This document shows, piece after piece, positions 1 through 64,000 of a DNA stretch of 64,000 bases (its first letter is position 1; each line of letters starts with the position of its first letter). The position numbers and the translations under genes are program-made. Source of the DNA: an uncultured Prevotellaceae bacterium (GTDB lineage Bacteria; Bacteroidota; Bacteroidia; Bacteroidales; Bacteroidaceae); assembly GCA_902780635.1 (NCBI GenBank), contig CACZGH010000001.1:124001-188000 (forward strand), given 5' to 3'. Below the pieces are notes generated by a model. The model worked only from the letters and a program-made list of their open reading frames with translations, did not search any database and was not told where the DNA came from.

Positions 1-2412
1 CGCACCAAAATCACCAAAGCCCGTGAGACCAATGACCAGAAGATGCTGCAAGAAGGTTTCCTGGCGTTGTTCCGCTCACACAAGGCACTCCCCAAGAACA
101 AGGCACTGATCAAATATCTCTCCGAGGAGGGTATCAAGGCAGGTATGCTCGCCACGGAGGAAGAGTACATGCAGAACAACAACCGCCGTATGCCTGAGGC
201 TGTGGAGCCCCTGTATTTTGTGGTGGAGGAAAAACTCAACTCCGTAGACCTGACCGACAAAGGTGTAGACTGGCTTGCCAAGCAGGTAAATGACAAGGAG
301 TTGTTTGTGCTGCCCGACATCACCTCTGAATTGTCAGATTTAGAGTCACAGACAGGCCTGAGCGATGAGGAGCGTATCAACAAGAAAGACGAGCTGATGA
401 GTCACTACGCCGTGCAGAGCGAGCGTGTACACACGCTGCAGCAGTTGCTCAAAGCCTACACCATGTTCAATAAAGACGACGAATATGTGGTGATAGACGG
501 CGAGGTGAAGATTGTGGACGAGCAGACAGGCCGTATCATGGAGGGCCGCCGCTGGAGCGACGGCCTGCATCAGGCTGTGGAAGCCAAGGAGCATGTGAAA
601 GTAGAAGCTGCCACACAGACCTACGCCACCATCACACTTCAGAACTACTTCCGTATGTATCACAAGCTAGCGGGCATGACCGGTACAGCCATCACCGAGG
701 CTGGTGAGTTCTGGGACATCTACAAGCTCGACGTGGTGGAGATACCTACCAACAAGCCTGTGATACGCGACGACATGAACGACCGTGTGTACAAGACACA
801 ACGAGAGAAATACAATGCCGTGATCGACGAGATACAAGCCATGCGCAACGCAGGCCGCCCCACCCTGGTCGGTACGACCTCAGTGGAAATCTCCGAGTTG
901 CTCTCTCGTATGCTGAAGATGCGCAACATCCCCCACAACGTGCTTAATGCCAAACTCCACCAACGTGAGGCCGACATCGTGGCACAGGCAGGACAGAGCG
1001 CCATGGGCACAGCATGGGTGTGTCCTGACGGACGTGCCTTCTGTGACAAACTTTCTGCCACAAAATATGTGGAGAGACTGTCGCAAACGAACAAGAAATA
1101 CGCCGATGCCACCGCAGCCGACATCCGCGAGGATCAGCGTCTGCTCGGAGCCGTGACCATCGCCACCAACATGGCTGGCCGTGGTACCGATATCAAACTG
1201 ACTCCAGAGGTGAAAGCCGCTGGCGGTCTGGCCATTATAGGCACCGAGCGCCATGAGAGCCGCCGTGTAGACCGCCAGCTGCGAGGCCGTGCCGGTCGTC
1301 AGGGTGACCCCGGTTCCAGTGTTTTCTACGTATCACTGGAAGACAAACTGATGCGTCTGTTTGCCTCTGAGCGTATTGCGAAAGTGATGGACCGCCTCGG
1401 CTTTGATGAGGGCGAGCGTATCGAGCACAAGATGATCAGCAACAGTATCGAGCGTGCCCAGAAGAAGGTGGAAGAGAACCACTTCGGCGTGCGTAAACGT
1501 CTGCTTGAGTACGACGATGTGATGAACAAACAACGTACGGTGATCTATGAGAAGCGTCGCCACGCTCTGATGGGTGAGCGCATCGGTATGGACATCGCCA
1601 ACATCATCTGGGACCGTGTGGTCAATATCATCAGCAACAACGACTATGAGGGCTGCAAAGAAATGTTCCTCAAGACGTTGGCTATGGAGTGTCCCTTCAG
1701 CAAAGAAGAATACAACGACCAGAGCCGGGAGAAGTTGGCTGATAACTCATACAACATCGCGATGGATACCTTCAAACGTCGCACTGACCGCATCCATCAA
1801 GTGGCCTGGCCTATCATCAAACAGGTATATGAGACGCAAGGTCAGGTGTATGAGCGCATCAATGTGCCCATCACCGACGGCCGCGGCATCATGAACATCC
1901 CCTGCAACCTGAAGGAAGCCTACGACACCGAGTGCCGCTCAGTGGTGAAACAGTTTGAGAAAGTGCTCTCCCTGCATATCATCGATGACTGCTGGAAAGA
2001 GAACTTGCGTCTGCTCGACGAACTGAAGCACAGTGTGCAGAATGCCTCCTACGAGCAGAAAGACCCGCTCCTCATCTTCAAGCTGGAGAGTGTGAAACTC
2101 TTCGACAACATGGTGGACGACATGAACAACCGCATCTCCGAAATCCTGACCCGTGGACGCATACCTGAACTGCAACAGCAGCAAGAGGTGAGCGAGGCTG
2201 CCCCAGAGCGTCGCAGCCAGCGCTATCAGGAGAGCAAAGGCGACGAGATGGTGGATCAGGGTCAAAAGGCAGCCGCCAGTCAGGACACCCGTGAGACAGC
2301 CCAACAACAGGCTCGTCAGCCCATCCGTGTGGACAAAATGCCTGGACGTAACGATCCATGCCCCTGCGGCAGCGGCAAGAAGTTCAAGAACTGCCACGGA
2401 AGAGGATTATAA
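1..2412 (+). CDS. secA: Protein translocase ATPase SecA, 3' part (5' end outside window)
   Basis: SecA is the ATPase motor that pushes unfolded preproteins through SecYEG. The reading frame is open from base 1, giving 803 visible codons; the Walker A part of the first nucleotide-binding domain is missing because the window starts inside the gene. Visible landmarks are the preprotein-binding region (near [20 protein letters not shown]), the helicase motif [12 protein letters not shown], the motif [19 protein letters not shown], the helical scaffold/wing region, a Gln-rich linker, and the C-terminal zinc motif [14 protein letters not shown] that binds SecB or ribosomes. Odd feature: about 50 residues (bases 997-1146) lie between AGQ and GAVTIATNM, where the SecA sequences I recall run almost directly from one to the other. 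The identification is certain. Confidence 0.97.
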
Positions 2413-2419
2413 GTCTTTT

Positions 2420-2478
2420 TAGGAGTTTAGGAGTTGAGGAGTATAGGAGTTCAGGAGTTCAGACATTACTCCTGAACT
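2420..2478 (+). repeat. AGGAGTT-type tandem repeat ending in a hairpin, copy A
   Basis: Directly after secA come five imperfect decamers of the AGGAGTT(T/C/G)AG type. They end in the core AGGAGTTCAGACATTACT. The last unit forms an 11-bp stem (2448-2458 with 2468-2478, loop of 9). The same core is found after feoAB, after the PafA-like gene and, on the minus strand, after pepD. Confidence 0.75.
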
Positions 2479-2516
2479 TATAACGTGAGAAAAGAAGGTG
2501 AAAATTATTTGAAAAG

Positions 2517-3269
2517 ATGAAAATAGAAGTCAGCAACCTGCGTAAAGCTTTTGGAGAGAAAGTTGCCGTCGATATCGACCAATTCACCATCAACCATGGT
2601 GACATGCTGGGCCTTGTGGGCAACAATGGCGCCGGCAAGACCACCCTGTTTCGTCTGATGCTCGACCTGCTGAAGGCCGATGACGGACAAGTGAACTATG
2701 AGTATGTGCTCCCCGCTGTCGCAGATGGCGAGGCGACGCCCCCACTCAGGATCAATCCCACCGAGAGCGAGGAATGGAAGAAATATACTGGAGCCTACAT
2801 CGACGAGGGTTTCCTGATAGACTTTCTGACCCCAGAGGAGTATTTTGCCTTTGTGGGAAAGATCTGCGGTATGAGTAAGAGTGAGTCAGAGAGCCGCCAG
2901 AACGACTTTGAGCACCTGATGGCAGGTGAGATTCTGGGGCAGAAAAAACTGATACGTGACCTCTCTGCCGGAAACAAGCAGAAAGTGGGCATCATCGCCG
3001 CCCTTTTCAACCACCCCGACCTGGTAATTCTTGACGAACCTTTCAACTTCCTCGATCCCTCCACCCAGAATGTGCTGAAGCACACCCTTACTGAGTATAA
3101 CCGAGAGACGGGCGCCACCATCATCATCAGTAGCCATAACCTGGCCCATACGATTGATATCTGTCCGCGCATCACACTTCTGGAACATGGCAAGATCATC
3201 AACGATCTGGAGAACATCGACCGTAGTGCGGAGAAGGAGCTCAATGATTATTTCAATCAGGAAGGATAA
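2517..3269 (+). CDS. ABC transporter ATP-binding protein
   Basis: This 250-residue stand-alone ATPase domain has Walker A GNNGAGKTT (about residues 37-45), signature LSAGNKQKVG, Walker B LVILDEPF, and a switch His in SSHNLAH. It would power a membrane exporter or importer, but no permease gene lies beside it. Bacteroidota ATPases of this type are often encoded with an ABC-2 membrane protein, so the partner is either elsewhere or lost. The gene is 104 bp downstream of secA, separated by a repeat, and is followed by a strong terminator. The substrate cannot be predicted. Confidence 0.9.
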   Translation: MKIEVSNLRKAFGEKVAVDIDQFTINHGDMLGLVGNNGAGKTTLFRLMLDLLKADDGQVNYEYVLPAVADGEATPPLRINPTESEEWKKYTGAYIDEGFLIDFLTPEEYFAFVGKICGMSKSESESRQNDFEHLMAGEILGQKKLIRDLSAGNKQKVGIIAALFNHPDLVILDEPFNFLDPSTQNVLKHTLTEYNRETGATIIISSHNLAHTIDICPRITLLEHGKIINDLENIDRSAEKELNDYFNQEG

Positions 3270-3291
3270 GCATTTTTGCAGTATCATATTG

Positions 3292-3333
3292 CCTTGAAAT
3301 GGTGGTTCGTATCACCATTTCAAGGTATTTTTT
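3292..3333 (+). terminator. Rho-independent terminator after ABC ATPase
   Basis: A perfect 13-bp stem (CCTTGAAATGGTG at 3292-3304 with CACCATTTCAAGG at 3313-3325), 8-nt loop, then TATTTTTTAT. Confidence 0.85.
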
Positions 3334-3376
3334 ATGAATAGTGGGCTTTAAAAAACCATAGCATCCTTATTTTTAT

Positions 3377-3384
3377 TAATTTTG
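3377..3384 (+). promoter_or_regulatory. -7 box of feoAB promoter
   Basis: TAATTTTG matches the Bacteroidota -7 consensus TAnnTTTG and lies 33 bp before the feoAB start. No clear TTTG -33 box is seen at the expected spacing. Confidence 0.5.
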
Positions 3385-3417
3385 CACCACACAAGAAGAT
3401 AAACAAAAGGGCATCGA

Positions 3418-5952
3418 ATGAAATTATCAGATCTGAAGACAGGAGAAAAAGGCGTCATCGTCAAGGTGCTTGGCCATGGCGGATTCAGAAAACGCATAGT
3501 GGAGATGGGGTTCATCAAAGGCACCACTGTGGAAGTGTTGCTGAACGCTCCGTTGCAAGACCCTGTGAAGTATAAGATACTGGGCTATGAAGTATCCCTG
3601 CGCCACGACGAGGCTGCGATGATAGAGATTATCTCCATCGAGGAGGCGAAAGAGTTTGAGAAGACCCAACAGCAAGATAATCAGAGAGGCAACGTCTCTG
3701 ATGACGAGGAGATGCCCCTCAGCGCACAACAATTGCATGACGCTGCCCTGAAACGCCGCCGTCGCATCAATGTGGCTCTTGTGGGCAACCCCAACTGCGG
3801 TAAGACTTCGCTCTTCAACTTCGCCTCCGGCTCCCATGAACGTGTAGGCAATTACTCCGGTGTGACTGTCGATGCCAAGGAGGGTTATGCTCGTTTCGAG
3901 GGATATGAGTTCAACATCATCGACCTGCCCGGCACTTACTCCCTCTCGGCATACAGTCCTGAGGAACTCTACGTGAGGAAGCAGATCATCGAAAAGACGC
4001 CCGACATCATCATCAACGTGATAGACACCAGCAACCTGGAGCGCAACCTCTATCTGACGACCCAGTTGATAGACATGAACCTGCGTATGGTATGCGCGCT
4101 CAACATGTTTGATGAGACGGAGCGTCGCGGCGACCATATCGACTACAACAAAATCGGCGAGTTGTTTGGAGTGCCGATGATTCCCACTGTTTTCAAGACT
4201 GGACGCGGTGTGGACCTGCTGTTTCACATCATCATCAACCTCTATGAGGGTGTCGACTTTGTGGACAAAGACGGCAACATCAACCCCGAGGTGGCTGCCG
4301 ACATCCAGAAATGGCACAAAGACTATGAGAACCATCATGGCGGCGACCATGCCGAGGACTTCGCCCATGGCCCCAAGCGCAACAAGCCGGTCTACCGCCA
4401 TATCCATATCAACCATGGCACTTATGTGGAAGAGGGTATTGAGACGGTGAAGTCTGTCTTGCAACGTGAAGAACAAGTGCGCCACCGCTACTCCACCCGT
4501 TATCTTTCCATCAAACTTCTGGAAATGGACAAGGAGACCGAGCGTCTGGTGCGCACCCTGCCCTCTGCCAAAGAGATATTTGCCGCCCGCGACCGCGCCG
4601 CTGCGAAGATCAAGGAAGACACCAAAGAAGACAGCGAGACGGCCGTGATGGATGCCAAGTATGGATTCATCCATGGTGCCCTGCAAGAGGCGCAATATGC
4701 GGAAGGCACGAAGACAGACACCTACCACACCACTCATCTTCTCGACAAGCTGATCACTCATCGCTATTTAGGCTTCCCCATCTTTATTCTGATGCTCTAT
4801 CTGATGTTTCAGACCACTTTCTCTTTGGGACAGTATCCGATGGACTGGATTGATGCAGGCTTCAGTGCCCTTGGCGAGTGGTTGGGAGAAGTCATGCCCG
4901 CAGGCCCTCTGCGCGACATGCTCGTAGATGGTGTGATAGGCGGTGTGGGTGCCGTCATCGTCTTCCTGCCACAGATACTGATTCTCTATGCGTTCATCTC
5001 CTTCATGGAAGACTCCGGTTATATGGCTCGCGCCGCCTTTATCATGGACAAATTGATGCACCGTATGGGGCTTCACGGCAAATCGTTCATCCCCCTGATC
5101 ATGGGTTTCGGCTGCAATGTGCCCGCCATCATGGCCTCCCGCACGATAGAGAGCCGCAAGTCACGTATGATCACGATGCTGATTCTTCCGTTTATGAGTT
5201 GTTCGGCCCGTCTGCCCATCTACCTGATGATCATAGGGTCATTTTTCGCCGTCAAATACCAATCGACGGTGATGATCTCGCTCTATGTGATCGGTATTTT
5301 GGTGGCTATTGTGATGAGCCGTCTCTTCAGCCGTTACCTCATCAAAGGCGAGGACACACCATTTGTGATGGAACTTCCCCCCTACCGTTTCCCCACTAGC
5401 AAAGCCATGTTTCGCCACACCTGGGAGAAAGGCAAACAGTATCTGAAGAAGATGGGAGGTATCATCTTGGTGGCCAGCATCATCGTCTGGGCGCTGGGTT
5501 ATTTCCCCCACAACGACCAGCTGTCCAAGCAAGAGCAGCAGGAGCAGAGCTATATCGGCCATATCGGCAAGGCCATCGAGCCCGTATTCCGTCCACAGGG
5601 TTTCAGTTGGAAGCTCGATGTGGGTTTGCTCGCTGGTGTGGGAGCCAAGGAAATTGTCGCCTCGACACTGGGTGTGCTTTACGCCGACAACGAAGAGATA
5701 GGCAATGATGCCAATGGCAACGACTACCCTGTATTGCATGAAAAAATGGCAGCCGACGGTGTGGACACTCAAGTGGCATTCTGTTTCCTGTTGTTCGTAT
5801 TGCTATATTTCCCCTGTATCGCAACGATTGCAGCCATCAAGAATGAGACGGGCAGTTGGAAATGGGCTATATTTGCGGCCTGTTATACCACTGCCGTGGC
5901 TTGGATAATCTCAGCAGTTGTGTATCAGGCAGGAAGGCTGTTAGGATTATAA
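3418..5952 (+). CDS. feoB: Ferrous iron transport fusion protein FeoA-FeoB
   Basis: This protein takes up Fe(II) across the inner membrane. Residues 1-77 are a FeoA (SH3-like) domain. A charged linker follows to about residue 115, then the FeoB G domain with P-loop GNPNCGKTS (about 123-131), DLPG (G3) and NMFDE (G4). From about residue 450 onward it has the FeoB core with multiple membrane segments, including Gate-type regions around MGFGCNVPAIMASRT. The 844-residue length fits a FeoA-FeoB fusion, common in Bacteroidota. A small Cys-rich protein of the FeoB-associated type follows. In most gammaproteobacteria FeoA and FeoB are separate. Regulation was not visible apart from a -7 box upstream. 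Confidence 0.96.
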   Translation: MKLSDLKTGEKGVIVKVLGHGGFRKRIVEMGFIKGTTVEVLLNAPLQDPVKYKILGYEVSLRHDEAAMIEIISIEEAKEFEKTQQQDNQRGNVSDDEEMPLSAQQLHDAALKRRRRINVALVGNPNCGKTSLFNFASGSHERVGNYSGVTVDAKEGYARFEGYEFNIIDLPGTYSLSAYSPEELYVRKQIIEKTPDIIINVIDTSNLERNLYLTTQLIDMNLRMVCALNMFDETERRGDHIDYNKIGELFGVPMIPTVFKTGRGVDLLFHIIINLYEGVDFVDKDGNINPEVAADIQKWHKDYENHHGGDHAEDFAHGPKRNKPVYRHIHINHGTYVEEGIETVKSVLQREEQVRHRYSTRYLSIKLLEMDKETERLVRTLPSAKEIFAARDRAAAKIKEDTKEDSETAVMDAKYGFIHGALQEAQYAEGTKTDTYHTTHLLDKLITHRYLGFPIFILMLYLMFQTTFSLGQYPMDWIDAGFSALGEWLGEVMPAGPLRDMLVDGVIGGVGAVIVFLPQILILYAFISFMEDSGYMARAAFIMDKLMHRMGLHGKSFIPLIMGFGCNVPAIMASRTIESRKSRMITMLILPFMSCSARLPIYLMIIGSFFAVKYQSTVMISLYVIGILVAIVMSRLFSRYLIKGEDTPFVMELPPYRFPTSKAMFRHTWEKGKQYLKKMGGIILVASIIVWALGYFPHNDQLSKQEQQEQSYIGHIGKAIEPVFRPQGFSWKLDVGLLAGVGAKEIVASTLGVLYADNEEIGNDANGNDYPVLHEKMAADGVDTQVAFCFLLFVLLYFPCIATIAAIKNETGSWKWAIFAACYTTAVAWIISAVVYQAGRLLGL

Positions 5953-5975
5953 TATAACACAACTATGCAAATTGA

Positions 5976-6018
5976 AAGGAGTTTAGGAGTTAAGAAGTTC
6001 AGGAGATCAGACATTACT
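5976..6018 (+). repeat. AGGAGTT-type repeat, copy B
   Basis: Begins 23 bp after the feoAB stop: AGGAGTTTAGGAGTTAAGAA then AGGAGATCAGACATTACT. The core matches copy A except for one base, but the closing hairpin is not kept. Confidence 0.65.
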
Positions 6019-6167
6019 TAGACTAACAACCATTGAGCCTAACGAGGTGAATTCTGGGTTATTGTCTGTACTCCTACAACTCTTGCACTTCTGAACTACA
6101 AATAGTTGATTGAATGCGAAACTTCAATAATATAATTACAATTTTTAATTTTTAATCATTCATCTCC

Positions 6168-6368
6168 ATGTCTCAGTGGGTCATTTTGGCTATCATTTTA
6201 GCAGGGTCAGTAGCATATCTATGCTATCGGGCTTATAGGACGCTGACAGGCAAAGACGACCCATGCCATGGCTGTGTGGGGTGTGAGTTCAAACAGCAGA
6301 TGGCCAACCGTCATGGTATGAAAAGAGAAATAGACGCAAAAAACTGTTATAAGAAGAAAAATCCTTGA
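6168..6368 (+). CDS. FeoB-associated Cys-rich membrane protein
   Basis: A 66-residue protein with one N-terminal membrane helix (about residues 5-22) and a short tail with DDPCHGCVGCEFK, i.e. a C-x2-C-x2-C cluster, plus a later Cys. Small proteins with this layout are known next to FeoB in many anaerobes and probably help pass or sense Fe(II) at the membrane (family knowledge, function not proven). Its place 215 bp behind feoAB supports the call. Its end overlaps the promoter of the following tRNA gene. Confidence 0.8.
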   Translation: MSQWVILAIILAGSVAYLCYRAYRTLTGKDDPCHGCVGCEFKQQMANRHGMKREIDAKNCYKKKNP

Positions 6369-6373
6369 AAATA

Positions 6374-6405
6374 TTTGGCTGTTACGCCCAAAAGTATTAC
6401 CTTTG
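6374..6405 (+). promoter_or_regulatory. Promoter of tRNA-Cys
   Basis: TTTG at 6374-6377, 20-bp spacer, TACCTTTG at 6398-6405; the tRNA begins 17 bp later. Confidence 0.7.
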
Positions 6406-6422
6406 CATTCGCAAACTGAAAC

Positions 6423-6494
6423 GGTGCCTTGGATGAGTGGCTTAGTCAACGGTCTGCAAAACCGTCTACGGCGGTTCGAATCCGCCAGGCACCT
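6423..6494 (+). tRNA. tRNA-Cys (anticodon GCA)
   Basis: A full cloverleaf: acceptor GGTGCCT (6423-6429) pairs with AGGCACC (6487-6493), anticodon stem ACGGT/ACCGT around loop CTGCAAA with anticodon GCA at 6456-6458, and T-stem GGCGG/CCGCC around TTCGAAT. The discriminator base is T (U73), as expected for tRNA-Cys. CCA is not encoded. The D-stem is weak (GAT with GTC, including a wobble). Confidence 0.96.
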
Positions 6495-6495
6495 C

Positions 6496-6525
6496 AAAAA
6501 GAATGGAGAAATCCATTCTTTTTTT
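6496..6525 (+). terminator. Terminator after tRNA-Cys
   Basis: AAAAAGAATGG, 6-nt loop, CCATTCTTTTTTT directly behind the tRNA. The outer barrel gene ends on the other strand 17 bp later. Confidence 0.85.
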
Positions 6526-6541
6526 GTGCCTATATCCTTCG

Positions 6542-9463
6542 TCACCAGCGTCTGCGGTCGCTATTGCCCCACTTCTTGTCGTATCGTCCCTCGGTGTCGA
6601 CTTTTCCTCCAAACATATTGAGTCTGTAGCGCACATGTAGCATGACGTATGAGTTGATGCTATTGAAATGTGTGTCGCTACGCCCTGTGGCGTTTACCCA
6701 TCGCTCGAAATTACTCTGCTGGCCGAGAAGGTCGTAAAAATTGAGAGACGCAATCAGTGTCTTGCTCTTAAGGAATGTCTTTGACAGTTGCCCATTCCAG
6801 ATGAGTTCGTTGGTGTTTGACGAGGGGTCGTTGTATCCGCGTCGACTATTCTCATGCAGATTGGTGCTGAATTCAAATCCTGCGGGCAGCCTCAGCAACA
6901 ATTGTCCTCCATAACTGAACTGCCAGGTGTCGAGATTGGCGGTAGGCTGCAATTCGTTGCGGGTGTGCTGGAAATTGCATGACCCATCGATGCTCACTTC
7001 CAGCCAGTCGTTGCGGAAGCTGGCGTTGATTCGCTCATTGAGATTGATAGAACGTGTGGTGTTTTTCTGTGCGTCGGCCTTGTGTTGCGCCACATAACTG
7101 ACGTAGTTGTTATAGCGGGCACGAGTATTGGTACCCACATTCCAGTGTGCCGTAGAGTCGAGGGCGGTATTGAAATTGAACCCACCATCGGCATTCCAGT
7201 TGCCATTGATATTCTCCGGCTTTGAGACACTGCCGCCCGTTGTGCCGTCGTAGCGTACAAGGTTGGAGATACTATTGCGGATATGCCGGTAGTTGGCGTA
7301 GACGACAAATGACCGTTTGCGCTTGGAGATATAATTGTTGTAATAGAGATTGAGCGAGTTGGTGAACTGTGGTTTCAGTCCTGGGTTACCCTGTGTGATG
7401 TAGAGCGGGTTGGAGTCGTCGGTGATGTCGAGCAACTGTGTGATGTCAGGCTGACGGGTATCGCCGCGATAGTGCAACCATATGTTGCTCTGGTCGCTGA
7501 ACTTATAGTGGAAGTCAAGGGTGGGTGTCAGGTTGGTGACATTGCGTATGGTGTCAACATAATGTCCTCTGTAGTCCTGTATGAAGTGAGAGCGCTGAGG
7601 CTGTACGAGGAAACCCACATTATAGTCATACTCTTCCTGCCAGTGACGCAGTGTGAGACGCATGTTGTGGGTATAATTTTTATATTCAGAGTATCGGCTG
7701 AGCGAACGGTCGAGGTAATCGTCCAGGTGGTCGTAGACAGGGTCGAGCCATGTGTCCCAATCACGGAAGATAGGCTGTATGCCAGAGAAGATATCTTTGG
7801 GCAGATGGCTGAAATCGTAGGTCAGTCGGTCGCTTTTGTTCTGATTGTATCGCAGCTCATAGTTGGCTTGCAGATGGGCGCCTTTCCAAAGCGGTTCGCT
7901 GTAGTTGGCGCTGAGCACATAGCCGCTATTGTCACTGGGGGTGGTGTTGTATCGTGCTGTATAATAGGTGGAGTCTTGTCCGGCCTGATTTTTGACAAGA
8001 AAGAGACGAACCTCGTTGTTGGAGGTGTTGAGCTGTTGATTGTCACCGATATTGCCCTCTATTCGAAAAGTGATATTTCTGCCTCTGGGGTTAAGGCGGC
8101 GATAGAATTGCAACAAACCAGAGGCATTTTTGTTTTTGCCATAACTCAAGTTGGCGCTCTGATTGTGGTTGACGGCCTGCTGTCTGTCATTCATGGCGGC
8201 AATAGCCTCATCTGAGAGGGGATCAGTCACATATAGATAGGGGTCGGCACTGAAGGTGGCCGACGAAGAGTACCCCTTGCCGTCATTGGTACCATAACTG
8301 CCATTGGCCCGGAGCAGGATATTGGTCAGCGAGTCGGGCTTCCACTCCAGACGCATGTTTCCATTCCAGTTGTTGTTTCGTGTGAGGTTTTTCGACTGGC
8401 TATTAGAAAAGGTGCGATGCTCCTGAGAGTAGAAATTCTCACTCGCATTGTTGTTTTCATTGTCACCATCCCGATGGTTCCACCGCACGCTGCCATCAAT
8501 TTTCAGTTTGTTCCGGTCATCGAAGTTGAAGTTGGCCCCCAACATCTTGTTGGCATTGAGTCCTCGTCTGTTCCACCATCCGGCGTTTTCTTCCTTGTTG
8601 TTGAGATTGCCCATGAGCACAAACCGTGTATTGTCGGTGAAACTGCTGCCCATGCCCCGTGAGGCATAACGGTGCTTGGAGCCTGCCGCGATGTCGAGAT
8701 TGGTCATATAGCCACGGTTCATGCCTTTCTTGATGGTGAAGTCGAGAACAGTCTCTTTGTTGCCATCCTCAATGCCTGTGATGCGCGCCTGGTCGCTTTG
8801 CTGATCATAAAACTTGACGTTTTGTATGATGGAGACAGGCAGGTTTTTCAGTGCGGTCTCAATATCTCCTAGCATGAACTCCTTGCCGTCGAGCAATATT
8901 TTCTTGACAACTTTCCCGTTGAGAGTGATATTTCCGTCCTCATCGATGCTGGCTCCGGGCATCCGTTTGATGAGTTCCTCTATACTGGAGCCTTCAGGTG
9001 TACGATAGGCATCAGGGTTGTACAGTAGCGTGTCTTTTTTGACAATCACCTGTGCTGCCCTGCCTGTGACCACCGTCTCTTTAAGTGAGATGACATCAGG
9101 AGACAGTCTCAGTTCGCCCAAATCCTGGTTGCGGTCATTGCGCAGGGTGACTTCTCGCTCCAGCGTCTGGTAACCGATGTTTGAGATTTTCAACTTGAAC
9201 GTGCCGTTGGAAGGGGCTTCTATGGAAAAGTTTCCGTGTTCGTTGGAAAGCGTTCCACCAACGAAGGCGGTGTCTTTGACCCAAAAAAGTTGGATGGTGG
9301 CCATTTCCATGGGTTCTTTTGAGTCAAGGTCTGTGATACGTCCAGTGATTGTCAATTTGGTGTCTAACCCTTGTGCCTTGGCATCTTGCATCGCCAAGGC
9401 AAACAGCAGAATCGTAAATAAGAATCGCATTTTGTAGAGTGCAACAAGTAATAATGGTTTCAT
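6542..9463 (-). CDS. TonB-dependent-receptor-like outer membrane beta-barrel protein
   Basis: A 973-residue secreted protein. An N-terminal signal peptide (a second Met at 9430, MRFLFTILLFALAM, gives the more typical signal) is followed by a carboxypeptidase-regulatory-like beta-sandwich (about 35-115: TITGRITDLDSKEPMEMATI). Then comes a plug-like domain (about 120-240, with GSSIEELIKRMPGASID) and a long barrel rich in aromatic and Asn/Asp-containing strands. This is the layout of the Bacteroidota family of TonB-receptor-related barrels (OMP_b-brl_3 type), not a classic SusC. No SusD-like lipoprotein or TonB gene is next to it, so the ligand is unknown. It is a single gene facing the C10 protease gene. 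Confidence 0.88.
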   Translation of the reverse strand: MKPLLLVALYKMRFLFTILLFALAMQDAKAQGLDTKLTITGRITDLDSKEPMEMATIQLFWVKDTAFVGGTLSNEHGNFSIEAPSNGTFKLKISNIGYQTLEREVTLRNDRNQDLGELRLSPDVISLKETVVTGRAAQVIVKKDTLLYNPDAYRTPEGSSIEELIKRMPGASIDEDGNITLNGKVVKKILLDGKEFMLGDIETALKNLPVSIIQNVKFYDQQSDQARITGIEDGNKETVLDFTIKKGMNRGYMTNLDIAAGSKHRYASRGMGSSFTDNTRFVLMGNLNNKEENAGWWNRRGLNANKMLGANFNFDDRNKLKIDGSVRWNHRDGDNENNNASENFYSQEHRTFSNSQSKNLTRNNNWNGNMRLEWKPDSLTNILLRANGSYGTNDGKGYSSSATFSADPYLYVTDPLSDEAIAAMNDRQQAVNHNQSANLSYGKNKNASGLLQFYRRLNPRGRNITFRIEGNIGDNQQLNTSNNEVRLFLVKNQAGQDSTYYTARYNTTPSDNSGYVLSANYSEPLWKGAHLQANYELRYNQNKSDRLTYDFSHLPKDIFSGIQPIFRDWDTWLDPVYDHLDDYLDRSLSRYSEYKNYTHNMRLTLRHWQEEYDYNVGFLVQPQRSHFIQDYRGHYVDTIRNVTNLTPTLDFHYKFSDQSNIWLHYRGDTRQPDITQLLDITDDSNPLYITQGNPGLKPQFTNSLNLYYNNYISKRKRSFVVYANYRHIRNSISNLVRYDGTTGGSVSKPENINGNWNADGGFNFNTALDSTAHWNVGTNTRARYNNYVSYVAQHKADAQKNTTRSINLNERINASFRNDWLEVSIDGSCNFQHTRNELQPTANLDTWQFSYGGQLLLRLPAGFEFSTNLHENSRRGYNDPSSNTNELIWNGQLSKTFLKSKTLIASLNFYDLLGQQSNFERWVNATGRSDTHFNSINSYVMLHVRYRLNMFGGKVDTEGRYDKKWGNSDRRRW

Positions 9464-9634
9464 TATGAGTGAAACTTAAATGACGTCTTTCTGAAATTTA
9501 TATTTAGATGGAGAAAGACTGTGTATGTCTAATGGAGAAACCGTTATTTATGATTTATTAACAAGAGGAGACAAGCAAAACGACTTTTGTTCATCAAAAC
9601 ATATCAAACAGTCACAAATATCAGATTTATTTTG

Positions 9635-9642
9635 TATTTTTG
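9635..9642 (+). promoter_or_regulatory. -7 box of C10 protease promoter
   Basis: TATTTTTG fits TAnnTTTG and lies only 17 bp before the ATG at 9659. It shows that the in-frame ATG at 9587 is upstream of transcription start and not the true start. Confidence 0.65.
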
Positions 9643-9658
9643 CAGAAAACATTCATCT

Positions 9659-12600
9659 ATGAAAACAAACATAGCTTTTTTTCTTTTCTTCTTGATGGCG
9701 CTATATAGCCATGCCAACCCCATCGATCCACAGCAGGCGATGAAACTCGCTGAGACATATGCCGTTGACGGGCAACAGATGACTCTGCGTAAGGCTCCAC
9801 ATCTTCAGGAATCCACTACCTCAGAGCCCTACTATATCATCTCCAGAGGGGCAGGCCAAGGCTATGTCATCGTAGCTGGCGACGACTGTATCCCGTCGAT
9901 TATCGGATATGTGGAACAAGGAGACTTCGATGAGAGCGACGCCCCACCCCAACTGCTGTCACTCTTGCGACACTATGCCACTATCGTAAAGACCCTGCAA
10001 AGAGAAGGACGCAACACCCCTTACCGTGTCAACGGCTTGCGACGAATGCCCCAAGCCACCAACCGCGTCAATATCGCCCCCTTGCTTACCTCACACTGGA
10101 AACAGGATTCCCCCTACAATGACAAAGTGCCCCGACTTGCCAACGGCAACCGTTGTGCTGCTGGCTGTGTGGCCATCGCCGGTGGTCAGGTGTTCTACTA
10201 CTGGCGCCGCGACATGCCAGATGCCTTACCCGCCACCACCCCTACCTACGACTTCGGCGTGCCCGTCACCTCCGAATACCAGATCATGCACGGCACTCCC
10301 CTGAAATGGGACCTGATGTGCGACTCCTACTCCAACCAACCTTCAGAATACCGTGACGCCGTAGCCACCTTTGTGGCGGCACTCGGTATGCAGACCTGGA
10401 TGGAATATGGAGAGTCATCAGGCGCCTATATCTGGAATCTGCCCTATGAGATGTATAACCTGCACTCCAAGCAGGCCAACAAAGACGATGGTTATACGGA
10501 TGACAAATGGTCGGCCCTGATATATGCCGACCTGTTGAAAGGCCATCCCCTGGTCTACTCCGGCTATAACGACGACTGGGAAGGTCATGCCGTAGTCATA
10601 GACGGCTATAGAGCTGGTGGTGACCTCTTTCACTTCAACTACGGATGGGGCGGTCAGGGCGACGGCTACTTCACCGTCTATGAGAGTGGCGACAACAATG
10701 TCTCCTTCCCTGTAAGTCCCACGGTGATGTACGACATCTACCCTATCAACCAACACAAGAAAGTGGATATCGAACTGCCCAAGACCATCTATGCCAAAGC
10801 CACCAATGAAGTGACGGTGACGGTGACCAATCGCTCCGTCCTCCCCTATTCTGGCATATACCTCTTCGCCAACAACACTGGCAATAAGCCCACCAGTCTG
10901 ACGTCAGCCCATTCGTCAGACACGGAGACCGTCTTTGAAACCGACCAACCGTCCTCCATCACCCTGACCATCAAGCCCACAGCCGACGATACCTGCCATA
11001 TTTTTGTGACCGATGCCCAACTCAAAGTGCTGGCCAGCAAGACGGTGATGGCAGAAGCCGGCGAAACACAATTGTATGGTGAGCGGCTGACTCTCAACGG
11101 CAGCAGTGCCACTGAGCAACATGGCGCAGACACCTACACCGTGGTCTACAACAAGAAAGTCACAGTCACTGCCCAGATCCGCAATGAGAGCGCAGGTGGC
11201 TATGAGGGCAATTTGCAGGCTGACGTCTATGAGACCACCGATGACGGCGAAACCTGGCAATATATAGGCTACCGCGCCGGTTCTCTGACTGTAGGTGCCC
11301 ATTCGACTGGCGAAGTGGCTTTCAACCTGACTAAATCCGCCTCGCTACCTATCACGACCGACAAACTTTACCGAGTGAGCCTCCATCCGGTGACACGTGT
11401 GAGCAAAGACACCCTGCACCTGGAACTGATGAGCGACACCGCCCAATATTTTATACTCCACGAAACCGACCTGGCTGTGGAGCGTTATGAAAACAGGATG
11501 CTCAGCCTCACCGGCCACTGGGATGCCGCACAGTTTTACTCCCTTTCCATTGCCAACAACTCTACCTATAAAGACGCTGTCGGCTACGACCTTACCCAAG
11601 TGGAGGATATCGGCCAACTCGTGCAGACGGAAGCCAACCCCAATGCCCTCTTCTATGTGGCAGACACATCGACAGCACAAGGTGTCAATGTGGTGAAAGG
11701 TGGCCTCTGCCAAGACCTAAGGCTGACCCCAGGCTACGACTTCATGCCCCTCGCTGACTTCCATGCCACCAACGCTGTCATCACCATGGACGGGAAGGTA
11801 GCCCGCTGGCAGTTGCTCACCGTACCCTTCACAGCACAGGTACCCGACGGTATCATCGCCCGACGTATCGACGGCCACTCCGCCTCAGGCATCGCTAACC
11901 GCACCACCGATGTAAAGACCCTTGAAGCCGGCAAGACTTACCTGATGATGACTTCGAGCCTACGTAACATCACTCTCGCTGGCGCAGACACTGACATCAG
12001 TGCCACACCAATGGCCAATGCCGACACCGCCGTTGTAGGCACATACACCACGATCATGGCTCCAGAGAAATCTTTCGTGCTGACCGACACAGACAACCAA
12101 TTTTTTGACCACACGACAGAGGGCACCACCATCAAAGCCCTGCATGGCTATCTATCGGCGACGAACCTAACCAGCCGTTTCCAGGCCAACTCCAATACAA
12201 CCAAAGACCCTGCCTATCAGACGCTTGCTCAAAACATCGAACAAGCATATCATTTATTGGATAAATACCGCAGCGTGGTGACAGCAGAAGCCTATGAGAC
12301 CTATCTTGCAGCCATCCAAGAGGCAGAATGGGAATTCAGTCATCGTGACGAGACGACCCTCACTTATGCGCAAAAAATTCAAAACTATGCTGCACACCTG
12401 CTCGAACAAGGAGAGAGCTATATGCGCCAGGTCACAGAAGTGGGCAATATGGAAATTGACTTCACCTCGATGATCAAGAACCCTTCATTTGAACAGAAGA
12501 CCACCATCGGCTGGACGTTGACCACCCCACTGAGCCCCAACGTCACTGCTTCGACTGCCGCACGCGTGTTTGCCAACTCCTCACTCAACTACTACTGTGC

Positions 12601-13126
12601 TGACACAGACGGCAGTTATCTGCTGAACAACCATTATATCTACACCGATGAAGCAGGTGAGAAAATGGCACTGGGTGTGGGTATCTCGCAGATTGTCAGC
12701 GGACTGCTGCCTGGCTACTACCGGCTCACGGCCTTACTTGCCAGTGATGAAGGTAACCCAATTATCCTCTTCGCCGACACGCTGTCGACCACCATCAACA
12801 GTCACCCAGCCGGCAAGCACTATCTGATAGAAGCCTCAGTTGATGATATCCCCGTCATAGCAAAGGAAGGAGAAGAAACCGGTGAGATGACCATCGGTGT
12901 GAAGGCAGGTGCCTGGTATAAGGCAGACCACTTCCAGTTGACCTATACAGGGGCATTAACGGAGAAGAGCAGTGATACTGATGGCATCACCGCTCCCCTT
13001 ATCACAACACCCCTTCAAACAAGAGAGGGCATCTACACCCTACAGGGCGTTCGCATCCACCGGATCAGTCATCCCGGCATCTATATCATCAATGGCAAAA
13101 AAGTGATAGTTAGGGCTTACCCCTAA
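9659..13126 (+). CDS. Secreted C10 family (streptopain-like) cysteine peptidase
   Basis: 1155 residues. Signal peptide MKTNIAFFLFFLMALYSHA, then a Spi-like propeptide (about 20-130), then the C10 catalytic domain. The nucleophile is C170 in CAAGCVAIAGGQ and the base is H310 in GHAVVIDGY, followed by FNYGWGG, the usual Trp-containing motif. A long C-terminal region (about 380-1100) of beta-sandwich character with TVTVTNRS repeats follows. The last ~30 residues (GIYTLQGVRI ... GIYIINGKKVIV) resemble the C-terminal tails of secreted Bacteroidota proteins, type IX-secretion-like. It likely degrades host or dietary proteins at the cell surface or outside. It is much longer than streptopain (~400 residues). 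The start follows from the promoter and signal peptide. Confidence 0.9.
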   Translation: MKTNIAFFLFFLMALYSHANPIDPQQAMKLAETYAVDGQQMTLRKAPHLQESTTSEPYYIISRGAGQGYVIVAGDDCIPSIIGYVEQGDFDESDAPPQLLSLLRHYATIVKTLQREGRNTPYRVNGLRRMPQATNRVNIAPLLTSHWKQDSPYNDKVPRLANGNRCAAGCVAIAGGQVFYYWRRDMPDALPATTPTYDFGVPVTSEYQIMHGTPLKWDLMCDSYSNQPSEYRDAVATFVAALGMQTWMEYGESSGAYIWNLPYEMYNLHSKQANKDDGYTDDKWSALIYADLLKGHPLVYSGYNDDWEGHAVVIDGYRAGGDLFHFNYGWGGQGDGYFTVYESGDNNVSFPVSPTVMYDIYPINQHKKVDIELPKTIYAKATNEVTVTVTNRSVLPYSGIYLFANNTGNKPTSLTSAHSSDTETVFETDQPSSITLTIKPTADDTCHIFVTDAQLKVLASKTVMAEAGETQLYGERLTLNGSSATEQHGADTYTVVYNKKVTVTAQIRNESAGGYEGNLQADVYETTDDGETWQYIGYRAGSLTVGAHSTGEVAFNLTKSASLPITTDKLYRVSLHPVTRVSKDTLHLELMSDTAQYFILHETDLAVERYENRMLSLTGHWDAAQFYSLSIANNSTYKDAVGYDLTQVEDIGQLVQTEANPNALFYVADTSTAQGVNVVKGGLCQDLRLTPGYDFMPLADFHATNAVITMDGKVARWQLLTVPFTAQVPDGIIARRIDGHSASGIANRTTDVKTLEAGKTYLMMTSSLRNITLAGADTDISATPMANADTAVVGTYTTIMAPEKSFVLTDTDNQFFDHTTEGTTIKALHGYLSATNLTSRFQANSNTTKDPAYQTLAQNIEQAYHLLDKYRSVVTAEAYETYLAAIQEAEWEFSHRDETTLTYAQKIQNYAAHLLEQGESYMRQVTEVGNMEIDFTSMIKNPSFEQKTTIGWTLTTPLSPNVTASTAARVFANSSLNYYCADTDGSYLLNNHYIYTDEAGEKMALGVGISQIVSGLLPGYYRLTALLASDEGNPIILFADTLSTTINSHPAGKHYLIEASVDDIPVIAKEGEETGEMTIGVKAGAWYKADHFQLTYTGALTEKSSDTDGITAPLITTPLQTREGIYTLQGVRIHRISHPGIYIINGKKVIVRAYP

Positions 13127-13180
13127 CTATCACTACTATTTATTAATACGAACTAATAATTACTAACTACTAATTACTAG

Positions 13181-14218
13181 TTACATTATTCCGTCGTCAC
13201 GAAGTTTTAACTGCCATTTCCAGGCAGAGGCGAGAACGTCGTCGATGGGGGTGTCAGCTTTCCATCCCAATACCTTATTGGCCTTATCAACATTGCCCCA
13301 CACCTTCTCGATGTCGCCTTCACGACGTGGTGCATACTGCCAGTTGACCTTCACGCCGGTGGCTCGCTCAAAGCCTTCAACCACCTCAAGTGTGCTCAGT
13401 CCGGTGCCAGTGCCGATGTTGAAGATTTCAACGGCGTCGGTATCCTGATCGAGTACCCTAGCCATGGCGGCAACGTGCGCTTTGGCAAGGTCAACGACAT
13501 AGATGTAGTCACGTATGCAGGTGCCGTCGGGGGTATTGTAGTCATTGCCGAAGATTTTCAACTCCTTACGAATGCCGATGGCCGTTTGTGTGACAAAAGG
13601 TATCAAGTTCATGGGCACGCCATTGGGCAACTCGCCGATGAAAGCAGTGGGGTGTGCACCGATAGGATTGAAATACCTCAGGATGACCGACTTGATTTTT
13701 GCGCCACTGTGGATAAAGTCCTGTATGATCTCCTCATTGATTTGCTTGGTGTTGCCGTAAGGACTGAGTGCTTTTTGTATGGGAGCCTGCTCTGTGACGG
13801 GCAGATTTTCCGGTGTAGGCTGTCCATAAACGGTGCAACTAGAAGAGAAGATGATGCCCTTGACATCATACTTCGGCATCAGCTCCAGAAGATTGATGAG
13901 ACTATTGAGGTTGTTGCGATAGTAGAGCAAAGGTTTCTCCACGCTCTCCCCCACAGCCTTACTTGCGGCAAAATGGATGATGCCTTCTATTTTCGGGTAT
14001 TTGGCAAAGACAGCCTCCAATGCGGGGAAGTCGCAGCAGTCTACCTGTTCGAATGCTGGCCTGATGCCCGTGATTTTCTCGATTCCGTCGATAACTTCGA
14101 CTTTAGAATTGGACAGATTGTCTACGATAACCACGTCGTAGCCTGCCTGCTGTAATTCTACGGTGGTATGCGACCCAATAAAGCCCGTTCCACCCGTGAC
14201 TAAGATGGTCTGTTTCAT
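13181..14218 (-). CDS. galE: UDP-glucose 4-epimerase
   Basis: Interconverts UDP-glucose and UDP-galactose (Leloir pathway, surface sugars). It has 345 residues, the usual length. The NAD-binding motif GGTGFIGSHT is at residues 8-17, the catalytic Ser lies in FSSSCTVYG with YxxxK (YGNTK), and the family motif NPIGAHP is present. It lies 31 bp behind rnfA on the same strand, so it is probably read from the rnf transcript, although its product has no known link to RNF. Confidence 0.95.
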   Translation of the reverse strand: MKQTILVTGGTGFIGSHTTVELQQAGYDVVIVDNLSNSKVEVIDGIEKITGIRPAFEQVDCCDFPALEAVFAKYPKIEGIIHFAASKAVGESVEKPLLYYRNNLNSLINLLELMPKYDVKGIIFSSSCTVYGQPTPENLPVTEQAPIQKALSPYGNTKQINEEIIQDFIHSGAKIKSVILRYFNPIGAHPTAFIGELPNGVPMNLIPFVTQTAIGIRKELKIFGNDYNTPDGTCIRDYIYVVDLAKAHVAAMARVLDQDTDAVEIFNIGTGTGLSTLEVVEGFERATGVKVNWQYAPRREGDIEKVWGNVDKANKVLGWKADTPIDDVLASAWKWQLKLRDDGIM

Positions 14219-14249
14219 TAGTTTTTATGATATTTTTTAAACAAAAGAT

Positions 14250-14852
14250 TTAATCCAGTCCGAAGAGGGTTTTGAGACCTCCATCGACTCCTGAGAAGCC
14301 CATGAAAGCCAGGCTGAGGAGTCCTGCTGTGACGAGCACGATCGACATACCACTCATGCCCTTGGGTACTTTGACCAAAGAGAGTTGCTCACGGATGCCG
14401 GCGAACACGGTGAGAGCGAGTGCAAAGCCAAGTGCTGTAGAGAAGGCATAGACCACTGACTCGAGCAGATTGTAGTCTTTCTGGATGACGAGGATGGCCA
14501 CACCAAGCACAGCACAGTTGGTAGTAATCAGTGGCAGGAAGATGCCCAGTGCCTGATACAGCGCCGGCGACACTTTCTTGAGGATGATTTCCACCATCTG
14601 CACCAGCGATGCGATGACAAGAATGAATGCCAGGGTCTGCAGATATTGCAAGCCAAAGGGCTCGAGCAGATATTTCTGTACGAGGAAGGTGACGATGGTG
14701 GCCAGCGTCATGACAAATGCGACGGCTCCTCCCATTCCCAGCGCTGTGTCAATCTTTTTGGAGACTCCCAGAAAAGGACAGATGCCCAGGAACTGCGACA
14801 ATACGATATTGTTGACAAATATAGCCGAGATAAAAATTAACAGGTATTCCAT
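14250..14852 (-). CDS. rnfA: RNF complex membrane subunit RnfA
   Basis: 200-residue integral membrane protein with six helices. The start [20 protein letters not shown] and [13 protein letters not shown] are typical of RnfA/NqrE. The first and fourth helices hold the conserved Cys (C25 in GICPF; C108 in TTNCAVLG) that coordinate the intramembrane iron centre together with RnfE. It is the last rnf gene and begins 2 bp behind rnfE. Confidence 0.96.
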
Positions 14853-14854
14853 AA

Positions 14855-15439
14855 TTACACTTTCCTTATTTTATTGACGATAGCGATGAGATATCCCAAA
14901 GTGATGAAGGCGCCCGGAGGGAGCACAAACACTAGTATGTTGAGTGTCTCCGGCAGCAATGCGAAGCCGAAAAGAGAGCCTGCGCCAAGCAGTTCGCGCA
15001 CCATGCCGAGCAGTGTGAGTGCGAAGGTGAAGCCCAGTCCGATGCCAACACCGTCGAAGAAGCTTGCCACGGGATTGTTCTTACATGCGAAGGCCTCTGC
15101 CCGCCCAAGGATGATACAGTTGACCACGATGAGTGGGATAAAGAGTCCGAGTGCTTTGTCTACATCTGGCAGGAAAGCCTTGATGATCATCTGCAGCACG
15201 GTGACGAAAGAAGCGATAACGACGATGAATACAGGGATGCGTACCTTGTCGGGGGTGATGGACTTGATGCACGAGATGACCACATTGGAGCAGATAAGCA
15301 CAAACATGGTAGCGAGACCCATAGAGAGGCCGTTGATGGCAGAAGTAGTTGTGGCCAGCGTGGGACACATACCCAGCATGAGGACGAAGATAGGATTTTC
15401 CTTGATCAGTCCGTTGAACAAAATTTTCATGTTACTCAT
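14855..15439 (-). CDS. rnfE: RNF complex membrane subunit RnfE
   Basis: 194-residue membrane subunit homologous to RnfA and NqrD, with six helices. Landmarks are [19 protein letters not shown] near the start and [14 protein letters not shown], each holding one of the conserved Cys of the RnfA/RnfE iron site. Its length is normal and it sits between rnfG and rnfA in the operon. Confidence 0.96.
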
Positions 15440-15454
15440 AGTGTGTACCCTTTC

Positions 15455-16078
15455 TTATTTGATTGCCACTTTTTTGGTAGCGCCACTATTGGCGTCGACA
15501 TTCTTTTTCACATATACTTGATAAGCCTGATTGACCGCCTTGAGGAAAGCCCTTGAGGTGATGGTCGAGGCAGTGATAGCATCCACCTCACCTCCGTCCT
15601 TGCTGACCTGAAGTGGTGTGGTGGGATTCTTGCCTATGATATCGCCTTTGGCACCTTTCTGGAACCAGGTGTCAGCCTTGGCTCCAAGTCCTGGTGTCTC
15701 TGCATGAGCAAGCAGGGTGTAACCTAAAATATCGCCTGCAGGTGTGAAGCCCACAAGTATTTTGAGGTCGCCCCCAAATCCCATGGTGGTGGACTCGACA
15801 GCCGCTCCCAGTTCCTTGCCCTGTGGATCTGCCGCCTTGTGGATGATAAACTGGCATGGCTTGCCGTCTATGTCCTCTACGATGGTGTCATTGGCCGTAA
15901 CGGTGAGTTGGTCAGTGCATAGCACCGTCTTGATACCGTCGGCAAGAGCTTTCTCAGCCTGCTGGCTGATGGGGCCCTCAGTGACATGGTTGACCCATGC
16001 CAGGAGTGCGCCCATGATGAGTGCCACGCCCACGAGGACGAGCACCATATTCAATAATGAAGACTCCAGTTTTTTCAT
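15455..16078 (-). CDS. rnfG: RNF complex FMN-binding subunit RnfG
   Basis: 207 residues. One N-terminal membrane helix (about 9-28) is followed by a periplasmic FMN-binding domain. The motif DAITASTITS (166-175) corresponds to the (S/D)GATxTS signature; T172 is the likely residue that carries FMN through a phosphoester bond. The usual G is A here. Its start overlaps the rnfD stop by 4 bp (ATGA type), showing translational coupling. Confidence 0.95.
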   Translation of the reverse strand: MKKLESSLLNMVLVLVGVALIMGALLAWVNHVTEGPISQQAEKALADGIKTVLCTDQLTVTANDTIVEDIDGKPCQFIIHKAADPQGKELGAAVESTTMGFGGDLKILVGFTPAGDILGYTLLAHAETPGLGAKADTWFQKGAKGDIIGKNPTTPLQVSKDGGEVDAITASTITSRAFLKAVNQAYQVYVKKNVDANSGATKKVAIK

Positions 16079-17067
16079 TTTACGACCTCCCCAAAACGTT
16101 TTGGTTTAACATATGCATTGATGAGCGGTGTGAAAGCGTTCATGATAAGGATGGCAAACGACATACCCTCGGGATATGAGCCCCAGTTACGAATGACCAC
16201 GGTGAGCACACCAATAGCCACGCCATAGATGAGTTGTCCGCGGTGTGTCATGGGCGACGTGACATAGTCTGTGGCCATGAAGATAGCACCCAGCATGAGA
16301 CCACCACTGAGGATAGCAGAGAATGGGTCGGCATATACTGGACTTGCGAGATGCAGCAGACCGCAGCAGACAAACACCGTGCCGATGATGCTGACAGGGA
16401 TATGCCATGTGATGATGCGTTTGTAGAGCATGTAAGCCAGTCCGATAAGCAGTGCGAGGGCACAGACCTCACCAATGGTACCGGCTCCTAAGGTGGGCAC
16501 ATTTCCGAGAAGGAGGTGCAGCGAGTCGGGCATCTGATTGAGCACAGAGGCGTCGCCTGTCTTGATAGCTGTTTTCATCAAGCTGAGCGGTGTGGCTCCT
16601 GTGGTGGCGTCGGCATAGCTGGTAAGCTGTCCGATGACAGGCCATGAAGTCATCTGAGCGGGGAAAGACACCAGGAGGAAGCAGCGCCCCACGAGTGCTG
16701 GGTTGAAGGGATTGCATCCCAGTCCACCGAAAGTCATTTTACCAATGCCGATGGCCACCAAGGCTCCTATCAGCACAATCCATATCGGAAGATTGGACGG
16801 CAAGTTGAATCCAAGCAACAGACCTGTGAGGATGGCAGAACCATCAGTGATAGAGGGCTCCCGTCCCATGACATATTTTGAAATGGCCCACTCGAAGAAG
16901 ACGCAGGCCGCCACACTGGCCATACATACGGCGAGCGATCCGATGCCGAAGTATAGGAACGACACGAGCAATGCCGGTATGAGTGCGATAATCACTCCAT
17001 ACATATTACGCTCTACGGTGTCGTTACCATGTGCGTGTGGTGATAATGAAACAATAAACTTTGACAT
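16075..17067 (-). CDS. rnfD: RNF complex membrane subunit RnfD
   Basis: 330-residue membrane protein with about nine or ten helices. The motif TTGATP carries T159, the expected covalent FMN site. GGLGCNPFNPALVGR is characteristic of RnfD/NqrB. It moves electrons between the FMN centres and helps form the ion path. It overlaps rnfG by 4 bp and lies 11 bp behind rnfC. Confidence 0.96.
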   Translation of the reverse strand: MSKFIVSLSPHAHGNDTVERNMYGVIIALIPALLVSFLYFGIGSLAVCMASVAACVFFEWAISKYVMGREPSITDGSAILTGLLLGFNLPSNLPIWIVLIGALVAIGIGKMTFGGLGCNPFNPALVGRCFLLVSFPAQMTSWPVIGQLTSYADATTGATPLSLMKTAIKTGDASVLNQMPDSLHLLLGNVPTLGAGTIGEVCALALLIGLAYMLYKRIITWHIPVSIIGTVFVCCGLLHLASPVYADPFSAILSGGLMLGAIFMATDYVTSPMTHRGQLIYGVAIGVLTVVIRNWGSYPEGMSFAILIMNAFTPLINAYVKPKRFGEVVK

Positions 17068-17078
17068 ATTTCTATGAT

Positions 17079-18431
17079 TTATTTCTTTGCGTTACGGGCT
17101 CTGATGATGCCCATTACTGTAGATTTACCTAAACGAATATTGTCGAGCAACGGACGGTGTGCCGGACAGGTGAACATACATGAGCCACACTCGATGCATG
17201 AGGTGATATCCTCGGCTTCGGCTCTCTCCCATAGATGCTGTTCGGACACAGTAGCGAGGAGGTAAGGCTCCAATCCCATAGGACATGCGCTGACGCACTT
17301 GGCGCATCTGATACACGGCTGCGGGGTCTTTCTCAGCGCCTCATCACCACTGATGATGGTAACGCTGTTGGTGCCCTTGCACACTGGCACATCGATGGAC
17401 GACAAAGCCCTTCCCATCATAGGACCTCCTGCGAGCACCTTGTTGTCACCCTCGGGCATTCCACCGCAGGCATCAATGAGTTCTTTCATTGGTGTACCCA
17501 TACGCACCAGGAAGTTGGAAGGTTTCTTCAGTTTCTTTCCTGTGACAGTGGTGTATCGTTCAAAAAGAGGTTTATGCTTCATAACAGCCTCATAGACGGC
17601 AAAGGCTGTTCCCACATTCTGCACGATAGCGCCCACATTGACAGGGATAGCCGGTGGTGCAGGAACCTGACGACGGATAACGGCATCAACGAGCTGTTTC
17701 TCACCTCCCTGTGGATATTTCTTGGCAAGGGGTACGATTTCGATGTCGTTTCTTGAAGCTGTCTTCTGTTCAAAGAGTTCGATAGCTGCAGGTTTGTTGT
17801 CCTCAATACCGATATATCCTTTGTTCACTTTGGCAGCTTTCATGAGCAATTCAAGACCCACCAGTATCTCATCGGCGTGCTCCATCATCAGCCGGTAGTC
17901 GGCAGTGATATATGGCTCACACTCCACGCCATTGATGATCACACACTCTGCCTTGGCTGTAGGCGGTGGACACAATTTGATGAAGGTGGGGAAACCAGCG
18001 CCTCCCATACCTGTGATGCCAGCTTTCTTGACACAGTCAACAATCATCTCTGGTGTGAGTTCTGGGTGTGCTTCGAGAGTCTCAAGACGGTCGGAGCGGT
18101 CAATGCCCTCCTCCCACTCGTCACCCTCCACCTTGATGATGATAGAAGGTTTCAGATAACCTGTGGCATCGATGGCATTGTCAATCTTGAGCACTGTGCC
18201 CGAGACAGACGAGAAGATAGGGGCGGAGACGAAACCTCCCGCCTCGGCTATCATAGTGCCGACTTTCACTTTATCACCTTTGGCGACCACAGGTTTTGCT
18301 GGTGCTCCTATATGTTGTGAGAGGGGGAACACTGCTTGCAACGGCAATGCGGCCGGAATGGTTTTCACTTCTGACGAGAGTTTGTTCTCCTCGGGATGCA
18401 CACCTCCCATGCTAAAAGTTCTCAGTTTCAT
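17079..18431 (-). CDS. rnfC: RNF complex NADH-side subunit RnfC
   Basis: 450 residues. The N-terminal part is related to NADH dehydrogenase NuoF and has GMGGAGFPTFIKL (NADH/FMN region, about 145-157). Two [4Fe-4S] motifs lie near the C-terminus, CIRCAKCVSACP and CIECGSCMFTCP. The protein exchanges electrons with NAD+/NADH at the cytoplasmic face. It is shorter than proteobacterial RnfC, lacking the Ala/Lys-rich tail. It overlaps rnfB by 4 bp. Confidence 0.96.
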   Translation of the reverse strand: MKLRTFSMGGVHPEENKLSSEVKTIPAALPLQAVFPLSQHIGAPAKPVVAKGDKVKVGTMIAEAGGFVSAPIFSSVSGTVLKIDNAIDATGYLKPSIIIKVEGDEWEEGIDRSDRLETLEAHPELTPEMIVDCVKKAGITGMGGAGFPTFIKLCPPPTAKAECVIINGVECEPYITADYRLMMEHADEILVGLELLMKAAKVNKGYIGIEDNKPAAIELFEQKTASRNDIEIVPLAKKYPQGGEKQLVDAVIRRQVPAPPAIPVNVGAIVQNVGTAFAVYEAVMKHKPLFERYTTVTGKKLKKPSNFLVRMGTPMKELIDACGGMPEGDNKVLAGGPMMGRALSSIDVPVCKGTNSVTIISGDEALRKTPQPCIRCAKCVSACPMGLEPYLLATVSEQHLWERAEAEDITSCIECGSCMFTCPAHRPLLDNIRLGKSTVMGIIRARNAKK

Positions 18432-19345
18432 TTGCTCTCCTCCTTCACTTTTTCTTGATTGATATTCGGTGTCACCTTGGCGTTCTCAGTAGCAGGCTCC
18501 GCCGCTGGTTTCTCTTTCCTTGGAGGGAAATTGACCGCGATGATAGCTCCTGTAGGACATGCAGCTTCACACTTGCGGCACAGACGGCACTTCTCTGGGT
18601 CGATGTAAGCCACATTGGCTGTGACGGTGATGGCCTCAAACTTACACTCCTTAGCACATTTGCCACATCCGATACAAGCGGCCTGGCATGCCTTACGTGC
18701 CACGGCACCTTTGTCCTTGTTGACACACCTGACATACACACGGCGGTTTTTGGGGCCTTTCTTCCTCAGTTCGATGATATGGCGTGGACAAGCCTTCACA
18801 CAAGCGCCACAAGCCGTACATTTCTCCTCGTCGACCTCTGGCAGTCCTGTCTCCTCGTTGATGACAATGGCACCAAACTGGCAGGCGGCCACACAGTCGC
18901 CACAACCCAGACATCCGAAACCACAGCCTGTCTCACCAGCACTGCACGCATTCATGGCAGAACAGGTGCGAAGCCCATCATAAATGGTGACACGAGGTCT
19001 GAGCTCACACGTACCGTTGCATCGGACGACGGCTACCTTGGGGTCGGTATTGGCCATGGCCATACCCAACAGGTCGGCCACACGGGTCATCACGTCGGCC
19101 CCTCCGACAGGACAATTCAGTCCATCGAGCGACCCAGCGTCGGCAGCTTTGACCAAAGCGTCAGCCATGCCCGAGCATCCTGGATAGCCACATCCTCCAC
19201 AATTGGCACCTGGCAGCACTTCATTGACGAGCGCCAACCGTGGGTCTTCTTTTACGGCAAATTTTCTGGAGCAGAAAAAGAGGATCACCGCCGCAACGAG
19301 AGCGATGCCTCCAAGCACCATTACCGCACTGAAAATAAAGTTCAT
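18428..19345 (-). CDS. rnfB: RNF complex ferredoxin-type subunit RnfB
   Basis: 305 residues: one N-terminal membrane helix, then the Fe-S motif NCGGCGYPGCSG with a fourth Cys in GLNCPVGG. Then follow at least three [4Fe-4S] ferredoxin units (CGFGCLGCGDCVAAC, CTACGACVKACP, CIGCGKCAKEC, CRLCRKCEAACP). It accepts electrons from reduced ferredoxin. The multi-cluster C-terminus is the anaerobe-type RnfB, longer than the E. coli RsxB. A short Pro/Glu-rich tail ends the protein. Confidence 0.96.
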   Translation of the reverse strand: MNFIFSAVMVLGGIALVAAVILFFCSRKFAVKEDPRLALVNEVLPGANCGGCGYPGCSGMADALVKAADAGSLDGLNCPVGGADVMTRVADLLGMAMANTDPKVAVVRCNGTCELRPRVTIYDGLRTCSAMNACSAGETGCGFGCLGCGDCVAACQFGAIVINEETGLPEVDEEKCTACGACVKACPRHIIELRKKGPKNRRVYVRCVNKDKGAVARKACQAACIGCGKCAKECKFEAITVTANVAYIDPEKCRLCRKCEAACPTGAIIAVNFPPRKEKPAAEPATENAKVTPNINQEKVKEESK

Positions 19346-19373
19346 AATGTTGTTTATTTGTTAGTTATTTATA

Positions 19374-19787
19374 TTAATTTTCGATGTTGAAAGCAAACCG
19401 TTTCTTCACTTTTACGTTGAAGGCCCACAACCCAATGTAATAAGGTATAAGGGCTGCAATGGATGCTAACGCAGCTATCCCCTCATCGCCAGTGAACCGC
19501 AGACAGAGCACAAGTACAGCCACCAGCAACAGGAACGGGAAGATGAATCCAAGCATCACCGCATCGCGGCCATTCTTAGAACTCATAGAGACTGTGACGG
19601 TATCACCTACTTGATATAATTCCATAGCATTAGCGCATTTTACATGGACGATTTTCTCTTTGCTCTCAGCGGCGCTGCAATGAGCTGCCACCTTACAAGC
19701 CGCACAGGCAGACGATTGTGTGATGCGAACCTCTATCTGGTCAGTCCCCACCGACTGCACTATACCCTCATGTGATATTTTGTTCAT
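19374..19787 (-). CDS. RseC/SoxR-reducing-system family membrane protein
   Basis: 137 residues with a Cys motif C-x2-C-x5-C (SACAACKVAAHC) near the N-terminus, followed by a small beta domain and two membrane helices (about 80-125). This is the RseC family, which in proteobacteria is part of the Rsx/Rnf gene set. It is the first gene of the operon, 28 bp before rnfB. The exact role is unknown; reduction or assembly of RNF is the usual guess. Confidence 0.85.
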   Translation of the reverse strand: MNKISHEGIVQSVGTDQIEVRITQSSACAACKVAAHCSAAESKEKIVHVKCANAMELYQVGDTVTVSMSSKNGRDAVMLGFIFPFLLLVAVLVLCLRFTGDEGIAALASIAALIPYYIGLWAFNVKVKKRFAFNIEN

Positions 19788-19812
19788 TTTGCCATGTAGA
19801 CTTTACAAAATG

Positions 19813-19843
19813 CAAAAATAATACTATTTATCTATTTTTCCAA
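19813..19843 (-). promoter_or_regulatory. Promoter of rnf operon
   Basis: On the minus strand TATTTTTG (19820-19813) with a TTG at about -33 (19843-19841, spacer near 20). It ends 25 bp before the start of the RseC-like gene. Confidence 0.55.
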
Positions 19844-19967
19844 CCAAAAATGAGATTTTCTTCTCAACTTTCTCGAAAACGTTTTCATCTATTCTTTTTT
19901 CGTGTCGCTATCTTCTATATACTATGTAAAAAATAACTATTTTTTAGTATAATATTATTTTTTTTAT

Positions 19968-19975
19968 TATCTTTG
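19968..19975 (+). promoter_or_regulatory. -7 box before the aminotransferase leader
   Basis: TATCTTTG fits TAnnTTTG. The first supported start codon is 160 bp further on, so the transcript would have a long leader. Confidence 0.6.
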
Positions 19976-20028
19976 CATCGACAAACCTGTGCTTTGCTAT
20001 GCATACAACTGAATATCAAGTAGTTAGT

Positions 20029-20115
20029 ATGAAAATTAGCAAGCATAAGCTGAAGTTACTTACACTTCTTGGAGGTGTGAGGCGATTAAATGTGGGCGCA
20101 AATAGAGCCCATTAA
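20029..20115 (+). other. Possible small leader ORF (28 codons) in the 5' leader
   Basis: ATG AAA ATT AGC opens a 28-codon frame rich in Lys and Leu that stops at 20113-20115, 22 bp before the aminotransferase start. It lies wholly in the presumed leader. Coding is not proven; it may only be an unused frame. No other content was recognised in 19844-20137. Confidence 0.25.
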
Positions 20116-20137
20116 CAGCATAATAATAGCTATCATT

Positions 20138-21304
20138 ATGAAAAAGGTACATCTTTGTTTAGCTCACATGAGTGGGAATGAGATGAAATACATTCAGGAA
20201 GCATTTAATACTAACTGGGTAGCACCTCTTGGCCCTAATGTCAATGCCTTTGAGCAAGACCTTGAGCGCTTTGCCGGCGAGGACAAGAAAGTGGTGGCAC
20301 TGGCCTCCGGCACCGCCGCTGTACATCTGGCCATGGTTTGTCTTGGTGTGGGTAAAGGCGACGATGTCATCTGCCAGAGTTTCACTTTCGCAGCCACCTG
20401 CAATCCTGCCGTCTACCTGGGTGCCACCCCTGTTTTGGTAGGCTCTGAAGAAGCCACTTGGAACATGGACCCCAACAAGCTTGAAGACGCCATCAAGGAC
20501 CGCATTCAGAAGACGGGTAAAAAACCCAAAGCTATTGTGCCGGTCTACATGTATGGCATGCCAGCCTATATCGACGAGATCATGGAGATTGCCAACCGTT
20601 ATGAGATTCCCGTAATAGAAGACTCTGCCGAGGCTTTCGGCTCTAAATACAAAGGCAAGATGACCGGTACTTTCGGCCGTTTCGGCATCATGAGTTTCAA
20701 TGGCAACAAAATGATCACCACTTCTGGTGGCGGTGCACTGATATGTCCCGACGAGGCAACCAAGAAGAAAGCGATGTTTTATGCCACCCAAGCCCGCGAG
20801 GACAAACCCTATTACCTGCATGAGGAGATCGGTTTCAACTATCGTATGAGTAATGTCTGCGCCGGTATTGGACGGGGTCAGATGACGGTGGTCTATGATC
20901 ACATCAAGCATCACCAGCATATCGCCCAATTGTATGCTGACGCATTCCGCAACATAGAGGAAATCAAGGTACATATGGCCCCAGAGAGCTACATGGAGCC
21001 CAACTACTGGCTGAGTACAGTCACGTTTGAGAAGTCACGCTCCAATGGTGTCTATGGTGTGGCCTGCGAGCCCAACGACCAAGTGATGCGTTCGATGCAA
21101 GCCCTCTCCGCTGTGGGTATCGAGTCTCGCCCCTTGTGGAAACCTATGCACAGCCAGCCCGTATACAAAGATGCTCCTGCCTATGAAGACGGCACGTCAG
21201 AGCGTTTGTTCCAGAAAGGCCTTTGCCTGCCCTCTGGTCCCTGTGTGACCGACGAGGACGTCGAACTAATCGTGAAGACATTGAAAGAGAGTGTCGTCTT
21301 ATAG
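20138..21304 (+). CDS. DegT/DnrJ/EryC1/StrS-type sugar aminotransferase
   Basis: 388-residue PLP enzyme that transfers an amino group to a keto-sugar nucleotide. The substrate-site Ser/Thr region ALASGTAAVHLA, the IVPVYMYGMPA strand, EDSAEAFGS and the PLP Lys K191 in FNGNKMITTSGGG are all present. The ATG at 20138 (MKKVHLCLAHMSG) is chosen over the in-frame ATG at 20090 because family members start there. The next gene is a nucleotide-sugar 4,6-dehydratase, so the pair probably makes a UDP-4-amino-4,6-dideoxy-HexNAc (PglE/PglF logic) for a surface glycan or glycoprotein. The exact sugar is not predictable. Confidence 0.92.
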   Translation: MKKVHLCLAHMSGNEMKYIQEAFNTNWVAPLGPNVNAFEQDLERFAGEDKKVVALASGTAAVHLAMVCLGVGKGDDVICQSFTFAATCNPAVYLGATPVLVGSEEATWNMDPNKLEDAIKDRIQKTGKKPKAIVPVYMYGMPAYIDEIMEIANRYEIPVIEDSAEAFGSKYKGKMTGTFGRFGIMSFNGNKMITTSGGGALICPDEATKKKAMFYATQAREDKPYYLHEEIGFNYRMSNVCAGIGRGQMTVVYDHIKHHQHIAQLYADAFRNIEEIKVHMAPESYMEPNYWLSTVTFEKSRSNGVYGVACEPNDQVMRSMQALSAVGIESRPLWKPMHSQPVYKDAPAYEDGTSERLFQKGLCLPSGPCVTDEDVELIVKTLKESVVL

Positions 21305-21320
21305 CACCTATCCACTACCC

Positions 21321-23267
21321 ATGAGAGATTTGTTTAAAAAACTTCTAAACTGGTATTTCACTAAAAATGCACTTCCCTACTGGGCAGTATTGTTGCTTGA
21401 CTGCTTGATCTGTTACCTGTCGGGATTGTTTGTATTCTGGTTTCTCACCAGCACTCATGGTGTGCTGACTCACATCGTGCCCGTATCAGAGACGATATTT
21501 GTCTACATGATATTCAACCTGATCGGTTTCCGTGTTTTCCACACCTACTCAGGAGTTGTACGCTACTCCTCTTTTGTCGACTTGCGCCGTGTAGGCTATG
21601 CCATGATTCTGTCATGCTTCATAGCCGAGGTGATCCATTATCCGCTGCTCTACTTCTATCTGGGCTACCTCACCTCCACGCACAGACCGTTGTTCTACCC
21701 CCTTACCGGACGCCAGATCCTTGCCATGTATGTACTGGCGATGATTCTGATGTGGGTTTGGCGCGTGGTGGTCAAGACCATTTTTGACGTATCGTATCAA
21801 AAAGAGAAAGCCCTGCGCACGTTGGTGTATGGAGTGAGAGACGGTGGTGTGGGACTGGCCAAGAACATCCGCAACCAAAAGGATGCCAAATTCTCCCTTC
21901 AAGGGTTCCTCACCCAAGACAAGAGTTATAAGGGCAAAATACTGATGGGCGAGAAAGTATATATCGCCGATGATCATTTACCCCGAATACTTGAGAAGCA
22001 TCGTATTCAAGCTGTGCTCATCTCACCACTGCAAAATGAGCGTTTCAGGAAAGACCAAGTTCTGCAGGACATGTTGATTAATGCCGATGTCAAGATTTTC
22101 ATGACAGAAGGCACTAAGGAATGGTCGAAGGACATGAAGTTTAACTCCTCTCAGCTTAAACAAATCAGCGTGGAAGACCTGCTGCCTCGCGATGAGATAG
22201 AGGTAGACATGGAAAAAGTGGGTGAGATGTTGACAGGCAAGAAAATTCTGGTGACAGGCTCAGCCGGTTCGATTGGCTCAGAAATCGTGAGACAGATCAG
22301 CGACTATCGGCCTGCAGAACTGATGCTGATTGACTCTGCCGAGACCCCACAGCATGACATCCGGCTGATGATGGCCCGTCGCTGGCCGTCGATCAAGACC
22401 ACAACGATAGTAGGTTCGATCTCCAATGCCCGTCGTATGGAGTATATATTTGAGACGTTCCGTCCAGATTATGTATTTCATGCTGCAGCATACAAGCATG
22501 TCCCCATGATGGAGGACAACCCCAGCGAGAGTGTCCAAAACAATATCTACGGCACGAAAGTAATGGCCGACCTGAGTGTGAAATACGGTGTGAAGAAGTT
22601 TGTCATGCTTTCAACAGACAAAGCCGTCAATCCCACCAATGTAATGGGTTGCTCGAAACGTATCTGCGAAATCTATGTGCAGAGTCTGGACAAAGCCATC
22701 AAAGAGGGCAAAGTGAAGGGAATCACACAATTTGTGACCACGCGCTTTGGCAATGTACTTGGCAGCAACGGCTCGGTGATACCTCTTTTTGAGCGGCAAA
22801 TCAAAGCCGGTGGCCCGGTGACCGTGACCGACGAGCGCATCATCCGTTTCTTCATGCTGATACCTGAAGCCTGCAAACTGGTGTTAGAGGCTGGCACACA
22901 TGGCAAAGGCGGCGAGATTTTCGTCTTCGACATGGGCGAGCCTGTGCGTATCGCAGACCTGGCCAAGCGTATGATCAGGCTGAGTGGCGCTAAGAACGTG
23001 GAAATCAAGTACACAGGTTTGCGGCCTGGTGAGAAACTTTATGAGGAAGTGCTCTCGACTGAAGAGAACACAAAACCAAGTTTCCATGACAAAATCCGCA
23101 TCGCTGAGGTAAGGGAATACGATTTCGCCGAGGTGGAACAAGACATAGCAGAACTCATACGTATCTCTGACACCTATGACGCGATGGCCACTGTGCGTAA
23201 GATGAAGGAAATGGTGCCTGAATATGTCTCCAACAACTCGATTTATTCAAAATTAGACAAGGCATGA
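21321..23267 (+). CDS. Membrane nucleotide-sugar 4,6-dehydratase (CapD/WbpM/PglF type)
   Basis: 648 residues. Four N-terminal membrane helices (about 20-150) are followed by a first Rossmann-like domain (about 160-280), then the SDR domain with GSAGSIGSEI (NAD-binding). HAAAYKHVPMMEDNP and STDKAVNPTNVMGCSKR follow; as in WbpM, Met stands where SDRs usually have Tyr. The enzyme makes UDP-2-acetamido-4-keto-6-deoxyhexose, the substrate for the aminotransferase just upstream. The ATG at 21321 lies 17 bp after the upstream stop; an ATG at 21291 would overlap it. This is the last gene of the pair; the next gene is convergent. Confidence 0.93.
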   Translation: MRDLFKKLLNWYFTKNALPYWAVLLLDCLICYLSGLFVFWFLTSTHGVLTHIVPVSETIFVYMIFNLIGFRVFHTYSGVVRYSSFVDLRRVGYAMILSCFIAEVIHYPLLYFYLGYLTSTHRPLFYPLTGRQILAMYVLAMILMWVWRVVVKTIFDVSYQKEKALRTLVYGVRDGGVGLAKNIRNQKDAKFSLQGFLTQDKSYKGKILMGEKVYIADDHLPRILEKHRIQAVLISPLQNERFRKDQVLQDMLINADVKIFMTEGTKEWSKDMKFNSSQLKQISVEDLLPRDEIEVDMEKVGEMLTGKKILVTGSAGSIGSEIVRQISDYRPAELMLIDSAETPQHDIRLMMARRWPSIKTTTIVGSISNARRMEYIFETFRPDYVFHAAAYKHVPMMEDNPSESVQNNIYGTKVMADLSVKYGVKKFVMLSTDKAVNPTNVMGCSKRICEIYVQSLDKAIKEGKVKGITQFVTTRFGNVLGSNGSVIPLFERQIKAGGPVTVTDERIIRFFMLIPEACKLVLEAGTHGKGGEIFVFDMGEPVRIADLAKRMIRLSGAKNVEIKYTGLRPGEKLYEEVLSTEENTKPSFHDKIRIAEVREYDFAEVEQDIAELIRISDTYDAMATVRKMKEMVPEYVSNNSIYSKLDKA

Positions 23268-23285
23268 AAAGCTGCCCAGGACAGC

Positions 23286-23720
23286 TTATTTCACTCGAAT
23301 CGCGGTCACGGTCATCTTATAGTATTTCCCCTGCGAATTGTCTGGAACCCGTATCGTCGAGGATAGGACCATCTGGTCGCGTTCGAATGACTCAATATAA
23401 GCTGTCTCCTCCCCTGTCTCGCCATCATACGTCCATGTGGTATAAATCGTTCTGTCCTTTAAACGCCATGTGCCTGTCTCTCCGTTACTCGAACTGTAAG
23501 TAAAATCGGAATTAATGGTGGTGGTTAAATTGTCATAAAACTCAACCAATTCAGGGTTTTCCAATTCTGGTGTGATGCTACGACTCACTTGTTTCCATGT
23601 TCCGACAAGATTGACGGACTCAATAAAGTCATTCACCTCATCTTCAGTGCAAGAGGTTATGAAGGTCGTTCCTGCACACAATAGCATGGATACGAAAATC
23701 CAAAATAAATACTTTTTCAT
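23286..23720 (-). CDS. Lipocalin-like lipoprotein
   Basis: 144 residues with a lipoprotein signal (MKKYLFWIFVSMLLCAGTT, lipobox TSC near residue 24). A small beta-rich domain with VGTWKQVSR, FTYSSSNGETGTWRLKDRTI and WTYDGETGEE follows, the pattern of the lipocalin-like domains common in Bacteroidota lipoproteins. Probably anchored in the outer membrane or its inner face. Function unknown. It is convergent with the dehydratase gene, 18 bp apart. Confidence 0.75.
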   Translation of the reverse strand: MKKYLFWIFVSMLLCAGTTFITSCTEDEVNDFIESVNLVGTWKQVSRSITPELENPELVEFYDNLTTTINSDFTYSSSNGETGTWRLKDRTIYTTWTYDGETGEETAYIESFERDQMVLSSTIRVPDNSQGKYYKMTVTAIRVK

Positions 23721-23953
23721 ACTCCTTAACTCCGCAGCACTTTAGTTTGATATTTTTATAAGTTCCTGATTAACAAAAGTTACTCAGGATTTTGCCATGT
23801 CAGATTATTCACTTACCTTGGTGCTGCAAAACAAAACTAGCAAAAATCATCAACGGCATTGCAAATATATGCTTTAAATCTCAGTAAATGATTCTTTTAG
23901 GTGATTTTTTAACGGAGATTGTAGATAAATGACTTTTTTTAGAAAAATCCTGC

Positions 23954-23992
23954 AAAAAAAGTCATTCCAACGCTTCGGTTGGAATGACTTTT
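23954..23992 (-). terminator. Terminator of the EF-G paralogue gene
   Basis: A 15-bp perfect stem (AAAAGTCATTCCAAC with GTTGGAATGACTTTT, loop GCTTCG) followed on the minus strand by a T-run. The remainder of 23721-24024 holds no gene that I can see. Confidence 0.85.
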
Positions 23993-24024
23993 AAAATTGT
24001 GCTAGTTCGAAGAGATGGTTCAGA

Positions 24025-26184
24025 TTAATCTTCCTCCTGCATCTCAGCCTCATGCTGCTTGATGAGTGCCTGCTGGATGTCTGATGGCACCAGTTCGTAG
24101 CTGGAGAACTGAGTGTTGAAAGAAGCGCGGCCACCTGTGAGCGAGCTCAGTGCGATGCTGTAATTGGCAAGTTCCTTGAGAGGAATCTTGGCGTTAAGCT
24201 TCTGATAAGTGCCCTCACTGTCCATACCCATGATGATGGCCCTACGACCCTGGAGGTCGCCCATCACGTCGCCCATATAGTCGGCTGGCACAAGCACCTC
24301 GAGATCATAGATGGGTTCGAGCACCTTTGGACCAGCGTCTTTGAATGCCTTGGAGAATGCGTTGCGAGCGGCAAGCATAAAGGAAAGCTCGTTGGAGTCG
24401 ACGGGGTGCATCTTACCATCGTAGACAATAACGCGCACGTCACGTGCATAACTACCAGTGAGCGGTCCTTGCTCCATGCGCTCCATAATACCCTTGAGGA
24501 TGGCCGGCATGAAACGTGTGTCGATGGCACCACCAACGACTGAGTTGAGGAACACCAGTTTTCCACCCCATTCGAGGTCAATCTCCTCACGGCTCTTGAT
24601 ATTCATCTTGTACTCCTGACCGCCGAACTTGTAAACGGTTGGATCAGGCATACCCTCTGTATAAGGCTCCACGATGAGGTGCACCTCACCAAACTGTCCG
24701 GCACCACCCGACTGTTTCTTATGACGATAGTCAGCTCTGTTGATCTTGGTGATGGTCTCACGGTATGGGATTTTCGGCTCCTCGTATTTCACGCCGATTT
24801 TCTCATTGTTCTCCAGACGCCATTTCAGCGTACGCAGGTGGAACTCACCCTGTCCGTGAATGATGGTCTGTTTGAGCTCCTTGCTCTGCTCCACGACCCA
24901 TGTGGGATCTTCCTGGCGCATCTTAAGCACGGCAGCCATCAGTTTCTCTGTATCACTCTCGTTGAGGGCCTTGATGGCACGTGAATACTTCGAGTTGGGA
25001 TATTTGATGAAGTCAAACTTCTGGTCCACTTCCTTGGCATTGAGGGTATTGCCCGTCTTCACGTCTTTGAGTTTAACGGTACAACCAATATCGCCAGCCT
25101 TGAGCTCATCCACAGCGATACGATTGGATCCTGCACAAGCAAAGATCTGACCCATGCGCTCCTTTGAGCCACGGTCAGCATTGGTGAGGTCATCACCCTG
25201 CTTAACAGTACCACTCATCACCTTGAAGTAGCTCACCTCACCGATGTGGGGCTCCATACCTGTCTTGAAGAAGAAGAGGCTCTCTGGGCCGTTGCTGTCA
25301 TAAGTGACTTCCTCACCACGGGTGTTCTTCACCTTAGGCATCTCATCGACGAAAGGCACGACATTGCCGAGGAACTCCATGAGTCTTCTGACACCCATGT
25401 CCTTGGCAGCGCAGACACAGAAGACGGGGAACATGGTGCGCTCAATGAGGCACTTGCGTATACCCTCTCTGATCTCATCCTCTGAGAGTTCCTCGGTTTC
25501 GAAGAATTTCTCCATCAAAGTCTCGTCACCCTCAGCAGCAGCTTCTACGAGGGCTGCATGCAGCTCCTCAGCCTTGTCCATTTCCTCTGCGGGGATATCC
25601 TCGATGATCGGGGCGCCACCCTCAGGTTTCCAAGAGAATTTTTTCATGAGGAGCACGTCGATGACAGCATTGAATCCTGCTCCTGTAGCGATAGGATACT
25701 GCACCTCTATACATTTTGAACCAAATGTATCACGCAGATTGTTGATGATCGTCTCGAAATCGCAATTGTCGCGGTCAAGCTGGTTGACGAGGAAAATCAC
25801 TGGTTTGTTGAGTTTCTCGGTCAGGCGGAAGGTGTTCATTGTGCCAACCTCCGGTCCATACTGGCCATTGACAGTGATGACAGCCTGATCACACACATTC
25901 AGGGCGGTGATAGCACCTCCCACGAAGTCGTCTGATCCTGGGCAATCAATAAAGTTGAGCTTCTTGTTGTTCCACTCCGTATGGAAGACGGTGGGGAAAA
26001 CAGAGTATCCATACTCTTGCTCAACTGGGAAATAGTCGCTCACTGTGTTTTTGGCCTCAACCGTGCCACGACGTCTGATAATACCTGCTTCGAAGAGCAG
26101 AGACTCGGCAAGAGTAGTCTTGCCGCTACCCGCACTGCCGATGAGTGCGATGTTCTTGATTTCGTTTGTCTGATAGACTCTCAT
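24025..26184 (-). CDS. fusA2: EF-G paralogue (EF-G2 type) lacking the catalytic His
   Basis: 719 residues with the five-domain EF-G layout. P-loop GSAGSGKTT (16-24), G4 VNQLD, domain II, domain III, and domain IV with the RHKKQSGGAGQFGEV loop, ending in a domain V (YSIALSSLTGGRASF). Switch II reads DCPGSDDF (80-87) where canonical EF-G has DTPGHVDF, so S84 replaces the His needed for GTP hydrolysis. Bacteroides thetaiotaomicron has an EF-G2 reported to work without GTPase activity and to be needed in the gut; this protein looks like its orthologue (inference). The ATG at 26184 is chosen because MRVYQTNEIKNIALIG begins at the usual place. The gene is isolated, not in a str operon. Confidence 0.88.
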   Translation of the reverse strand: MRVYQTNEIKNIALIGSAGSGKTTLAESLLFEAGIIRRRGTVEAKNTVSDYFPVEQEYGYSVFPTVFHTEWNNKKLNFIDCPGSDDFVGGAITALNVCDQAVITVNGQYGPEVGTMNTFRLTEKLNKPVIFLVNQLDRDNCDFETIINNLRDTFGSKCIEVQYPIATGAGFNAVIDVLLMKKFSWKPEGGAPIIEDIPAEEMDKAEELHAALVEAAAEGDETLMEKFFETEELSEDEIREGIRKCLIERTMFPVFCVCAAKDMGVRRLMEFLGNVVPFVDEMPKVKNTRGEEVTYDSNGPESLFFFKTGMEPHIGEVSYFKVMSGTVKQGDDLTNADRGSKERMGQIFACAGSNRIAVDELKAGDIGCTVKLKDVKTGNTLNAKEVDQKFDFIKYPNSKYSRAIKALNESDTEKLMAAVLKMRQEDPTWVVEQSKELKQTIIHGQGEFHLRTLKWRLENNEKIGVKYEEPKIPYRETITKINRADYRHKKQSGGAGQFGEVHLIVEPYTEGMPDPTVYKFGGQEYKMNIKSREEIDLEWGGKLVFLNSVVGGAIDTRFMPAILKGIMERMEQGPLTGSYARDVRVIVYDGKMHPVDSNELSFMLAARNAFSKAFKDAGPKVLEPIYDLEVLVPADYMGDVMGDLQGRRAIIMGMDSEGTYQKLNAKIPLKELANYSIALSSLTGGRASFNTQFSSYELVPSDIQQALIKQHEAEMQEED

Positions 26185-26311
26185 AAATAAATTATTATAG
26201 ATTTTAAGTAAATTAAATGCTACTTTTTCAAATTGGCGGACTAAATTACGAATTTTCCGACAAACAGCCAAAGAAAAGCACTAAAATCGCCTTTCTTTTA
26301 AAAACATTTAG

Positions 26312-26319
26312 TAATTTTG
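26312..26319 (+). promoter_or_regulatory. -7 box of hemW-like gene
   Basis: TAATTTTG, 17 bp before the ATG at 26337. No good -33 box is visible. Confidence 0.5.
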
Positions 26320-26336
26320 CTTGAAAAAATACAAAG

Positions 26337-27497
26337 ATGCACTCCAATCCTCCCTCTGTCGGTCATGGGCTCTACCTGCATGTTCCGTTTTGCAAAAGCC
26401 GCTGCATTTATTGTGGTTTTTTCTCCACGACGGCCCATGAGTTGCGACAGGCTTACACCGACGCTGTGTGTCGTGAAATCACGTTGCGGCGTTGTGATCG
26501 TCTGAGCAGTGTCTATCTGGGTGGCGGCACCCCCTCCCAACTCAGCCAGACACAATTGAGGCAGATTTTCGATACCATCGCTACCGTCTACCCTGGCTTT
26601 GCCTCTGGTCCGACACCGATAGAGATCACGATGGAATGCAACCCCGACGACATCACAGAGTCCTTTGCTGCATTTCTCTCCACACTGCCCGTCAACCGTG
26701 TGAGTATGGGTGTGCAGACATTCTCGGACGAACGGCTTCGTTTCCTGCACCGGCGCCATCAGGCCGACCAGGCCCATTCTGCGGTTCGTCTGCTGCGTGA
26801 CCATGGCATCAAGAACATCAGCATCGACCTGATGTTTGGCTTTCCCGATGAGAGCATCGCTTCATGGGAAACAGACCTCGACGAGGCCCTTTCACTCCAC
26901 GTGGAGCACATCTCTGCCTATAGTCTCATGTATGAAGAGGGCACCCCACTCTATCGCCTGCTCGAACAAGGTGAAATAGACGATCTTGATGAAGACACTT
27001 ATATAAAGATGTATGACCTTTTGGTAAGCCGTCTGCGTGCCTCTGGATATGAACATTATGAAATCAGCAACTTCGCCCTTCCTGGCAAGCGCTCCCGTCA
27101 TAACAGCAGTTATTGGAATGACGTGCCATATATAGGAATAGGTGCGTCGGCTCATTCCTACGATGGCCGCCGCCGCGAATGGAACGTATCCGACCTGCAT
27201 CAATATATCACCGCTATCAACAATGGGGTCATCCCCTCAGAATATGAGGAGATAGACACGGTGACCCATTACAACGATCAGGTGACGACCCGTTTGCGCA
27301 CAGCAGAAGGCATCGACCTGCTGCAACTACGCGAAGAGTTGGGCGATTTCTACCATGACTATCTGTTAGAAAACGCTGCCGTATCAATAGACACAGGCTT
27401 AATGATCATAGAAAACGGCCACTTGCATCTGACCCTCGACGGCATCCATGTGAGTGATCTCGTCATGAGCGACCTGGTATATGTTCCATCAACCTAA
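26337..27497 (+). CDS. hemW: HemW-type radical SAM protein
   Basis: 386 residues. The radical SAM motif is HVPFCKSRCIYCGF (C-x3-C-x2-C, about residues 18-31), then GGGTPSQLS, MECNPDD, VSMGVQTF and the C-terminal HemW region. HemW proteins were first annotated as oxygen-independent coproporphyrinogen III oxidase but are heme chaperones. True HemN carries a different N-terminal extension. The gene starts 25 bp after the -35 region of its promoter box and is followed by an A-rich repeat stretch. Confidence 0.9.
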   Translation: MHSNPPSVGHGLYLHVPFCKSRCIYCGFFSTTAHELRQAYTDAVCREITLRRCDRLSSVYLGGGTPSQLSQTQLRQIFDTIATVYPGFASGPTPIEITMECNPDDITESFAAFLSTLPVNRVSMGVQTFSDERLRFLHRRHQADQAHSAVRLLRDHGIKNISIDLMFGFPDESIASWETDLDEALSLHVEHISAYSLMYEEGTPLYRLLEQGEIDDLDEDTYIKMYDLLVSRLRASGYEHYEISNFALPGKRSRHNSSYWNDVPYIGIGASAHSYDGRRREWNVSDLHQYITAINNGVIPSEYEEIDTVTHYNDQVTTRLRTAEGIDLLQLREELGDFYHDYLLENAAVSIDTGLMIIENGHLHLTLDGIHVSDLVMSDLVYVPST

Positions 27498-27560
27498 AAA
27501 AAATCAACCTAAAAATATCAATCTAAAAAAACTAAAACCTTCAACCTAAAAACCTAAAAA
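27498..27560 (+). repeat. TCAACCTAAAAA-type short tandem repeat
   Basis: About five imperfect copies of (A)TCAACCTAAAAA fill the gap between the hemW-like stop and the next start. Confidence 0.6.
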
Positions 27561-27562
27561 AG

Positions 27563-27898
27563 ATGAAATATCCCAAAGAATTTGAAGCTTACTGGGCGGC
27601 CAACAAGAAGCGTCTTCTCCAAGAAGACAAAGAGTGGCTACAGGCGACAGAAGCCTATCAAATGAAGAGCGGTGCCGACTGGCTGTTGTTTGGCATCCCA
27701 GTCGTGGCCGGCATCGTGAGCATGCAATATATCCCCCTTCAGCATGAATTGCTGCGCTGGGTGGCGAGCATCTTAATCACCATTGTGGTGTTTGCGCTTT
27801 GCGTATATGTGAAGTCGCTGACGAACCCTCACCGAGCCATAGAAGACATAGAAAACGATGTAAAACGCCGTGCCTACGAACATTTTGGCCGAAAATGA
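27563..27898 (+). CDS. Hypothetical two-helix membrane protein
   Basis: 111 residues. An N-terminal charged segment (KEFEAYWAANKKRLLQED) is followed by two membrane helices (about 42-58 and 66-86) and a charged C-terminal tail (HRAIEDIENDVKRRAYEHF). I do not recognise the family. It is preceded by the repeat stretch after hemW and may be co-transcribed with it. The coding call rests on the good composition, the two clear hydrophobic helices and the absence of another frame. Confidence 0.65.
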   Translation: MKYPKEFEAYWAANKKRLLQEDKEWLQATEAYQMKSGADWLLFGIPVVAGIVSMQYIPLQHELLRWVASILITIVVFALCVYVKSLTNPHRAIEDIENDVKRRAYEHFGRK

Positions 27899-27982
27899 AA
27901 CATTTTAGCCTAAAAATTTGCTATTCTAAAAAAAAGAGTATAATTTTACGGCCGAAAAACATTTATATAATACATTCAACCT

Positions 27983-29590
27983 ATGTCAGCTTTAATTTCA
28001 GTTATTCCTATTCTATTGCTCATTGTCCTGATGATGGGCTTTAAAGTGTCCGGTTACAAGAGTGCTATTGTCACACTTATTGTTACTATCCTTTTGGCTT
28101 TATTTGCCGCGCCTGCTATGGGTATTATCCCTGAGAAATTTGCAGAGGCTTCTATCTTTGGCATCACATTGTGGTCAATCATAGAGGGCTTACTCAAAGC
28201 ATGCTTCCCGATTATCCTTATCATCATCTGTGCTATCTACAGTTACAACATTCTTTGTGAGACCAAAGAGATTGAGACGATTAAGACACAGTTTATACAG
28301 ATGACCAACGATAAAGGCTTGCTCGTACTGCTCCTCACCTGGGGTCTTGGTGGTGTGCTCGAGGGTATGGCAGGCTTTGGCACCGCAGTGGCCATTCCTG
28401 CAGCCATCCTCATCGGCCTCGGCTTCAAACCCATGTTCTCAGCTGTCATCTGCTTGGTGGCCAACACCGTTGCAGTAGGTTTCGGTGCTGTGGGTCTTCC
28501 TGCCACTACACTGGCCAACCAAGTGGCAGAGAGTGGCGTGGCCAGCCCCGAACAGCTTTGCGAGGTGGCTACCTTTATTATCTTACAGCTCTCGCTGATG
28601 TTCTTCATCACCCCATTCCTCATTCTGATGATGACCGACCGCACGAAAATCGTGAAGAACATCACCCTGGCCCTGTTTGTGGGTACGTTCTCCATCATCG
28701 TGCAGTTCTGCTGCGCCCACTTCATTGGTCCGGAGACCCCCGCCATCCTTGGTAGTGTTGCAGCCATCATCGCCATGCTCATCTACAACAAGTTGTTTAT
28801 ACACGATGAGAACCCTGCCGACGAGGTAAAAGTTGTTGAGAAGAAACATTTTGGCACTGCCAAGACCTTAAAGGCATGGAGTGTCTATGGCCTTATCATC
28901 TTCTTCATTCTCATTTCGAGCAAGATTGTTCCTCCCATCAACGAACTGTTGAACCAGACTTTGGTAACCAAGTTTGACTTGCCCGTCACAGGTAACGCCT
29001 TCAAATTTGGCTGGCTGTCAAATGCTGGTTTGATGATTTTCCTCGGTGCCACCATCGGTGGTTTGATCCAGGGCATGAGTTTCGGAAGCCTGATGAAGTT
29101 GCTCGCCAAGACCACTATCAACCTGCAAAAGACCGCTGTCACCATCTGCTGTCTGGTGGCTATGGCAATGCTGATGAACAACACTGGTATGACCAACGAC
29201 ATCGCCAAAGGCCTTGTGACGCTCACTGGTTCTATCTTCCCATTCTTTGCTCCGCTCATTGGTAGTATCGGTACCTTCGTTACAGGTAGTGCCACGAATG
29301 CGAACATTCTCTTCGGCAAACTGCAAGCCACTGCAGCCAGCGACTTGGGTCTGGTCAATGACGGCACCTTCTTCGGTGTTCATGGCAATGAGACCAACTG
29401 GCTTGCCGCAGCCAACTGTGCTGGTAGTGAAGGTGGTAAACTTCTCTCGCCACAGAGTATTGCCATCGCTACTGCCGCCTGCGACATGGAGGGTCAGGAT
29501 GGTGAGATCATGCGCAAGACGATGCCATTCGCCATCTTCTGGATTTTGATGAATGGCCTGATGGTCTTCCTTGGACTGCACGTATTCTAA
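27983..29590 (+). CDS. lldP: L-lactate permease family transporter
   Basis: 535-residue transporter with about 12-14 membrane helices. GFGTAVAIPAAILIGLG, GSATNANILFGKL and NCAGSEGGKLLSPQSIAIA are landmarks of the LctP family, which brings in lactate or glycolate with protons. It could equally export lactate. No lactate dehydrogenase gene is nearby. A strong terminator follows. Probably monocistronic. Confidence 0.9.
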   Translation: MSALISVIPILLLIVLMMGFKVSGYKSAIVTLIVTILLALFAAPAMGIIPEKFAEASIFGITLWSIIEGLLKACFPIILIIICAIYSYNILCETKEIETIKTQFIQMTNDKGLLVLLLTWGLGGVLEGMAGFGTAVAIPAAILIGLGFKPMFSAVICLVANTVAVGFGAVGLPATTLANQVAESGVASPEQLCEVATFIILQLSLMFFITPFLILMMTDRTKIVKNITLALFVGTFSIIVQFCCAHFIGPETPAILGSVAAIIAMLIYNKLFIHDENPADEVKVVEKKHFGTAKTLKAWSVYGLIIFFILISSKIVPPINELLNQTLVTKFDLPVTGNAFKFGWLSNAGLMIFLGATIGGLIQGMSFGSLMKLLAKTTINLQKTAVTICCLVAMAMLMNNTGMTNDIAKGLVTLTGSIFPFFAPLIGSIGTFVTGSATNANILFGKLQATAASDLGLVNDGTFFGVHGNETNWLAAANCAGSEGGKLLSPQSIAIATAACDMEGQDGEIMRKTMPFAIFWILMNGLMVFLGLHVF

Positions 29591-29610
29591 ATCATACATG
29601 TATTCATAAT

Positions 29611-29640
29611 AAAAAGCCATCCGTTTGGATGGCTTTTTTT
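29611..29640 (+). terminator. Terminator of lactate permease gene
   Basis: AAAAAGCCATCC, loop GTTT, GGATGGCTTTTTTT. Confidence 0.9.
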
Positions 29641-29728
29641 ATACTACTCAAGTCTTGTATGAAATTCTTGGAGTTAAGGAGCCAAGGAATTAACCCTTGA
29701 TCGAAGCATTAACTCTTTCTCTTCTTAA

Positions 29729-30790
29729 CTATTTATAGATTTTGATTTCCTGCTGACCGGTCATCGCACGGTAGACATTGTGGGCAAGAGCAGTGAGCTC
29801 ATCCTCACCGGGATAGACATACACAGGAGCGATATGTTTCAGCCGCTTAATCAGATTCTCACTCACATATTTGCTCTGCGACATCGCCCCAGTGAGAATC
29901 ACAGCATCGACATGACCGTATGTGACGGGAGTCAGCGAAGCCAGGTAGCGCGCCACAGAGAGAATCATCGCATCGAGCACCAGACGTGCATGCTCATCCC
30001 CCTCCTTGATGCGTTGCTCCACCACCCTCACATCATTGGTGCCCAAGTGAGCGGTGAGACCACTATGACCATTTACTTTGCGCAGCATCTCTTTCTCGGT
30101 GTATTTTCCACTATAGCACAACTGTATGAGTTGTACCGAAGGCAAGGTGCCGGCTCGTGACGGACTAAAGGGTCCGTCGCCGCTAAGCGCGTCACTACAG
30201 GCGATAGCTCTGCCATGATGGTGCATGGCAAATGAAATGCCGCTACCAAGATGACACACGATGAGATCTTGCTCCTCGTATTTCACACCATGCTCGCGGC
30301 AATATCTCTTGGCTATCTCCCGTTGGTTAAGGGCGTGCCATATCGTCTGATGAGGTATCTCAGGAACGCCGGAAATTCTGGCAATAGGCTCCAATTCGTC
30401 CACCACACCAGGGTCTACGGTAAAGGCCCTGCATCCGGGTATCTCTTTGGCGATACTCAATGCGATGAGCGACCCAAGGTTGCAAGCATGGTGCAGACGT
30501 GGGTGCATCGTGTCCTCAATCACTTTTTCGTTGAGCTCGTAGACCCCACTCTCGATGGGCTTGACAAGCCCTCCACGGCCCACCACGACATCAAAGTCCA
30601 TCTTGATGTCAAATTTCTGAAGTTCCTCGAGAAGTTTCTCTTTACGGTAGTCAAACTCATCCATAATAAAAGGATAGCGAATCAACTCCTCAAAAGGATG
30701 ATTGATGGTGGAGTGCATGACGAGTTCTTCATCATGGAACACCCCCACTTTGGTGGAAATCATTCCCGGGTTAATAGCAAGTATTTTCAT
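29729..30790 (-). CDS. buk: Butyrate kinase
   Basis: 353 residues of the acetate/butyrate kinase (ASKHA) fold. The start MKILAINPGMISTKVGVF is the phosphate-binding loop. VVGRGGLVKP, the HLGSGISFAMHHHGR segment and LTGAMSQSKYV are typical of Buk, which makes butyrate and ATP from butyryl phosphate, or the branched-chain equivalents. The gene stands alone: phosphate butyryltransferase, often next to buk, is not in the neighbourhood, and upstream is a divergent gene. Substrate could be isobutyrate or isovalerate derived. Confidence 0.93.
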   Translation of the reverse strand: MKILAINPGMISTKVGVFHDEELVMHSTINHPFEELIRYPFIMDEFDYRKEKLLEELQKFDIKMDFDVVVGRGGLVKPIESGVYELNEKVIEDTMHPRLHHACNLGSLIALSIAKEIPGCRAFTVDPGVVDELEPIARISGVPEIPHQTIWHALNQREIAKRYCREHGVKYEEQDLIVCHLGSGISFAMHHHGRAIACSDALSGDGPFSPSRAGTLPSVQLIQLCYSGKYTEKEMLRKVNGHSGLTAHLGTNDVRVVEQRIKEGDEHARLVLDAMILSVARYLASLTPVTYGHVDAVILTGAMSQSKYVSENLIKRLKHIAPVYVYPGEDELTALAHNVYRAMTGQQEIKIYK

Positions 30791-30882
30791 AGTGATTATT
30801 GTGTTGATCGTTAACGTGAGTATCTTTTTAATCGCTGAGCCATCATCAGGCAGAGCCTTGAAAGCATGTAGAATAATTAATG

Positions 30883-30913
30883 CAAAAATATAAAATAATT
30901 TTTAAAAATCCAA
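30883..30913 (-). promoter_or_regulatory. Promoter of buk
   Basis: Minus-strand TATTTTTG (30890-30883) with TTG(G) near -33 (30913-30910), giving a leader of about 86 nt. Divergent to the patatin promoter. Confidence 0.55.
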
Positions 30914-30940
30914 TATTCCCAGCCATTTTATTTCTGTTTT

Positions 30941-30971
30941 TTTGATATGATAGAAAGAATTGTTATTTTTG
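30941..30971 (+). promoter_or_regulatory. Promoter of patatin gene
   Basis: TTTG (30941-30944), exact 19-bp spacer, TATTTTTG (30964-30971). It rules out the most upstream in-frame ATG at 30947. Confidence 0.85.
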
Positions 30972-31003
30972 CGGTAATGAAACCCAGAAAGACCATGACC
31001 ATC

Positions 31004-32002
31004 ATGAAAAAGAGACTGTTATTACTATTTGCCATACTTGCCTGCTCAACCCTCATATCATACGCAGCGTCTCCTCAAGAGCGGCTCAAGGTAGGACTTG
31101 TGCTGGGTGGCGGCGGTGCGAAAGGCGCCGCTGAAGTGGGCGTGCTGAAAACCATTGAGGCACTCGACATCCCTATCGATTATATCGCCGGCACGAGCAT
31201 CGGAGCCATTGTGGGCGGCCTATATGCCTGCGGCTACCATGCCGACGATCTGGACAAGTTGTTTCGTGAACAGGAGTGGCTCTCACTGATAGGCGACCGT
31301 AACAAGGACCTGCGTGATCATATTATTGATCAACGAGATGGCACCACCTATATTCTTGGATTCCCCATCGGCCGCACTAAGAAAGACACCACCTCTGTGA
31401 CAACGGGCCTGGGCATACTCAATGGTGATCATATCACCCACCTGCTTGACTCCCTGACGAGCGCTTATAACGGGATAGAAAGTTTCGACCAGTTGCCTAT
31501 TCCCTTCCGCTGCGTGGCTGTTGACTTCAAAACCCAGGAGGAAGTCATCATGGACAGTTGTGAGATAGAACTAGCCATGCGTGCCAGCATGGCAATCCCT
31601 GGCGCATTCAAGCCTGTGAAATGGAAAGGGCACACACTGGTGGACGGGGGAATGATGAACAATCTACCAGTGGACGTAGTGAAAGCCATGGGAGCAGACG
31701 TGGTCATTGCCATTGACCTACAACAAGAACAGCATGAAGAGCGCGACTTCTCACTGAAAGAGACCTTTGGTATTGGTGGCCTATTGGACTGGGCTGTGTC
31801 GCGCCCTGACTGGAAGAAGAACAAAGCCAACCGTGAAGACGCGGATGTCTACATCTGTCCCGACTTAGACAAATACTCAGTGTCGAGTTTTGGAGAAAAC
31901 AGCATCGACTCTATGATTGAACTGGGCGAGAGAGCTGGTCAGGCGGCTAAGGAAAAACTACTCCTGCTGAAACGAATGGTTTTTAAGTTGACCAGTGAGT
32001 AG
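31004..32002 (+). CDS. Patatin-like phospholipase with signal peptide
   Basis: 332 residues. A signal peptide MKKRLLLLFAILACSTLISYA is followed by the patatin fold: oxyanion GGGGAKGAAEVG, nucleophile Ser in GTSIG, and the catalytic Asp in DGGMMNN. Bacterial patatin-like proteins hydrolyse acyl chains from lipids. The signal peptide places it in the periplasm. The start at 31004 is chosen because it gives the cleanest signal peptide and lies ~26 bp after the promoter; Met at 30977 would also be possible. Confidence 0.9.
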   Translation: MKKRLLLLFAILACSTLISYAASPQERLKVGLVLGGGGAKGAAEVGVLKTIEALDIPIDYIAGTSIGAIVGGLYACGYHADDLDKLFREQEWLSLIGDRNKDLRDHIIDQRDGTTYILGFPIGRTKKDTTSVTTGLGILNGDHITHLLDSLTSAYNGIESFDQLPIPFRCVAVDFKTQEEVIMDSCEIELAMRASMAIPGAFKPVKWKGHTLVDGGMMNNLPVDVVKAMGADVVIAIDLQQEQHEERDFSLKETFGIGGLLDWAVSRPDWKKNKANREDADVYICPDLDKYSVSSFGENSIDSMIELGERAGQAAKEKLLLLKRMVFKLTSE

Positions 32003-32437
32003 AGAACAACAGTAGAGATAAAAAGAAAACCCCCGCAAATCCCCCCGTCTTACGACGGGAGGATTCTTGGGTGTCACAGAATTAAAAGATCAGCAATGAA
32101 AAATTTCTGTTAAGTTACCCTGAACCACTATTCTTTTTTAATGATTGATGAAATTATCTATGAAGTATATTATTCTATTAATGGTATATTCACATCCATC
32201 ATTCTCATCAGACAAATCGCTTGCCTGTGAAAGTGACATTAAATAGCTAAATGAGAAAGCATCCCGCCCTCTCTGTCTATATAGTCGAAAATACGTGTTA
32301 TTAGTCCAATCAATCGTAATTTGCCGCAAATTTACAAAAAACAGATGAAACTTCCAAATTTTTCACTCTTTTAAATGCTTACATACGTGAAAAAAAGCAG
32401 GAAAATGGTTTAAAACGCACTTGTATTGTACATTTAT
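32003..32437. other. Non-coding gap with a GC hairpin
   Basis: A stretch of about 435 bp without a gene. At 32044-32059 lies CCCGTC-TTAC-GACGGG in a C-rich surrounding, similar in character to the CCTCCCC repeat family. The rest is A+T-rich with no recognised signal; a 63-codon minus-strand frame at 32138-32329 has no support. Confidence 0.4.
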
Positions 32438-32468
32438 TTTGTTTTGTTCTCTTTTTTTTGTATTTTTG
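32438..32468 (+). promoter_or_regulatory. Promoter of PafA-like phosphatase gene
   Basis: TTTG (32438-32441), 19-bp spacer, TATTTTTG (32461-32468). Confidence 0.85.
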
Positions 32469-32521
32469 CTGACCAAGAATAACAATCATCTTGCATGAAA
32501 CACATCAAAACCATACACTAC

Positions 32522-34012
32522 ATGAGAAAACAACTGATCATCCTGATGATGCTGCTGACAGGCGTAACCGTCTTCGGCAAGGGCATCGAACGCCCCAAAC
32601 TGGTGGTGGGCATCGTGGTAGACCAAATGCGGTGGGACTACCTGACCTATTATTATGACAAATATGGCGAGGGTGGCCTGAAGCGGCTGTGGAACGAAGG
32701 TTTCAGCTGCGACAATAACATGATCAACTATGTGCCCACGGTGACGGCCATCGGTCACTCGAGCGCGTACACCGGTTCCGTTCCCGCTCTGACTGGTATC
32801 GCCGGCAATAACTTCATACTGAATGGCAAAAACGTGACCAGCGTCATGGACACCACAGAGGTAGCGGTGGGCAGCGACCCCAAGAACAGTGCCGGGAAAT
32901 GCTCACCTCGCAATTTGCTAGCCAACACTATCGGCGACCAGCTGAAAATCGCCACTGACTTCAAAGCCAAAGTATACAGCGTGGCCATCAAAGACCGTGC
33001 CGCCATCTTGCCTGGCGGCCATGCCGCCGACGGTGCCTTCTGGTGGGACAGGAAAGCGGGCAACTTCATCACGAGCAGTTACTATATGGACAAGTTGCCG
33101 GCATGGATGATCAACTTCAACCGTCTGAACAAGACCAAACCCGACCATGACCTCAATACCTCCAACGAGGGTGTGACGTTCACCCTCAAGCTGGCACAGG
33201 ATGTGATCAGACATGAGCGTTTAGGCAAGCATGAAGAGACCGACATGCTCGCTGTAAGCATCTCGTCGACCGATGCCATCGGCCACACCTACAGCACACG
33301 CGGAAAAGAAAACTACGAGGTGTATATGCAACTGGACAAAGACCTGGCCAAGTTTTTCCGCACACTCGACCAGGAGGTGGGCCGTGGCAACTATCTGCTC
33401 TTTCTGACAGCCGACCACGGAGCCGTACACAATGGCAACTTCATGAACCAACACCATCTGCCAGGTGGAGGATGGAACTACTCCCCGACCAACCAGACCG
33501 TCAACGATCGTCTCAGTAAAAAGTTTGGTGTGAGTGGCAAATACTTCAAGGCCATGATGGACTGCCGTATATACCTGGACCGTGACTTCATTAAAGCCAA
33601 TGGCCTCGACTTCGACGCTGTGAAGGCCGAAGCCATCAAGGTGCTGAAAGAAGATCCGCAATTCGCATATGTAGTAGACTACGAGAATGTCAATAGTCAG
33701 AGCATCCCGCAGTTCCTGCGTGAGCGCATCATCAACGGCTACAACCGCATGCGTAGTGGCGATATCATGGTGGTGCTGCAAGGCAGCCACCAACATGGCA
33801 ATGTGTCGCCCGACTACAAAGGCACCTCACACGGCACATGGAACCCCGACGACTCACACATTCCACTGATCTTCATGGGTTGGAAAGTGAAGTCGGGTCA
33901 TACGAGCAAACCCACCTGCATGAGCGACCTCGCCGCCACAGTCTGTGCGATGCTGCAAATACAGATGCCCGACTGCTGCATCGGCAACGCCATCACAGAG
34001 GTATGGCAGTAG
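32522..34012 (+). CDS. pafA: PafA-like alkaline phosphatase
   Basis: 496 residues after the chosen start. The signal peptide is MRKQLIILMMLLTGVTVFG. The protein belongs to the alkaline phosphatase superfamily. Metal ligands are visible: Asp in VVDQMRWDY, the DAIGH motif, TADHG, and the late His in DSHIPL. T75 in PTVTAIGHSS fits the PafA Thr nucleophile (T79 in the Elizabethkingia enzyme). N96/N97 and K157/R159 in KDR match the PafA phosphate-binding N100, K162 and R164. Hence a calcium- or zinc-dependent phosphomonoesterase in the periplasm is likely. ATG at 32495 is the alternative start, 9 codons upstream. A terminator follows. Confidence 0.9.
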   Translation: MRKQLIILMMLLTGVTVFGKGIERPKLVVGIVVDQMRWDYLTYYYDKYGEGGLKRLWNEGFSCDNNMINYVPTVTAIGHSSAYTGSVPALTGIAGNNFILNGKNVTSVMDTTEVAVGSDPKNSAGKCSPRNLLANTIGDQLKIATDFKAKVYSVAIKDRAAILPGGHAADGAFWWDRKAGNFITSSYYMDKLPAWMINFNRLNKTKPDHDLNTSNEGVTFTLKLAQDVIRHERLGKHEETDMLAVSISSTDAIGHTYSTRGKENYEVYMQLDKDLAKFFRTLDQEVGRGNYLLFLTADHGAVHNGNFMNQHHLPGGGWNYSPTNQTVNDRLSKKFGVSGKYFKAMMDCRIYLDRDFIKANGLDFDAVKAEAIKVLKEDPQFAYVVDYENVNSQSIPQFLRERIINGYNRMRSGDIMVVLQGSHQHGNVSPDYKGTSHGTWNPDDSHIPLIFMGWKVKSGHTSKPTCMSDLAATVCAMLQIQMPDCCIGNAITEVWQ

Positions 34013-34036
34013 AGGAGTGCAGGAGTTCAGACAATA
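34013..34036 (+). repeat. AGGAGTT-type repeat, copy C
   Basis: Directly after the PafA-like stop: AGGAGTGC then AGGAGTTCAGACAATACT. The core matches copies A, B and D. Confidence 0.65.
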
Positions 34037-34079
34037 CTCCTAAAGGTAATAGGAGGCATACCATATTCTTGAAAATAAT

Positions 34080-34110
34080 AGGAGTGAAGAGAAATACCTT
34101 CACTCCTTTT
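34080..34110 (+). terminator. Terminator after the PafA-like gene
   Basis: AGGAGTGAAG (34080-34089), 8-nt loop, CTTCACTCCTTTT. It ends at the stop of the convergent GT2 gene. Confidence 0.8.
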
Positions 34111-35128
34111 ATTTTGGCAGGTCACTAAACTTATGCTTACCTTTTATATAATATTGCCACAAAATAGAGTAACTTTTCTGCTCGGGGATGCTGTCACATC
34201 TCCGGGTGCTTTGTATCTGCCGACGGTCGGCTGCAAACTGGGGTTTCCACTTCCTGTAGGCCCTACGAGCCTGAAAAATGGCCTTAAAGTCACCCCAGTT
34301 GCCATTGACGATCAGAGTCTCTATGGCCGCCACATAGTCAAGCAGCCACCTCCATCGCATCACAGAGCGCAGTTGGTCATCGGGCAGATTCTTATAAAGC
34401 ATGGTTAGATTGTTGCGGAAATTGAGGAACGTTTTCCTGGGATTGCCTTTGGGCAATGTGCCTCCACCCACATGATATACCTGACTTTGTGGCACACAGC
34501 ATATTTTGCGCCCCAGCCATCGAAGACGCCAACAGAGGTCAATCTCCTCACAATGGGCAAAGAAACGCCCGTCAAGTCCATTGACAGCCCAATAATCTTC
34601 CGACCGTATCATCAGGCAGGCCCCTGTGGCCCATAGCACCTCCTGCGTGCTGTCATACTGACCAGCGTCGTGTTCCACCGAGTCAAACACCCGTCCCCGG
34701 CAGAATGGATACCCCAGGCGGTCGACAAACCCTCCACAGGCGCCAGCATACTCGAAAGCTCCCTTGTCGTGTATCGCCAATAGCTTGGGCTGACAGGCAG
34801 CCACATCAGGCCGGGCATCCATCAACGAGCGCAACGGTGTGAGCCAATGTTCTGTGACCTCCACGTCGGAATTGAGTAAGACATAATATTGTGCATCAAC
34901 CTGTGCCAATGCCTTGTTGTATCCTTCAGCAAATCCCCAGTTGCGGTCCATCAAGATCAAGCGCACCTCCTTAAAATGCTCCTTAAGAAAAAATACGGAG
35001 TCATCGGTCGAGGCATTGTCGGCGACATAAACCGCTGCCCCATCGGCATATTTGACGACGGTGGAAAGATATTGCTGGAGCATCTTCCGCCCATTCCAGT
35101 TGAGTATGACGATCGCTACTTGATCCAT
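34109..35128 (-). CDS. Glycosyltransferase family 2
   Basis: 339 residues with the GT-A fold near the N-terminus: VAIVILNWNGRKML, a DNASTD motif (about 41-46), DRNWGFAEGYNKA and LLNSDVEV, followed by the acidic HCEEIDLCWRLRW. These are features of rhamnosyltransferase-like GT2 enzymes (WbbL/RfbN type). It presumably transfers a sugar to a surface polysaccharide. The next gene on the same strand (mtaB) is 19 bp upstream, so the two may share a transcript. The sugar and acceptor are unknown. Confidence 0.88.
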   Translation of the reverse strand: MDQVAIVILNWNGRKMLQQYLSTVVKYADGAAVYVADNASTDDSVFFLKEHFKEVRLILMDRNWGFAEGYNKALAQVDAQYYVLLNSDVEVTEHWLTPLRSLMDARPDVAACQPKLLAIHDKGAFEYAGACGGFVDRLGYPFCRGRVFDSVEHDAGQYDSTQEVLWATGACLMIRSEDYWAVNGLDGRFFAHCEEIDLCWRLRWLGRKICCVPQSQVYHVGGGTLPKGNPRKTFLNFRNNLTMLYKNLPDDQLRSVMRWRWLLDYVAAIETLIVNGNWGDFKAIFQARRAYRKWKPQFAADRRQIQSTRRCDSIPEQKSYSILWQYYIKGKHKFSDLPK

Positions 35129-35147
35129 GATCGCTGAATTTCTATCC

Positions 35148-36506
35148 TTAAAAGTTTCCAGGTGCTTCCACCTCGACCGCCATCAGGGCAGTCCGGTCAT
35201 GATTGAAATCTCCAAGCACCACGTTGATAATCTGATTGTCGAAGTCAGGACGAGCCATTGCGGGTGGCAATTCTACCCTGACATAATTGCGTGTGAAGCC
35301 ATGCATGGCCCTTCCTTTCGACGCCTTTTCGAAGAGCACCTCCGCCCTTGTCCCTATATGGTGGCTGTAGAAGGCCTCCGTCTTCTCCTCAGAGAGACGA
35401 AGCAACCGTGCAGACCTTTGGCGTTTGGTTGGTTCATCAACAACACCTTCGATACGGAGGGCCGCCGTGCCAGGACGCTCTGAGTAAGGAAACACATGCA
35501 ACTGTGTGACATCGAGCGACTGCAGAAACTCATATGTCTCCTCAAAATGCGTCGGTGTCTCACCCCTCATTCCCACAATGACATCCACCCCGATGAAAGC
35601 ATTGGGCATCAACCGTTTGATCTCACTGATTTTTCGGGCGAACAACGCACGGTCATAACGACGGTGCATCAGACGCAGCACCTCGTCGGAACCACTCTGC
35701 AGTGGTATATGGAAATGAGGCATAAACGCCCTGCTATGGGCGCAATAGTCAATCAGTTCATCAGAGATGAGGTCAGGCTCAAGGCTGCTGATGCGGAAAC
35801 GACAGATTCCCTCCACCTGATCAAGGGCCTTGACCAAATCGATGAACTGCTCGCCGGTATTCTTGCCAAAATCGCCGATATTGACACCCGTTAGCACCAC
35901 TTCTTTACCTCCTTCAGAAGCAGCCTGACGCACCTGACGGACTAAAGAATCAATCGTGGCGCTACGGCTGAAGCCTCTGGCATAAGGAATCGTACAATAA
36001 GTGCAGAAATAGTCGCAGCCGTCCTGCACTTTCAGGAAATAGCGTGTACGGTTGCCCCGCGAACAGGATGGAGCAAACGAGCTGATGTCCTTGGTCTTCA
36101 CCGTATGATGTCGGTGGAGCGCCTCCCCCTGCTTTTTCTCTGTCCATGCCTCAGAGAGGAACTGTATCAGCGAAGCTTTCTCATTAGCTCCCAAAACCAG
36201 GTCGACACCTTCTATCCCAGCCACCCGCTGTGGCTCCAACTGTGCATAACAGCCAGTGACCACGACGAAGGCTCCCGGATGCCGTCTGACCATGCGGTGG
36301 ATGGCCTGCCTGCATTTATGGTCGGCCACATCGGTGACCGAACAAGTATTGATCAGGCATAGGTCAGCCTGGTCGCCATCAGCCACGGTCACCACCCCCA
36401 TCTCTTGCAACATTCTGCCAAATGTGGAAGTCTCTGAGAAATTCAATTTACACCCTAATGTATAATAGGCTGCCTTTTTCCCTTGAAAAACAGACGAGTC
36501 AATCAT
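35148..36506 (-). CDS. mtaB: tRNA t6A37 methylthiotransferase MtaB
   Basis: 452 residues. N-terminal MTTase domain with Cys in TLGCKLN, NTCSVTD and TGCYAQ (one [4Fe-4S] cluster); radical SAM motif CDYFCTYCTIPYARG (C-x3-C-x2-C); C-terminal TRAM domain. The CKLN signature is that of MtaB/YqeV, which adds a methylthio group to t6A37 in tRNAs reading ANN codons. MiaB and RimO carry other motifs. Confidence 0.93.
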   Translation of the reverse strand: MIDSSVFQGKKAAYYTLGCKLNFSETSTFGRMLQEMGVVTVADGDQADLCLINTCSVTDVADHKCRQAIHRMVRRHPGAFVVVTGCYAQLEPQRVAGIEGVDLVLGANEKASLIQFLSEAWTEKKQGEALHRHHTVKTKDISSFAPSCSRGNRTRYFLKVQDGCDYFCTYCTIPYARGFSRSATIDSLVRQVRQAASEGGKEVVLTGVNIGDFGKNTGEQFIDLVKALDQVEGICRFRISSLEPDLISDELIDYCAHSRAFMPHFHIPLQSGSDEVLRLMHRRYDRALFARKISEIKRLMPNAFIGVDVIVGMRGETPTHFEETYEFLQSLDVTQLHVFPYSERPGTAALRIEGVVDEPTKRQRSARLLRLSEEKTEAFYSHHIGTRAEVLFEKASKGRAMHGFTRNYVRVELPPAMARPDFDNQIINVVLGDFNHDRTALMAVEVEAPGNF

Positions 36507-36510
36507 AGTG

Positions 36511-36518
36511 CAAAGGTA
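36511..36518 (-). promoter_or_regulatory. -7 box of mtaB promoter
   Basis: Minus-strand TACCTTTG, 5 bp before the start; the very short leader makes the call uncertain. Confidence 0.35.
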
Positions 36519-36685
36519 CGAATTTATATTGAAGTTTTGAAGAGGGAAAAATGAAAAAAGATGGATAAAATCAAAAAAAAGAGAAAAGGTTAAAATATTA
36601 ACCTAAATTAACATATTGTATATATCTGATTTTCAACAACTTACAAAATAGTTACAAAAATTATAGTTTTTTTCCAAAAAAAATA

Positions 36686-36716
36686 GTTGGTGAATGAAAA
36701 AATATATATACCTTTG
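36686..36716 (+). promoter_or_regulatory. Promoter of small lipoprotein gene
   Basis: TTG at about -33 (36687-36689), 19-bp spacer, TACCTTTG (36709-36716). The start codon lies 52 bp further on. Confidence 0.7.
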
Positions 36717-36768
36717 CACGGTTTTAATAAACAACGATTGTTTTACAGATTTTTAAAAAGCAAAGAAA

Positions 36769-36972
36769 ATGAAGAAATTAGTTTTTATGTTCGTGGCTAT
36801 GGCAGCTATCTCTTTCGCTGCATGTACTGAGACCAAAGCTCCTGAGGCTCCCGTTGAGGAGGCTGTAGAGGCTGTTGATAGCGCTGCTGAGGCAGTTGAC
36901 AGCACTCTCGAGGCTGTTGCTGACAGTGCCGCTGAGGTTGTTGACAGTGCAGCTGCTGCTGTTGCTGAGTAA
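36769..36972 (+). CDS. Small lipoprotein with Ala/Val/Asp/Ser repeats
   Basis: 67 residues. The lipoprotein signal MKKLVFMFVAMAAISFAAC ends with a lipobox at C19; the mature part is a row of imperfect AVDSAAE-type units of about 7-11 residues, very acidic, and likely a long helix. Strong own promoter and terminator and a very short gene suggest an abundant, structural small lipoprotein, comparable in size to Lpp but unrelated in sequence (inference). No family is recognised. Confidence 0.8.
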   Translation: MKKLVFMFVAMAAISFAACTETKAPEAPVEEAVEAVDSAAEAVDSTLEAVADSAAEVVDSAAAAVAE

Positions 36973-37000
36973 TCACTCAACGAACTGAAAATTTCAGTAC

Positions 37001-37032
37001 TGCGCCAGGTCGTGAGATCTGGCGCATTTTTT
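37001..37032 (+). terminator. Terminator of small lipoprotein gene
   Basis: TGCGCCAG (37001-37008), 10-nt loop, CTGGCGCA (37019-37026), TTTTTT. Confidence 0.85.
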
Positions 37033-37044
37033 GTGTTAATACTG

Positions 37045-37776
37045 CTAGCGCAATTCTTTCTTGGCCTGCGGAAATCCCTGCTCCGCTGCTTTGACAAGCC
37101 ATTCATGCGCCAAGGCGTCATCCTTCTTCACCCCCTCACCATCTTTATAACATAGCGCCACATTGAACTGTGCCTGAGGATTGCCCATCTCAGCAGCTTT
37201 GAGATAAAGTTGAAAAGCCTTGTCTACATCTCGTGGCAAGTTGTTGCCAAACTGGTATTCAATAGCCATGTTGACCAAAGCCTGTGAACACCCCATCTCC
37301 GCAGCCCTTTCATACCAAGTCATGCCCTTGACCGGATCGGCCGGCACTCCGTAGCCATACATATAGCATGAAGCCATATAATAATTGGCGTACGCATTGC
37401 TGTCGGACTCCTTCTCGAGCCATTCAATACATCTGCCGAACAGTTGGTCAGCCTTTCTTGCGTTTTTTTCCACGCCAAATCCATACTTATAGCAGAAAGC
37501 CAGGTAATAGAGCGACTCCGTCTGGTCTTTCTCGGCAGCCTTTCCGTAACACTGTATGGCCTGGTAGCGGTCTTTTGCCACCTCCAGCCCATTGAAATAG
37601 CATCTCCCGAGATAATATAATGAGGTGGAATGTCCCATCTCGGCCATACTTTTGATGGTCTCTACCTGCTCCTTGGTGATCGTGCCCCATGTGATGGAGT
37701 CCTCCAGTGTATATTGCTGAGCCAATAAATAGGATGTCAGCGACATGACAAAAACTGCGATTATCAATCTCTTCAT
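37045..37776 (-). CDS. Sel1-repeat protein
   Basis: 243 residues with a signal peptide (MKRLIIAVFVMSLTSYLLA). About five Sel1-type repeats of ~36 residues follow, each with the pattern LG-x-CY-x-G-x-G and AA, for example YYLAFCYKYGFGVEKN and FNVALCYKDGEGVKKD. Sel1 repeats form alpha-solenoids that bind proteins. The signal peptide places it in the periplasm. Partner unknown. Confidence 0.88.
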   Translation of the reverse strand: MKRLIIAVFVMSLTSYLLAQQYTLEDSITWGTITKEQVETIKSMAEMGHSTSLYYLGRCYFNGLEVAKDRYQAIQCYGKAAEKDQTESLYYLAFCYKYGFGVEKNARKADQLFGRCIEWLEKESDSNAYANYYMASCYMYGYGVPADPVKGMTWYERAAEMGCSQALVNMAIEYQFGNNLPRDVDKAFQLYLKAAEMGNPQAQFNVALCYKDGEGVKKDDALAHEWLVKAAEQGFPQAKKELR

Positions 37777-37836
37777 AGCTGTCTTTATTCATTTATTGAT
37801 GGAAACACCTCTGTAAGAGGTCTCTATATTGGCCTA

Positions 37837-37844
37837 CAAAAATA
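37837..37844 (-). promoter_or_regulatory. -7 box of Sel1 protein gene
   Basis: Minus-strand TATTTTTG about 60 bp before the start. No -33 box seen. Confidence 0.45.
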
Positions 37845-37849
37845 CAAAA

Positions 37850-37895
37850 AATAAAAAAAAGAATGGCAACCTTGTAAAAAAAGTTGCCATTCTTT
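37850..37895 (-). terminator. Terminator of Wza-like gene
   Basis: AAAGAATGGCAAC with GTTGCCATTCTTT (13-bp stem, 12-nt loop) and a T-run on the minus strand. Confidence 0.8.
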
Positions 37896-37930
37896 ATTAT
37901 TTATTTACTATTTGTTATCTTTTTATACTC

Positions 37931-38731
37931 TTAGTCTCTCAGGATATTGACGAGCAGTGAAGCCACTGATGTAGCGATACTGATGAAGGAGAACCAGATG
38001 GTGGTAGACTGACCGAGGGCAGAGTTCTTAGCTTTGGTGGCGTTGGGCTCCACATAGATCACGTCGTTCTGCTGCACGTAGTAGTAAGGAGAGTTGATGA
38101 AATTGGCATCAGTCAGGTCGATGCGATGCACTGACTTCTGGCCGGTGTTATCCTCACGGATGAGCATCACATTCTGACGCTTACCATAGATGGTGAGGTC
38201 ACCACCACTTGCGAGGGCTTCGAGGATACTCATTTTCTCACTGGTCACAGGCACGACCTTCGGTCCATTGAAGTCACCGATGAGGGTGACCCTGAAGCTT
38301 GACATACGCACAGTGACCACGGGCTTTTCTGTCTTTGCGAGATAGGGAGCTATTTTCTGCTCGATGAGCGACTCACACTCCTGCTTGGTAAGACCAGCGA
38401 CATGCAGTCTGCCTACCACGGGGAAATTGATCGTACCATCATTATTGACGAGGTATCCCTGCAGTGAACCGCCACCAGTGGCGAGTCCTCCATCGGAGCT
38501 AACCTGACGTGATACGGTGAGGTTGAATGGCTGTGCTGCGGCTGGGTCTGTGGTATGTACGGTGATGGTCAACTGATCTTTGGGCATGATTTTTGCATCA
38601 TAGAGTCCCTTAGAGGCAGCGAGACTGATGGTGTCAATGTTCTGCATATAAGGCACTTGCTTTGAAGTCGTGCAGCTGTCCATCAGCATGATCGCCATCA
38701 AGGCGACCAATGGAAAGAGTATTTTTTTCAT
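37931..38731 (-). CDS. Wza-like polysaccharide export lipoprotein
   Basis: 266 residues. Lipobox DSC near residue 19 (MKKILFPLVALMAIMLMDSC). Then a poly_export domain (KIMPKDQLTITVHTTDPA), an SLBB domain (FRVTLIGDFNGPKVVPV) and a C-terminal hydrophobic helix (IWFSFISIATSVASLLVNIL). This is the outer-membrane export part of capsule or exopolysaccharide secretion. It stands alone here: no Wzc kinase, flippase or polymerase genes are beside it, with its own promoter and terminator. Confidence 0.92.
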   Translation of the reverse strand: MKKILFPLVALMAIMLMDSCTTSKQVPYMQNIDTISLAASKGLYDAKIMPKDQLTITVHTTDPAAAQPFNLTVSRQVSSDGGLATGGGSLQGYLVNNDGTINFPVVGRLHVAGLTKQECESLIEQKIAPYLAKTEKPVVTVRMSSFRVTLIGDFNGPKVVPVTSEKMSILEALASGGDLTIYGKRQNVMLIREDNTGQKSVHRIDLTDANFINSPYYYVQQNDVIYVEPNATKAKNSALGQSTTIWFSFISIATSVASLLVNILRD

Positions 38732-38761
38732 TTTGTAGTGATTATTATTTTAAAATTTCTG

Positions 38762-38792
38762 CAAAATTAATGCTTTTTTTGGAACTGACAAA
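38762..38792 (-). promoter_or_regulatory. Promoter of Wza-like gene
   Basis: Minus strand: TTTG (38792-38789), 19-bp spacer, TAATTTTG (38769-38762). Confidence 0.8.
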
Positions 38793-38861
38793 TTATTTGC
38801 CCATGAATTGGATTTTTGCCTACAAAAAACCTCCCCCTTTATCATCAAGAAGGGAAGGCAG

Positions 38862-38900
38862 AAAAATACCCCTTCCTCTCCGTGGAAGGCGAGGAAGGGG
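38862..38900 (-). terminator. Terminator of uxaC
   Basis: CCCCTTCCTC and GAGGAAGGGG (10-bp stem, 12-nt loop) followed on the minus strand by TATTTTT. Confidence 0.75.
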
Positions 38901-38926
38901 TTGAAAATATCAAGTGTGATAGTGGA

Positions 38927-40330
38927 TCAATAGAACTTGAAATAGCGGCGGGCGTTGTTGTAGCTGATGTCCTCGACCATACGTGAGAGCGACTCCATGT
39001 CATCGGGAAGAAGCCCTTTCTCCACATCGTTGCCCAGCAAGTTGCAGAGCAGGCGGCGGAAATACTCATGACGCGGATATGAGAGGAATGAACGAGAGTC
39101 GGTAAGCATGCCCACGAAACGGCTGAGGAGCCCAAGCACTGAGAGGGCGTTCATCTGTCGAGTCATACCGTCGAGCTGGTCGTTGAACCACCATCCAGAT
39201 CCAAACTGGATCTTTCCGGGGCAAGAGCCGTCCTGGAAGTTGCCAAGCATAGTGGCAATCACTTCATTAGCACAAGGATTGAGCGTGTAGAGGATGGTGC
39301 GGGTGAGTTTTCCCTGCTCGTTGAGGTGATTGAGGAAATGACTCATGGCACGTGCTGTGTTGAACTCGCCGATGGAGTCGAAACCGGTATCCGGACCAAG
39401 ACGATTGTACATCAGGCTGTTGTTGTCGCGGATGGCGCCATAGTGATACTGCTGTGTCCAGTCGCTGGCGTGATCCATCTCGGCCATGATGGTGAGGAAG
39501 CAGTGTTTGAACTGCCTGATCTCCGACTCAATGAGCGACTGTCCGCGCATGGCTTTTGCGAAGATGATCTCTATCTGGCTGTCGGTGTAAGGCTCATCGT
39601 AGAACTCCTCGATGCCATGGTCACTCAGTCTGCATCCGTTCTCATGGAAGAAGTCGTGACGCTTCTGCAGCGCGTCGACCATATCCTTGAAGCTGGCAAT
39701 CTCCATATCGGCCACTTCGGCCAACTGCTTGACGTAAGCAGGGAACTCCGGCTTCTCGATATTCATAGCCTTGTCTGGCCGCCATGCCGGTATCATTTTG
39801 ATCTCGAATCCACTCTCGCGTGTCTGCTTGTGATATCTGAGATCGTCGACGGGGTCGTCGGTGGTGCAGACACACTCCACATGATAGTGGCGCATCAGTC
39901 CGCGTGCGGTGTACTCTGGCAACTTCAGTTTCTCGTTGCACTCGTCGAAGATCTCACGTGCCGTCTTGGGGCTGAGAAGTTTTTCGATACCGAAAGCGGT
40001 CTTAAGCTCCAGGTGAGTCCAGTGATACAATGGGTTTCTGAAGGTGTAGGGCACGGTCTCAGCCCACTTCTCAAATTTCTCCCAATCGCTGGTGTCCTTA
40101 CCGGTACAGTAGCGCTCGTCCACACCATTGGTACGCATGGCGCGCCATTTGTAATGGTCACCACCGAGCCACAGTTCGGTGATACTTGCAAACTGATGGT
40201 CGTTGGCCACCATTTCGGGGATGAGATGACAGTGATAGTCGATGATGGGCATACGAGCCGCATGCTTGTGGAAAAGTTCCTGTGCAGTAGTGGTGTCAAG
40301 CAGGAAATTCTCGTCCATGAATTTTTTCAT
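38927..40330 (-). CDS. uxaC: Glucuronate (uronate) isomerase
   Basis: 467 residues, the normal length. It converts D-glucuronate to D-fructuronate and D-galacturonate to D-tagaturonate. The amidohydrolase-like metal site HCHL (IDYHCHLIPEMV), WTHLELKTAFG, TTDDPVDDL and PAWRPDKA are typical of UxaC. Other uronate genes (uxuA, uxuB, kdgK) are not in this window. It is divergent from ansA, with closely spaced promoters. Confidence 0.96.
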   Translation of the reverse strand: MKKFMDENFLLDTTTAQELFHKHAARMPIIDYHCHLIPEMVANDHQFASITELWLGGDHYKWRAMRTNGVDERYCTGKDTSDWEKFEKWAETVPYTFRNPLYHWTHLELKTAFGIEKLLSPKTAREIFDECNEKLKLPEYTARGLMRHYHVECVCTTDDPVDDLRYHKQTRESGFEIKMIPAWRPDKAMNIEKPEFPAYVKQLAEVADMEIASFKDMVDALQKRHDFFHENGCRLSDHGIEEFYDEPYTDSQIEIIFAKAMRGQSLIESEIRQFKHCFLTIMAEMDHASDWTQQYHYGAIRDNNSLMYNRLGPDTGFDSIGEFNTARAMSHFLNHLNEQGKLTRTILYTLNPCANEVIATMLGNFQDGSCPGKIQFGSGWWFNDQLDGMTRQMNALSVLGLLSRFVGMLTDSRSFLSYPRHEYFRRLLCNLLGNDVEKGLLPDDMESLSRMVEDISYNNARRYFKFY

Positions 40331-40389
40331 AAAAGAAATAGTTTTGACAGTTTATGAATTGTATGATTAGTGTTTTCTAAATAGTAATG

Positions 40390-40397
40390 CAAATATA
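40390..40397 (-). promoter_or_regulatory. -7 box of uxaC promoter
   Basis: Minus-strand TATATTTG, 60 bp before the start codon. It lies only 11 bp from the -33 box of the divergent ansA promoter. Confidence 0.5.
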
Positions 40398-40407
40398 GCG
40401 ATTTTTT

Positions 40408-40438
40408 TTTGAAAAGCGAGAAAATTAAGTTATATTTG
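40408..40438 (+). promoter_or_regulatory. Promoter of ansA
   Basis: TTTG (40408-40411), 19-bp spacer, TATATTTG (40431-40438). It lies over the in-frame ATG at 40409, which therefore cannot be the start. Confidence 0.85.
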
Positions 40439-40465
40439 CACTTAAATTTACGCAAACGATGTCGT

Positions 40466-41536
40466 ATGATGGATTTCAAAGCTGAAACGTTGCCCCCCTA
40501 CCCCCTCACCAACAAAGTGCTGCTCATCTACACGGGCGGCACGATAGGCATGGGGTGCAATCCAAAGACGGGAGCCCTTGAGCCATTAGACTTCAACCAC
40601 CTGATCGACAACCTGCCGGAGTTTCAATACCTGCGCACAGGCATCGACCTCTATCAGTTTAACCCTCCTGTCGACTCCAGCGACATGACCCCCACGCTGT
40701 GGGCGCAGTTGGTGAACATCATATCCAGCCGCTACGACGACTATGACGGCTTCGTGATCCTGCATGGCACCGACACGATGGCCTACACGGCATCGGCTTT
40801 GTCGTTCATGCTGGAAAATCTGACCAAGCCCGTGATTCTCACTGGTAGTCAGCTGCCCATCGGACAGTTGCGCACCGACGGCAAGGAAAACCTTGTGACG
40901 AGCATCGAGCTGGCCTCTGCCCACCACCCCGACGGCCGTGCGATGGTGCCCGAGGTATGCATCTATTTTGGCGGCCAACTGCTCCGTGGCAACCGCGCCA
41001 CCAAACAGAGCGCTGATGGTTTCAATGCCTTTGCCACGTTCAACTACCCCACCCTCTGTCATGCCGGTGTCAACTTCACCTATCACGATCATCACATCCT
41101 CAAACCCGACTACAGCCGCCCGATGACCCCTCACACACAGATGGACACCAATGTGATCGTGATGTCGCTGTTTCCTGGTATACAGGAGTGCTTCTTGCGT
41201 CATGTTCTGGAGGCACATGAGCTGCGCGCGGTGGTGATGCGCACCTTCGGCAGTGGCAATGCTCCCCAGGCACCCTGGCTGATGCGTCTGCTACGTGAGG
41301 CGAGCGACCGTGGTGTGACCATCGTGAATATCAGCCAGTGCATCTCTGGCTTTGTGGAGATGGGTCGCTATGACACTGGCTACCAACTGCAGGGTGCCGG
41401 TGTGGTGAGCGGAAGAGACAGCACGGTGGAGAGTGCCGTGACCAAGTTGATGTACCTACAGGCGCGATACAGCGACTACCATACGATTCGCGACCTCATG
41501 AACCGCTCCCTCTGCGGTGAAATAACAGTGGGGTGA
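40466..41536 (+). CDS. ansA: Type I L-asparaginase
   Basis: 356 residues. It hydrolyses L-asparagine to aspartate and ammonia in the cytoplasm (no signal peptide). TGGTIGM holds the first catalytic Thr and HGTDTMAYTASALSFM the second Thr-Asp pair; the Lys lies in ILTGSQLP/GKENL. The start is ATG at 40466 or, equally well, ATG at 40469, as they are adjacent. The length fits type I enzymes of this phylum. Confidence 0.93.
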   Translation: MMDFKAETLPPYPLTNKVLLIYTGGTIGMGCNPKTGALEPLDFNHLIDNLPEFQYLRTGIDLYQFNPPVDSSDMTPTLWAQLVNIISSRYDDYDGFVILHGTDTMAYTASALSFMLENLTKPVILTGSQLPIGQLRTDGKENLVTSIELASAHHPDGRAMVPEVCIYFGGQLLRGNRATKQSADGFNAFATFNYPTLCHAGVNFTYHDHHILKPDYSRPMTPHTQMDTNVIVMSLFPGIQECFLRHVLEAHELRAVVMRTFGSGNAPQAPWLMRLLREASDRGVTIVNISQCISGFVEMGRYDTGYQLQGAGVVSGRDSTVESAVTKLMYLQARYSDYHTIRDLMNRSLCGEITVG

Positions 41537-41540
41537 AGAA

Positions 41541-41567
41541 CCTCCCCCTGCCCCTCCGAAGGAGGGG
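41541..41567 (+). repeat. CCTCCCC hairpin repeat, copy 1
   Basis: CCTCCCCC followed by CCCCTCC-GAA-GGAGGGG, 4 bp behind the ansA stop. Two further copies stand behind the MBOAT gene. Confidence 0.75.
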
Positions 41568-41652
41568 AGAAAGAAGCAAAAGTTGGTTATGCAGTTTGCA
41601 ACAAAAACTCAAAATTTAAGAAACTCAAAACTCATTATAAATCTATACACAA

Positions 41653-42195
41653 ATGAAAGAACTGAAAGGAACAAAAACAGAGAAAAACCTGCAGGAAGCC
41701 TTCGCAGGTGAGAGCCAGGCTCGCAACAAGTACAGTTACTGGGCATCTAAAGCCAAGAAAGACGGCTATCAGCAGATAGCAGCCATCTTTGAAGAGACCG
41801 CTAACAACGAGAAAGAGCACGCCAAGATGTGGTTTAAACTGCTCGAAGGCGGCGCCATCAAGTCGACACCAGAAAATCTGGCCGCCGCCGCTGCCGGTGA
41901 GAATTTTGAGTGGACCGACATGTACGATCGTATGGCCCGTGAGGCTGAGGAGGAGGGCTTTGATGAAATAGCCGCCAAATTCCGTGGTGTGGCCGCCATC
42001 GAGAAGCACCATGAGGAGCGCTATCGCAAATTGCTTCAGAACATCGAAGACAAAGTGGTATTCTCTCGCGACGGTGACTGCATCTGGCAGTGCCGCAACT
42101 GTGGCCATGTGGTCATCGGCAAGGAAGCTCCAGAGGTATGTCCTGTGTGCGACCATCCACAAAGCTACTTTGAGCTGAAGGCTGAAAATTATTGA
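41653..42195 (+). CDS. rbr: Rubrerythrin
   Basis: 180 residues. An N-terminal ferritin-like di-iron domain with [15 protein letters not shown] and [11 protein letters not shown], and a C-terminal rubredoxin domain with CRNCGH and CPVCDHP. It reduces hydrogen peroxide in anaerobes. The starting line [17 protein letters not shown] is typical. A perfect palindrome follows 7 bp behind the stop. Confidence 0.97.
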
Positions 42196-42202
42196 TTTTT
42201 AT

Positions 42203-42250
42203 TAGACGAGTGGACGGGTAGACATGCATGTCTACCCGTCCACTCGTCTA
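42203..42250. repeat. Perfect 48-bp palindrome between rbr and araC-type gene
   Basis: The 24-nt arms (42203-42226 and 42227-42250) are exact reverse complements with no spacer. Neither side has a real T-run. The two genes are convergent here. Confidence 0.9.
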
Positions 42251-42259
42251 CTTGTCAAC

Positions 42260-43144
42260 TCACACGATAATCCTCGTTTTTCGGTAATTCTCCCGAAACT
42301 CGGTGGGGCTGCAGCCTTTTTTCTTTTTAAAGATACGGTTGAAATTGCTCAGATTGTTAAACCCGCACTTGAAACTGATTTCCGACACACTTTGAGAGGT
42401 GTCGACCAGCAAACGTGACGCAGACCCTAGGCGGATGTCAATGATATAGTCTGTGAGATTGCGCCCTGTATGTAGTTTGAAAAAGCGACTGAAAGCGCTG
42501 GGACTCATACCTGCAATATCTGCCAGCGTGCCCAGTCTGATTTCATCCATGTAGTTTTTGGAAATATAGTTTTTTACCTTGAGCACACGCCGACTGTCGT
42601 CTTCAACGGCTATTTTAGCATAACTCGACGTGGCCAGCGGTCTTGCGCCCTCACATTTTGACAGTTCGTACAAGATAGTCAGGAACTGAGTGACAGCATA
42701 AAAACCCTCTTTGATGGAGCTGAGTGAGTCGAGCATGGGATAGACCTTGAGGATGGCGCTGATAGGAAAACAAAGTCCTTTGCGCGCTTCGTTCATCATC
42801 TTTCTCATCGAGATGAAAGGTGTGCGTGAGAAGAGCGAGTCTCCATCCAGCCGGAAGTCAAACTGTACGGTGATTTCCCTGATGTTCTCACCCTGGCAGA
42901 TATGCTGCTCCCACACATGCTCTAGATCGGGACTGGTGATCAGCACAAGATCATATTCGCCTATCACCTCGGTGCTGTCGCCTACGATACGCCTCACCCC
43001 AGGTGCATGTTCTACGAAATTCAGCTCAGAAACCTCGTGGTTGTGGATGGGATAGGTGAACTCCTTCTTATGCCGGTCGGCGATATAGAGCACATCCTTG
43101 CCCATCAGTGGTGTGATCTCGTGAATGATTCTCCTGTCTTCCAT
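42260..43144 (-). CDS. AraC-family transcriptional regulator
   Basis: 294 residues. An N-terminal cupin-like sensor region (about 15-110) and a C-terminal double HTH (about 190-290) with ADIAGMSPSAFSRFFK and ISFKCGFNNLSNFNRIFK, and the family-typical ending GCSPTEFR. The gene begins 4 bp behind dapA, so it belongs to the same transcript. No target can be named from the sequence. Confidence 0.92.
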   Translation of the reverse strand: MEDRRIIHEITPLMGKDVLYIADRHKKEFTYPIHNHEVSELNFVEHAPGVRRIVGDSTEVIGEYDLVLITSPDLEHVWEQHICQGENIREITVQFDFRLDGDSLFSRTPFISMRKMMNEARKGLCFPISAILKVYPMLDSLSSIKEGFYAVTQFLTILYELSKCEGARPLATSSYAKIAVEDDSRRVLKVKNYISKNYMDEIRLGTLADIAGMSPSAFSRFFKLHTGRNLTDYIIDIRLGSASRLLVDTSQSVSEISFKCGFNNLSNFNRIFKKKKGCSPTEFRENYRKTRIIV

Positions 43145-43148
43145 TACA

Positions 43149-44036
43149 TTATATTTTCAGCCCCTTCAGTATCTCACTCATTTTCTGCAGCGTGGTAACC
43201 CTAGTGGGCACCAATGGCAGTCGGAGCACATTTTCTATGAAGCCCATCTCATGAAGCAGGGCTTTGACTCCCGCCGGATTGCCATCCACAAAGAGCAGGC
43301 TGTATAAATCGGTGAACTTATGATGTATTTTCCGCGCAGCTGCAAACTCATTGTTAAACTCCAGACGAATCATCCTGGAGAACTCTTTAGGCAGGGCATT
43401 TCCGATGACGGAGATGACGCCCACAGCCCCACAGGCCACCATCGGATAGGTGAGCGCGTCGTCGCCTGAGATCACTTCAAAATCATCTGGCTTGTTCTTG
43501 ATGATCTCGTCCACCAATTCCAGGCTTCCGCTAGCCTCTTTGATGGCCACGATATTGTCACAGTCGCGTGCGAGTCGGCAGGTGGTCTCAGCTTTCATCA
43601 GAATTCCGGTGCGTCCCGGTACGTTGTACAGCACCACAGGCAACTTTGTAGCCTCTGCGATGGCTTTGAAATGCCTGTAGAGCCCTTCCTGAGACGGCTT
43701 GTTATAATATGGACAGACACTCAGCACACCGTCGATGCCGCCGAAGTCACCATGTTTCAGTTCGTCGACCACGGCAGCGGTATTGTTTCCACCACACCCC
43801 ATCAGAATAGGCACCCGGCCTTTCACCTGTCTTACAATCTGATTTTTGATGTTTTGTTTCTCCTCAGCAGAAAGGCAAGGTGTCTCTCCTGTAGTAGCGA
43901 GGATGCACAAAAAGTCGGCACCATTGTCAAGTTGATAGTCCACCAGTCGCTCCAATGCGTCATAGTCTACGGAGCCATCGGTTTTGAAGGGTGTGACGAG
44001 CGCGATGCCCAGTCCTCTGAATATATTTTGACTCAT
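43149..44036 (-). CDS. dapA: 4-hydroxy-tetrahydrodipicolinate synthase
   Basis: 295 residues from the chosen start. It condenses pyruvate and aspartate semialdehyde in lysine/diaminopimelate synthesis. TTGETP (substrate Thr), PYYNKPSQEGLY (Tyr), NVPGRTG (Arg) and the Schiff-base Lys in AIKEASG are present. An ATG 30 bp upstream (44066) lies inside the presumed promoter and is rejected. truA is upstream and an AraC-type regulator downstream. Confidence 0.94.
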   Translation of the reverse strand: MSQNIFRGLGIALVTPFKTDGSVDYDALERLVDYQLDNGADFLCILATTGETPCLSAEEKQNIKNQIVRQVKGRVPILMGCGGNNTAAVVDELKHGDFGGIDGVLSVCPYYNKPSQEGLYRHFKAIAEATKLPVVLYNVPGRTGILMKAETTCRLARDCDNIVAIKEASGSLELVDEIIKNKPDDFEVISGDDALTYPMVACGAVGVISVIGNALPKEFSRMIRLEFNNEFAAARKIHHKFTDLYSLLFVDGNPAGVKALLHEMGFIENVLRLPLVPTRVTTLQKMSEILKGLKI

Positions 44037-44063
44037 AAAATAGTTTTGCTTACAATTTCGCTG

Positions 44064-44071
44064 CAAAGTTA
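44064..44071 (-). promoter_or_regulatory. -7 box of dapA promoter
   Basis: Minus-strand TAACTTTG, 27 bp before the dapA start. No -33 box at the ideal place. Confidence 0.5.
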
Positions 44072-44127
44072 CTAAATAAAATTGAAGATTGATAATAGAA
44101 CATTGAAAAATGAAACAAACTACCTAT

Positions 44128-44862
44128 CTAATTATATTCTATGTTTTGGAGGAAGAGGGCACAGGCAGGCATACTCTCTCCTGCCGCTGTGCGGCTTTTT
44201 CCCTCAATGACACTGTGGAATTCGTCGAGTGAGATGCGTCCCCTGCCCACATCGATGAGTGTGCCGACCACCGCCCTAACCATATTGCGAAGGAAGCGGT
44301 TGGCGGTGATGACAAAGCGGTAACGCCCCTCGCCCACCTGCTCCCAGCGGGCCTCTGTCACATGGCATATCGTCGTTTTCACATCTGTATGACTTTTGCA
44401 GAAAGCAGCGAAATCGTCGTAAGTGGTGAGTATTCGTCCTGCCTCGTTCATCAAGTCGAAGTCGAGCTGATAGTGTATAGGACAAGAGAAGTTACGCACA
44501 AAGGGGCTTTTGTGTGTATGTATATAATAATGGTACGTGCGCGAAAGGGCGCTGAACCGTGCGTGCATGTCTTGATTGACGGGCACGGTCTTTTGGACGG
44601 CGATGTCACGAGGCAAGATCCGATTAAGACGATAGGTCAGCTGGGCGGTGTCTGGCGTCAGATCTGTATCAAAATGCGCCACCATCATAGCGGCATGCAC
44701 CCCAGCGTCGGTTCTGCCCGCCCCCACTACCTCGATGGGTTGACGGAGCAATATAGAGAGGGCGCGCTGCAACTCTTCCTGCACAGAATTGCCATTGGGC
44801 TGTACCTGCCATCCATGGTATGCAGTTCCGTCGTAACTAAGAAACACGAAATATCGATTCAT
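44128..44862 (-). CDS. truA: tRNA pseudouridine synthase A
   Basis: 244 residues. It makes pseudouridine at positions 38-40 in the anticodon arm. YDGTAYHGWQVQPNGNSVQ at the start and the catalytic Asp in GAGRTDAGVHA. The length is normal. It precedes dapA on the same strand. Confidence 0.95.
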   Translation of the reverse strand: MNRYFVFLSYDGTAYHGWQVQPNGNSVQEELQRALSILLRQPIEVVGAGRTDAGVHAAMMVAHFDTDLTPDTAQLTYRLNRILPRDIAVQKTVPVNQDMHARFSALSRTYHYYIHTHKSPFVRNFSCPIHYQLDFDLMNEAGRILTTYDDFAAFCKSHTDVKTTICHVTEARWEQVGEGRYRFVITANRFLRNMVRAVVGTLIDVGRGRISLDEFHSVIEGKSRTAAGESMPACALFLQNIEYN

Positions 44863-45153
44863 GGTGCGAAGTTAATGAAAAAGACGCAAAGAAACAAAAA
44901 AAAGTGTCGTTATCTATCACAGACGACGGCACTCTATTCCAAGAAAAATTACACTCTATTGATTATAAAGCCTAATACCTAAATATAATTGGAGAACATT
45001 ATCTACGGCAAAGATATATAAAAATTTTGTTTTGTGTAGCATTAAAAGCCACAAAAATGAAAAAAAAATTGTTTTTTTTATTTCCATTTCAGACAAAGAC
45101 AAATACGCCGTCCGAACAGACAAAAACAAGGTTGTCAACACACTTTGTTCTGG
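44863..45153. other. Non-coding gap
   Basis: 291 bp, A+T-rich. No RNA gene, repeat or signal was recognised in it. Confidence 0.4.
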
Positions 45154-46263
45154 CTAATTTTTGAGTGCCAGATTGTAGTTGTAGTACTTCCTGTTGCCTG
45201 TGATGTCCTCCACCACTCTGATGAAAGGCGGGAACTTGACCGACTCGTCAGAAGCCACACCTTTTGTCTCCAGAATGACCAAATTATTGATGGGCTTATA
45301 AAAGGTGTCAAGTTCGAAATACTGTCCCTTCCAGATGAAACTTTTTCTTATTTTGTATATCGTCTGTCTGTAGGGGTCAGCCTGCTGCAAGAGCGAGTTA
45401 TAAAGATTGTTGCTGATCTGCCGCTCTGTCTCCAGCCTCTCTTTTTCCGATATCTGCTTTTTGGTGGTATGCACGTTGACGTATTTGCCTTCCCATCCCC
45501 TCTTTCTAAGTCTCACCTCACACCCTGGTTCGGCCACAAGATAGGTCTGTGTGATCTCACTCACGATACACTCAGGCAACTCTCCCACCACTTCGACGAT
45601 ATACTTCCGCTCCTCCTCGATAGGCTGTGGCAGTCCCAGCACAAAAGAGATTTCCTTCAGCACACGGTTGATTTTCTTGTCGAAGTCCTCGTGGTTGTTG
45701 ATCACGCGCAGGTGCGAATGCCCTGTCCATGCATTGATCACTTTCTTGTCGAGCAATCGTGCCTGCCGCAGTCCCTCCTCGTTCATCTGCTCATAGCGAG
45801 TGGCATTGGTGCTGGTGGTGTAAAACTGCTCAGCGCCGTCGGCTGCCGACACGAGGTGCAGCACCGCGTCGTAGCGGTGGTCACGCAACTGAGCCGTGGT
45901 AACACCCAGTTCGTTGGTAATCTGCTCCCACATCTCAGGCGTCATATAGGCGGAGATATCCATCACGCCGCGGTCGCAGACAATGACAGTAGGCTTCTCG
46001 CACTCCTCCGCCATGCGCATAAACTTGTCCTCGAAAGCCAATTGCAGTTCGAGGGTAGCTTTTTCTCCCTGATAAAACAGGCCTTTGTTGGGCGTAAGAT
46101 AATTCATACCGGCCTGGCTGAAGAGCGTTGGTATCTCGGGAATGGTAAACACCTTATATCCAAGACTGGAGAAATGCTCTATCACTTTGACGAGAGCGGT
46201 GGTTTTACCGGCACATGGGCCGCCGGTGAGAACGATTTTTTTAATGTCTTTGCTCATCTTCAC
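45154..46263 (-). CDS. AAA-type ATPase/CYTH two-domain protein (Ttd14-like)
   Basis: 369 residues. An N-terminal P-loop domain of the NadR/Ttd14 type (GGPCAGKTT about 15-23; a Walker B-like VIVCDRGVMD) is followed by a C-terminal CYTH-like domain that starts with the ExExK signature EEERK (about 220). Later basic residues (EVRLRKRG, K, ERQIS) would line the tunnel. The combination resembles the eukaryotic TRPL-translocation-defect protein 14 family, of which bacterial versions exist. CYTH domains bind phosphates or hydrolyse triphosphates. The function here is unknown. Confidence 0.8.
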   Translation of the reverse strand: MKMSKDIKKIVLTGGPCAGKTTALVKVIEHFSSLGYKVFTIPEIPTLFSQAGMNYLTPNKGLFYQGEKATLELQLAFEDKFMRMAEECEKPTVIVCDRGVMDISAYMTPEMWEQITNELGVTTAQLRDHRYDAVLHLVSAADGAEQFYTTSTNATRYEQMNEEGLRQARLLDKKVINAWTGHSHLRVINNHEDFDKKINRVLKEISFVLGLPQPIEEERKYIVEVVGELPECIVSEITQTYLVAEPGCEVRLRKRGWEGKYVNVHTTKKQISEKERLETERQISNNLYNSLLQQADPYRQTIYKIRKSFIWKGQYFELDTFYKPINNLVILETKGVASDESVKFPPFIRVVEDITGNRKYYNYNLALKN

Positions 46264-46336
46264 TATTCATAATTATTCGCAAACTCATCAGCTGCGCAGT
46301 CACAATTGACAATTCATTTTTAAACAATTCGTACTA

Positions 46337-46397
46337 TTGTCTGAACTCCTCTGCTCTGAACTCCTAAACTCCTGATCTCCTGAACTCCTGATCTCCT
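46337..46397 (-). repeat. AGGAGTT-type repeat, copy D (minus strand)
   Basis: Read on the minus strand: several AGGAG(T/A)TCAGG and AGGAGTTTAGG units, ending in AGGAGTTCAGACAATAGT. Its orientation is that of pepD, directly behind whose stop it lies. Confidence 0.7.
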
Positions 46398-47854
46398 TAA
46401 TTTTGCGCAAGTCGACGGAGAAGTTCGACGAATACGCGCCAGATATCGTCGATGGTAGACAGCTCTACCCGTTCAGCGGTGGAATGAGGCTCTACGATGC
46501 GGGGACCGATGCTGGCAATCTGTATGCCAGGATATTTCTGTACGAAATAGCCGGCCTCGAGCACGAAATGCATGGCCACCATACGCGGTCGCCATCCAAG
46601 CACATCGTCAAACACATCAGAGGTGAGGGAGAGAAAATCCGACTGCTGGTCTTCCTGCCATGCCGGTGCCGACATGATCACTTCTGAGGTAGCGCCCTGT
46701 TCTGAGAAGGCAGAAGCAATCTCTTGGCCAAGGCTCACCATGTCGGCGTCAATGAAGCTCCTTGTGTGGGTGGTGACGAGCAGATGCCCTTCCTCCATCA
46801 CGATACGCCCCACATTGTTGGAGGTCTCCACCGTACCAGGCATGGTCTCACTCATCTTGACCACTCCCTGTGGCACCTGCTCCAGACTCAGCATGAGAGC
46901 ATCGAAAGCCTCATGGCAGATGACGCTGGGCAGAGCACTCACTTTCTCGATGCGACAAGTCACGTCGGGGTCAGTATCGCCAAACTCATCCTGGATCCAT
47001 GCGTTGAGTTGTTCCTCCTGAGCCTTGACCAACTCGGCGGCCTCGCCCGATGGCACAGTGATAATCAGCTCTGCCGATGAGGCGATGGAGGCATTGGCCT
47101 CGCCCACACGGATGGCAGCCAACTCCAAGTCATACTCATTGTAGATGGCGGCAAGCAATGCCCAGGCTATCACCACTGCACTGGCCCTGCCCTTGTTGAT
47201 ATCGACTCCTGAATGGCCACCACGTCCGCCACTGATGGTCACCTTGTACCATCTTCTCTTTCCTGCCGGAGCCGGAACATAAGTGAAGGGAATGCGATGG
47301 GCCTGGAGATAAGCCCCTGCGGCACCGGTGGTGATGGTGTCATAGTCCTCGCTGTCGAGATTGATGACTTTTCGTCCCCGGATAAAGTCTGCCGACAAAT
47401 TGGCCGCGCCTGACATACCATCCTCCTCGTTGGTGGTGGTGATCACCTCAATGGGTCCATGCACGATGGTGTCATCGGCAAGCATGGCAAGTGCCATTGA
47501 GAGCCCGATGCCGTTGTCTGCTCCGAGCGAAGTGCCCCGTGCGTGCATCCATCCGTTCTCTGTATAAGGTGTCACCGTGTCATGCAACGGGTCGTTCATA
47601 CCCACGCATACCATATCCATATGGTTGAGCACTACCACCGGCTCAGCCTGCTCGTATCCCGGTGTGGCCGGTTTGCGTATGACGACGCAGTGATGGTCAT
47701 CACGCTGATACTCCAGCCCGAGCTTCCGTGCATAGTCACAAAGGAAGTCGGCCACTTGCTCCTCGTGGTGTGAAGGACGTGGAATGTGGTTGAGTTGACT
47801 AAAAATTTGATATACTTGGTCGGCCGCAGGCACTGGATAATCGAGTTTTTTCAT
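46397..47854 (-). CDS. pepD: Aminoacyl-histidine dipeptidase (PepD family, M20)
   Basis: 485 residues. It hydrolyses Xaa-His and similar dipeptides. Metal and catalytic motifs of M20C: NHMDMVCVG (His, Asp), GADNGIGLSMALA (Asp), TTNEEDGMSGA (Glu-Glu), LDSEDYD and the late VEPHSTAERVE. It starts with MKKLDYPVPAADQVYQIF; the ATG at 47860 two codons upstream is equally possible. The own promoter lies 23 bp upstream. No signal peptide, so it is cytoplasmic. Confidence 0.94.
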   Translation of the reverse strand: MKKLDYPVPAADQVYQIFSQLNHIPRPSHHEEQVADFLCDYARKLGLEYQRDDHHCVVIRKPATPGYEQAEPVVVLNHMDMVCVGMNDPLHDTVTPYTENGWMHARGTSLGADNGIGLSMALAMLADDTIVHGPIEVITTTNEEDGMSGAANLSADFIRGRKVINLDSEDYDTITTGAAGAYLQAHRIPFTYVPAPAGKRRWYKVTISGGRGGHSGVDINKGRASAVVIAWALLAAIYNEYDLELAAIRVGEANASIASSAELIITVPSGEAAELVKAQEEQLNAWIQDEFGDTDPDVTCRIEKVSALPSVICHEAFDALMLSLEQVPQGVVKMSETMPGTVETSNNVGRIVMEEGHLLVTTHTRSFIDADMVSLGQEIASAFSEQGATSEVIMSAPAWQEDQQSDFLSLTSDVFDDVLGWRPRMVAMHFVLEAGYFVQKYPGIQIASIGPRIVEPHSTAERVELSTIDDIWRVFVELLRRLAQN

Positions 47855-47876
47855 GAGCATATGTTTTTCTATCGTG

Positions 47877-47908
47877 CAAAAATACAACAATATCTTCTAA
47901 ATCGCAAA
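47877..47908 (-). promoter_or_regulatory. Promoter of pepD
   Basis: Minus strand: TTTG (47908-47905), 20-bp spacer, TATTTTTG (47884-47877). Confidence 0.75.
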
Positions 47909-48034
47909 TATTTTTATTGATTTGTGTAAGTTGGGAGTCATCCGAGTTGGTGTCAGAATGTGTGTGTCTCGTGGATTCGGTTTCATTTTGTAATTGCCAC
48001 AATTCATGCTCGAATCAAAAAATAGGATTGTTTT

Positions 48035-48066
48035 TTTGCCTATTCCACAATAAATGTGTACTTTTG
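48035..48066 (+). promoter_or_regulatory. Promoter of the SGNH/MBOAT genes
   Basis: TTTG (48035-48038), 20-bp spacer, TACTTTTG (48059-48066), 34 bp before the ATG at 48101. It rules out the in-frame ATG at 48056. Confidence 0.75.
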
Positions 48067-48100
48067 CAACTCGATTTCACAGAAGAAAACTCATCAAGCA

Positions 48101-48883
48101 ATGAATTCACAAGTCAAGGCCCTGATATTGTTTCTGATAGCGTTTGCCGCCATCTTCATTTATGCGCAGTCGCCCGTGGGTGTCACCTTCGCCCACCAGC
48201 TGCTCAAGAAGATCGACCTGGAAGCACTCACCCCGCCCCAACCCACCGACACCACCTCCATTGTGGTGGAAGAGAAAGTGGAGCCGGACAGCACGTCGCA
48301 GCGCTTCCTGTTTGTGGGCGACTCGATGGTGGAGCCGATGGCCTACCGCTTCTATGATATCTGCAAAGAGAGCGGCAATACGATGTATGCCGTGACCTGG
48401 TATGGCAGCACCACGATGGCGTGGAGCGGCGAGACGCTCGACTACTTCATGGATGAGGCCGACCCCACCTATATCATCTTCTGTATGGGCAGCAACGAAC
48501 TGGCCTCTAAGAACACGAAGACGATGAACGAAAATCTGACCCGCATCAAGCAGAAAGTAGGCGACATCCCCTGCTTCTTCATCGGGCCTCCCAACACCAA
48601 GCCCGACGAGGGTCTGAACGACGAGATCGCCAAGGTGTTTGGCAAGCGCGGCTATTTTGACTCGCGCCATATCGAGATGGAGCGCCGCAAAGACCACCTG
48701 CACCCCACTATGACCGGTGCTCGCATCTGGATGGACCAGGTGGCAGAGTGGATGATGAGCGACAGCTGCACCCATCCCGTTGTGCTCAATGTGCCCGACT
48801 GCAAACAGTCGATCAAGATAGACCACATAGAAGTGATGCAAGTGAAAGACAAGGGCCGCCGCCTGCGTAAGCCCAAAGCCTGA
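48101..48883 (+). CDS. Membrane-anchored SGNH-fold protein
   Basis: 260 residues. One N-terminal membrane helix (about 5-22), then a Pro/Thr-rich linker, then an SGNH hydrolase domain: FVGDSMVEP (block I Ser), GSNELAS (block III Asn), and DHLHPTMTGA (block V Asp/His). SGNH domains beside MBOAT proteins often transfer acetyl or acyl groups to polysaccharides in the periplasm (AlgJ/AlgX-like logic). The MBOAT gene starts 26 bp downstream. Confidence 0.85.
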   Translation: MNSQVKALILFLIAFAAIFIYAQSPVGVTFAHQLLKKIDLEALTPPQPTDTTSIVVEEKVEPDSTSQRFLFVGDSMVEPMAYRFYDICKESGNTMYAVTWYGSTTMAWSGETLDYFMDEADPTYIIFCMGSNELASKNTKTMNENLTRIKQKVGDIPCFFIGPPNTKPDEGLNDEIAKVFGKRGYFDSRHIEMERRKDHLHPTMTGARIWMDQVAEWMMSDSCTHPVVLNVPDCKQSIKIDHIEVMQVKDKGRRLRKPKA

Positions 48884-48909
48884 CCCCATCCCCAAAACAA
48901 GACGAAGCG

Positions 48910-50364
48910 ATGCTGGATTATCTCATCAGCCTGTTTACCGAGCCCGACAAGTCATGGTCTTTTGTGTCCATTCCCTTTGCTGTGGTCTTTGTCTTGTTTT
49001 TTATCCTCTATATCTTCATCCGTCCGTCGTCTAAGACGATGATGCTGTCTTACACGGTGGCGTTCAGTCTTTTTTTCGCCTACAAGGCCAATGGAGTCTT
49101 GATGCTCCTGCTGCCCGCCACGGTAGTGGTATCTTATTATCTCACCCGCCGTATGGACGAGCGTGAGGGCCGAGAGCGCACCTTGTGGATGTGGCTCACT
49201 GTGGTGGTCGACCTGTTGCCATTGGTGTATTACAAATATACCAATTTCTTGCTTCAGACTTTCAACGAGATTTTGTCGAGCAACTTCGCCCCACTGTCTA
49301 TCATTCTGCCAGTGGGCATCTCATTCTACACTTTCCAGGCCATCAGCTACACGGTCGACGTCTACAAAGGCCGCTTCACCACGGAGGTGAGTCTGCTAGA
49401 GTATTTCTTCTACCTCACATTCTTCCCCCTGCTGATCGCCGGACCTATCACACGCGCCGAGACCCTCATCCCCCAGATCAAGCACCGCTATCATATCGAC
49501 GACCGCATGGTGTACACCGGTCTGTGGCTCATCATGAGCGGCCTGGTGAAAAAAGCACTGATAGCCGACTATATCGCCCAGTACAACAACTGGATTTTCG
49601 ACGACCCCACGGCCTATTCGGGCTTCGAGTGTCTGATGGGCTCCTTGGGTTATACCCTGCAGATCTACTGCGACTTCTCCGGCTACAGCGACATCAGCAT
49701 CGGCATCGCCTCCATGTTGGGTATCACCTTAAAGGAAAACTTCAACTATCCCTACCAATCACTTAATTTACAGGAATTTTGGAGGAGATGGCACATCTCA
49801 CTCTCCACTTGGTTTCGCGACTATGTGTACATCCCCTTAGGCGGCAACCGAAAAGGCGAGTGGCGCACCTATCTCAACAATTTCGTCACCATGTTGGTGG
49901 CGGGCTTGTGGCACGGCGCTTCGTGGATGTTTGTCATCTGGGGTGCGTTGCACGGCATTGTGCTGGTCATCCATAAGTGGTGCAAGCCGTGGCTCGACCG
50001 CATTCCCAACACGTGGTATGTGAGGGTGGTGTCGTTTACACTCACCTTCGCGTTTATCAATGTGGCATGGATCTTCTTCCGTGCGCACGACATGCAGACT
50101 GCCTTTGCCATGCTGCGCACCATCGGCAGCGACTTCAGCTTCGACTATCTGGTGCCTTTCGTAGAGACACGCACCTCATGGGTGGTATTTGTCGTTCTGG
50201 GCTTCGCCCTCCACGGCATGCGCAAGCGTCATGTCGACCGTCTGAAGCAGCTGTACATCGACTCTCCCTACACGCTGAAGCTCATCCTACTCTTCATCGT
50301 CCTGCAGTTTGTCATCAACTTCCGCCAGAGCGACATCCAGCCGTTTATATACGCACAGTTCTAA
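48910..50364 (+). CDS. MBOAT-family O-acyltransferase (AlgI/DltB-like)
   Basis: 484 residues, about ten to eleven membrane helices. LPVGISFYTFQAISYTVDVY, FFPLLIAGPITRA, SLNLQEFWRRWHISLSTWFR, and the catalytic His in GLWHGASWMFVIWGALHG are the hallmarks of the family. It takes acyl groups from a cytoplasmic donor and passes them to the periplasmic side, here probably to the SGNH protein encoded upstream. The final acceptor glycan is not known. Confidence 0.93.
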   Translation: MLDYLISLFTEPDKSWSFVSIPFAVVFVLFFILYIFIRPSSKTMMLSYTVAFSLFFAYKANGVLMLLLPATVVVSYYLTRRMDEREGRERTLWMWLTVVVDLLPLVYYKYTNFLLQTFNEILSSNFAPLSIILPVGISFYTFQAISYTVDVYKGRFTTEVSLLEYFFYLTFFPLLIAGPITRAETLIPQIKHRYHIDDRMVYTGLWLIMSGLVKKALIADYIAQYNNWIFDDPTAYSGFECLMGSLGYTLQIYCDFSGYSDISIGIASMLGITLKENFNYPYQSLNLQEFWRRWHISLSTWFRDYVYIPLGGNRKGEWRTYLNNFVTMLVAGLWHGASWMFVIWGALHGIVLVIHKWCKPWLDRIPNTWYVRVVSFTLTFAFINVAWIFFRAHDMQTAFAMLRTIGSDFSFDYLVPFVETRTSWVVFVVLGFALHGMRKRHVDRLKQLYIDSPYTLKLILLFIVLQFVINFRQSDIQPFIYAQF

Positions 50365-50367
50365 AAA

Positions 50368-50396
50368 CCTCCCCCGCCCCCTCCATAGGAGGGGAG
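50368..50396 (+). repeat. CCTCCCC hairpin repeat, copy 2
   Basis: CCTCCCCC then CCCCTCC-ATA-GGAGGGG(AG), 4 bp behind the MBOAT stop. Confidence 0.75.
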
Positions 50397-50424
50397 TTTA
50401 AACGTGGCAATGGCGTATCAAAAA

Positions 50425-50454
50425 CCTCCCCCAACCCCTCCAAAGGAGGGGAGG
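50425..50454 (+). repeat. CCTCCCC hairpin repeat, copy 3
   Basis: CCTCCCCC then CCCCTCC-AAA-GGAGGGG(AGG), in direct repeat with copy 2 about 57 bp away. Confidence 0.75.
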
Positions 50455-50510
50455 TAAAACACGGTGTCGCTGTCAATGCAAACAACTTGTCAACTCTTCA
50501 ACTTTATAAA

Positions 50511-51593
50511 ATGAGACATCTACTACTTTTTATATTAGCCCTTTTATGTCAGGCGGCTTCGGCCAGCGTGTTTGTCAAAGCAAATGATCCGGGCTTTTCC
50601 TACGTCGGCAGGATCAGCAGGGCCAACCCAGAAGCCGTGGTGTGGACCTACCCCGGTGTGCAGATACATGCCCGTTTCACCGGTACGTCTGCAGCCATGA
50701 AGACCAACCCCGACTGCGGTTATTTCATGGTGGAGGTGGACAGCATGGCTCCCCACAAAGTGCAATCGGTGAAAGGTCAGGAAATCGTGCAGCTATGCAG
50801 CGGTCTGACAGCCGGAGAGCACCGCCTCACCATCACCTACATCATCGAGGGTATGTACAAAAAACCTACCTTCTATGGCCTGCTACTCGACGACGGTTGC
50901 TGCCTGCTCGAGCGCCCCACCCTGCCCGACCGCAAGATAGAGTTCATCGGCAATAGCATCACCTGCGGATACGGTATCGAGGGCGATGGCACAGAGAAGA
51001 AATTCCTCTTCAGCAAACAGAATTTCTACTACACCTACGCTGCACTGACGGCCCGCGCCCTTAACGCTCAGTGTCAAGTATGTGCCCGCAGTGGTATCGG
51101 CCTCTACCGCAACTACGCAGGCAAGATACCCGACGAGATTATGCCCCGCATCTATCCACATACCTTCTATACCACCGACGGCGAACTGTGGGACTTCAGT
51201 CTCTTCCAACCCGACGTGGTGTGTGTCAACTTAGGCTGCAACGACACCTCCGTGGGGCAGTATGACAAAGAGCGACTGACGGAAGCCTTCAAAGCTTTCA
51301 CCCAGACGCTACGCGGCTATTACCCTAATGCTAAAATCGTCTATCTCATCGGAGCCATCCCCACGGGCAAACGTCTCACCGACATCCGTGAGGCGCAGGA
51401 GGCCGCCATCGCCGATGCCGCAAACCGCGGCGACCTTGAAGTCTACCGTATGGACTTCACCCCCGATGACGGTTCATTAGGCATGGGTTCACAAGGCCAT
51501 CCCTCCCTACGCCGCCAGGCTTTGATGGGCGAAGAGCTCACTGACTTCCTCAGCAAAATCACAGGATGGGAAAGGGGAAAGGCTCTAAGATAG
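50511..51593 (+). CDS. Secreted CE2-type SGNH esterase
   Basis: 360 residues. A signal peptide MRHLLLFILALLCQAASA is followed by a jelly-roll-like N-terminal domain (about 30-130) and an SGNH domain with FIGNSITCGYG (Ser), NLGCNDTS (Asn) and GHPSLRR (His). This is the carbohydrate esterase family 2 layout; such enzymes remove acetyl groups from glycans. It is 146 bp behind the MBOAT gene, with two hairpin repeats between, so coexpression is not certain. The frame is open further upstream but overlaps the MBOAT gene; the signal peptide decides the start. Confidence 0.87.
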   Translation: MRHLLLFILALLCQAASASVFVKANDPGFSYVGRISRANPEAVVWTYPGVQIHARFTGTSAAMKTNPDCGYFMVEVDSMAPHKVQSVKGQEIVQLCSGLTAGEHRLTITYIIEGMYKKPTFYGLLLDDGCCLLERPTLPDRKIEFIGNSITCGYGIEGDGTEKKFLFSKQNFYYTYAALTARALNAQCQVCARSGIGLYRNYAGKIPDEIMPRIYPHTFYTTDGELWDFSLFQPDVVCVNLGCNDTSVGQYDKERLTEAFKAFTQTLRGYYPNAKIVYLIGAIPTGKRLTDIREAQEAAIADAANRGDLEVYRMDFTPDDGSLGMGSQGHPSLRRQALMGEELTDFLSKITGWERGKALR

Positions 51594-51636
51594 GCTGCAA
51601 TTCGGCATAAAAAAAGAATAAAAAGAATTAATTCTT

Positions 51637-51667
51637 TTTGTTCTGCGCTCATTTTGCACTATCTTTG
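51637..51667 (+). promoter_or_regulatory. Promoter of lipoprotein gene
   Basis: TTTG (51637-51640), 19-bp spacer, TATCTTTG (51660-51667). The leader to the ATG is about 110 nt and may be folded: GCGTCT (51671-51676) can pair with AGACGC (near 51721-51727). Confidence 0.75.
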
Positions 51668-51786
51668 CAGCGTCTAAGGGTGTTGCGACCTATTTTACAG
51701 TAGATAGCTGGGAGAGGGGTAAGACGCAGCTCCTGATTGAAGACAAGGTCAATCAAAAACTATAGGAAAGTAGTAACATTTTTGTC

Positions 51787-52314
51787 ATGAAAAAATTGAT
51801 TTACGCATTTGTCGTTGCAGTCATCGTATTCGCTGTCGCTTCTTGCGAAGACAACTCGAAGAGTGCCGCCCTGCTGAGGGAGAGCACAGAGATAGCAAAA
51901 ATGCGCACCGACTCGTTTCTGAAAGTTCAGAAAGACTCCATCGCCAAGGCCAAGATAGCTGAGCGGCGGAGGGCAGACTCTCTGCGCCGCGTGGACTCTC
52001 TGCGCCGCATCTATGAGCGCAACAACATCACAATCTCAGGCAAGGTGGGTGACTCGCGCGCCACGTTGACCATGCGCCGCAACAACGATGTGGATGGTGT
52101 GTCAGGTACCTTCAGTTGCGACGGCAAGTCAGTAAGAGTGAGCGGCACTTTCAACAACAATATTTACCTAAGCGGCAAACAACAGATCGACAGCGTGTCA
52201 TCGCTGAGGGTATCTATCAACCTGACACAGGTGGAGGACAAATTCAGCGGTTCGGTGACGTTCAACAATGACGGGCAGACATACACACGCCAAGCGATCA
52301 TGCATCGGTATTGA
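51787..52314 (+). CDS. Hypothetical lipoprotein with coiled coil
   Basis: 175 residues. Lipobox ASC near residue 20 (MKKLIYAFVVAVIVFAVASC). A charged helix about 25-85 with RRADSLRRVDSLRRI repeats is followed by a beta-rich C-terminal domain (ITISGKVGDSRATLTM, VSGTFSCDGKSVRVSG). No family is recognised. It lies between the CE2 gene and the metallophosphoesterase gene with its own promoter. Confidence 0.8.
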   Translation: MKKLIYAFVVAVIVFAVASCEDNSKSAALLRESTEIAKMRTDSFLKVQKDSIAKAKIAERRRADSLRRVDSLRRIYERNNITISGKVGDSRATLTMRRNNDVDGVSGTFSCDGKSVRVSGTFNNNIYLSGKQQIDSVSSLRVSINLTQVEDKFSGSVTFNNDGQTYTRQAIMHRY

Positions 52315-52317
52315 AAA

Positions 52318-52385
52318 AGTTGACAAGTTGACAAGTTGACAAGTTGACGAGTTGTTTCATATGTTGGAGAGCTGACGAGTTTTAA
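52318..52385 (+). repeat. GTTGACAA-type tandem repeat
   Basis: About four copies of GTTGACAA(G/C)T-like units right after the stop of the preceding lipoprotein gene, then weaker ones (GAGCTGACGAG). The same word occurs before the CE2 gene (CTTGTCAACTCTTCAAC near 50487). Confidence 0.55.
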
Positions 52386-52403
52386 CCATGAAATGGAGAT
52401 AAG

Positions 52404-54311
52404 ATGAAAAGGATAAAGACACTCATTCTGATGATGGCGGCAACCGTCGCTGTTCAGGCACAGCAGATCTCGCTGGCTGAGCCGAGCCAAGTGTATCAGA
52501 CGGGCGAACCTATCGCCATCAATTATAGTGGAGCCACACCTGGAAGCCAAATACTGCTGTATAAAAACCTGGCTTTGCTGCCACTCTTAGAGGGCGCTGA
52601 CCTTACACAAACCGACGGCACCTACACCATACCGGGCACTCTGCATCCCAGCATTTACACAGCGAGACTAGTGGCGGCCGACAGCACGGTGGTATCGGAA
52701 CTTTGCTTCACCGTGGCCAACGAAGTTCTTCCCACTGGAGGTAAGAAAATCTTCGTCATCAGCGACCCCCATGTATTCAACCCCGACCTGGTGGAGGTGG
52801 ACGACTCGCCCTATTTTGAGTCGGTAATGAAAAGCGACCGCAAACTCACGCCCCAGAGCTATGAGATATTCCTTGCAGTACTCGACTCGGTGAGAGCCAT
52901 CAAGCCCGACCTGCTCGTCATCCCCGGCGACCTGACCAAGGAGGGTGAACGCGTCAGCCATGAACTGGTGGCCGCCCGGCTGCAGGAGATACAGGATGAG
53001 GGTATACGGGTTCTCGTCATCCCCGGCAATCATGACATGGAGAATGCGCTGGCCCGCCGCTACTATGAGAAGTCATCAACTAAGGAGCGATCGGTGACAA
53101 TAGAGGGATTTCGTGAGATCTACCAGAACTTCGGATGGGGTGAAGGCTCTGTCTTCGACCCCAATTCGCTCACCTATGCGTGTGAGCCCATCGAGGGTCT
53201 TTGCTTCATCGGCATCGACGACTGCAAGACCTACAGCCGTGGCTACAAGACTGACGGCGAAGCGGAATATGGCCGCATCAGCAAGGCCACGCTCGACTGG
53301 GTGACGGACCGTGCCGACGAGGCGCGCGAAAATGGCAAAGTGGTCATCGCCACCATCCACCATGAGATGCTCCGTCACTATGTGGGACAGGACGACTTCA
53401 TGGACACGGCCGCCCTCGACGATGGCGACAGCATCGCCCGCGTCTTTCTTGACCATGGCATCCGTGTGGTGCTCACCGGCCACATGCACATCCCCAGCAT
53501 CTCCACCATCTGGAATGCCGAGCGAACCGACTCACTGGTGGAGATCTCCTCTGCCTCTCCTGTCGCCTACCCCAGCCAGTTTCGTATCCTGACCCTCGAC
53601 GACAGCCTCACCTGCATGAGGGTAACCACCCGTGAGATGCACGCCACCGAAACCCTCGACGATGTGCAATATCATGCGCAGCAGAAAATACAGACGTCGA
53701 TGAGAGCCTCCATTCGCAAACTCGTGGTGAAATTTCTGCCGAAATTCAAGCAGATAATCAAAGAGTATTCCTCCGACCCCATCCTCTCTATCGTCATCAA
53801 CGACGTGCCTCTTCAAGCCGACTCACTCACTGACATCGCATACACTGCCTTTGGGCCTTTGGGCTTGAAACTGCTTTTGACACACAGCGAAGGCAGCGAA
53901 AACCAAAAACGCACTGATGCAGTGATAGATGAGTTCTATGCCTCATGCACCAAGTGCTGTGACCTCATCTTCGACCATCAGGACGCCGACACAAGGTCTT
54001 TCCTCACCATGCTCCTTGTCTCGCAGTTTGAAAGCCGCGGCATCATCGAGACACTCCAGAGTATACTCACCGACACCGCCTATATGGGCGAGGCCGATGA
54101 GGCTCAGACCGACGACCTCTTCTGCACCATCCGCCTGCGCCACACAGAGGAGGATATGGCCGTGCGGGGGCTCAACGTATCGAGCACCGATGCTCCTTCC
54201 GTCATCTACAGTCTGTCGGGTCAGCGGTTGGCTATGCCAGAGGCACGCCTGCCCCGCGGCATCTATGTCGTGGCCAGAGGCAGCGAAGTACGTAAGGTGA
54301 TGGTGAAGTGA
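52404..54311 (+). CDS. Secreted metallophosphoesterase
   Basis: 635 residues. Signal peptide MKRIKTLILMMAATVAVQA. An N-terminal Ig-like region (about 20-110) is followed by the calcineurin-like domain: ISDPH, IPGDLTKEG, IPGNHDMEN, TIHHEM, and TGHMHIP (all five metal motifs). The C-terminal part is helical, and the last ~30 residues (VIYSLSGQRLA ... RGIYVVARGSEV) resemble a secretion-tail motif, as in the C10 protease at 9659. The substrate could be a phosphodiester or phosphomonoester in the periplasm or outside. It is much longer than plain calcineurin-like enzymes. Confidence 0.88.
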   Translation: MKRIKTLILMMAATVAVQAQQISLAEPSQVYQTGEPIAINYSGATPGSQILLYKNLALLPLLEGADLTQTDGTYTIPGTLHPSIYTARLVAADSTVVSELCFTVANEVLPTGGKKIFVISDPHVFNPDLVEVDDSPYFESVMKSDRKLTPQSYEIFLAVLDSVRAIKPDLLVIPGDLTKEGERVSHELVAARLQEIQDEGIRVLVIPGNHDMENALARRYYEKSSTKERSVTIEGFREIYQNFGWGEGSVFDPNSLTYACEPIEGLCFIGIDDCKTYSRGYKTDGEAEYGRISKATLDWVTDRADEARENGKVVIATIHHEMLRHYVGQDDFMDTAALDDGDSIARVFLDHGIRVVLTGHMHIPSISTIWNAERTDSLVEISSASPVAYPSQFRILTLDDSLTCMRVTTREMHATETLDDVQYHAQQKIQTSMRASIRKLVVKFLPKFKQIIKEYSSDPILSIVINDVPLQADSLTDIAYTAFGPLGLKLLLTHSEGSENQKRTDAVIDEFYASCTKCCDLIFDHQDADTRSFLTMLLVSQFESRGIIETLQSILTDTAYMGEADEAQTDDLFCTIRLRHTEEDMAVRGLNVSSTDAPSVIYSLSGQRLAMPEARLPRGIYVVARGSEVRKVMVK

Positions 54312-54388
54312 TGATGTAGGATTATTTCGTTTTTTCGGACATTTTCGGAATTAAAAAAAATTGAGAACAACCCCCAAAAACATATTGC

Positions 54389-54679
54389 ATGAAAAATATT
54401 CTCAACAAATGGCTGCTGATGACACTCACGGGCGCACTGACACTCCTGGGCTTCGGGGCTTGCAAGACCACCAAAATCAGTAAAAAGCAGCGGATGCTCC
54501 AGGAACAGGCTTATCAGGACAGTCTGGATGCAGCCCAGCAAAAGGCTTGGAGAGAAGCAGCAATAGCCGACAGCCTGCGTCAGGAGCAGATCAGACGCGA
54601 TGCGACGAAGACGGTCTATGGTGGACCCAATATGATGCACCGCCGCCGACACTGGACGACACCACCTGATAGTATTTGA
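54389..54679 (+). CDS. Small lipoprotein of the rSAM/lipoprotein pair
   Basis: 96 residues. A signal peptide with lipobox GAC (about residue 25) is followed by a charged helix (SKKQRMLQEQAYQDSLDAAQ) and a basic/aromatic tail with VYGGPNMMHRRRH. It lies 93 bp before a radical SAM/SPASM gene. Small Bacteroidota lipoproteins next to a radical SAM enzyme are known as the rSAM/lipoprotein system (TIGR04133/TIGR04134 by recollection); this one fits in size and place. It could be the substrate that is modified, but no product is known. Confidence 0.75.
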   Translation: MKNILNKWLLMTLTGALTLLGFGACKTTKISKKQRMLQEQAYQDSLDAAQQKAWREAAIADSLRQEQIRRDATKTVYGGPNMMHRRRHWTTPPDSI

Positions 54680-54712
54680 GGTCGAAGCAACCTAACCACC
54701 TCAAAATAAAGG

Positions 54713-54751
54713 TATTCCCCCAGCTACCTTCTAACTTGTAGTGGGGGAATA
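54713..54751 (+). promoter_or_regulatory. Strong hairpin between lipoprotein and rSAM genes
   Basis: TATTCCCCCA (54713-54722) pairs with TGGGGGAATA (54742-54751), continued by CTAC/GTAG inside (one bulged G). No T-run follows, so it is probably not a plain terminator; it could stabilise the 3' end of the lipoprotein message or reduce expression of the downstream gene. Confidence 0.65.
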
Positions 54752-54772
54752 ACAAACCTGCGAAAAACAAAC

Positions 54773-55867
54773 ATGCACTACCACGGACTATCCTTGCGCA
54801 AACGGGCGGCTTTGGAGATAGAGCGACTCATCAACGCCGACCTGGCCCGCCGACATCCCCTTCAACAGTTGTTTTGGGAATGCACACTGCGGTGCGACCT
54901 CCATTGCCGCCACTGTGGCAGTGACTGCAAGATGAAGTCCGACTCACGTGACATGCCCTTTGAAGATTTCGCCCGCGTGTTGGAGAGTATACGCCGGCGT
55001 ACCGACCCAAACAACGTATACATCACCATCTCGGGCGGCGAACCCCTTATGCGCGCTGACCTCGAGGAGTGTGGCCGCCGCATCTACGACATGGGCTTCC
55101 CCTGGGGCATCGTCACCAACGCCCTCCACCTTACACCCGAACGGTTTCGCCGCCTCGTCGACGCCGGCATCCACGGCATGGCTATCAGTCTCGACGGGTT
55201 GGAAGAGAACCATAACTGGATGCGGGGCAATGACCAGAGTTTCCGCCGTGTGGAGGAAGCCATCGCCATGCTGCGTGAGGAACCGCTCGTGATCTACGAC
55301 ATCGTGACCTGCGCCACCGAGCGCAATATCCATGAACTGCCCGCCCTGCGCCAGTGGCTCATCGACCATGGGGTGGAGATGTGGCGTGTGATTGACGTCT
55401 TTCCATCGGGGCGCGCCGCTACCGACCCACAGATGTTGCTCACTGACGAGCACTATCGTCAGTTGCTCGACTTCATCCGCACCTCCGAGCGCGAATGCCC
55501 CACGTTGTCAGTCAATTACGGATGTGAGGGTTTTGTTGGGGAATATGAGATGGACGTCAGGCCCATCGCCTTCCACTGCCATGCCGGCATCACCGTGGGC
55601 GGCGTGATGGCCGACGGGCGCATCGCCGCCTGCGCGAGCATCCGCTCTGACTATTCGCAGGGCAACATCTATACCGACGACTTCATGGATGTGTGGGAGA
55701 ACCGCTTCCAGCCATATCGTGATCATAGCTGGATGCGCAAGGGACAATGTGCCGACTGCAATATGTGGCGCTACTGTCAGGGCAACGGCATGCACCTACG
55801 TGACGCCGACGGGCACCTCATGCAGTGCCATCTAGCAAGGCTAATGAGGGGAAAGCAGAAAAGTTAA
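54773..55867 (+). CDS. Radical SAM/SPASM-type enzyme of the rSAM/lipoprotein pair
   Basis: 364 residues. The radical SAM motif is CDLHCRHC (C41, C45, C48; C-x3-C-x2-C), followed by ISGGEPLMR and AISLDGLEENHNWMRG. A C-terminal Cys-rich region (CHAG, CASIRSD, CADCNMWRYC, CHLARL) is SPASM-like and would hold additional Fe-S clusters. Such enzymes modify peptide or protein side chains. The lipoprotein gene just upstream is the obvious partner. The chemistry is unknown; the usual SPASM products are thioethers, C-C or C-O crosslinks, or epimers. Confidence 0.88.
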   Translation: MHYHGLSLRKRAALEIERLINADLARRHPLQQLFWECTLRCDLHCRHCGSDCKMKSDSRDMPFEDFARVLESIRRRTDPNNVYITISGGEPLMRADLEECGRRIYDMGFPWGIVTNALHLTPERFRRLVDAGIHGMAISLDGLEENHNWMRGNDQSFRRVEEAIAMLREEPLVIYDIVTCATERNIHELPALRQWLIDHGVEMWRVIDVFPSGRAATDPQMLLTDEHYRQLLDFIRTSERECPTLSVNYGCEGFVGEYEMDVRPIAFHCHAGITVGGVMADGRIAACASIRSDYSQGNIYTDDFMDVWENRFQPYRDHSWMRKGQCADCNMWRYCQGNGMHLRDADGHLMQCHLARLMRGKQKS

Positions 55868-56008
55868 CATAATTTTCCGCATTATTTCCGCAATTTCCGT
55901 CTATCTCCGCAATCCAACACACCATTTGTTTGCTTGCAAACAATCATTTTCGTGATTCTTTTGCCTTTTTCGTCTTTTTCGCAATCTTTCCCCCAGAATA
56001 TCGCTGAA

Positions 56009-56839
56009 TTATTCTTTGTCCTTACGGTCGTGGGTGATTACTTCGATAAGTTGTGCCACAAAGCGCTCCAACGCACCAACCTTGAGACCAGGCATATGAT
56101 CGCCAGAAGAGTAAATGGTAGTGCCGTCTTCAAACTTTGCACTCATCCCCCAATGATCCCCATCGAAGAAGTCGGCATGTATCATCGCGTCGGGCAGTGG
56201 ACACCCCTTGATCCGATAGCTGGGATGCAACTGATAGAGTCTTTCACGCTCGAAGATGGTGCGCAGCGAGTCGAGCACCCCCAAATCACAGTAAATCTTG
56301 TTTTCCTGTGAGGGATTGCCCCATGTCAGCAGTACTTCTTCCTGTCCATTTTTCTTGATTTCAAAGGGAGAATACGGGTTGTGAGCCATGCCATTTCGCC
56401 GGTATGTAAGACTGACGAGTTGGCCGTTCGGCATCTCACGTCGGTCTGCAGCCTGGTTGTCTAAGAAGTCATTGTATTCCATATTGAAATACTGAAACCG
56501 CATCATCTCCCGGTCAATCTCCCTTAATGTCTTCTCTATGAGGGCAGAGTCTTTGATGGCCGAACCGATATACTGCTTGATATACTCATTCTGCCGCTGT
56601 CGCATCACCGCCTCCCCCCAAGCTTTTTCCAATTCTGCAACGTCTTTTTCCTTTAGATCCATCACCCAGTCCAGGCAGACCTTGTCGTCCTGCAGCAGCT
56701 CAGGCCTCGGCACGCGGTCTTTTCCTTCCTTCACCATGGCCGCCAACTGTTTCCGTTCTTTCTTACTCAATTCCTTCTGTTGCGCCTGTGCGCCGGTCAG
56801 CATCAGCGCCGCCATCAGGCAAAAAAACAATTTTCTCAT
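56009..56839 (-). CDS. Hypothetical secreted protein
   Basis: 276 residues with a signal peptide (MRKLFFCLMAALMLTGAQA). A helical first part with many charged residues (ELSKKERKQLAAMVKEGKD) is followed by a mixed region and a C-terminal part with YDF/DGDHWGMSAKFED. No family recognised. It faces the radical SAM gene across 141 bp. Its own operon context is not clear, since the next minus-strand gene ends 246 bp away. Confidence 0.6.
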   Translation of the reverse strand: MRKLFFCLMAALMLTGAQAQQKELSKKERKQLAAMVKEGKDRVPRPELLQDDKVCLDWVMDLKEKDVAELEKAWGEAVMRQRQNEYIKQYIGSAIKDSALIEKTLREIDREMMRFQYFNMEYNDFLDNQAADRREMPNGQLVSLTYRRNGMAHNPYSPFEIKKNGQEEVLLTWGNPSQENKIYCDLGVLDSLRTIFERERLYQLHPSYRIKGCPLPDAMIHADFFDGDHWGMSAKFEDGTTIYSSGDHMPGLKVGALERFVAQLIEVITHDRKDKE

Positions 56840-56948
56840 ATACCTGCACCCTTTAGCATTTCATGTTGTAAAGATAGTGATTTTTCACGAAAGCTCCTGC
56901 GATATGGAGCAGATTTTATGAAAAAGTAACCATTCGCCATCATGGGGT

Positions 56949-57042
56949 GATGCCCAAAGGAAATGGTTTCGAAAGACTTCATCCCCATAAACGACAGCAG
57001 CCACACCCCTTTTCAGTGATGTGGCTGCTGCCGATGGGCATC
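56949..57042. ncRNA. Possible structured RNA element between two minus-strand genes
   Basis: Nested pairing: GATGCCCA (56949-56956) with TGGGCATC (57035-57042), and inside it an 11-bp stem CAGCAGCCACA (56995-57005) with TGTGGCTGCTG (57020-57030). ATGGGG and CCCCAT near 56942 and 56982 can pair as an alternative. The strand is undecided, and there is no T-run. Confidence 0.35.
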
Positions 57043-57084
57043 TTAACCCGTGCAATCGTTCTTCTCGTATCCTTCTCAAAGAAG

Positions 57085-58200
57085 TCATTTCATTTTTGTC
57101 TTCCGAATCAGATATTTCTTATAGAAAAAATGCCAAAATCGGGAAACGGGTCTTCCGATAATCGTTTCAGAAGGGAATTCCACAGCAAAATGCAGATTGC
57201 GATAAGTTTCCAGCAAGAACTGTTGCATCTTTGTTTTCCCTTTAAAAGAATACCGCTCATCATGTTTGCCAAAATTACCCGCATAGATAATCTCATTCAA
57301 CATCATTTTACCGATTTTTTCATTTGTCGGAGTGATAAGATATTTTTGATCTAAACCTAAAACATTTTCCATTACCCACATGACCCCACATGAGAATTTG
57401 TACATGTTGAGCCACTTCAGTGTTTTTCTCGTCTCTTCTTTCTCTTCGTCAGAAAAACCAGTCATCAACAGATAATAGTAATCAACAAAATGTCTAAGTC
57501 CTATCCCCTCAAAGAAAAAATGATGCATGATGTGCGTCATCTGGAAAATCAAATCAAACTTGCGGTCAAGGACCCATATCCACCCTGCAGAGTTGGGCAA
57601 TTCGACTTTGTTTTTGAATTGTTCCTCTTTATGCTGCTTGAAATATTTCCTCAGTCTCCATTCATAAAAAAGATTCCCCATAAATGATGGCACGAAATGA
57701 ATCTCGGCAGAGGTCGTTGTAAGGGGAACCTCTATATGATGATATTCAATATTGGCCTCAGGCATCACACTTTTGACATATTTGATGATGTCAATAGTGT
57801 CCCTGTCGGTCCATATGTCAACGTCTCCTGGTGCCCTCCATTGCGGATTGGGATACATCCTTGCATTGGCTTGCCCTTTCAACGTGCAACTTCTTATGCC
57901 AGCCCTTTCATAGAGGTATGACGTCAGCTTGGCATTATCCTTATTGACCTTTTCATTCTCTTCTTCCATGTCCTTGACATAATAATACCATTTGAGCATT
58001 ATTTTCTTGTCAAGTCGATAAGGTGTCTTGCTGAGCTTGTTGATCCCCTGAAGAATGATTCCTGCAATAGACTGCTTAATACTGAAGATATACAAATCAT
58101 TCCAAGGAATATCATTGATATTGCTTGGAATCGGTGCTTCTGGGTCAAGAGAATATTTCAGAAAGTCAGCAAAAAGAGGATTGTATTTTACATCTCTCAT
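57085..58200 (-). CDS. Nucleotidyltransferase-like protein (NTP_transf_5 type), second copy
   Basis: 371 residues. A predicted pol-beta-like nucleotidyltransferase domain with KGQANARMYPNPQWRAPGD and the acidic pair GDVDIW (about 122-127), then EIHFVPS. It is clearly a paralogue of the next upstream protein: ERYSFKGK against ERYTARKM and HFFFEGIGLRHFVDYYYLL against HFFIEGIGLRQFVDYYYAL. Members of this family occur in glycan and peptide-modification clusters, with unknown substrate. It ends the cluster; nothing recognised follows in the same direction. Confidence 0.8.
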   Translation of the reverse strand: MRDVKYNPLFADFLKYSLDPEAPIPSNINDIPWNDLYIFSIKQSIAGIILQGINKLSKTPYRLDKKIMLKWYYYVKDMEEENEKVNKDNAKLTSYLYERAGIRSCTLKGQANARMYPNPQWRAPGDVDIWTDRDTIDIIKYVKSVMPEANIEYHHIEVPLTTTSAEIHFVPSFMGNLFYEWRLRKYFKQHKEEQFKNKVELPNSAGWIWVLDRKFDLIFQMTHIMHHFFFEGIGLRHFVDYYYLLMTGFSDEEKEETRKTLKWLNMYKFSCGVMWVMENVLGLDQKYLITPTNEKIGKMMLNEIIYAGNFGKHDERYSFKGKTKMQQFLLETYRNLHFAVEFPSETIIGRPVSRFWHFFYKKYLIRKTKMK

Positions 58201-58228
58201 GATGGATGAAAAGATTAAATACAGGAGT

Positions 58229-59287
58229 TCACATTTTCCATTTCTGGTTGACTATTTTTCGTCCTATTCCCCAAAGAGCTTCAGATGGAAATATGGGCGC
58301 CAGCTTCAGCAACCGCCATACATCAGTAGCACCACGAACAAGATATCCCATTTTTCTTGCAGTATATCGCTCATCATAGCGGCCAAAATTACCACCTTCC
58401 AAAATCTCTTTCATGAGCATTTTACCGATTTTCTCATCAGGCTTTGTTATGAGACACCGATCATCAATCTCAAATATCTTTTTCTCCACCCACATCACTC
58501 CTCTGGCGAATTTCAGCATCCCAAGATGTTGAAGCGTCGTCTCGTAATCCACATCATGCTTTGCATTACTCAGCGCATAATAATAGTCCACAAATTGTCG
58601 CAGGCCGATACCCTCAATGAAAAAATGAGACATGATATGAGCGAGTTGCTGAATCAGATTAAACTCTGGAGTTGAAACAAATACCCTACCCTCGGTCTCT
58701 GGCAATTCCACCTGATGGGTAAATTGAGTGTCTGCATTCTCAAAAGCCCATTGCCTCAACCTCTTGTCAGATACGATACCGCTCATGAAACATGGACGAT
58801 AATGCACCTCCACCTCAACGTCATCGAATATGGGAAAATGTATGTGTAACCTTCCGTCTTGAGCATCAGGGCATTTTGATTTGACGAATTGAGCGATTTG
58901 GTTTCGGCTCCCCTCTATCCAGATGTCAATATCTCCTGGCATGCGTGACATCGGGTTGGGATACATCAGCGTGTTTCCCTGGCCCTTGATGATGCAATAA
59001 CGGAATCCAGCATCTTCAAAGATTTTCCCTACCTCCACCGCCCGCTGATTGAGTTTGCGATTGTCTGCTTCTATGGCGTTTTTGAATTTCATCATGTTTA
59101 TGACGCACCTCTTCTGCAACTGCACGTGGTTGTTCACCATGCATTCGATGATCAGTCCTTGCACGCTCTGTTTCTCCGCCACTTCCATCATCGCCTTAAA
59201 TTCGTAAGGCGTCATGGCAAACTGCCCCATCGGCTGTTGTGTGACAGCCGAGCGGAGCATGGAGAAAAAGAACTCAGTTTTGGTCAT
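58229..59287 (-). CDS. Nucleotidyltransferase-like protein (NTP_transf_5 type), first copy
   Basis: 352 residues from the chosen ATG. KGQGNTLMYPNPMSRMPGDIDIW contains the active-site Asp pair; EVEVHYRPCF follows. The N-terminal half is helical. Starting at the ATG at 59305 would add six residues (MHIFII); MTKTEFFFSML aligns better with its paralogue's start. It stands 34 bp behind the KAS III stop in the same orientation. The tandem copies share structure from the GDxDxW motif to the C-terminus. Confidence 0.8.
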   Translation of the reverse strand: MTKTEFFFSMLRSAVTQQPMGQFAMTPYEFKAMMEVAEKQSVQGLIIECMVNNHVQLQKRCVINMMKFKNAIEADNRKLNQRAVEVGKIFEDAGFRYCIIKGQGNTLMYPNPMSRMPGDIDIWIEGSRNQIAQFVKSKCPDAQDGRLHIHFPIFDDVEVEVHYRPCFMSGIVSDKRLRQWAFENADTQFTHQVELPETEGRVFVSTPEFNLIQQLAHIMSHFFIEGIGLRQFVDYYYALSNAKHDVDYETTLQHLGMLKFARGVMWVEKKIFEIDDRCLITKPDEKIGKMLMKEILEGGNFGRYDERYTARKMGYLVRGATDVWRLLKLAPIFPSEALWGIGRKIVNQKWKM

Positions 59288-59321
59288 GATGATGAATATA
59301 TGCACATATAAATAGAGACTA

Positions 59322-60383
59322 CTATATCTCTACAATATCACTTAATTTGCAGTCTACAAAAGGCACAATAGCTGTAGCCCATGCCATTCCGACTCCGAAA
59401 GCACTCAACATCAGTTTCTTACGCCCTTCAAGTTTCCCCTGAAGCTCGCTTACAATCGTAAGTGGCACTGACACAGAAGAAGTATTTCCGAACTTCTGGA
59501 TAGTCCATGGTATCCTTGTATTATCCAACTTCATCTTCTTGGCTATGTAATTATTGATAAAAGCATTGGCTTGATGGAAAACATAATAATCCATGGATTG
59601 TATGTCTTCGCCTGTTGTCTCCATCAGACGCTTGATGTCTTTAGGAATCTCCACAATTACAAAATTGAACACATCTGCGCCCTTCATAAATGCCTGCTCG
59701 TCAGTACGGGCATTGCCATATTCATCAATAATATATTTGCGAAGAGTCTCAGGGGTGCTCATATGGCGATACCCGCCCGCTGGAATCATGATCAGCTCAC
59801 CACGAGAACCATCCGAGTTCATGGAGAAATGGCTGTTGCCATATTTATCATCCCTTTCAATAAGCGCTGCCACTCCACCGTCTCCAAAAATAAACGCTGC
59901 CCTGCGGTCTTTACGCGAATAGACTTTGGATCGCGTCTCACCATCAAGCAACAAAGCGTAACGAAGACCGTGCTTCTCCATAAAAGAATAGACAATACTT
60001 AGCCCGAACAAGAATCCAGAACAGCCCAGATTCACATCAAAAGCTATACAAGAGGTAGGCAAGCCCAGTCTGTCCTGCAAAAGATATGATGTGGCAGGCA
60101 TCCTATAGTCTGGAGTTTGCGAAACGAAAATGAGAAGATCGATCTTAGAACGGTCAATATCATTATCTTCAAAGAGTTTTTCTGCTGCGGCAAAACAGAG
60201 ATCAGAAGAACAAGTGTTTTCATCGGCAAAACGCCGCTCGTACACACCTACCTTATCTACGACCTTCCTCACATCTTCTTCTGGAAAAATGTCGAGGTCA
60301 TATTTGTAATTGTCGATAACTCGGGAAGGAACAGCCGCAGCCATTGCCTTTATTCCAACATTTTTATAAGTTATTATAGCCAT
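59322..60383 (-). CDS. KAS III-like beta-ketoacyl-ACP synthase, first copy
   Basis: 353 residues with the thiolase fold of FabH. The catalytic Cys is C121 in NLGCSGF, His in FHQAN and Asn in FGNTSS, so the triad is complete. The start MAIITYKNVGIKAMAAAVPS is typical of KAS III proteins in Bacteroidota polysaccharide clusters. It condenses an acyl-CoA with malonyl-ACP, or transfers an acyl group. Its upstream neighbour in the transcript is the fabD remnant, and the downstream ones are the nucleotidyltransferases. Confidence 0.87.
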   Translation of the reverse strand: MAIITYKNVGIKAMAAAVPSRVIDNYKYDLDIFPEEDVRKVVDKVGVYERRFADENTCSSDLCFAAAEKLFEDNDIDRSKIDLLIFVSQTPDYRMPATSYLLQDRLGLPTSCIAFDVNLGCSGFLFGLSIVYSFMEKHGLRYALLLDGETRSKVYSRKDRRAAFIFGDGGVAALIERDDKYGNSHFSMNSDGSRGELIMIPAGGYRHMSTPETLRKYIIDEYGNARTDEQAFMKGADVFNFVIVEIPKDIKRLMETTGEDIQSMDYYVFHQANAFINNYIAKKMKLDNTRIPWTIQKFGNTSSVSVPLTIVSELQGKLEGRKKLMLSAFGVGMAWATAIVPFVDCKLSDIVEI

Positions 60384-60463
60384 AATATATCATATATCCA
60401 TGATAACAATCTCTGAGATTCTATTTATCGTGGGTTCAACAAACAAACATGTAAAATACAATG

Positions 60464-60730
60464 CACCACCGCCACCAACGGAGAGAAATCTCCTAAAGAA
60501 TGGCCAGCAACCATATCAGTATTAAAGCCATCCATACAGATAAAGGAATGAAAGAAAACTGTTTGCTCCAAGTCTTCATTAGTTCCATTGAACATAATGT
60601 CAGTGATAATTCATCCACATATCCTATTAGCATTGTTGAAAAAGAGCTTTACTTTTTCATTACTCCCATAAAAGTCTTTGCCCATCCCAACGGATTGTGT
60701 ACCCTTAACAGGGAGTAAAAGTGCTTTCAA
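60464..60730 (-). pseudogene. Remnant of fabD (malonyl-CoA:ACP transacylase)
   Basis: Read on the minus strand from 60730: TTG-AAA-GCA, as if from ATG-AAA-GCA, then LLLPVKGTQSVGMGKDFY, comparable to FPGQGSQ..GMGKDLY of FabD. Then come FFNNANRICG, an in-frame TGA, TDIMFNGTNEDLEQT, a short gap, and MDGFNTDMVAGHSLGDF, which holds the active-site Ser motif GHSLG. The C-terminal two thirds are missing. It starts 3 bp behind the ATP-grasp stop. The plus-strand frame at 60500-60718 is a shadow. It is a broken gene with the nucleophile motif still readable. Confidence 0.7.
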
Positions 60731-60732
60731 AA

Positions 60733-61737
60733 TCAGTAATAATTCAATATTTGCTTATATAATCCGATATTGTTACATTGAATTAATTCTGCGCTGGGGC
60801 ATATATTTCCTTCTATGACTTCTATACCATCTGGAGTTAATGCAATATCCCAACCTACATATCTTGCATTAGGAAGGTGTTTAGCCAATTTAACAGCATA
60901 TTCCTTCAATTCATCAAAATGGGGTATCTGGAATCCTGGCATTATTTTTTCACTTGTAGGGTGCTTAACATAATAGTTGCCAATAGAGTCCCGGCCAGCA
61001 CCATCAATTACACCAGTTTCAATATCAACATGGTAACATGTTCCTCCTCCTAAGAGGTTGTCTATCAATGCTCCTTTCCTTCCTGTTCGCAATAAAAATG
61101 CTAAAATATAAACATCTCCATGCGAATCAATACAAGTAACAACCCTAAACGTATTCAATGAAGAGTCATTCAGTTTTGCTAAAGTGGAATCATTCTTAAT
61201 ATGTTCTTCAACAACAACGGGAGCACCTGCATCTCGCACTTCAAATAATTCTTCAAGAGTATTTCCAACATGTATTCCTAAACCATAATATAAATTATTT
61301 GGCTTAATTATATACATTTTGTTTTTCAAAGACAGATAAAAATCAGATAGTTGTTGGTCTGTTGTTTTAGTGTCTATGAATAAGAAGCGTCTTTTGATAA
61401 AACCAGAAAAATATTCGTTAAATCGACCTTTATCATTAAGAATCCGATTTGACTGTTCGTCATTAAACAATCCGTTCAATTTTCTGTTTCTCCGCATTGT
61501 AACGAAGTTAGCTTTCCCTTTCCTATTTAATAATGAAAAAGAAAGGAACTCATACTCCTCAGGTGTTACCCCAGAAACAATATAGTTCCATAGGTATGTC
61601 AAGAGCGAACGTTGCTTATGTACAGTGGTGGGGGACATATTGCGATATTGAGAAAAAACTTCTACTTTTGTAAGTGTCAATTTATGATAAAAACCAGGTA
61701 ACACGTATCGAACAACTTTTTTTAAAAACCGAATCAT
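60733..61737 (-). CDS. Sugar-transfer-associated ATP-grasp protein
   Basis: 334 residues. The ATP-grasp elements are visible: KPNNLYYGLGIHVG (ATP-binding), VVEEHIK (about 172), FLLRTGRKGALIDNLLGGG (about 218-236), ITPDG-EVIEGNICPSAE (metal/ATP Glu and Asn near the end, VIEGN). The N-terminal region is helical and basic. The family called sugar-transfer-associated ATP-grasp is found in cell-surface glycan loci, but its reaction is not known (amide or ester bond formation is likely). The composition is more A+T-rich than in the left part of the window. It is flanked by two gene remnants. Confidence 0.78.
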   Translation of the reverse strand: MIRFLKKVVRYVLPGFYHKLTLTKVEVFSQYRNMSPTTVHKQRSLLTYLWNYIVSGVTPEEYEFLSFSLLNRKGKANFVTMRRNRKLNGLFNDEQSNRILNDKGRFNEYFSGFIKRRFLFIDTKTTDQQLSDFYLSLKNKMYIIKPNNLYYGLGIHVGNTLEELFEVRDAGAPVVVEEHIKNDSTLAKLNDSSLNTFRVVTCIDSHGDVYILAFLLRTGRKGALIDNLLGGGTCYHVDIETGVIDGAGRDSIGNYYVKHPTSEKIMPGFQIPHFDELKEYAVKLAKHLPNARYVGWDIALTPDGIEVIEGNICPSAELIQCNNIGLYKQILNYY

Positions 61738-61741
61738 TACT

Positions 61742-61815
61742 TTAAATATCTATTATTTCACTAATTTTGCAATCCACAAATGGCACAATGCTGTTGACTA
61801 TGCCATGCCAACTTT
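61742..61815 (-). pseudogene. C-terminal remnant of a third KAS III gene
   Basis: On the minus strand the last codons read VPFVDCKISEIIDI-stop, against VPFVDCKLSDIVEI-stop of the intact KAS III at 59322. Upstream, VGMA-stop-STA in another frame matches VGMAWATA, so a frameshift and a stop lie within 25 codons. The stop codon ends 5 bp before the ATP-grasp start. The rest of this gene is absent. Confidence 0.75.
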
Positions 61816-61913
61816 CTTAGATAATATCTAATATATCCTTTATGTAACTATTTTATGGCTTGTTTATGTATTCAGCAACATTTAACTAAACAGACAAGAT
61901 ATTAATGGGGGAA

Positions 61914-62672
61914 TCATCTTAATATGACTCCCCCATCTACAACAAGAGTATGGCCTGTTATCCATGATGATGCATCAGACAAAAGATAGATAATTGCAAA
62001 TGCAATGTCTACTGGACGGCCAAAACGACCTAAAGGGTAGGCTTTCATATTTTTCTCCAAATCAGATTCAGAAATGGTGCCTGCAGATAGGATATTTGTT
62101 GCAACAAAGCCAGGATTGACGCTGTTGCTACGTATGCCATTAGATGCCATCTCTAAAGCTAAACCTTTCATAAATGCATTCAACCCTCCCTTGGAAATAC
62201 CATACATGGTATTGCCGACAGTGGAAATCATGACTCCTCCAATAGATGATGTAAACACCACAGAACTTCCCTTGGTTATTTTTTTCTTTTTTAGTAGACG
62301 TTGAGTGAGAAGCACAGGGCCTATCATGTTAACATTTAATACTTCTGAAAGACTTTCTTGGTTGATGAATTTGACAGGTAATGTCTTGACAATACCAGCA
62401 TTCAGTGAAACGCCATCTAAATGTGGAAGAGAATCAGCAAAATTGTATATATTGTCGACTTCAGAAAGATCGGAAAGAATCATCTCGTGTTTTTGACCAA
62501 AAGACAGGTCAAGGCATTCAAATGTCTTTTTCAGACGAGATTCATTTCTGGCAGTGATGATTACTGTCGCTCCCATCTTGGAACATTCTATGGCAGTAGA
62601 TTGCCCAATTCCTGATGAAGCTCCGGTGATTAAGATCGTTTTATTCTCTAAAGTATAAGGATTATATGACAT
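61914..62672 (-). CDS. SDR-family 3-oxoacyl reductase-like protein
   Basis: 252 residues. Rossmann NAD(P) motif TGASSGIG (about 15-22), NAG motif (SLNAGIV), the catalytic Ser in FTSSIGG, and YGISKGG (Tyr-x3-Lys), all FabG-like, with the usual ending ITGHTLVVDGGVILR. It would reduce the beta-keto group of an acyl-ACP made by the KAS III. ATG 62672 overlaps the KAS III stop by 11 bp; an ATG at 62708 would overlap by 47 bp. Confidence 0.85.
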   Translation of the reverse strand: MSYNPYTLENKTILITGASSGIGQSTAIECSKMGATVIITARNESRLKKTFECLDLSFGQKHEMILSDLSEVDNIYNFADSLPHLDGVSLNAGIVKTLPVKFINQESLSEVLNVNMIGPVLLTQRLLKKKKITKGSSVVFTSSIGGVMISTVGNTMYGISKGGLNAFMKGLALEMASNGIRSNSVNPGFVATNILSAGTISESDLEKNMKAYPLGRFGRPVDIAFAIIYLLSDASSWITGHTLVVDGGVILR

Positions 62673-63753
62673 GGATTTTATCTGTTTCTTCATCATCGAC
62701 CTCAACAAGGTCAGAAATTGTTAGTAAATCTGTTTTAAATGCAACAGTACCCCAAGATAAGCCAACTCCAAAACCACAGCAAATAAATGTCGTAGGTTGA
62801 TTCTCAACTTTTCCTTTTAATTCGGCTACTATTGTCATAGGTATGCTTGCTCCGTTGGTGTTACCAAAATGATACATGCTGGAGGGCACTTTCTCTGGAG
62901 CTAATTTGAGCTTTTTGGCAATCATGTTATTCATTTTCATGTTGGCTTGATGAAAAATGAAATAATCAGCCTCTTGATAGTCAAAACCATAATGCTCCGA
63001 GAGTTTCTTGACAGATTTTGGTGCAGTAGTAATTCCAAAAGAGAAAACATCCATTCCTTTCATCCTTGACTGAAGCCTAGTTGTTTCTTTACCTTCAAAT
63101 ACTTCTTCATCAAAGCTAGAAATTGTAGCGGGATTTCGGCTTCCTCCATCAGGTGTAATAATAGCATCAAATCCACTTCCATCTGTGCCTACATGGAACA
63201 TAATTCCTGGAGCGCCTTCTTGGTATTCAACAGCTGTAACTGTACCAGCACTTCCAAATAAAGGATTTAGCCTACGCCTCTTTCCTCTGAATCTGGATTT
63301 GGCTTCCCCACACATCACCAAAGCTTTGCGAATAGTTCCTGATGACAATAGTGAAACTGCGGAACTAAGACCATAAACCCAACCGGAGCATCCAAGTGTC
63401 ATATCTGTTGCATAGCATTCCTTGCTTAGATTTAAGCGGTCTTGGAGAATGCATGCTGTGGCAGGAAGAATATAATCCGGTGTTTGCGAAACAAATAGAA
63501 TAGCTCCTATTTCATCTTTACTCCATCCTAGGTCTGCAATTAACTTCTCGGCGGCTGCATAGCATAAGTCTGATGTTGTTAAATCAAAACTGACTCTACG
63601 TTCTTTTACTCCTGTTGTCTTTACAAAATCTTCTGGAGAATACTCTGAAGAAATCGCATCATCTTTGGTAGGATGAAGATTGTCTGCGATATTTTTAGGA
63701 ACGCCAGCAGATATGCCGGCGATCCTAACATTCTTGAATTCCAAAAAGGCCAT
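62662..63753 (-). CDS. KAS III-like beta-ketoacyl-ACP synthase, second copy
   Basis: 363 residues. The catalytic Cys is C122 in LGCSGW, His in FHQAN, and Asn in FGNTNG; the triad is complete. It is a distinct homologue of the KAS III at 59322. It overlaps the acyl carrier protein gene by one base and the SDR gene by 11 bp, showing tight coupling. Together they form a small module for building a short keto- or hydroxyacyl-ACP. Confidence 0.88.
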   Translation of the reverse strand: MAFLEFKNVRIAGISAGVPKNIADNLHPTKDDAISSEYSPEDFVKTTGVKERRVSFDLTTSDLCYAAAEKLIADLGWSKDEIGAILFVSQTPDYILPATACILQDRLNLSKECYATDMTLGCSGWVYGLSSAVSLLSSGTIRKALVMCGEAKSRFRGKRRRLNPLFGSAGTVTAVEYQEGAPGIMFHVGTDGSGFDAIITPDGGSRNPATISSFDEEVFEGKETTRLQSRMKGMDVFSFGITTAPKSVKKLSEHYGFDYQEADYFIFHQANMKMNNMIAKKLKLAPEKVPSSMYHFGNTNGASIPMTIVAELKGKVENQPTTFICCGFGVGLSWGTVAFKTDLLTISDLVEVDDEETDKIHVI

Positions 63754-63986
63754 TATAGTTTTGCTTTTACGTTGTTGTAAAGATTCTCTACAGTAACAGC
63801 ATTTTGGATGTCATCGCCCTTTAATGCAATGTCAAATTCCTCATCGACCATAGCTATCACGCTGAGTCCAATCAATGATGACCATTCATCCAAGTCATGA
63901 AATACTGTCGTTGCTGTAATCTCGCTTGCATCGGTCTCATCAAATTGCTCTGCGAAGAGCTCTACAAATTCGTCTAAACTTTTCAT
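63753..63986 (-). CDS. Acyl carrier protein
   Basis: 77 residues, very acidic. The phosphopantetheine Ser is S37 in DEWSSLIGL, an ACP-like motif that has EWSSL instead of the DSL found in fatty acid synthase ACP. Helical throughout. It is the first gene visible of the module; the cluster probably extends beyond the window end at 64000. The deviating motif and the context indicate a dedicated carrier for a glycan or peptide acyl group, not the housekeeping AcpP. Confidence 0.85.
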   Translation of the reverse strand: MKSLDEFVELFAEQFDETDASEITATTVFHDLDEWSSLIGLSVIAMVDEEFDIALKGDDIQNAVTVENLYNNVKAKL

Positions 63987-64000
63987 AATCGTTAAATTTG

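What the first reader, a model, noticed from the sequence alone, without database searches (positions are those of the whole stretch)
59322..63986. Dedicated ACP/KAS III/SDR module joined with an ATP-grasp and two nucleotidyltransferase-like proteins
ACP, KAS III and SDR genes overlap, so they are translated as a unit and could make acetoacetyl-ACP and then 3-hydroxybutyryl-ACP. The ATP-grasp and NTP_transf_5 proteins are known from glycan or peptide modification loci. A plausible function is attachment of a short hydroxyacyl group to an amino sugar of a surface polysaccharide, comparable to 3-hydroxybutyryl groups on O-antigen sugars. The A+T-rich composition suggests acquisition. The window ends inside the cluster.
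Basis: partly seen in the sequence, partly recalled or inferred. Interest (0 to 1): 0.75.

Follow-up and report, generated by a model that had tools for sequence, protein, structure and literature searches.

The report
Hydroxyacyl-sugar module in polysaccharide locus
This is a small dedicated fatty-acid-like assembly line inside a bacterium's surface-polysaccharide gene cluster, most likely making a short hydroxy-acid decoration for an amino sugar; it closely matches a set already proposed for the O-antigen of a fish bacterium.

Summary
ACP, KAS III and SDR genes overlap at 61914-63986 beside an ATP-grasp gene. The two NTP_transf_5 genes exist but lie outside the stated interval (57085-59305); at 59322-60383 is an unnamed second KAS III, with a broken FabD-like remnant next to it. 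Past the window end the contig carries a PglD-type N-acyltransferase, an initiating sugar transferase, two glycosyltransferases, candidate Wzy and Wzx, and FnlA/B/C homologues. A pglE-pglF-like pair for a 4-amino sugar lies in the same window (20147-23267). This matches the gene set predicted for the Flavobacterium psychrophilum O-polysaccharide, which carries 3,5-dihydroxyhexanoyl on D-Qui2NAc4N (PMC6519341), except that pglE/pglF are unlinked and the order differs. In 75 named relative loci an ACP lies directly before KAS1 in 69; ATP-grasp and NTP_transf_5 occur in 12 and 5. New member of a known, biochemically unproven kind. Ligase-bearing and GNAT-bearing variants in relatives look less known.

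The parts
63753..63986 (-). acyl carrier protein (Ser37 in the W-S-S-L motif is the likely phosphopantetheine site)
   Evidence: PF00550 22.2 bits, cut-off 20.8; that Ser is kept in 54 of 54 family members aligned
62662..63753 (-). KAS III no. 1 (KAS1): condensing enzyme
   Evidence: PF08545/PF08541; Cys122-His268-Asn298 kept; best PDB sequence match 4efi, E 2.8e-64
61914..62672 (-). SDR, likely 3-oxoacyl-ACP reductase
   Evidence: PF13561 160.6 bits; Tyr and Lys kept in 83 of 83 family members, Ser in 82; start chosen from in-frame ATGs
60733..61737 (-). ATPgrasp_ST ligase-like protein, probably a separate modification enzyme; sits between the SDR and the FabD remnant
   Evidence: PF14397 143.2 bits; model pLDDT 85.5, best Foldseek matches RimK, E 4e-10; in 12 of 75 relative loci
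60467..60712 (-). remnant of a FabD-like malonyl-CoA:ACP transacylase gene (one stop, gaps, truncated)
   Evidence: tblastn with own FabD: 54% over 92 aa, E 1.9e-21; PF00698 only 11.5 bits
59322..60383 (-). KAS III no. 2 (KAS2): second condensing enzyme
   Evidence: PF08545/PF08541; Cys-His-Asn kept; separate clade of 20 tips, support 0.988
58229..59305 (-). NTP_transf_5 protein b, possible accessory
   Evidence: PF14907 73.9 bits; D125, D127, E166 invariant in 8 aligned; NTase fold, Foldseek E 4e-5
57085..58200 (-). NTP_transf_5 protein a, possible accessory
   Evidence: PF14907 74.6 bits
20147..21304 (+). PglE-like (LegC-family) sugar aminotransferase, unlinked candidate supplier of the 4-amino group (ORF can be read from 20090)
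   Evidence: PF01041 305 bits; TIGR04181 365.4 bits, cut-off 420; best PDB matches 1o61 and 4ztc, E about 1e-88
21291..23267 (+). PglF-like 658-aa UDP-GlcNAc 4,6-dehydratase, overlapping the aminotransferase gene
   Evidence: PF02719 381.6 bits; best PDB match 5bju 'WlaL protein', E 1.5e-83

Best explanation
The genes form a dedicated miniature type II fatty-acid pathway that builds a short hydroxyacyl chain on its own carrier protein for one sugar of a Wzx/Wzy-type surface polysaccharide. Inferred steps: one KAS III condenses acetyl-CoA with malonyl on the ACP; the SDR reduces the 3-keto group to 3-hydroxybutyryl-ACP; the other KAS III extends this once more and the SDR reduces again, giving 3,5-dihydroxyhexanoyl-ACP; the PglD-type enzyme (contig C1:188018-188662) moves the acyl group to the 4-amino group of UDP-D-QuiNAc4N, made by the PglE/PglF-like pair at window 20147-23267; the Bac_transf protein starts the repeat unit on undecaprenyl phosphate; two glycosyltransferases add L-FucNAc (FnlA/B/C) and another sugar; Wzx and Wzy finish. 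Shown: the genes, their order, conservation and active-site residues. Inferred: substrates, chain length, which KAS acts first, and the acyl-ACP dependence of the PglD-type enzyme. Malonyl loading presumably uses the housekeeping FabD, since the local copy is broken. My own graded estimates: dedicated hydroxyacyl group for a nucleotide amino sugar 0.8; sugar is QuiNAc4N 0.65; C6 dihydroxy rather than C4 0.5. The single confidence below is for the general statement.
For: Locus content and order. PglD-type protein: closest PDB sequences are VioB, Neisseria pilin-glycosylation acetyltransferase, PerB and PglD. PglE/PglF-like pair. Conserved cassette: of 75 named loci ACP directly upstream in 69, SDR directly downstream in 63, PglD-type gene within 1.5 kb upstream in 50, a further KAS of any type in 65. 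KAS1 and KAS2 fall on two sides of a well-supported split (0.997 for the 118-tip group with KAS1, 0.988 for the 20-tip KAS2 clade); among 147 KAS sequences Cys 147, His 146, Asn 147 are kept. PglE-like gene in 19 of 26 same-genus genomes with a KAS1-like gene against 8 of 26 without, Fisher p 0.005. F. psychrophilum has the same predicted gene set with NMR-determined 3,5-dihydroxyhexanoyl (PMC6519341, passages).
Against: No enzyme of this module was assayed here, nor in the passages that I read. No aminotransferase was found in the locus itself; PglE/PglF are about 36 kb away, and 7 of 26 KAS1-bearing genomes show no PglE-like gene at E<=1e-70: among them the two with the closest KAS1 (G073, G035; 84-85% complete) but also G166 (99% complete) and G087 (91%), so other amino sugars are possible. 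KAS2-type enzymes proper are in 18 of the 75 named loci, so the KAS1+KAS2 pair is one version among several. The genome's second locus (C11) has a KAS2-type enzyme alone with ACP and SDR, and L089 and L056 show KAS1 with no other KAS in 21 kb, so one KAS may suffice and C4 is not excluded. The node that joins the 73 KAS1 tips alone has support of only 0.17. The 26 controls were chosen by me, not at random. FnlA, FnlB, the aminotransferase and the PglD-type protein score below NCBIfam's cut-offs.
Confidence: 0.75

Rival explanations
1. Same machinery, but only one condensation: the product is 3-hydroxybutyryl (C4), and the two KAS III are redundant, form a pair, or one acts only as an acyltransferase.
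For: Loci with one KAS exist: the genome's own C11 locus and L089, L056. N-4-linked 3-hydroxybutanoyl on QuiN4N is reported from several species (PMC8074265, passage).
Against: KAS1 and KAS2 are of distinct types, both with intact Cys-His-Asn; a further KAS of some type is present in 65 of 75 loci; the closest described set has two KAS and a C6 product.
Confidence: 0.3
2. The acyl group goes to another amino sugar (for example perosamine, Qui4N, Fuc3N) or to a hydroxyl, not to UDP-QuiNAc4N.
For: No aminotransferase was found in the locus; PDB relatives of the PglD-type protein include VioB and PerB, which act on dTDP- and GDP-sugars (recalled); several other DegT-family genes exist in the genome; the nearest relatives show no PglE-like gene.
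Against: PglE/PglF-like pair in the same window with best PDB matches 4ztc/1o61 and 5bju; enrichment of PglE-like genes with the module; a Bac_transf initiator next to the PglD-type gene.
Confidence: 0.3
3. The ATP-grasp takes part, forming an amide between an amino acid and the hydroxyacid, so the decoration is an acyl-aminoacyl chain.
For: The ATP-grasp gene sits between SDR and KAS2 and its model resembles RimK-type ligases. A 3-hydroxybutyryl-alanyl group on a 4-amino sugar is known from Proteus vulgaris O4 (title in the reference list of PMC8074265).
Against: ATPgrasp_ST is in only 12 of 75 relative loci and in variable positions; a FabD remnant lies beside it, which suggests an insertion or rearrangement.
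Confidence: 0.1
4. The module is a lipid, flexirubin or aryl-polyene type pathway that merely borders the polysaccharide locus.
For: KAS III, ACP and SDR also occur in such clusters (recalled).
Against: No dehydratase, aromatic starter enzyme or further elongation gene was among the 20 proteins of the locus and its edges given to Pfam; no dedicated search for such genes was run. DarB-type models match KAS1 and KAS2 with at most 24.8 bits against cut-offs of 450 and 550; a PglD-type gene is next to the cassette in 50 of 75 loci.
Confidence: 0.03

Closest known systems
Flavobacterium psychrophilum O-polysaccharide R1-group genes wfpC (KAS), wfpD (ACP), wfpE (KAS), wfpF (3-ketoacyl-ACP reductase), wfpG (PglD homologue), with fnl genes, pglE, pglF and PglC homologue wfpB (PMC6519341)
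   Same: Same gene set, including two KAS, a PglC-like initiator, fnl genes and two further glycosyltransferases.
   Different: Here the order is PglD-ACP-KAS-SDR-(ATP-grasp, FabD remnant)-KAS; pglE and pglF lie about 36 kb away; ATP-grasp and NTP_transf_5 genes are added. Sequences of the Wfp proteins were not compared; the function of the wfp set is itself a prediction.
Campylobacter jejuni Pgl pathway to UDP-N,N'-diacetylbacillosamine (PglF, PglE, PglD, PglC)
   Same: Dehydratase, aminotransferase, LbH acyltransferase and initiating transferase types.
   Different: That pathway, as described in PMC6519341, N-acetylates; here a dedicated ACP, two KAS III and an SDR are added.
Acinetobacter baumannii K loci with QhbA/QhbB or WeeI/WeeJ (PMC3628348)
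   Same: Acyltransferase predicted to add acetyl or 3-hydroxybutyryl to QuiNAc4N (passage).
   Different: A search of that paper's main text for acyl carrier, ketoacyl and oxoacyl found none.

Membership tests
F. psychrophilum-type O-PS R-group (wfpC-G) module | dedicated ACP with phosphopantetheine Ser | tested here: met
F. psychrophilum-type O-PS R-group (wfpC-G) module | two different 3-ketoacyl-ACP synthases with active-site residues | tested here: met
F. psychrophilum-type O-PS R-group (wfpC-G) module | 3-ketoacyl-ACP reductase of the SDR type | tested here: inconclusive
   SDR with catalytic residues, but below the cut-offs of the FabG models
F. psychrophilum-type O-PS R-group (wfpC-G) module | PglD-homologous acyltransferase beside the ACP | tested here: met
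   PglD_N 47.6 bits, cut-off 23.4; TIGR03570 136.5 bits, cut-off 160.8; PDB relatives
F. psychrophilum-type O-PS R-group (wfpC-G) module | pglE and pglF in the same gene cluster | tested here: not met
   They lie about 36 kb away on the same contig
F. psychrophilum-type O-PS R-group (wfpC-G) module | fnl genes for UDP-L-FucNAc in the cluster | tested here: inconclusive
   Three homologues in a row; FnlA 539.9 bits (cut-off 730) and FnlB 352.6 (cut-off 500) are below equivalog cut-offs; the third is over the wecB cut-off (212.1 against 210.15)
F. psychrophilum-type O-PS R-group (wfpC-G) module | sequence homology to WfpC-WfpG themselves | not tested
   The Wfp sequences were not at hand; unnamed relatives from other orders of the class with KAS-ACP-KAS-SDR order were found
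F. psychrophilum-type O-PS R-group (wfpC-G) module | 3,5-dihydroxyhexanoyl on D-Qui2NAc4N in the polysaccharide | not testable with these tools
   needs glycan chemistry
housekeeping FabH | score over the TIGR00747 cut-off (292.1 bits) | tested here: not met
   KAS1 170.6, KAS2 204.3, C11 copy 222.8; the genome's FabH at C31:36360-37328 scores 359
flexirubin/dialkylresorcinol DarB-type KAS | score near the DarB models' cut-offs (450 and 550) | tested here: not met
   at most 24.8 bits for the window's KAS III proteins

The most novel reading that the evidence does not exclude
The window's module is one member of a large, modular acyl-building toolkit for glycans in Bacteroidota. In 34 of 75 named relative loci it comes with an AMP-binding ligase and a second small carrier-like protein, usually with a further KAS III type and in some with an extra SDR, which would let it start from a dedicated acid other than acetate and so build polyketide-like N-acyl groups on surface sugars. 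In other orders of the class the KAS-ACP-KAS-SDR version is joined to a family-2 glycosyltransferase and a GNAT acyltransferase instead of PglD. If so, many gut and environmental polysaccharides carry unrecognised short polyketide decorations.
Probability: 0.35. Interest if true: 0.65.

Novelty: new member of a known kind. Interest (0 to 1): 0.42.

Why it matters
It extends a gene set proposed for one fish-associated bacterium to Prevotellaceae and related gut Bacteroidales, gives a simple marker (PglD-ACP-KAS-SDR) for hydroxyacylated amino sugars in surface polysaccharides, and points to a testable rule that the number and kind of condensing enzymes set the length of the decoration.

Tried and rejected
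Considered and rejected: aryl polyene, flexirubin or lipid pathway (no further pathway genes among the proteins given to Pfam; weak DarB scores); housekeeping fatty-acid genes (the genome's FabH and FabD are elsewhere); ATP-grasp and NTP_transf_5 as core parts (12 and 5 of 75 loci). The FabD remnant was first guessed by eye, got only 11.5 bits with PF00698, and was accepted only after tblastn with the genome's own FabD. In one search my first pick of the FabD frame was wrong and was replaced.

Led nowhere: paper searches for dedicated ACP/KAS genes in capsule or O-antigen loci other than F. psychrophilum (listings only) and for the names of the ATP-grasp and NTP_transf_5 families (no paper). 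PMC13101481 and PMC6959607 were opened for passages only and held nothing relevant. Structure search of the NTP_transf_5 model gave only a general nucleotidyltransferase fold with low TM-scores. Which KAS acts first could not be settled: KAS2 is closer to FabH by score, but both types also occur without the other.

Limits of the counts: family HMMs were built from members of the same loci; Pfam was run on representatives only, the ligase on one protein, and the one second carrier-like protein tested (ACP2) had no Pfam match, so its naming rests on length and motif. Some of the 75 loci are cut by contig ends. In one search I gave 52 of the 200 genomes (26 with a KAS1-like match of 234 bits or more, which is every such genome in that listing, own included; 26 without, picked by me, all at least 93% complete). 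In one search I fetched 20 of the 50 matching genomes. In one search only KAS stretches scoring over 300 bits were used, from the named loci, plus four of the genome itself. Several named loci and numbered same-genus genomes are the same assemblies (for example L037 and G073, L038 and G035).
Full report
What is there. On the minus strand, in transcription order, the window holds an ACP (63753-63986), a KAS III (62662-63753; KAS1), an SDR (61914-62672), an ATPgrasp_ST protein (60733-61737), a broken FabD-like stretch (60467-60712), a second KAS III (59322-60383; KAS2) and two NTP_transf_5 proteins (58229-59305 and 57085-58200). The ACP and KAS1 genes share one base; KAS1 and SDR overlap by 11 bases if the SDR starts at ATG 62672. 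The finding did not name KAS2 or the FabD remnant, and its interval leaves out the two NTP_transf_5 genes.

Beyond the window. The window is G000:C1:124001-188000. Upstream of the ACP (all on the same strand) follow a PglD-type LbH acyltransferase (C1:188018-188662), a Bac_transf initiating transferase (188704-189312), two GT4-type glycosyltransferases (189391-190689, 190960-192177), a protein with a sub-threshold Wzy_C match (192182-193411), a TupA-like ATP-grasp (193842-194768), a 513-aa protein with no Pfam or NCBIfam hit that I take for Wzx by inspection (195338-196879), and FnlC, FnlB and FnlA homologues (198379-202133). G+C is 39.4% over 57085-63986, 34.7% from the PglD-type gene to the putative Wzx, 54.5% in the Fnl block and 50.3% over window 1-56000. 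So the low-G+C part is the variable middle of a polysaccharide locus, which fits acquisition.

The amino sugar. I found no aminotransferase in the locus; the genome-wide DegT search places none there. The same window has, at 20147-23267 (+), a DegT-family aminotransferase overlapping a 658-aa dehydratase. Their best PDB matches are 1o61/4ztc (E about 1e-88) and 5bju 'WlaL protein' (E 1.5e-83); that these entries are C. jejuni PglE and PglF is recalled. A PglE-like gene (E<=1e-70) is found in 19 of 26 same-genus genomes with a KAS1-like gene and in 8 of 26 without, Fisher p 0.005; the controls were picked by me and are on the whole the more complete assemblies, which works against the association. 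Seven of the 26 lack it, among them the two genomes with the closest KAS1 and one that is 99% complete (G166). The PglD-type protein's closest PDB sequences are VioB (7txp, E 1.3e-18), Neisseria pilin-glycosylation acetyltransferase, PerB and PglD; the catalytic-type His (recalled from PglD) is kept in 46 of 47 family members.

Conservation. A scan of named genomes gave 75 relative loci, mostly MAGs labelled as Prevotellaceae, Paludibacteraceae and other Bacteroidales. Of these 75, an ACP lies directly upstream of the KAS1 homologue in 69, divergently in 2; an SDR directly downstream in 63; a PglD-type gene within 1.5 kb upstream in 50; a further KAS of any type in 65; an AMP-binding ligase plus a second carrier-like protein in 34; an aminotransferase somewhere in the stretch in 30; ATPgrasp_ST in 12; NTP_transf_5 in 5. 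Nine of the 75 have the order PglD-ACP-KAS-KAS-SDR. A tree of 147 KAS proteins (FastTree, rooted on the genome's FabH) separates a 20-tip KAS2 clade (support 0.988; 18 of the named loci, the window's KAS2 and the C11 copy) from a 118-tip group with KAS1 (0.997), which also holds the tandem and ligase-linked KAS; the node of the 73 KAS1 tips alone is poorly supported (0.17). By neighbour label, KAS1 homologues mostly have an ACP before and an SDR or KAS after (exceptions L040_8699, L041_11834 and L087_9998), and KAS2 homologues mostly follow an SDR (exceptions L038_8576 and the C11 copy; in the window the ATP-grasp and the FabD remnant lie between). Cys, His and Asn are kept in 147, 146 and 147 of 147. 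The ACP Ser is kept in 54 of 54 and the SDR Tyr and Lys in 83 of 83.

FabD. The remnant at 60467-60712 is 54% identical to the genome's own FabD (C9:41924-42778) over 92 residues with one stop and gaps. L085 has two FabD-like matches near its cassettes (76% to own FabD over 286 residues; 44% over 290) and L043 a short one (74% over 31 residues); no other of the loci searched had a match at E<=1e-3. So a few versions of the cassette bring their own malonyl loader; here it has decayed and the housekeeping enzyme must serve (inference).

Second locus. The same genome has on C11 another polysaccharide-type locus with ACP, a KAS2-type enzyme, an SDR and an LbH transferase (weak WbbJ match), plus a DegT aminotransferase, an NTP_transf_5 gene and ManC- and Gmd-like genes (domain checks; ManC and Gmd named by eye). 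The genome has only four KAS III-type matches in all, so a KAS2-type enzyme stands alone there.

Wider spread. In 296 genomes of the class (at least 90% complete), 50 have a KAS1-like gene at E<=1e-55, in 25 of 165 genera; apart from the window's own genome these matches are all from other orders. Of 20 of these fetched, 14 show KAS-ACP-KAS-SDR in one orientation (in L203 with a 2.3-kb gap). A family-2 glycosyltransferase like that of L216 occurs somewhere in 18 of the 20 stretches and a GNAT protein in 17 (L216 itself counted), against 1 and 0 of the 75 named loci (Pfam on four loci; the GNAT of L205 is just below cut-off). In that set a PglD-type gene was called in one locus only, L221.

Comparison with the literature. 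PMC6519341 (abstract and passages read) describes the F. psychrophilum O-polysaccharide: L-Rha, L-FucNAc and D-Qui2NAc4NR with R = 3,5-dihydroxyhexanoyl by NMR; predicted genes wfpC and wfpE (KAS), wfpD (ACP), wfpF (reductase), wfpG (PglD homologue), wfpB (PglC homologue), fnl genes, pglE, pglF and two further glycosyltransferases. Our locus has a counterpart by type for each of these, except that pglE/pglF are unlinked; no rhamnose genes were seen in it (a RmlD-like gene scoring 319.7 bits is on C9). PMC8074265 (passage) lists the 3,5-dihydroxyhexanoyl group at N-4 for V. cholerae O3 and O100, and 3-hydroxybutanoyl at N-4 for several species. PMC3628348 (passage) predicts QhbA/WeeI acyltransferases for acetyl or 3-hydroxybutyryl in Acinetobacter.

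ATP-grasp and NTP_transf_5. The ATP-grasp model (pLDDT 85.5) matches RimK best; the NTP_transf_5 model (pLDDT 87.5) has a nucleotidyltransferase fold with invariant D125, D127 and E166 in 8 sequences. Both could be active enzymes, but their scattered occurrence argues for separate decorations.

Verdict. It is a new member of a known but biochemically unproven kind. The ligase-bearing and GNAT-bearing variants in relatives are the more novel part; I saw no description of them in the listings, which cover open-licence papers only and were not aimed at those variants by name.

Noticed in passing
L006 (G000:C11:114000-133354), 7933-10641: Second polysaccharide-type locus of the same genome with ACP, a KAS2-type KAS III, an SDR and a different LbH transferase, plus NTP_transf_5 and aminotransferase genes.
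   Followed up: partly
L048, L052, L059, L099, L104 and others (34 of 75 loci): Extended cassettes with an AMP-binding ligase and a second small carrier-like protein, usually with a further KAS III and in some a second SDR; orders such as SDR-SDR2-ligase-ACP2-KAS and SDR-ACP2-ligase-KAS.
   Followed up: partly
L202-L220, e.g. L216:5673-10371: In other orders of the class a KAS-ACP-KAS-SDR-GT2-GNAT gene row recurs (GT2 in 18 and GNAT in 17 of 20 stretches), a different acyltransferase partner for the same cassette.
   Followed up: partly
window 60467-60712; L085:13865-14719 and 4973-5836; L043:13872-13964: FabD near the cassette: broken in the window, two long matches in L085 and a short piece in L043.
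   Followed up: partly
L085:4973-14719: Two ACP-KAS-SDR-KAS modules in tandem, flanked by two FabD-like matches, with a metallo-beta-lactamase-fold gene between the SDR and KAS of the first.
   Followed up: no
window 20147-23267 (+): Stand-alone overlapping pglE-pglF-like pair; the neighbouring genes look unrelated by eye.
   Followed up: partly
L004:16533-17684 (C1:202533-203684, +): A CE2/GDSL esterase-like gene just past FnlA, on the other strand, at the edge of the polysaccharide locus.
   Followed up: no
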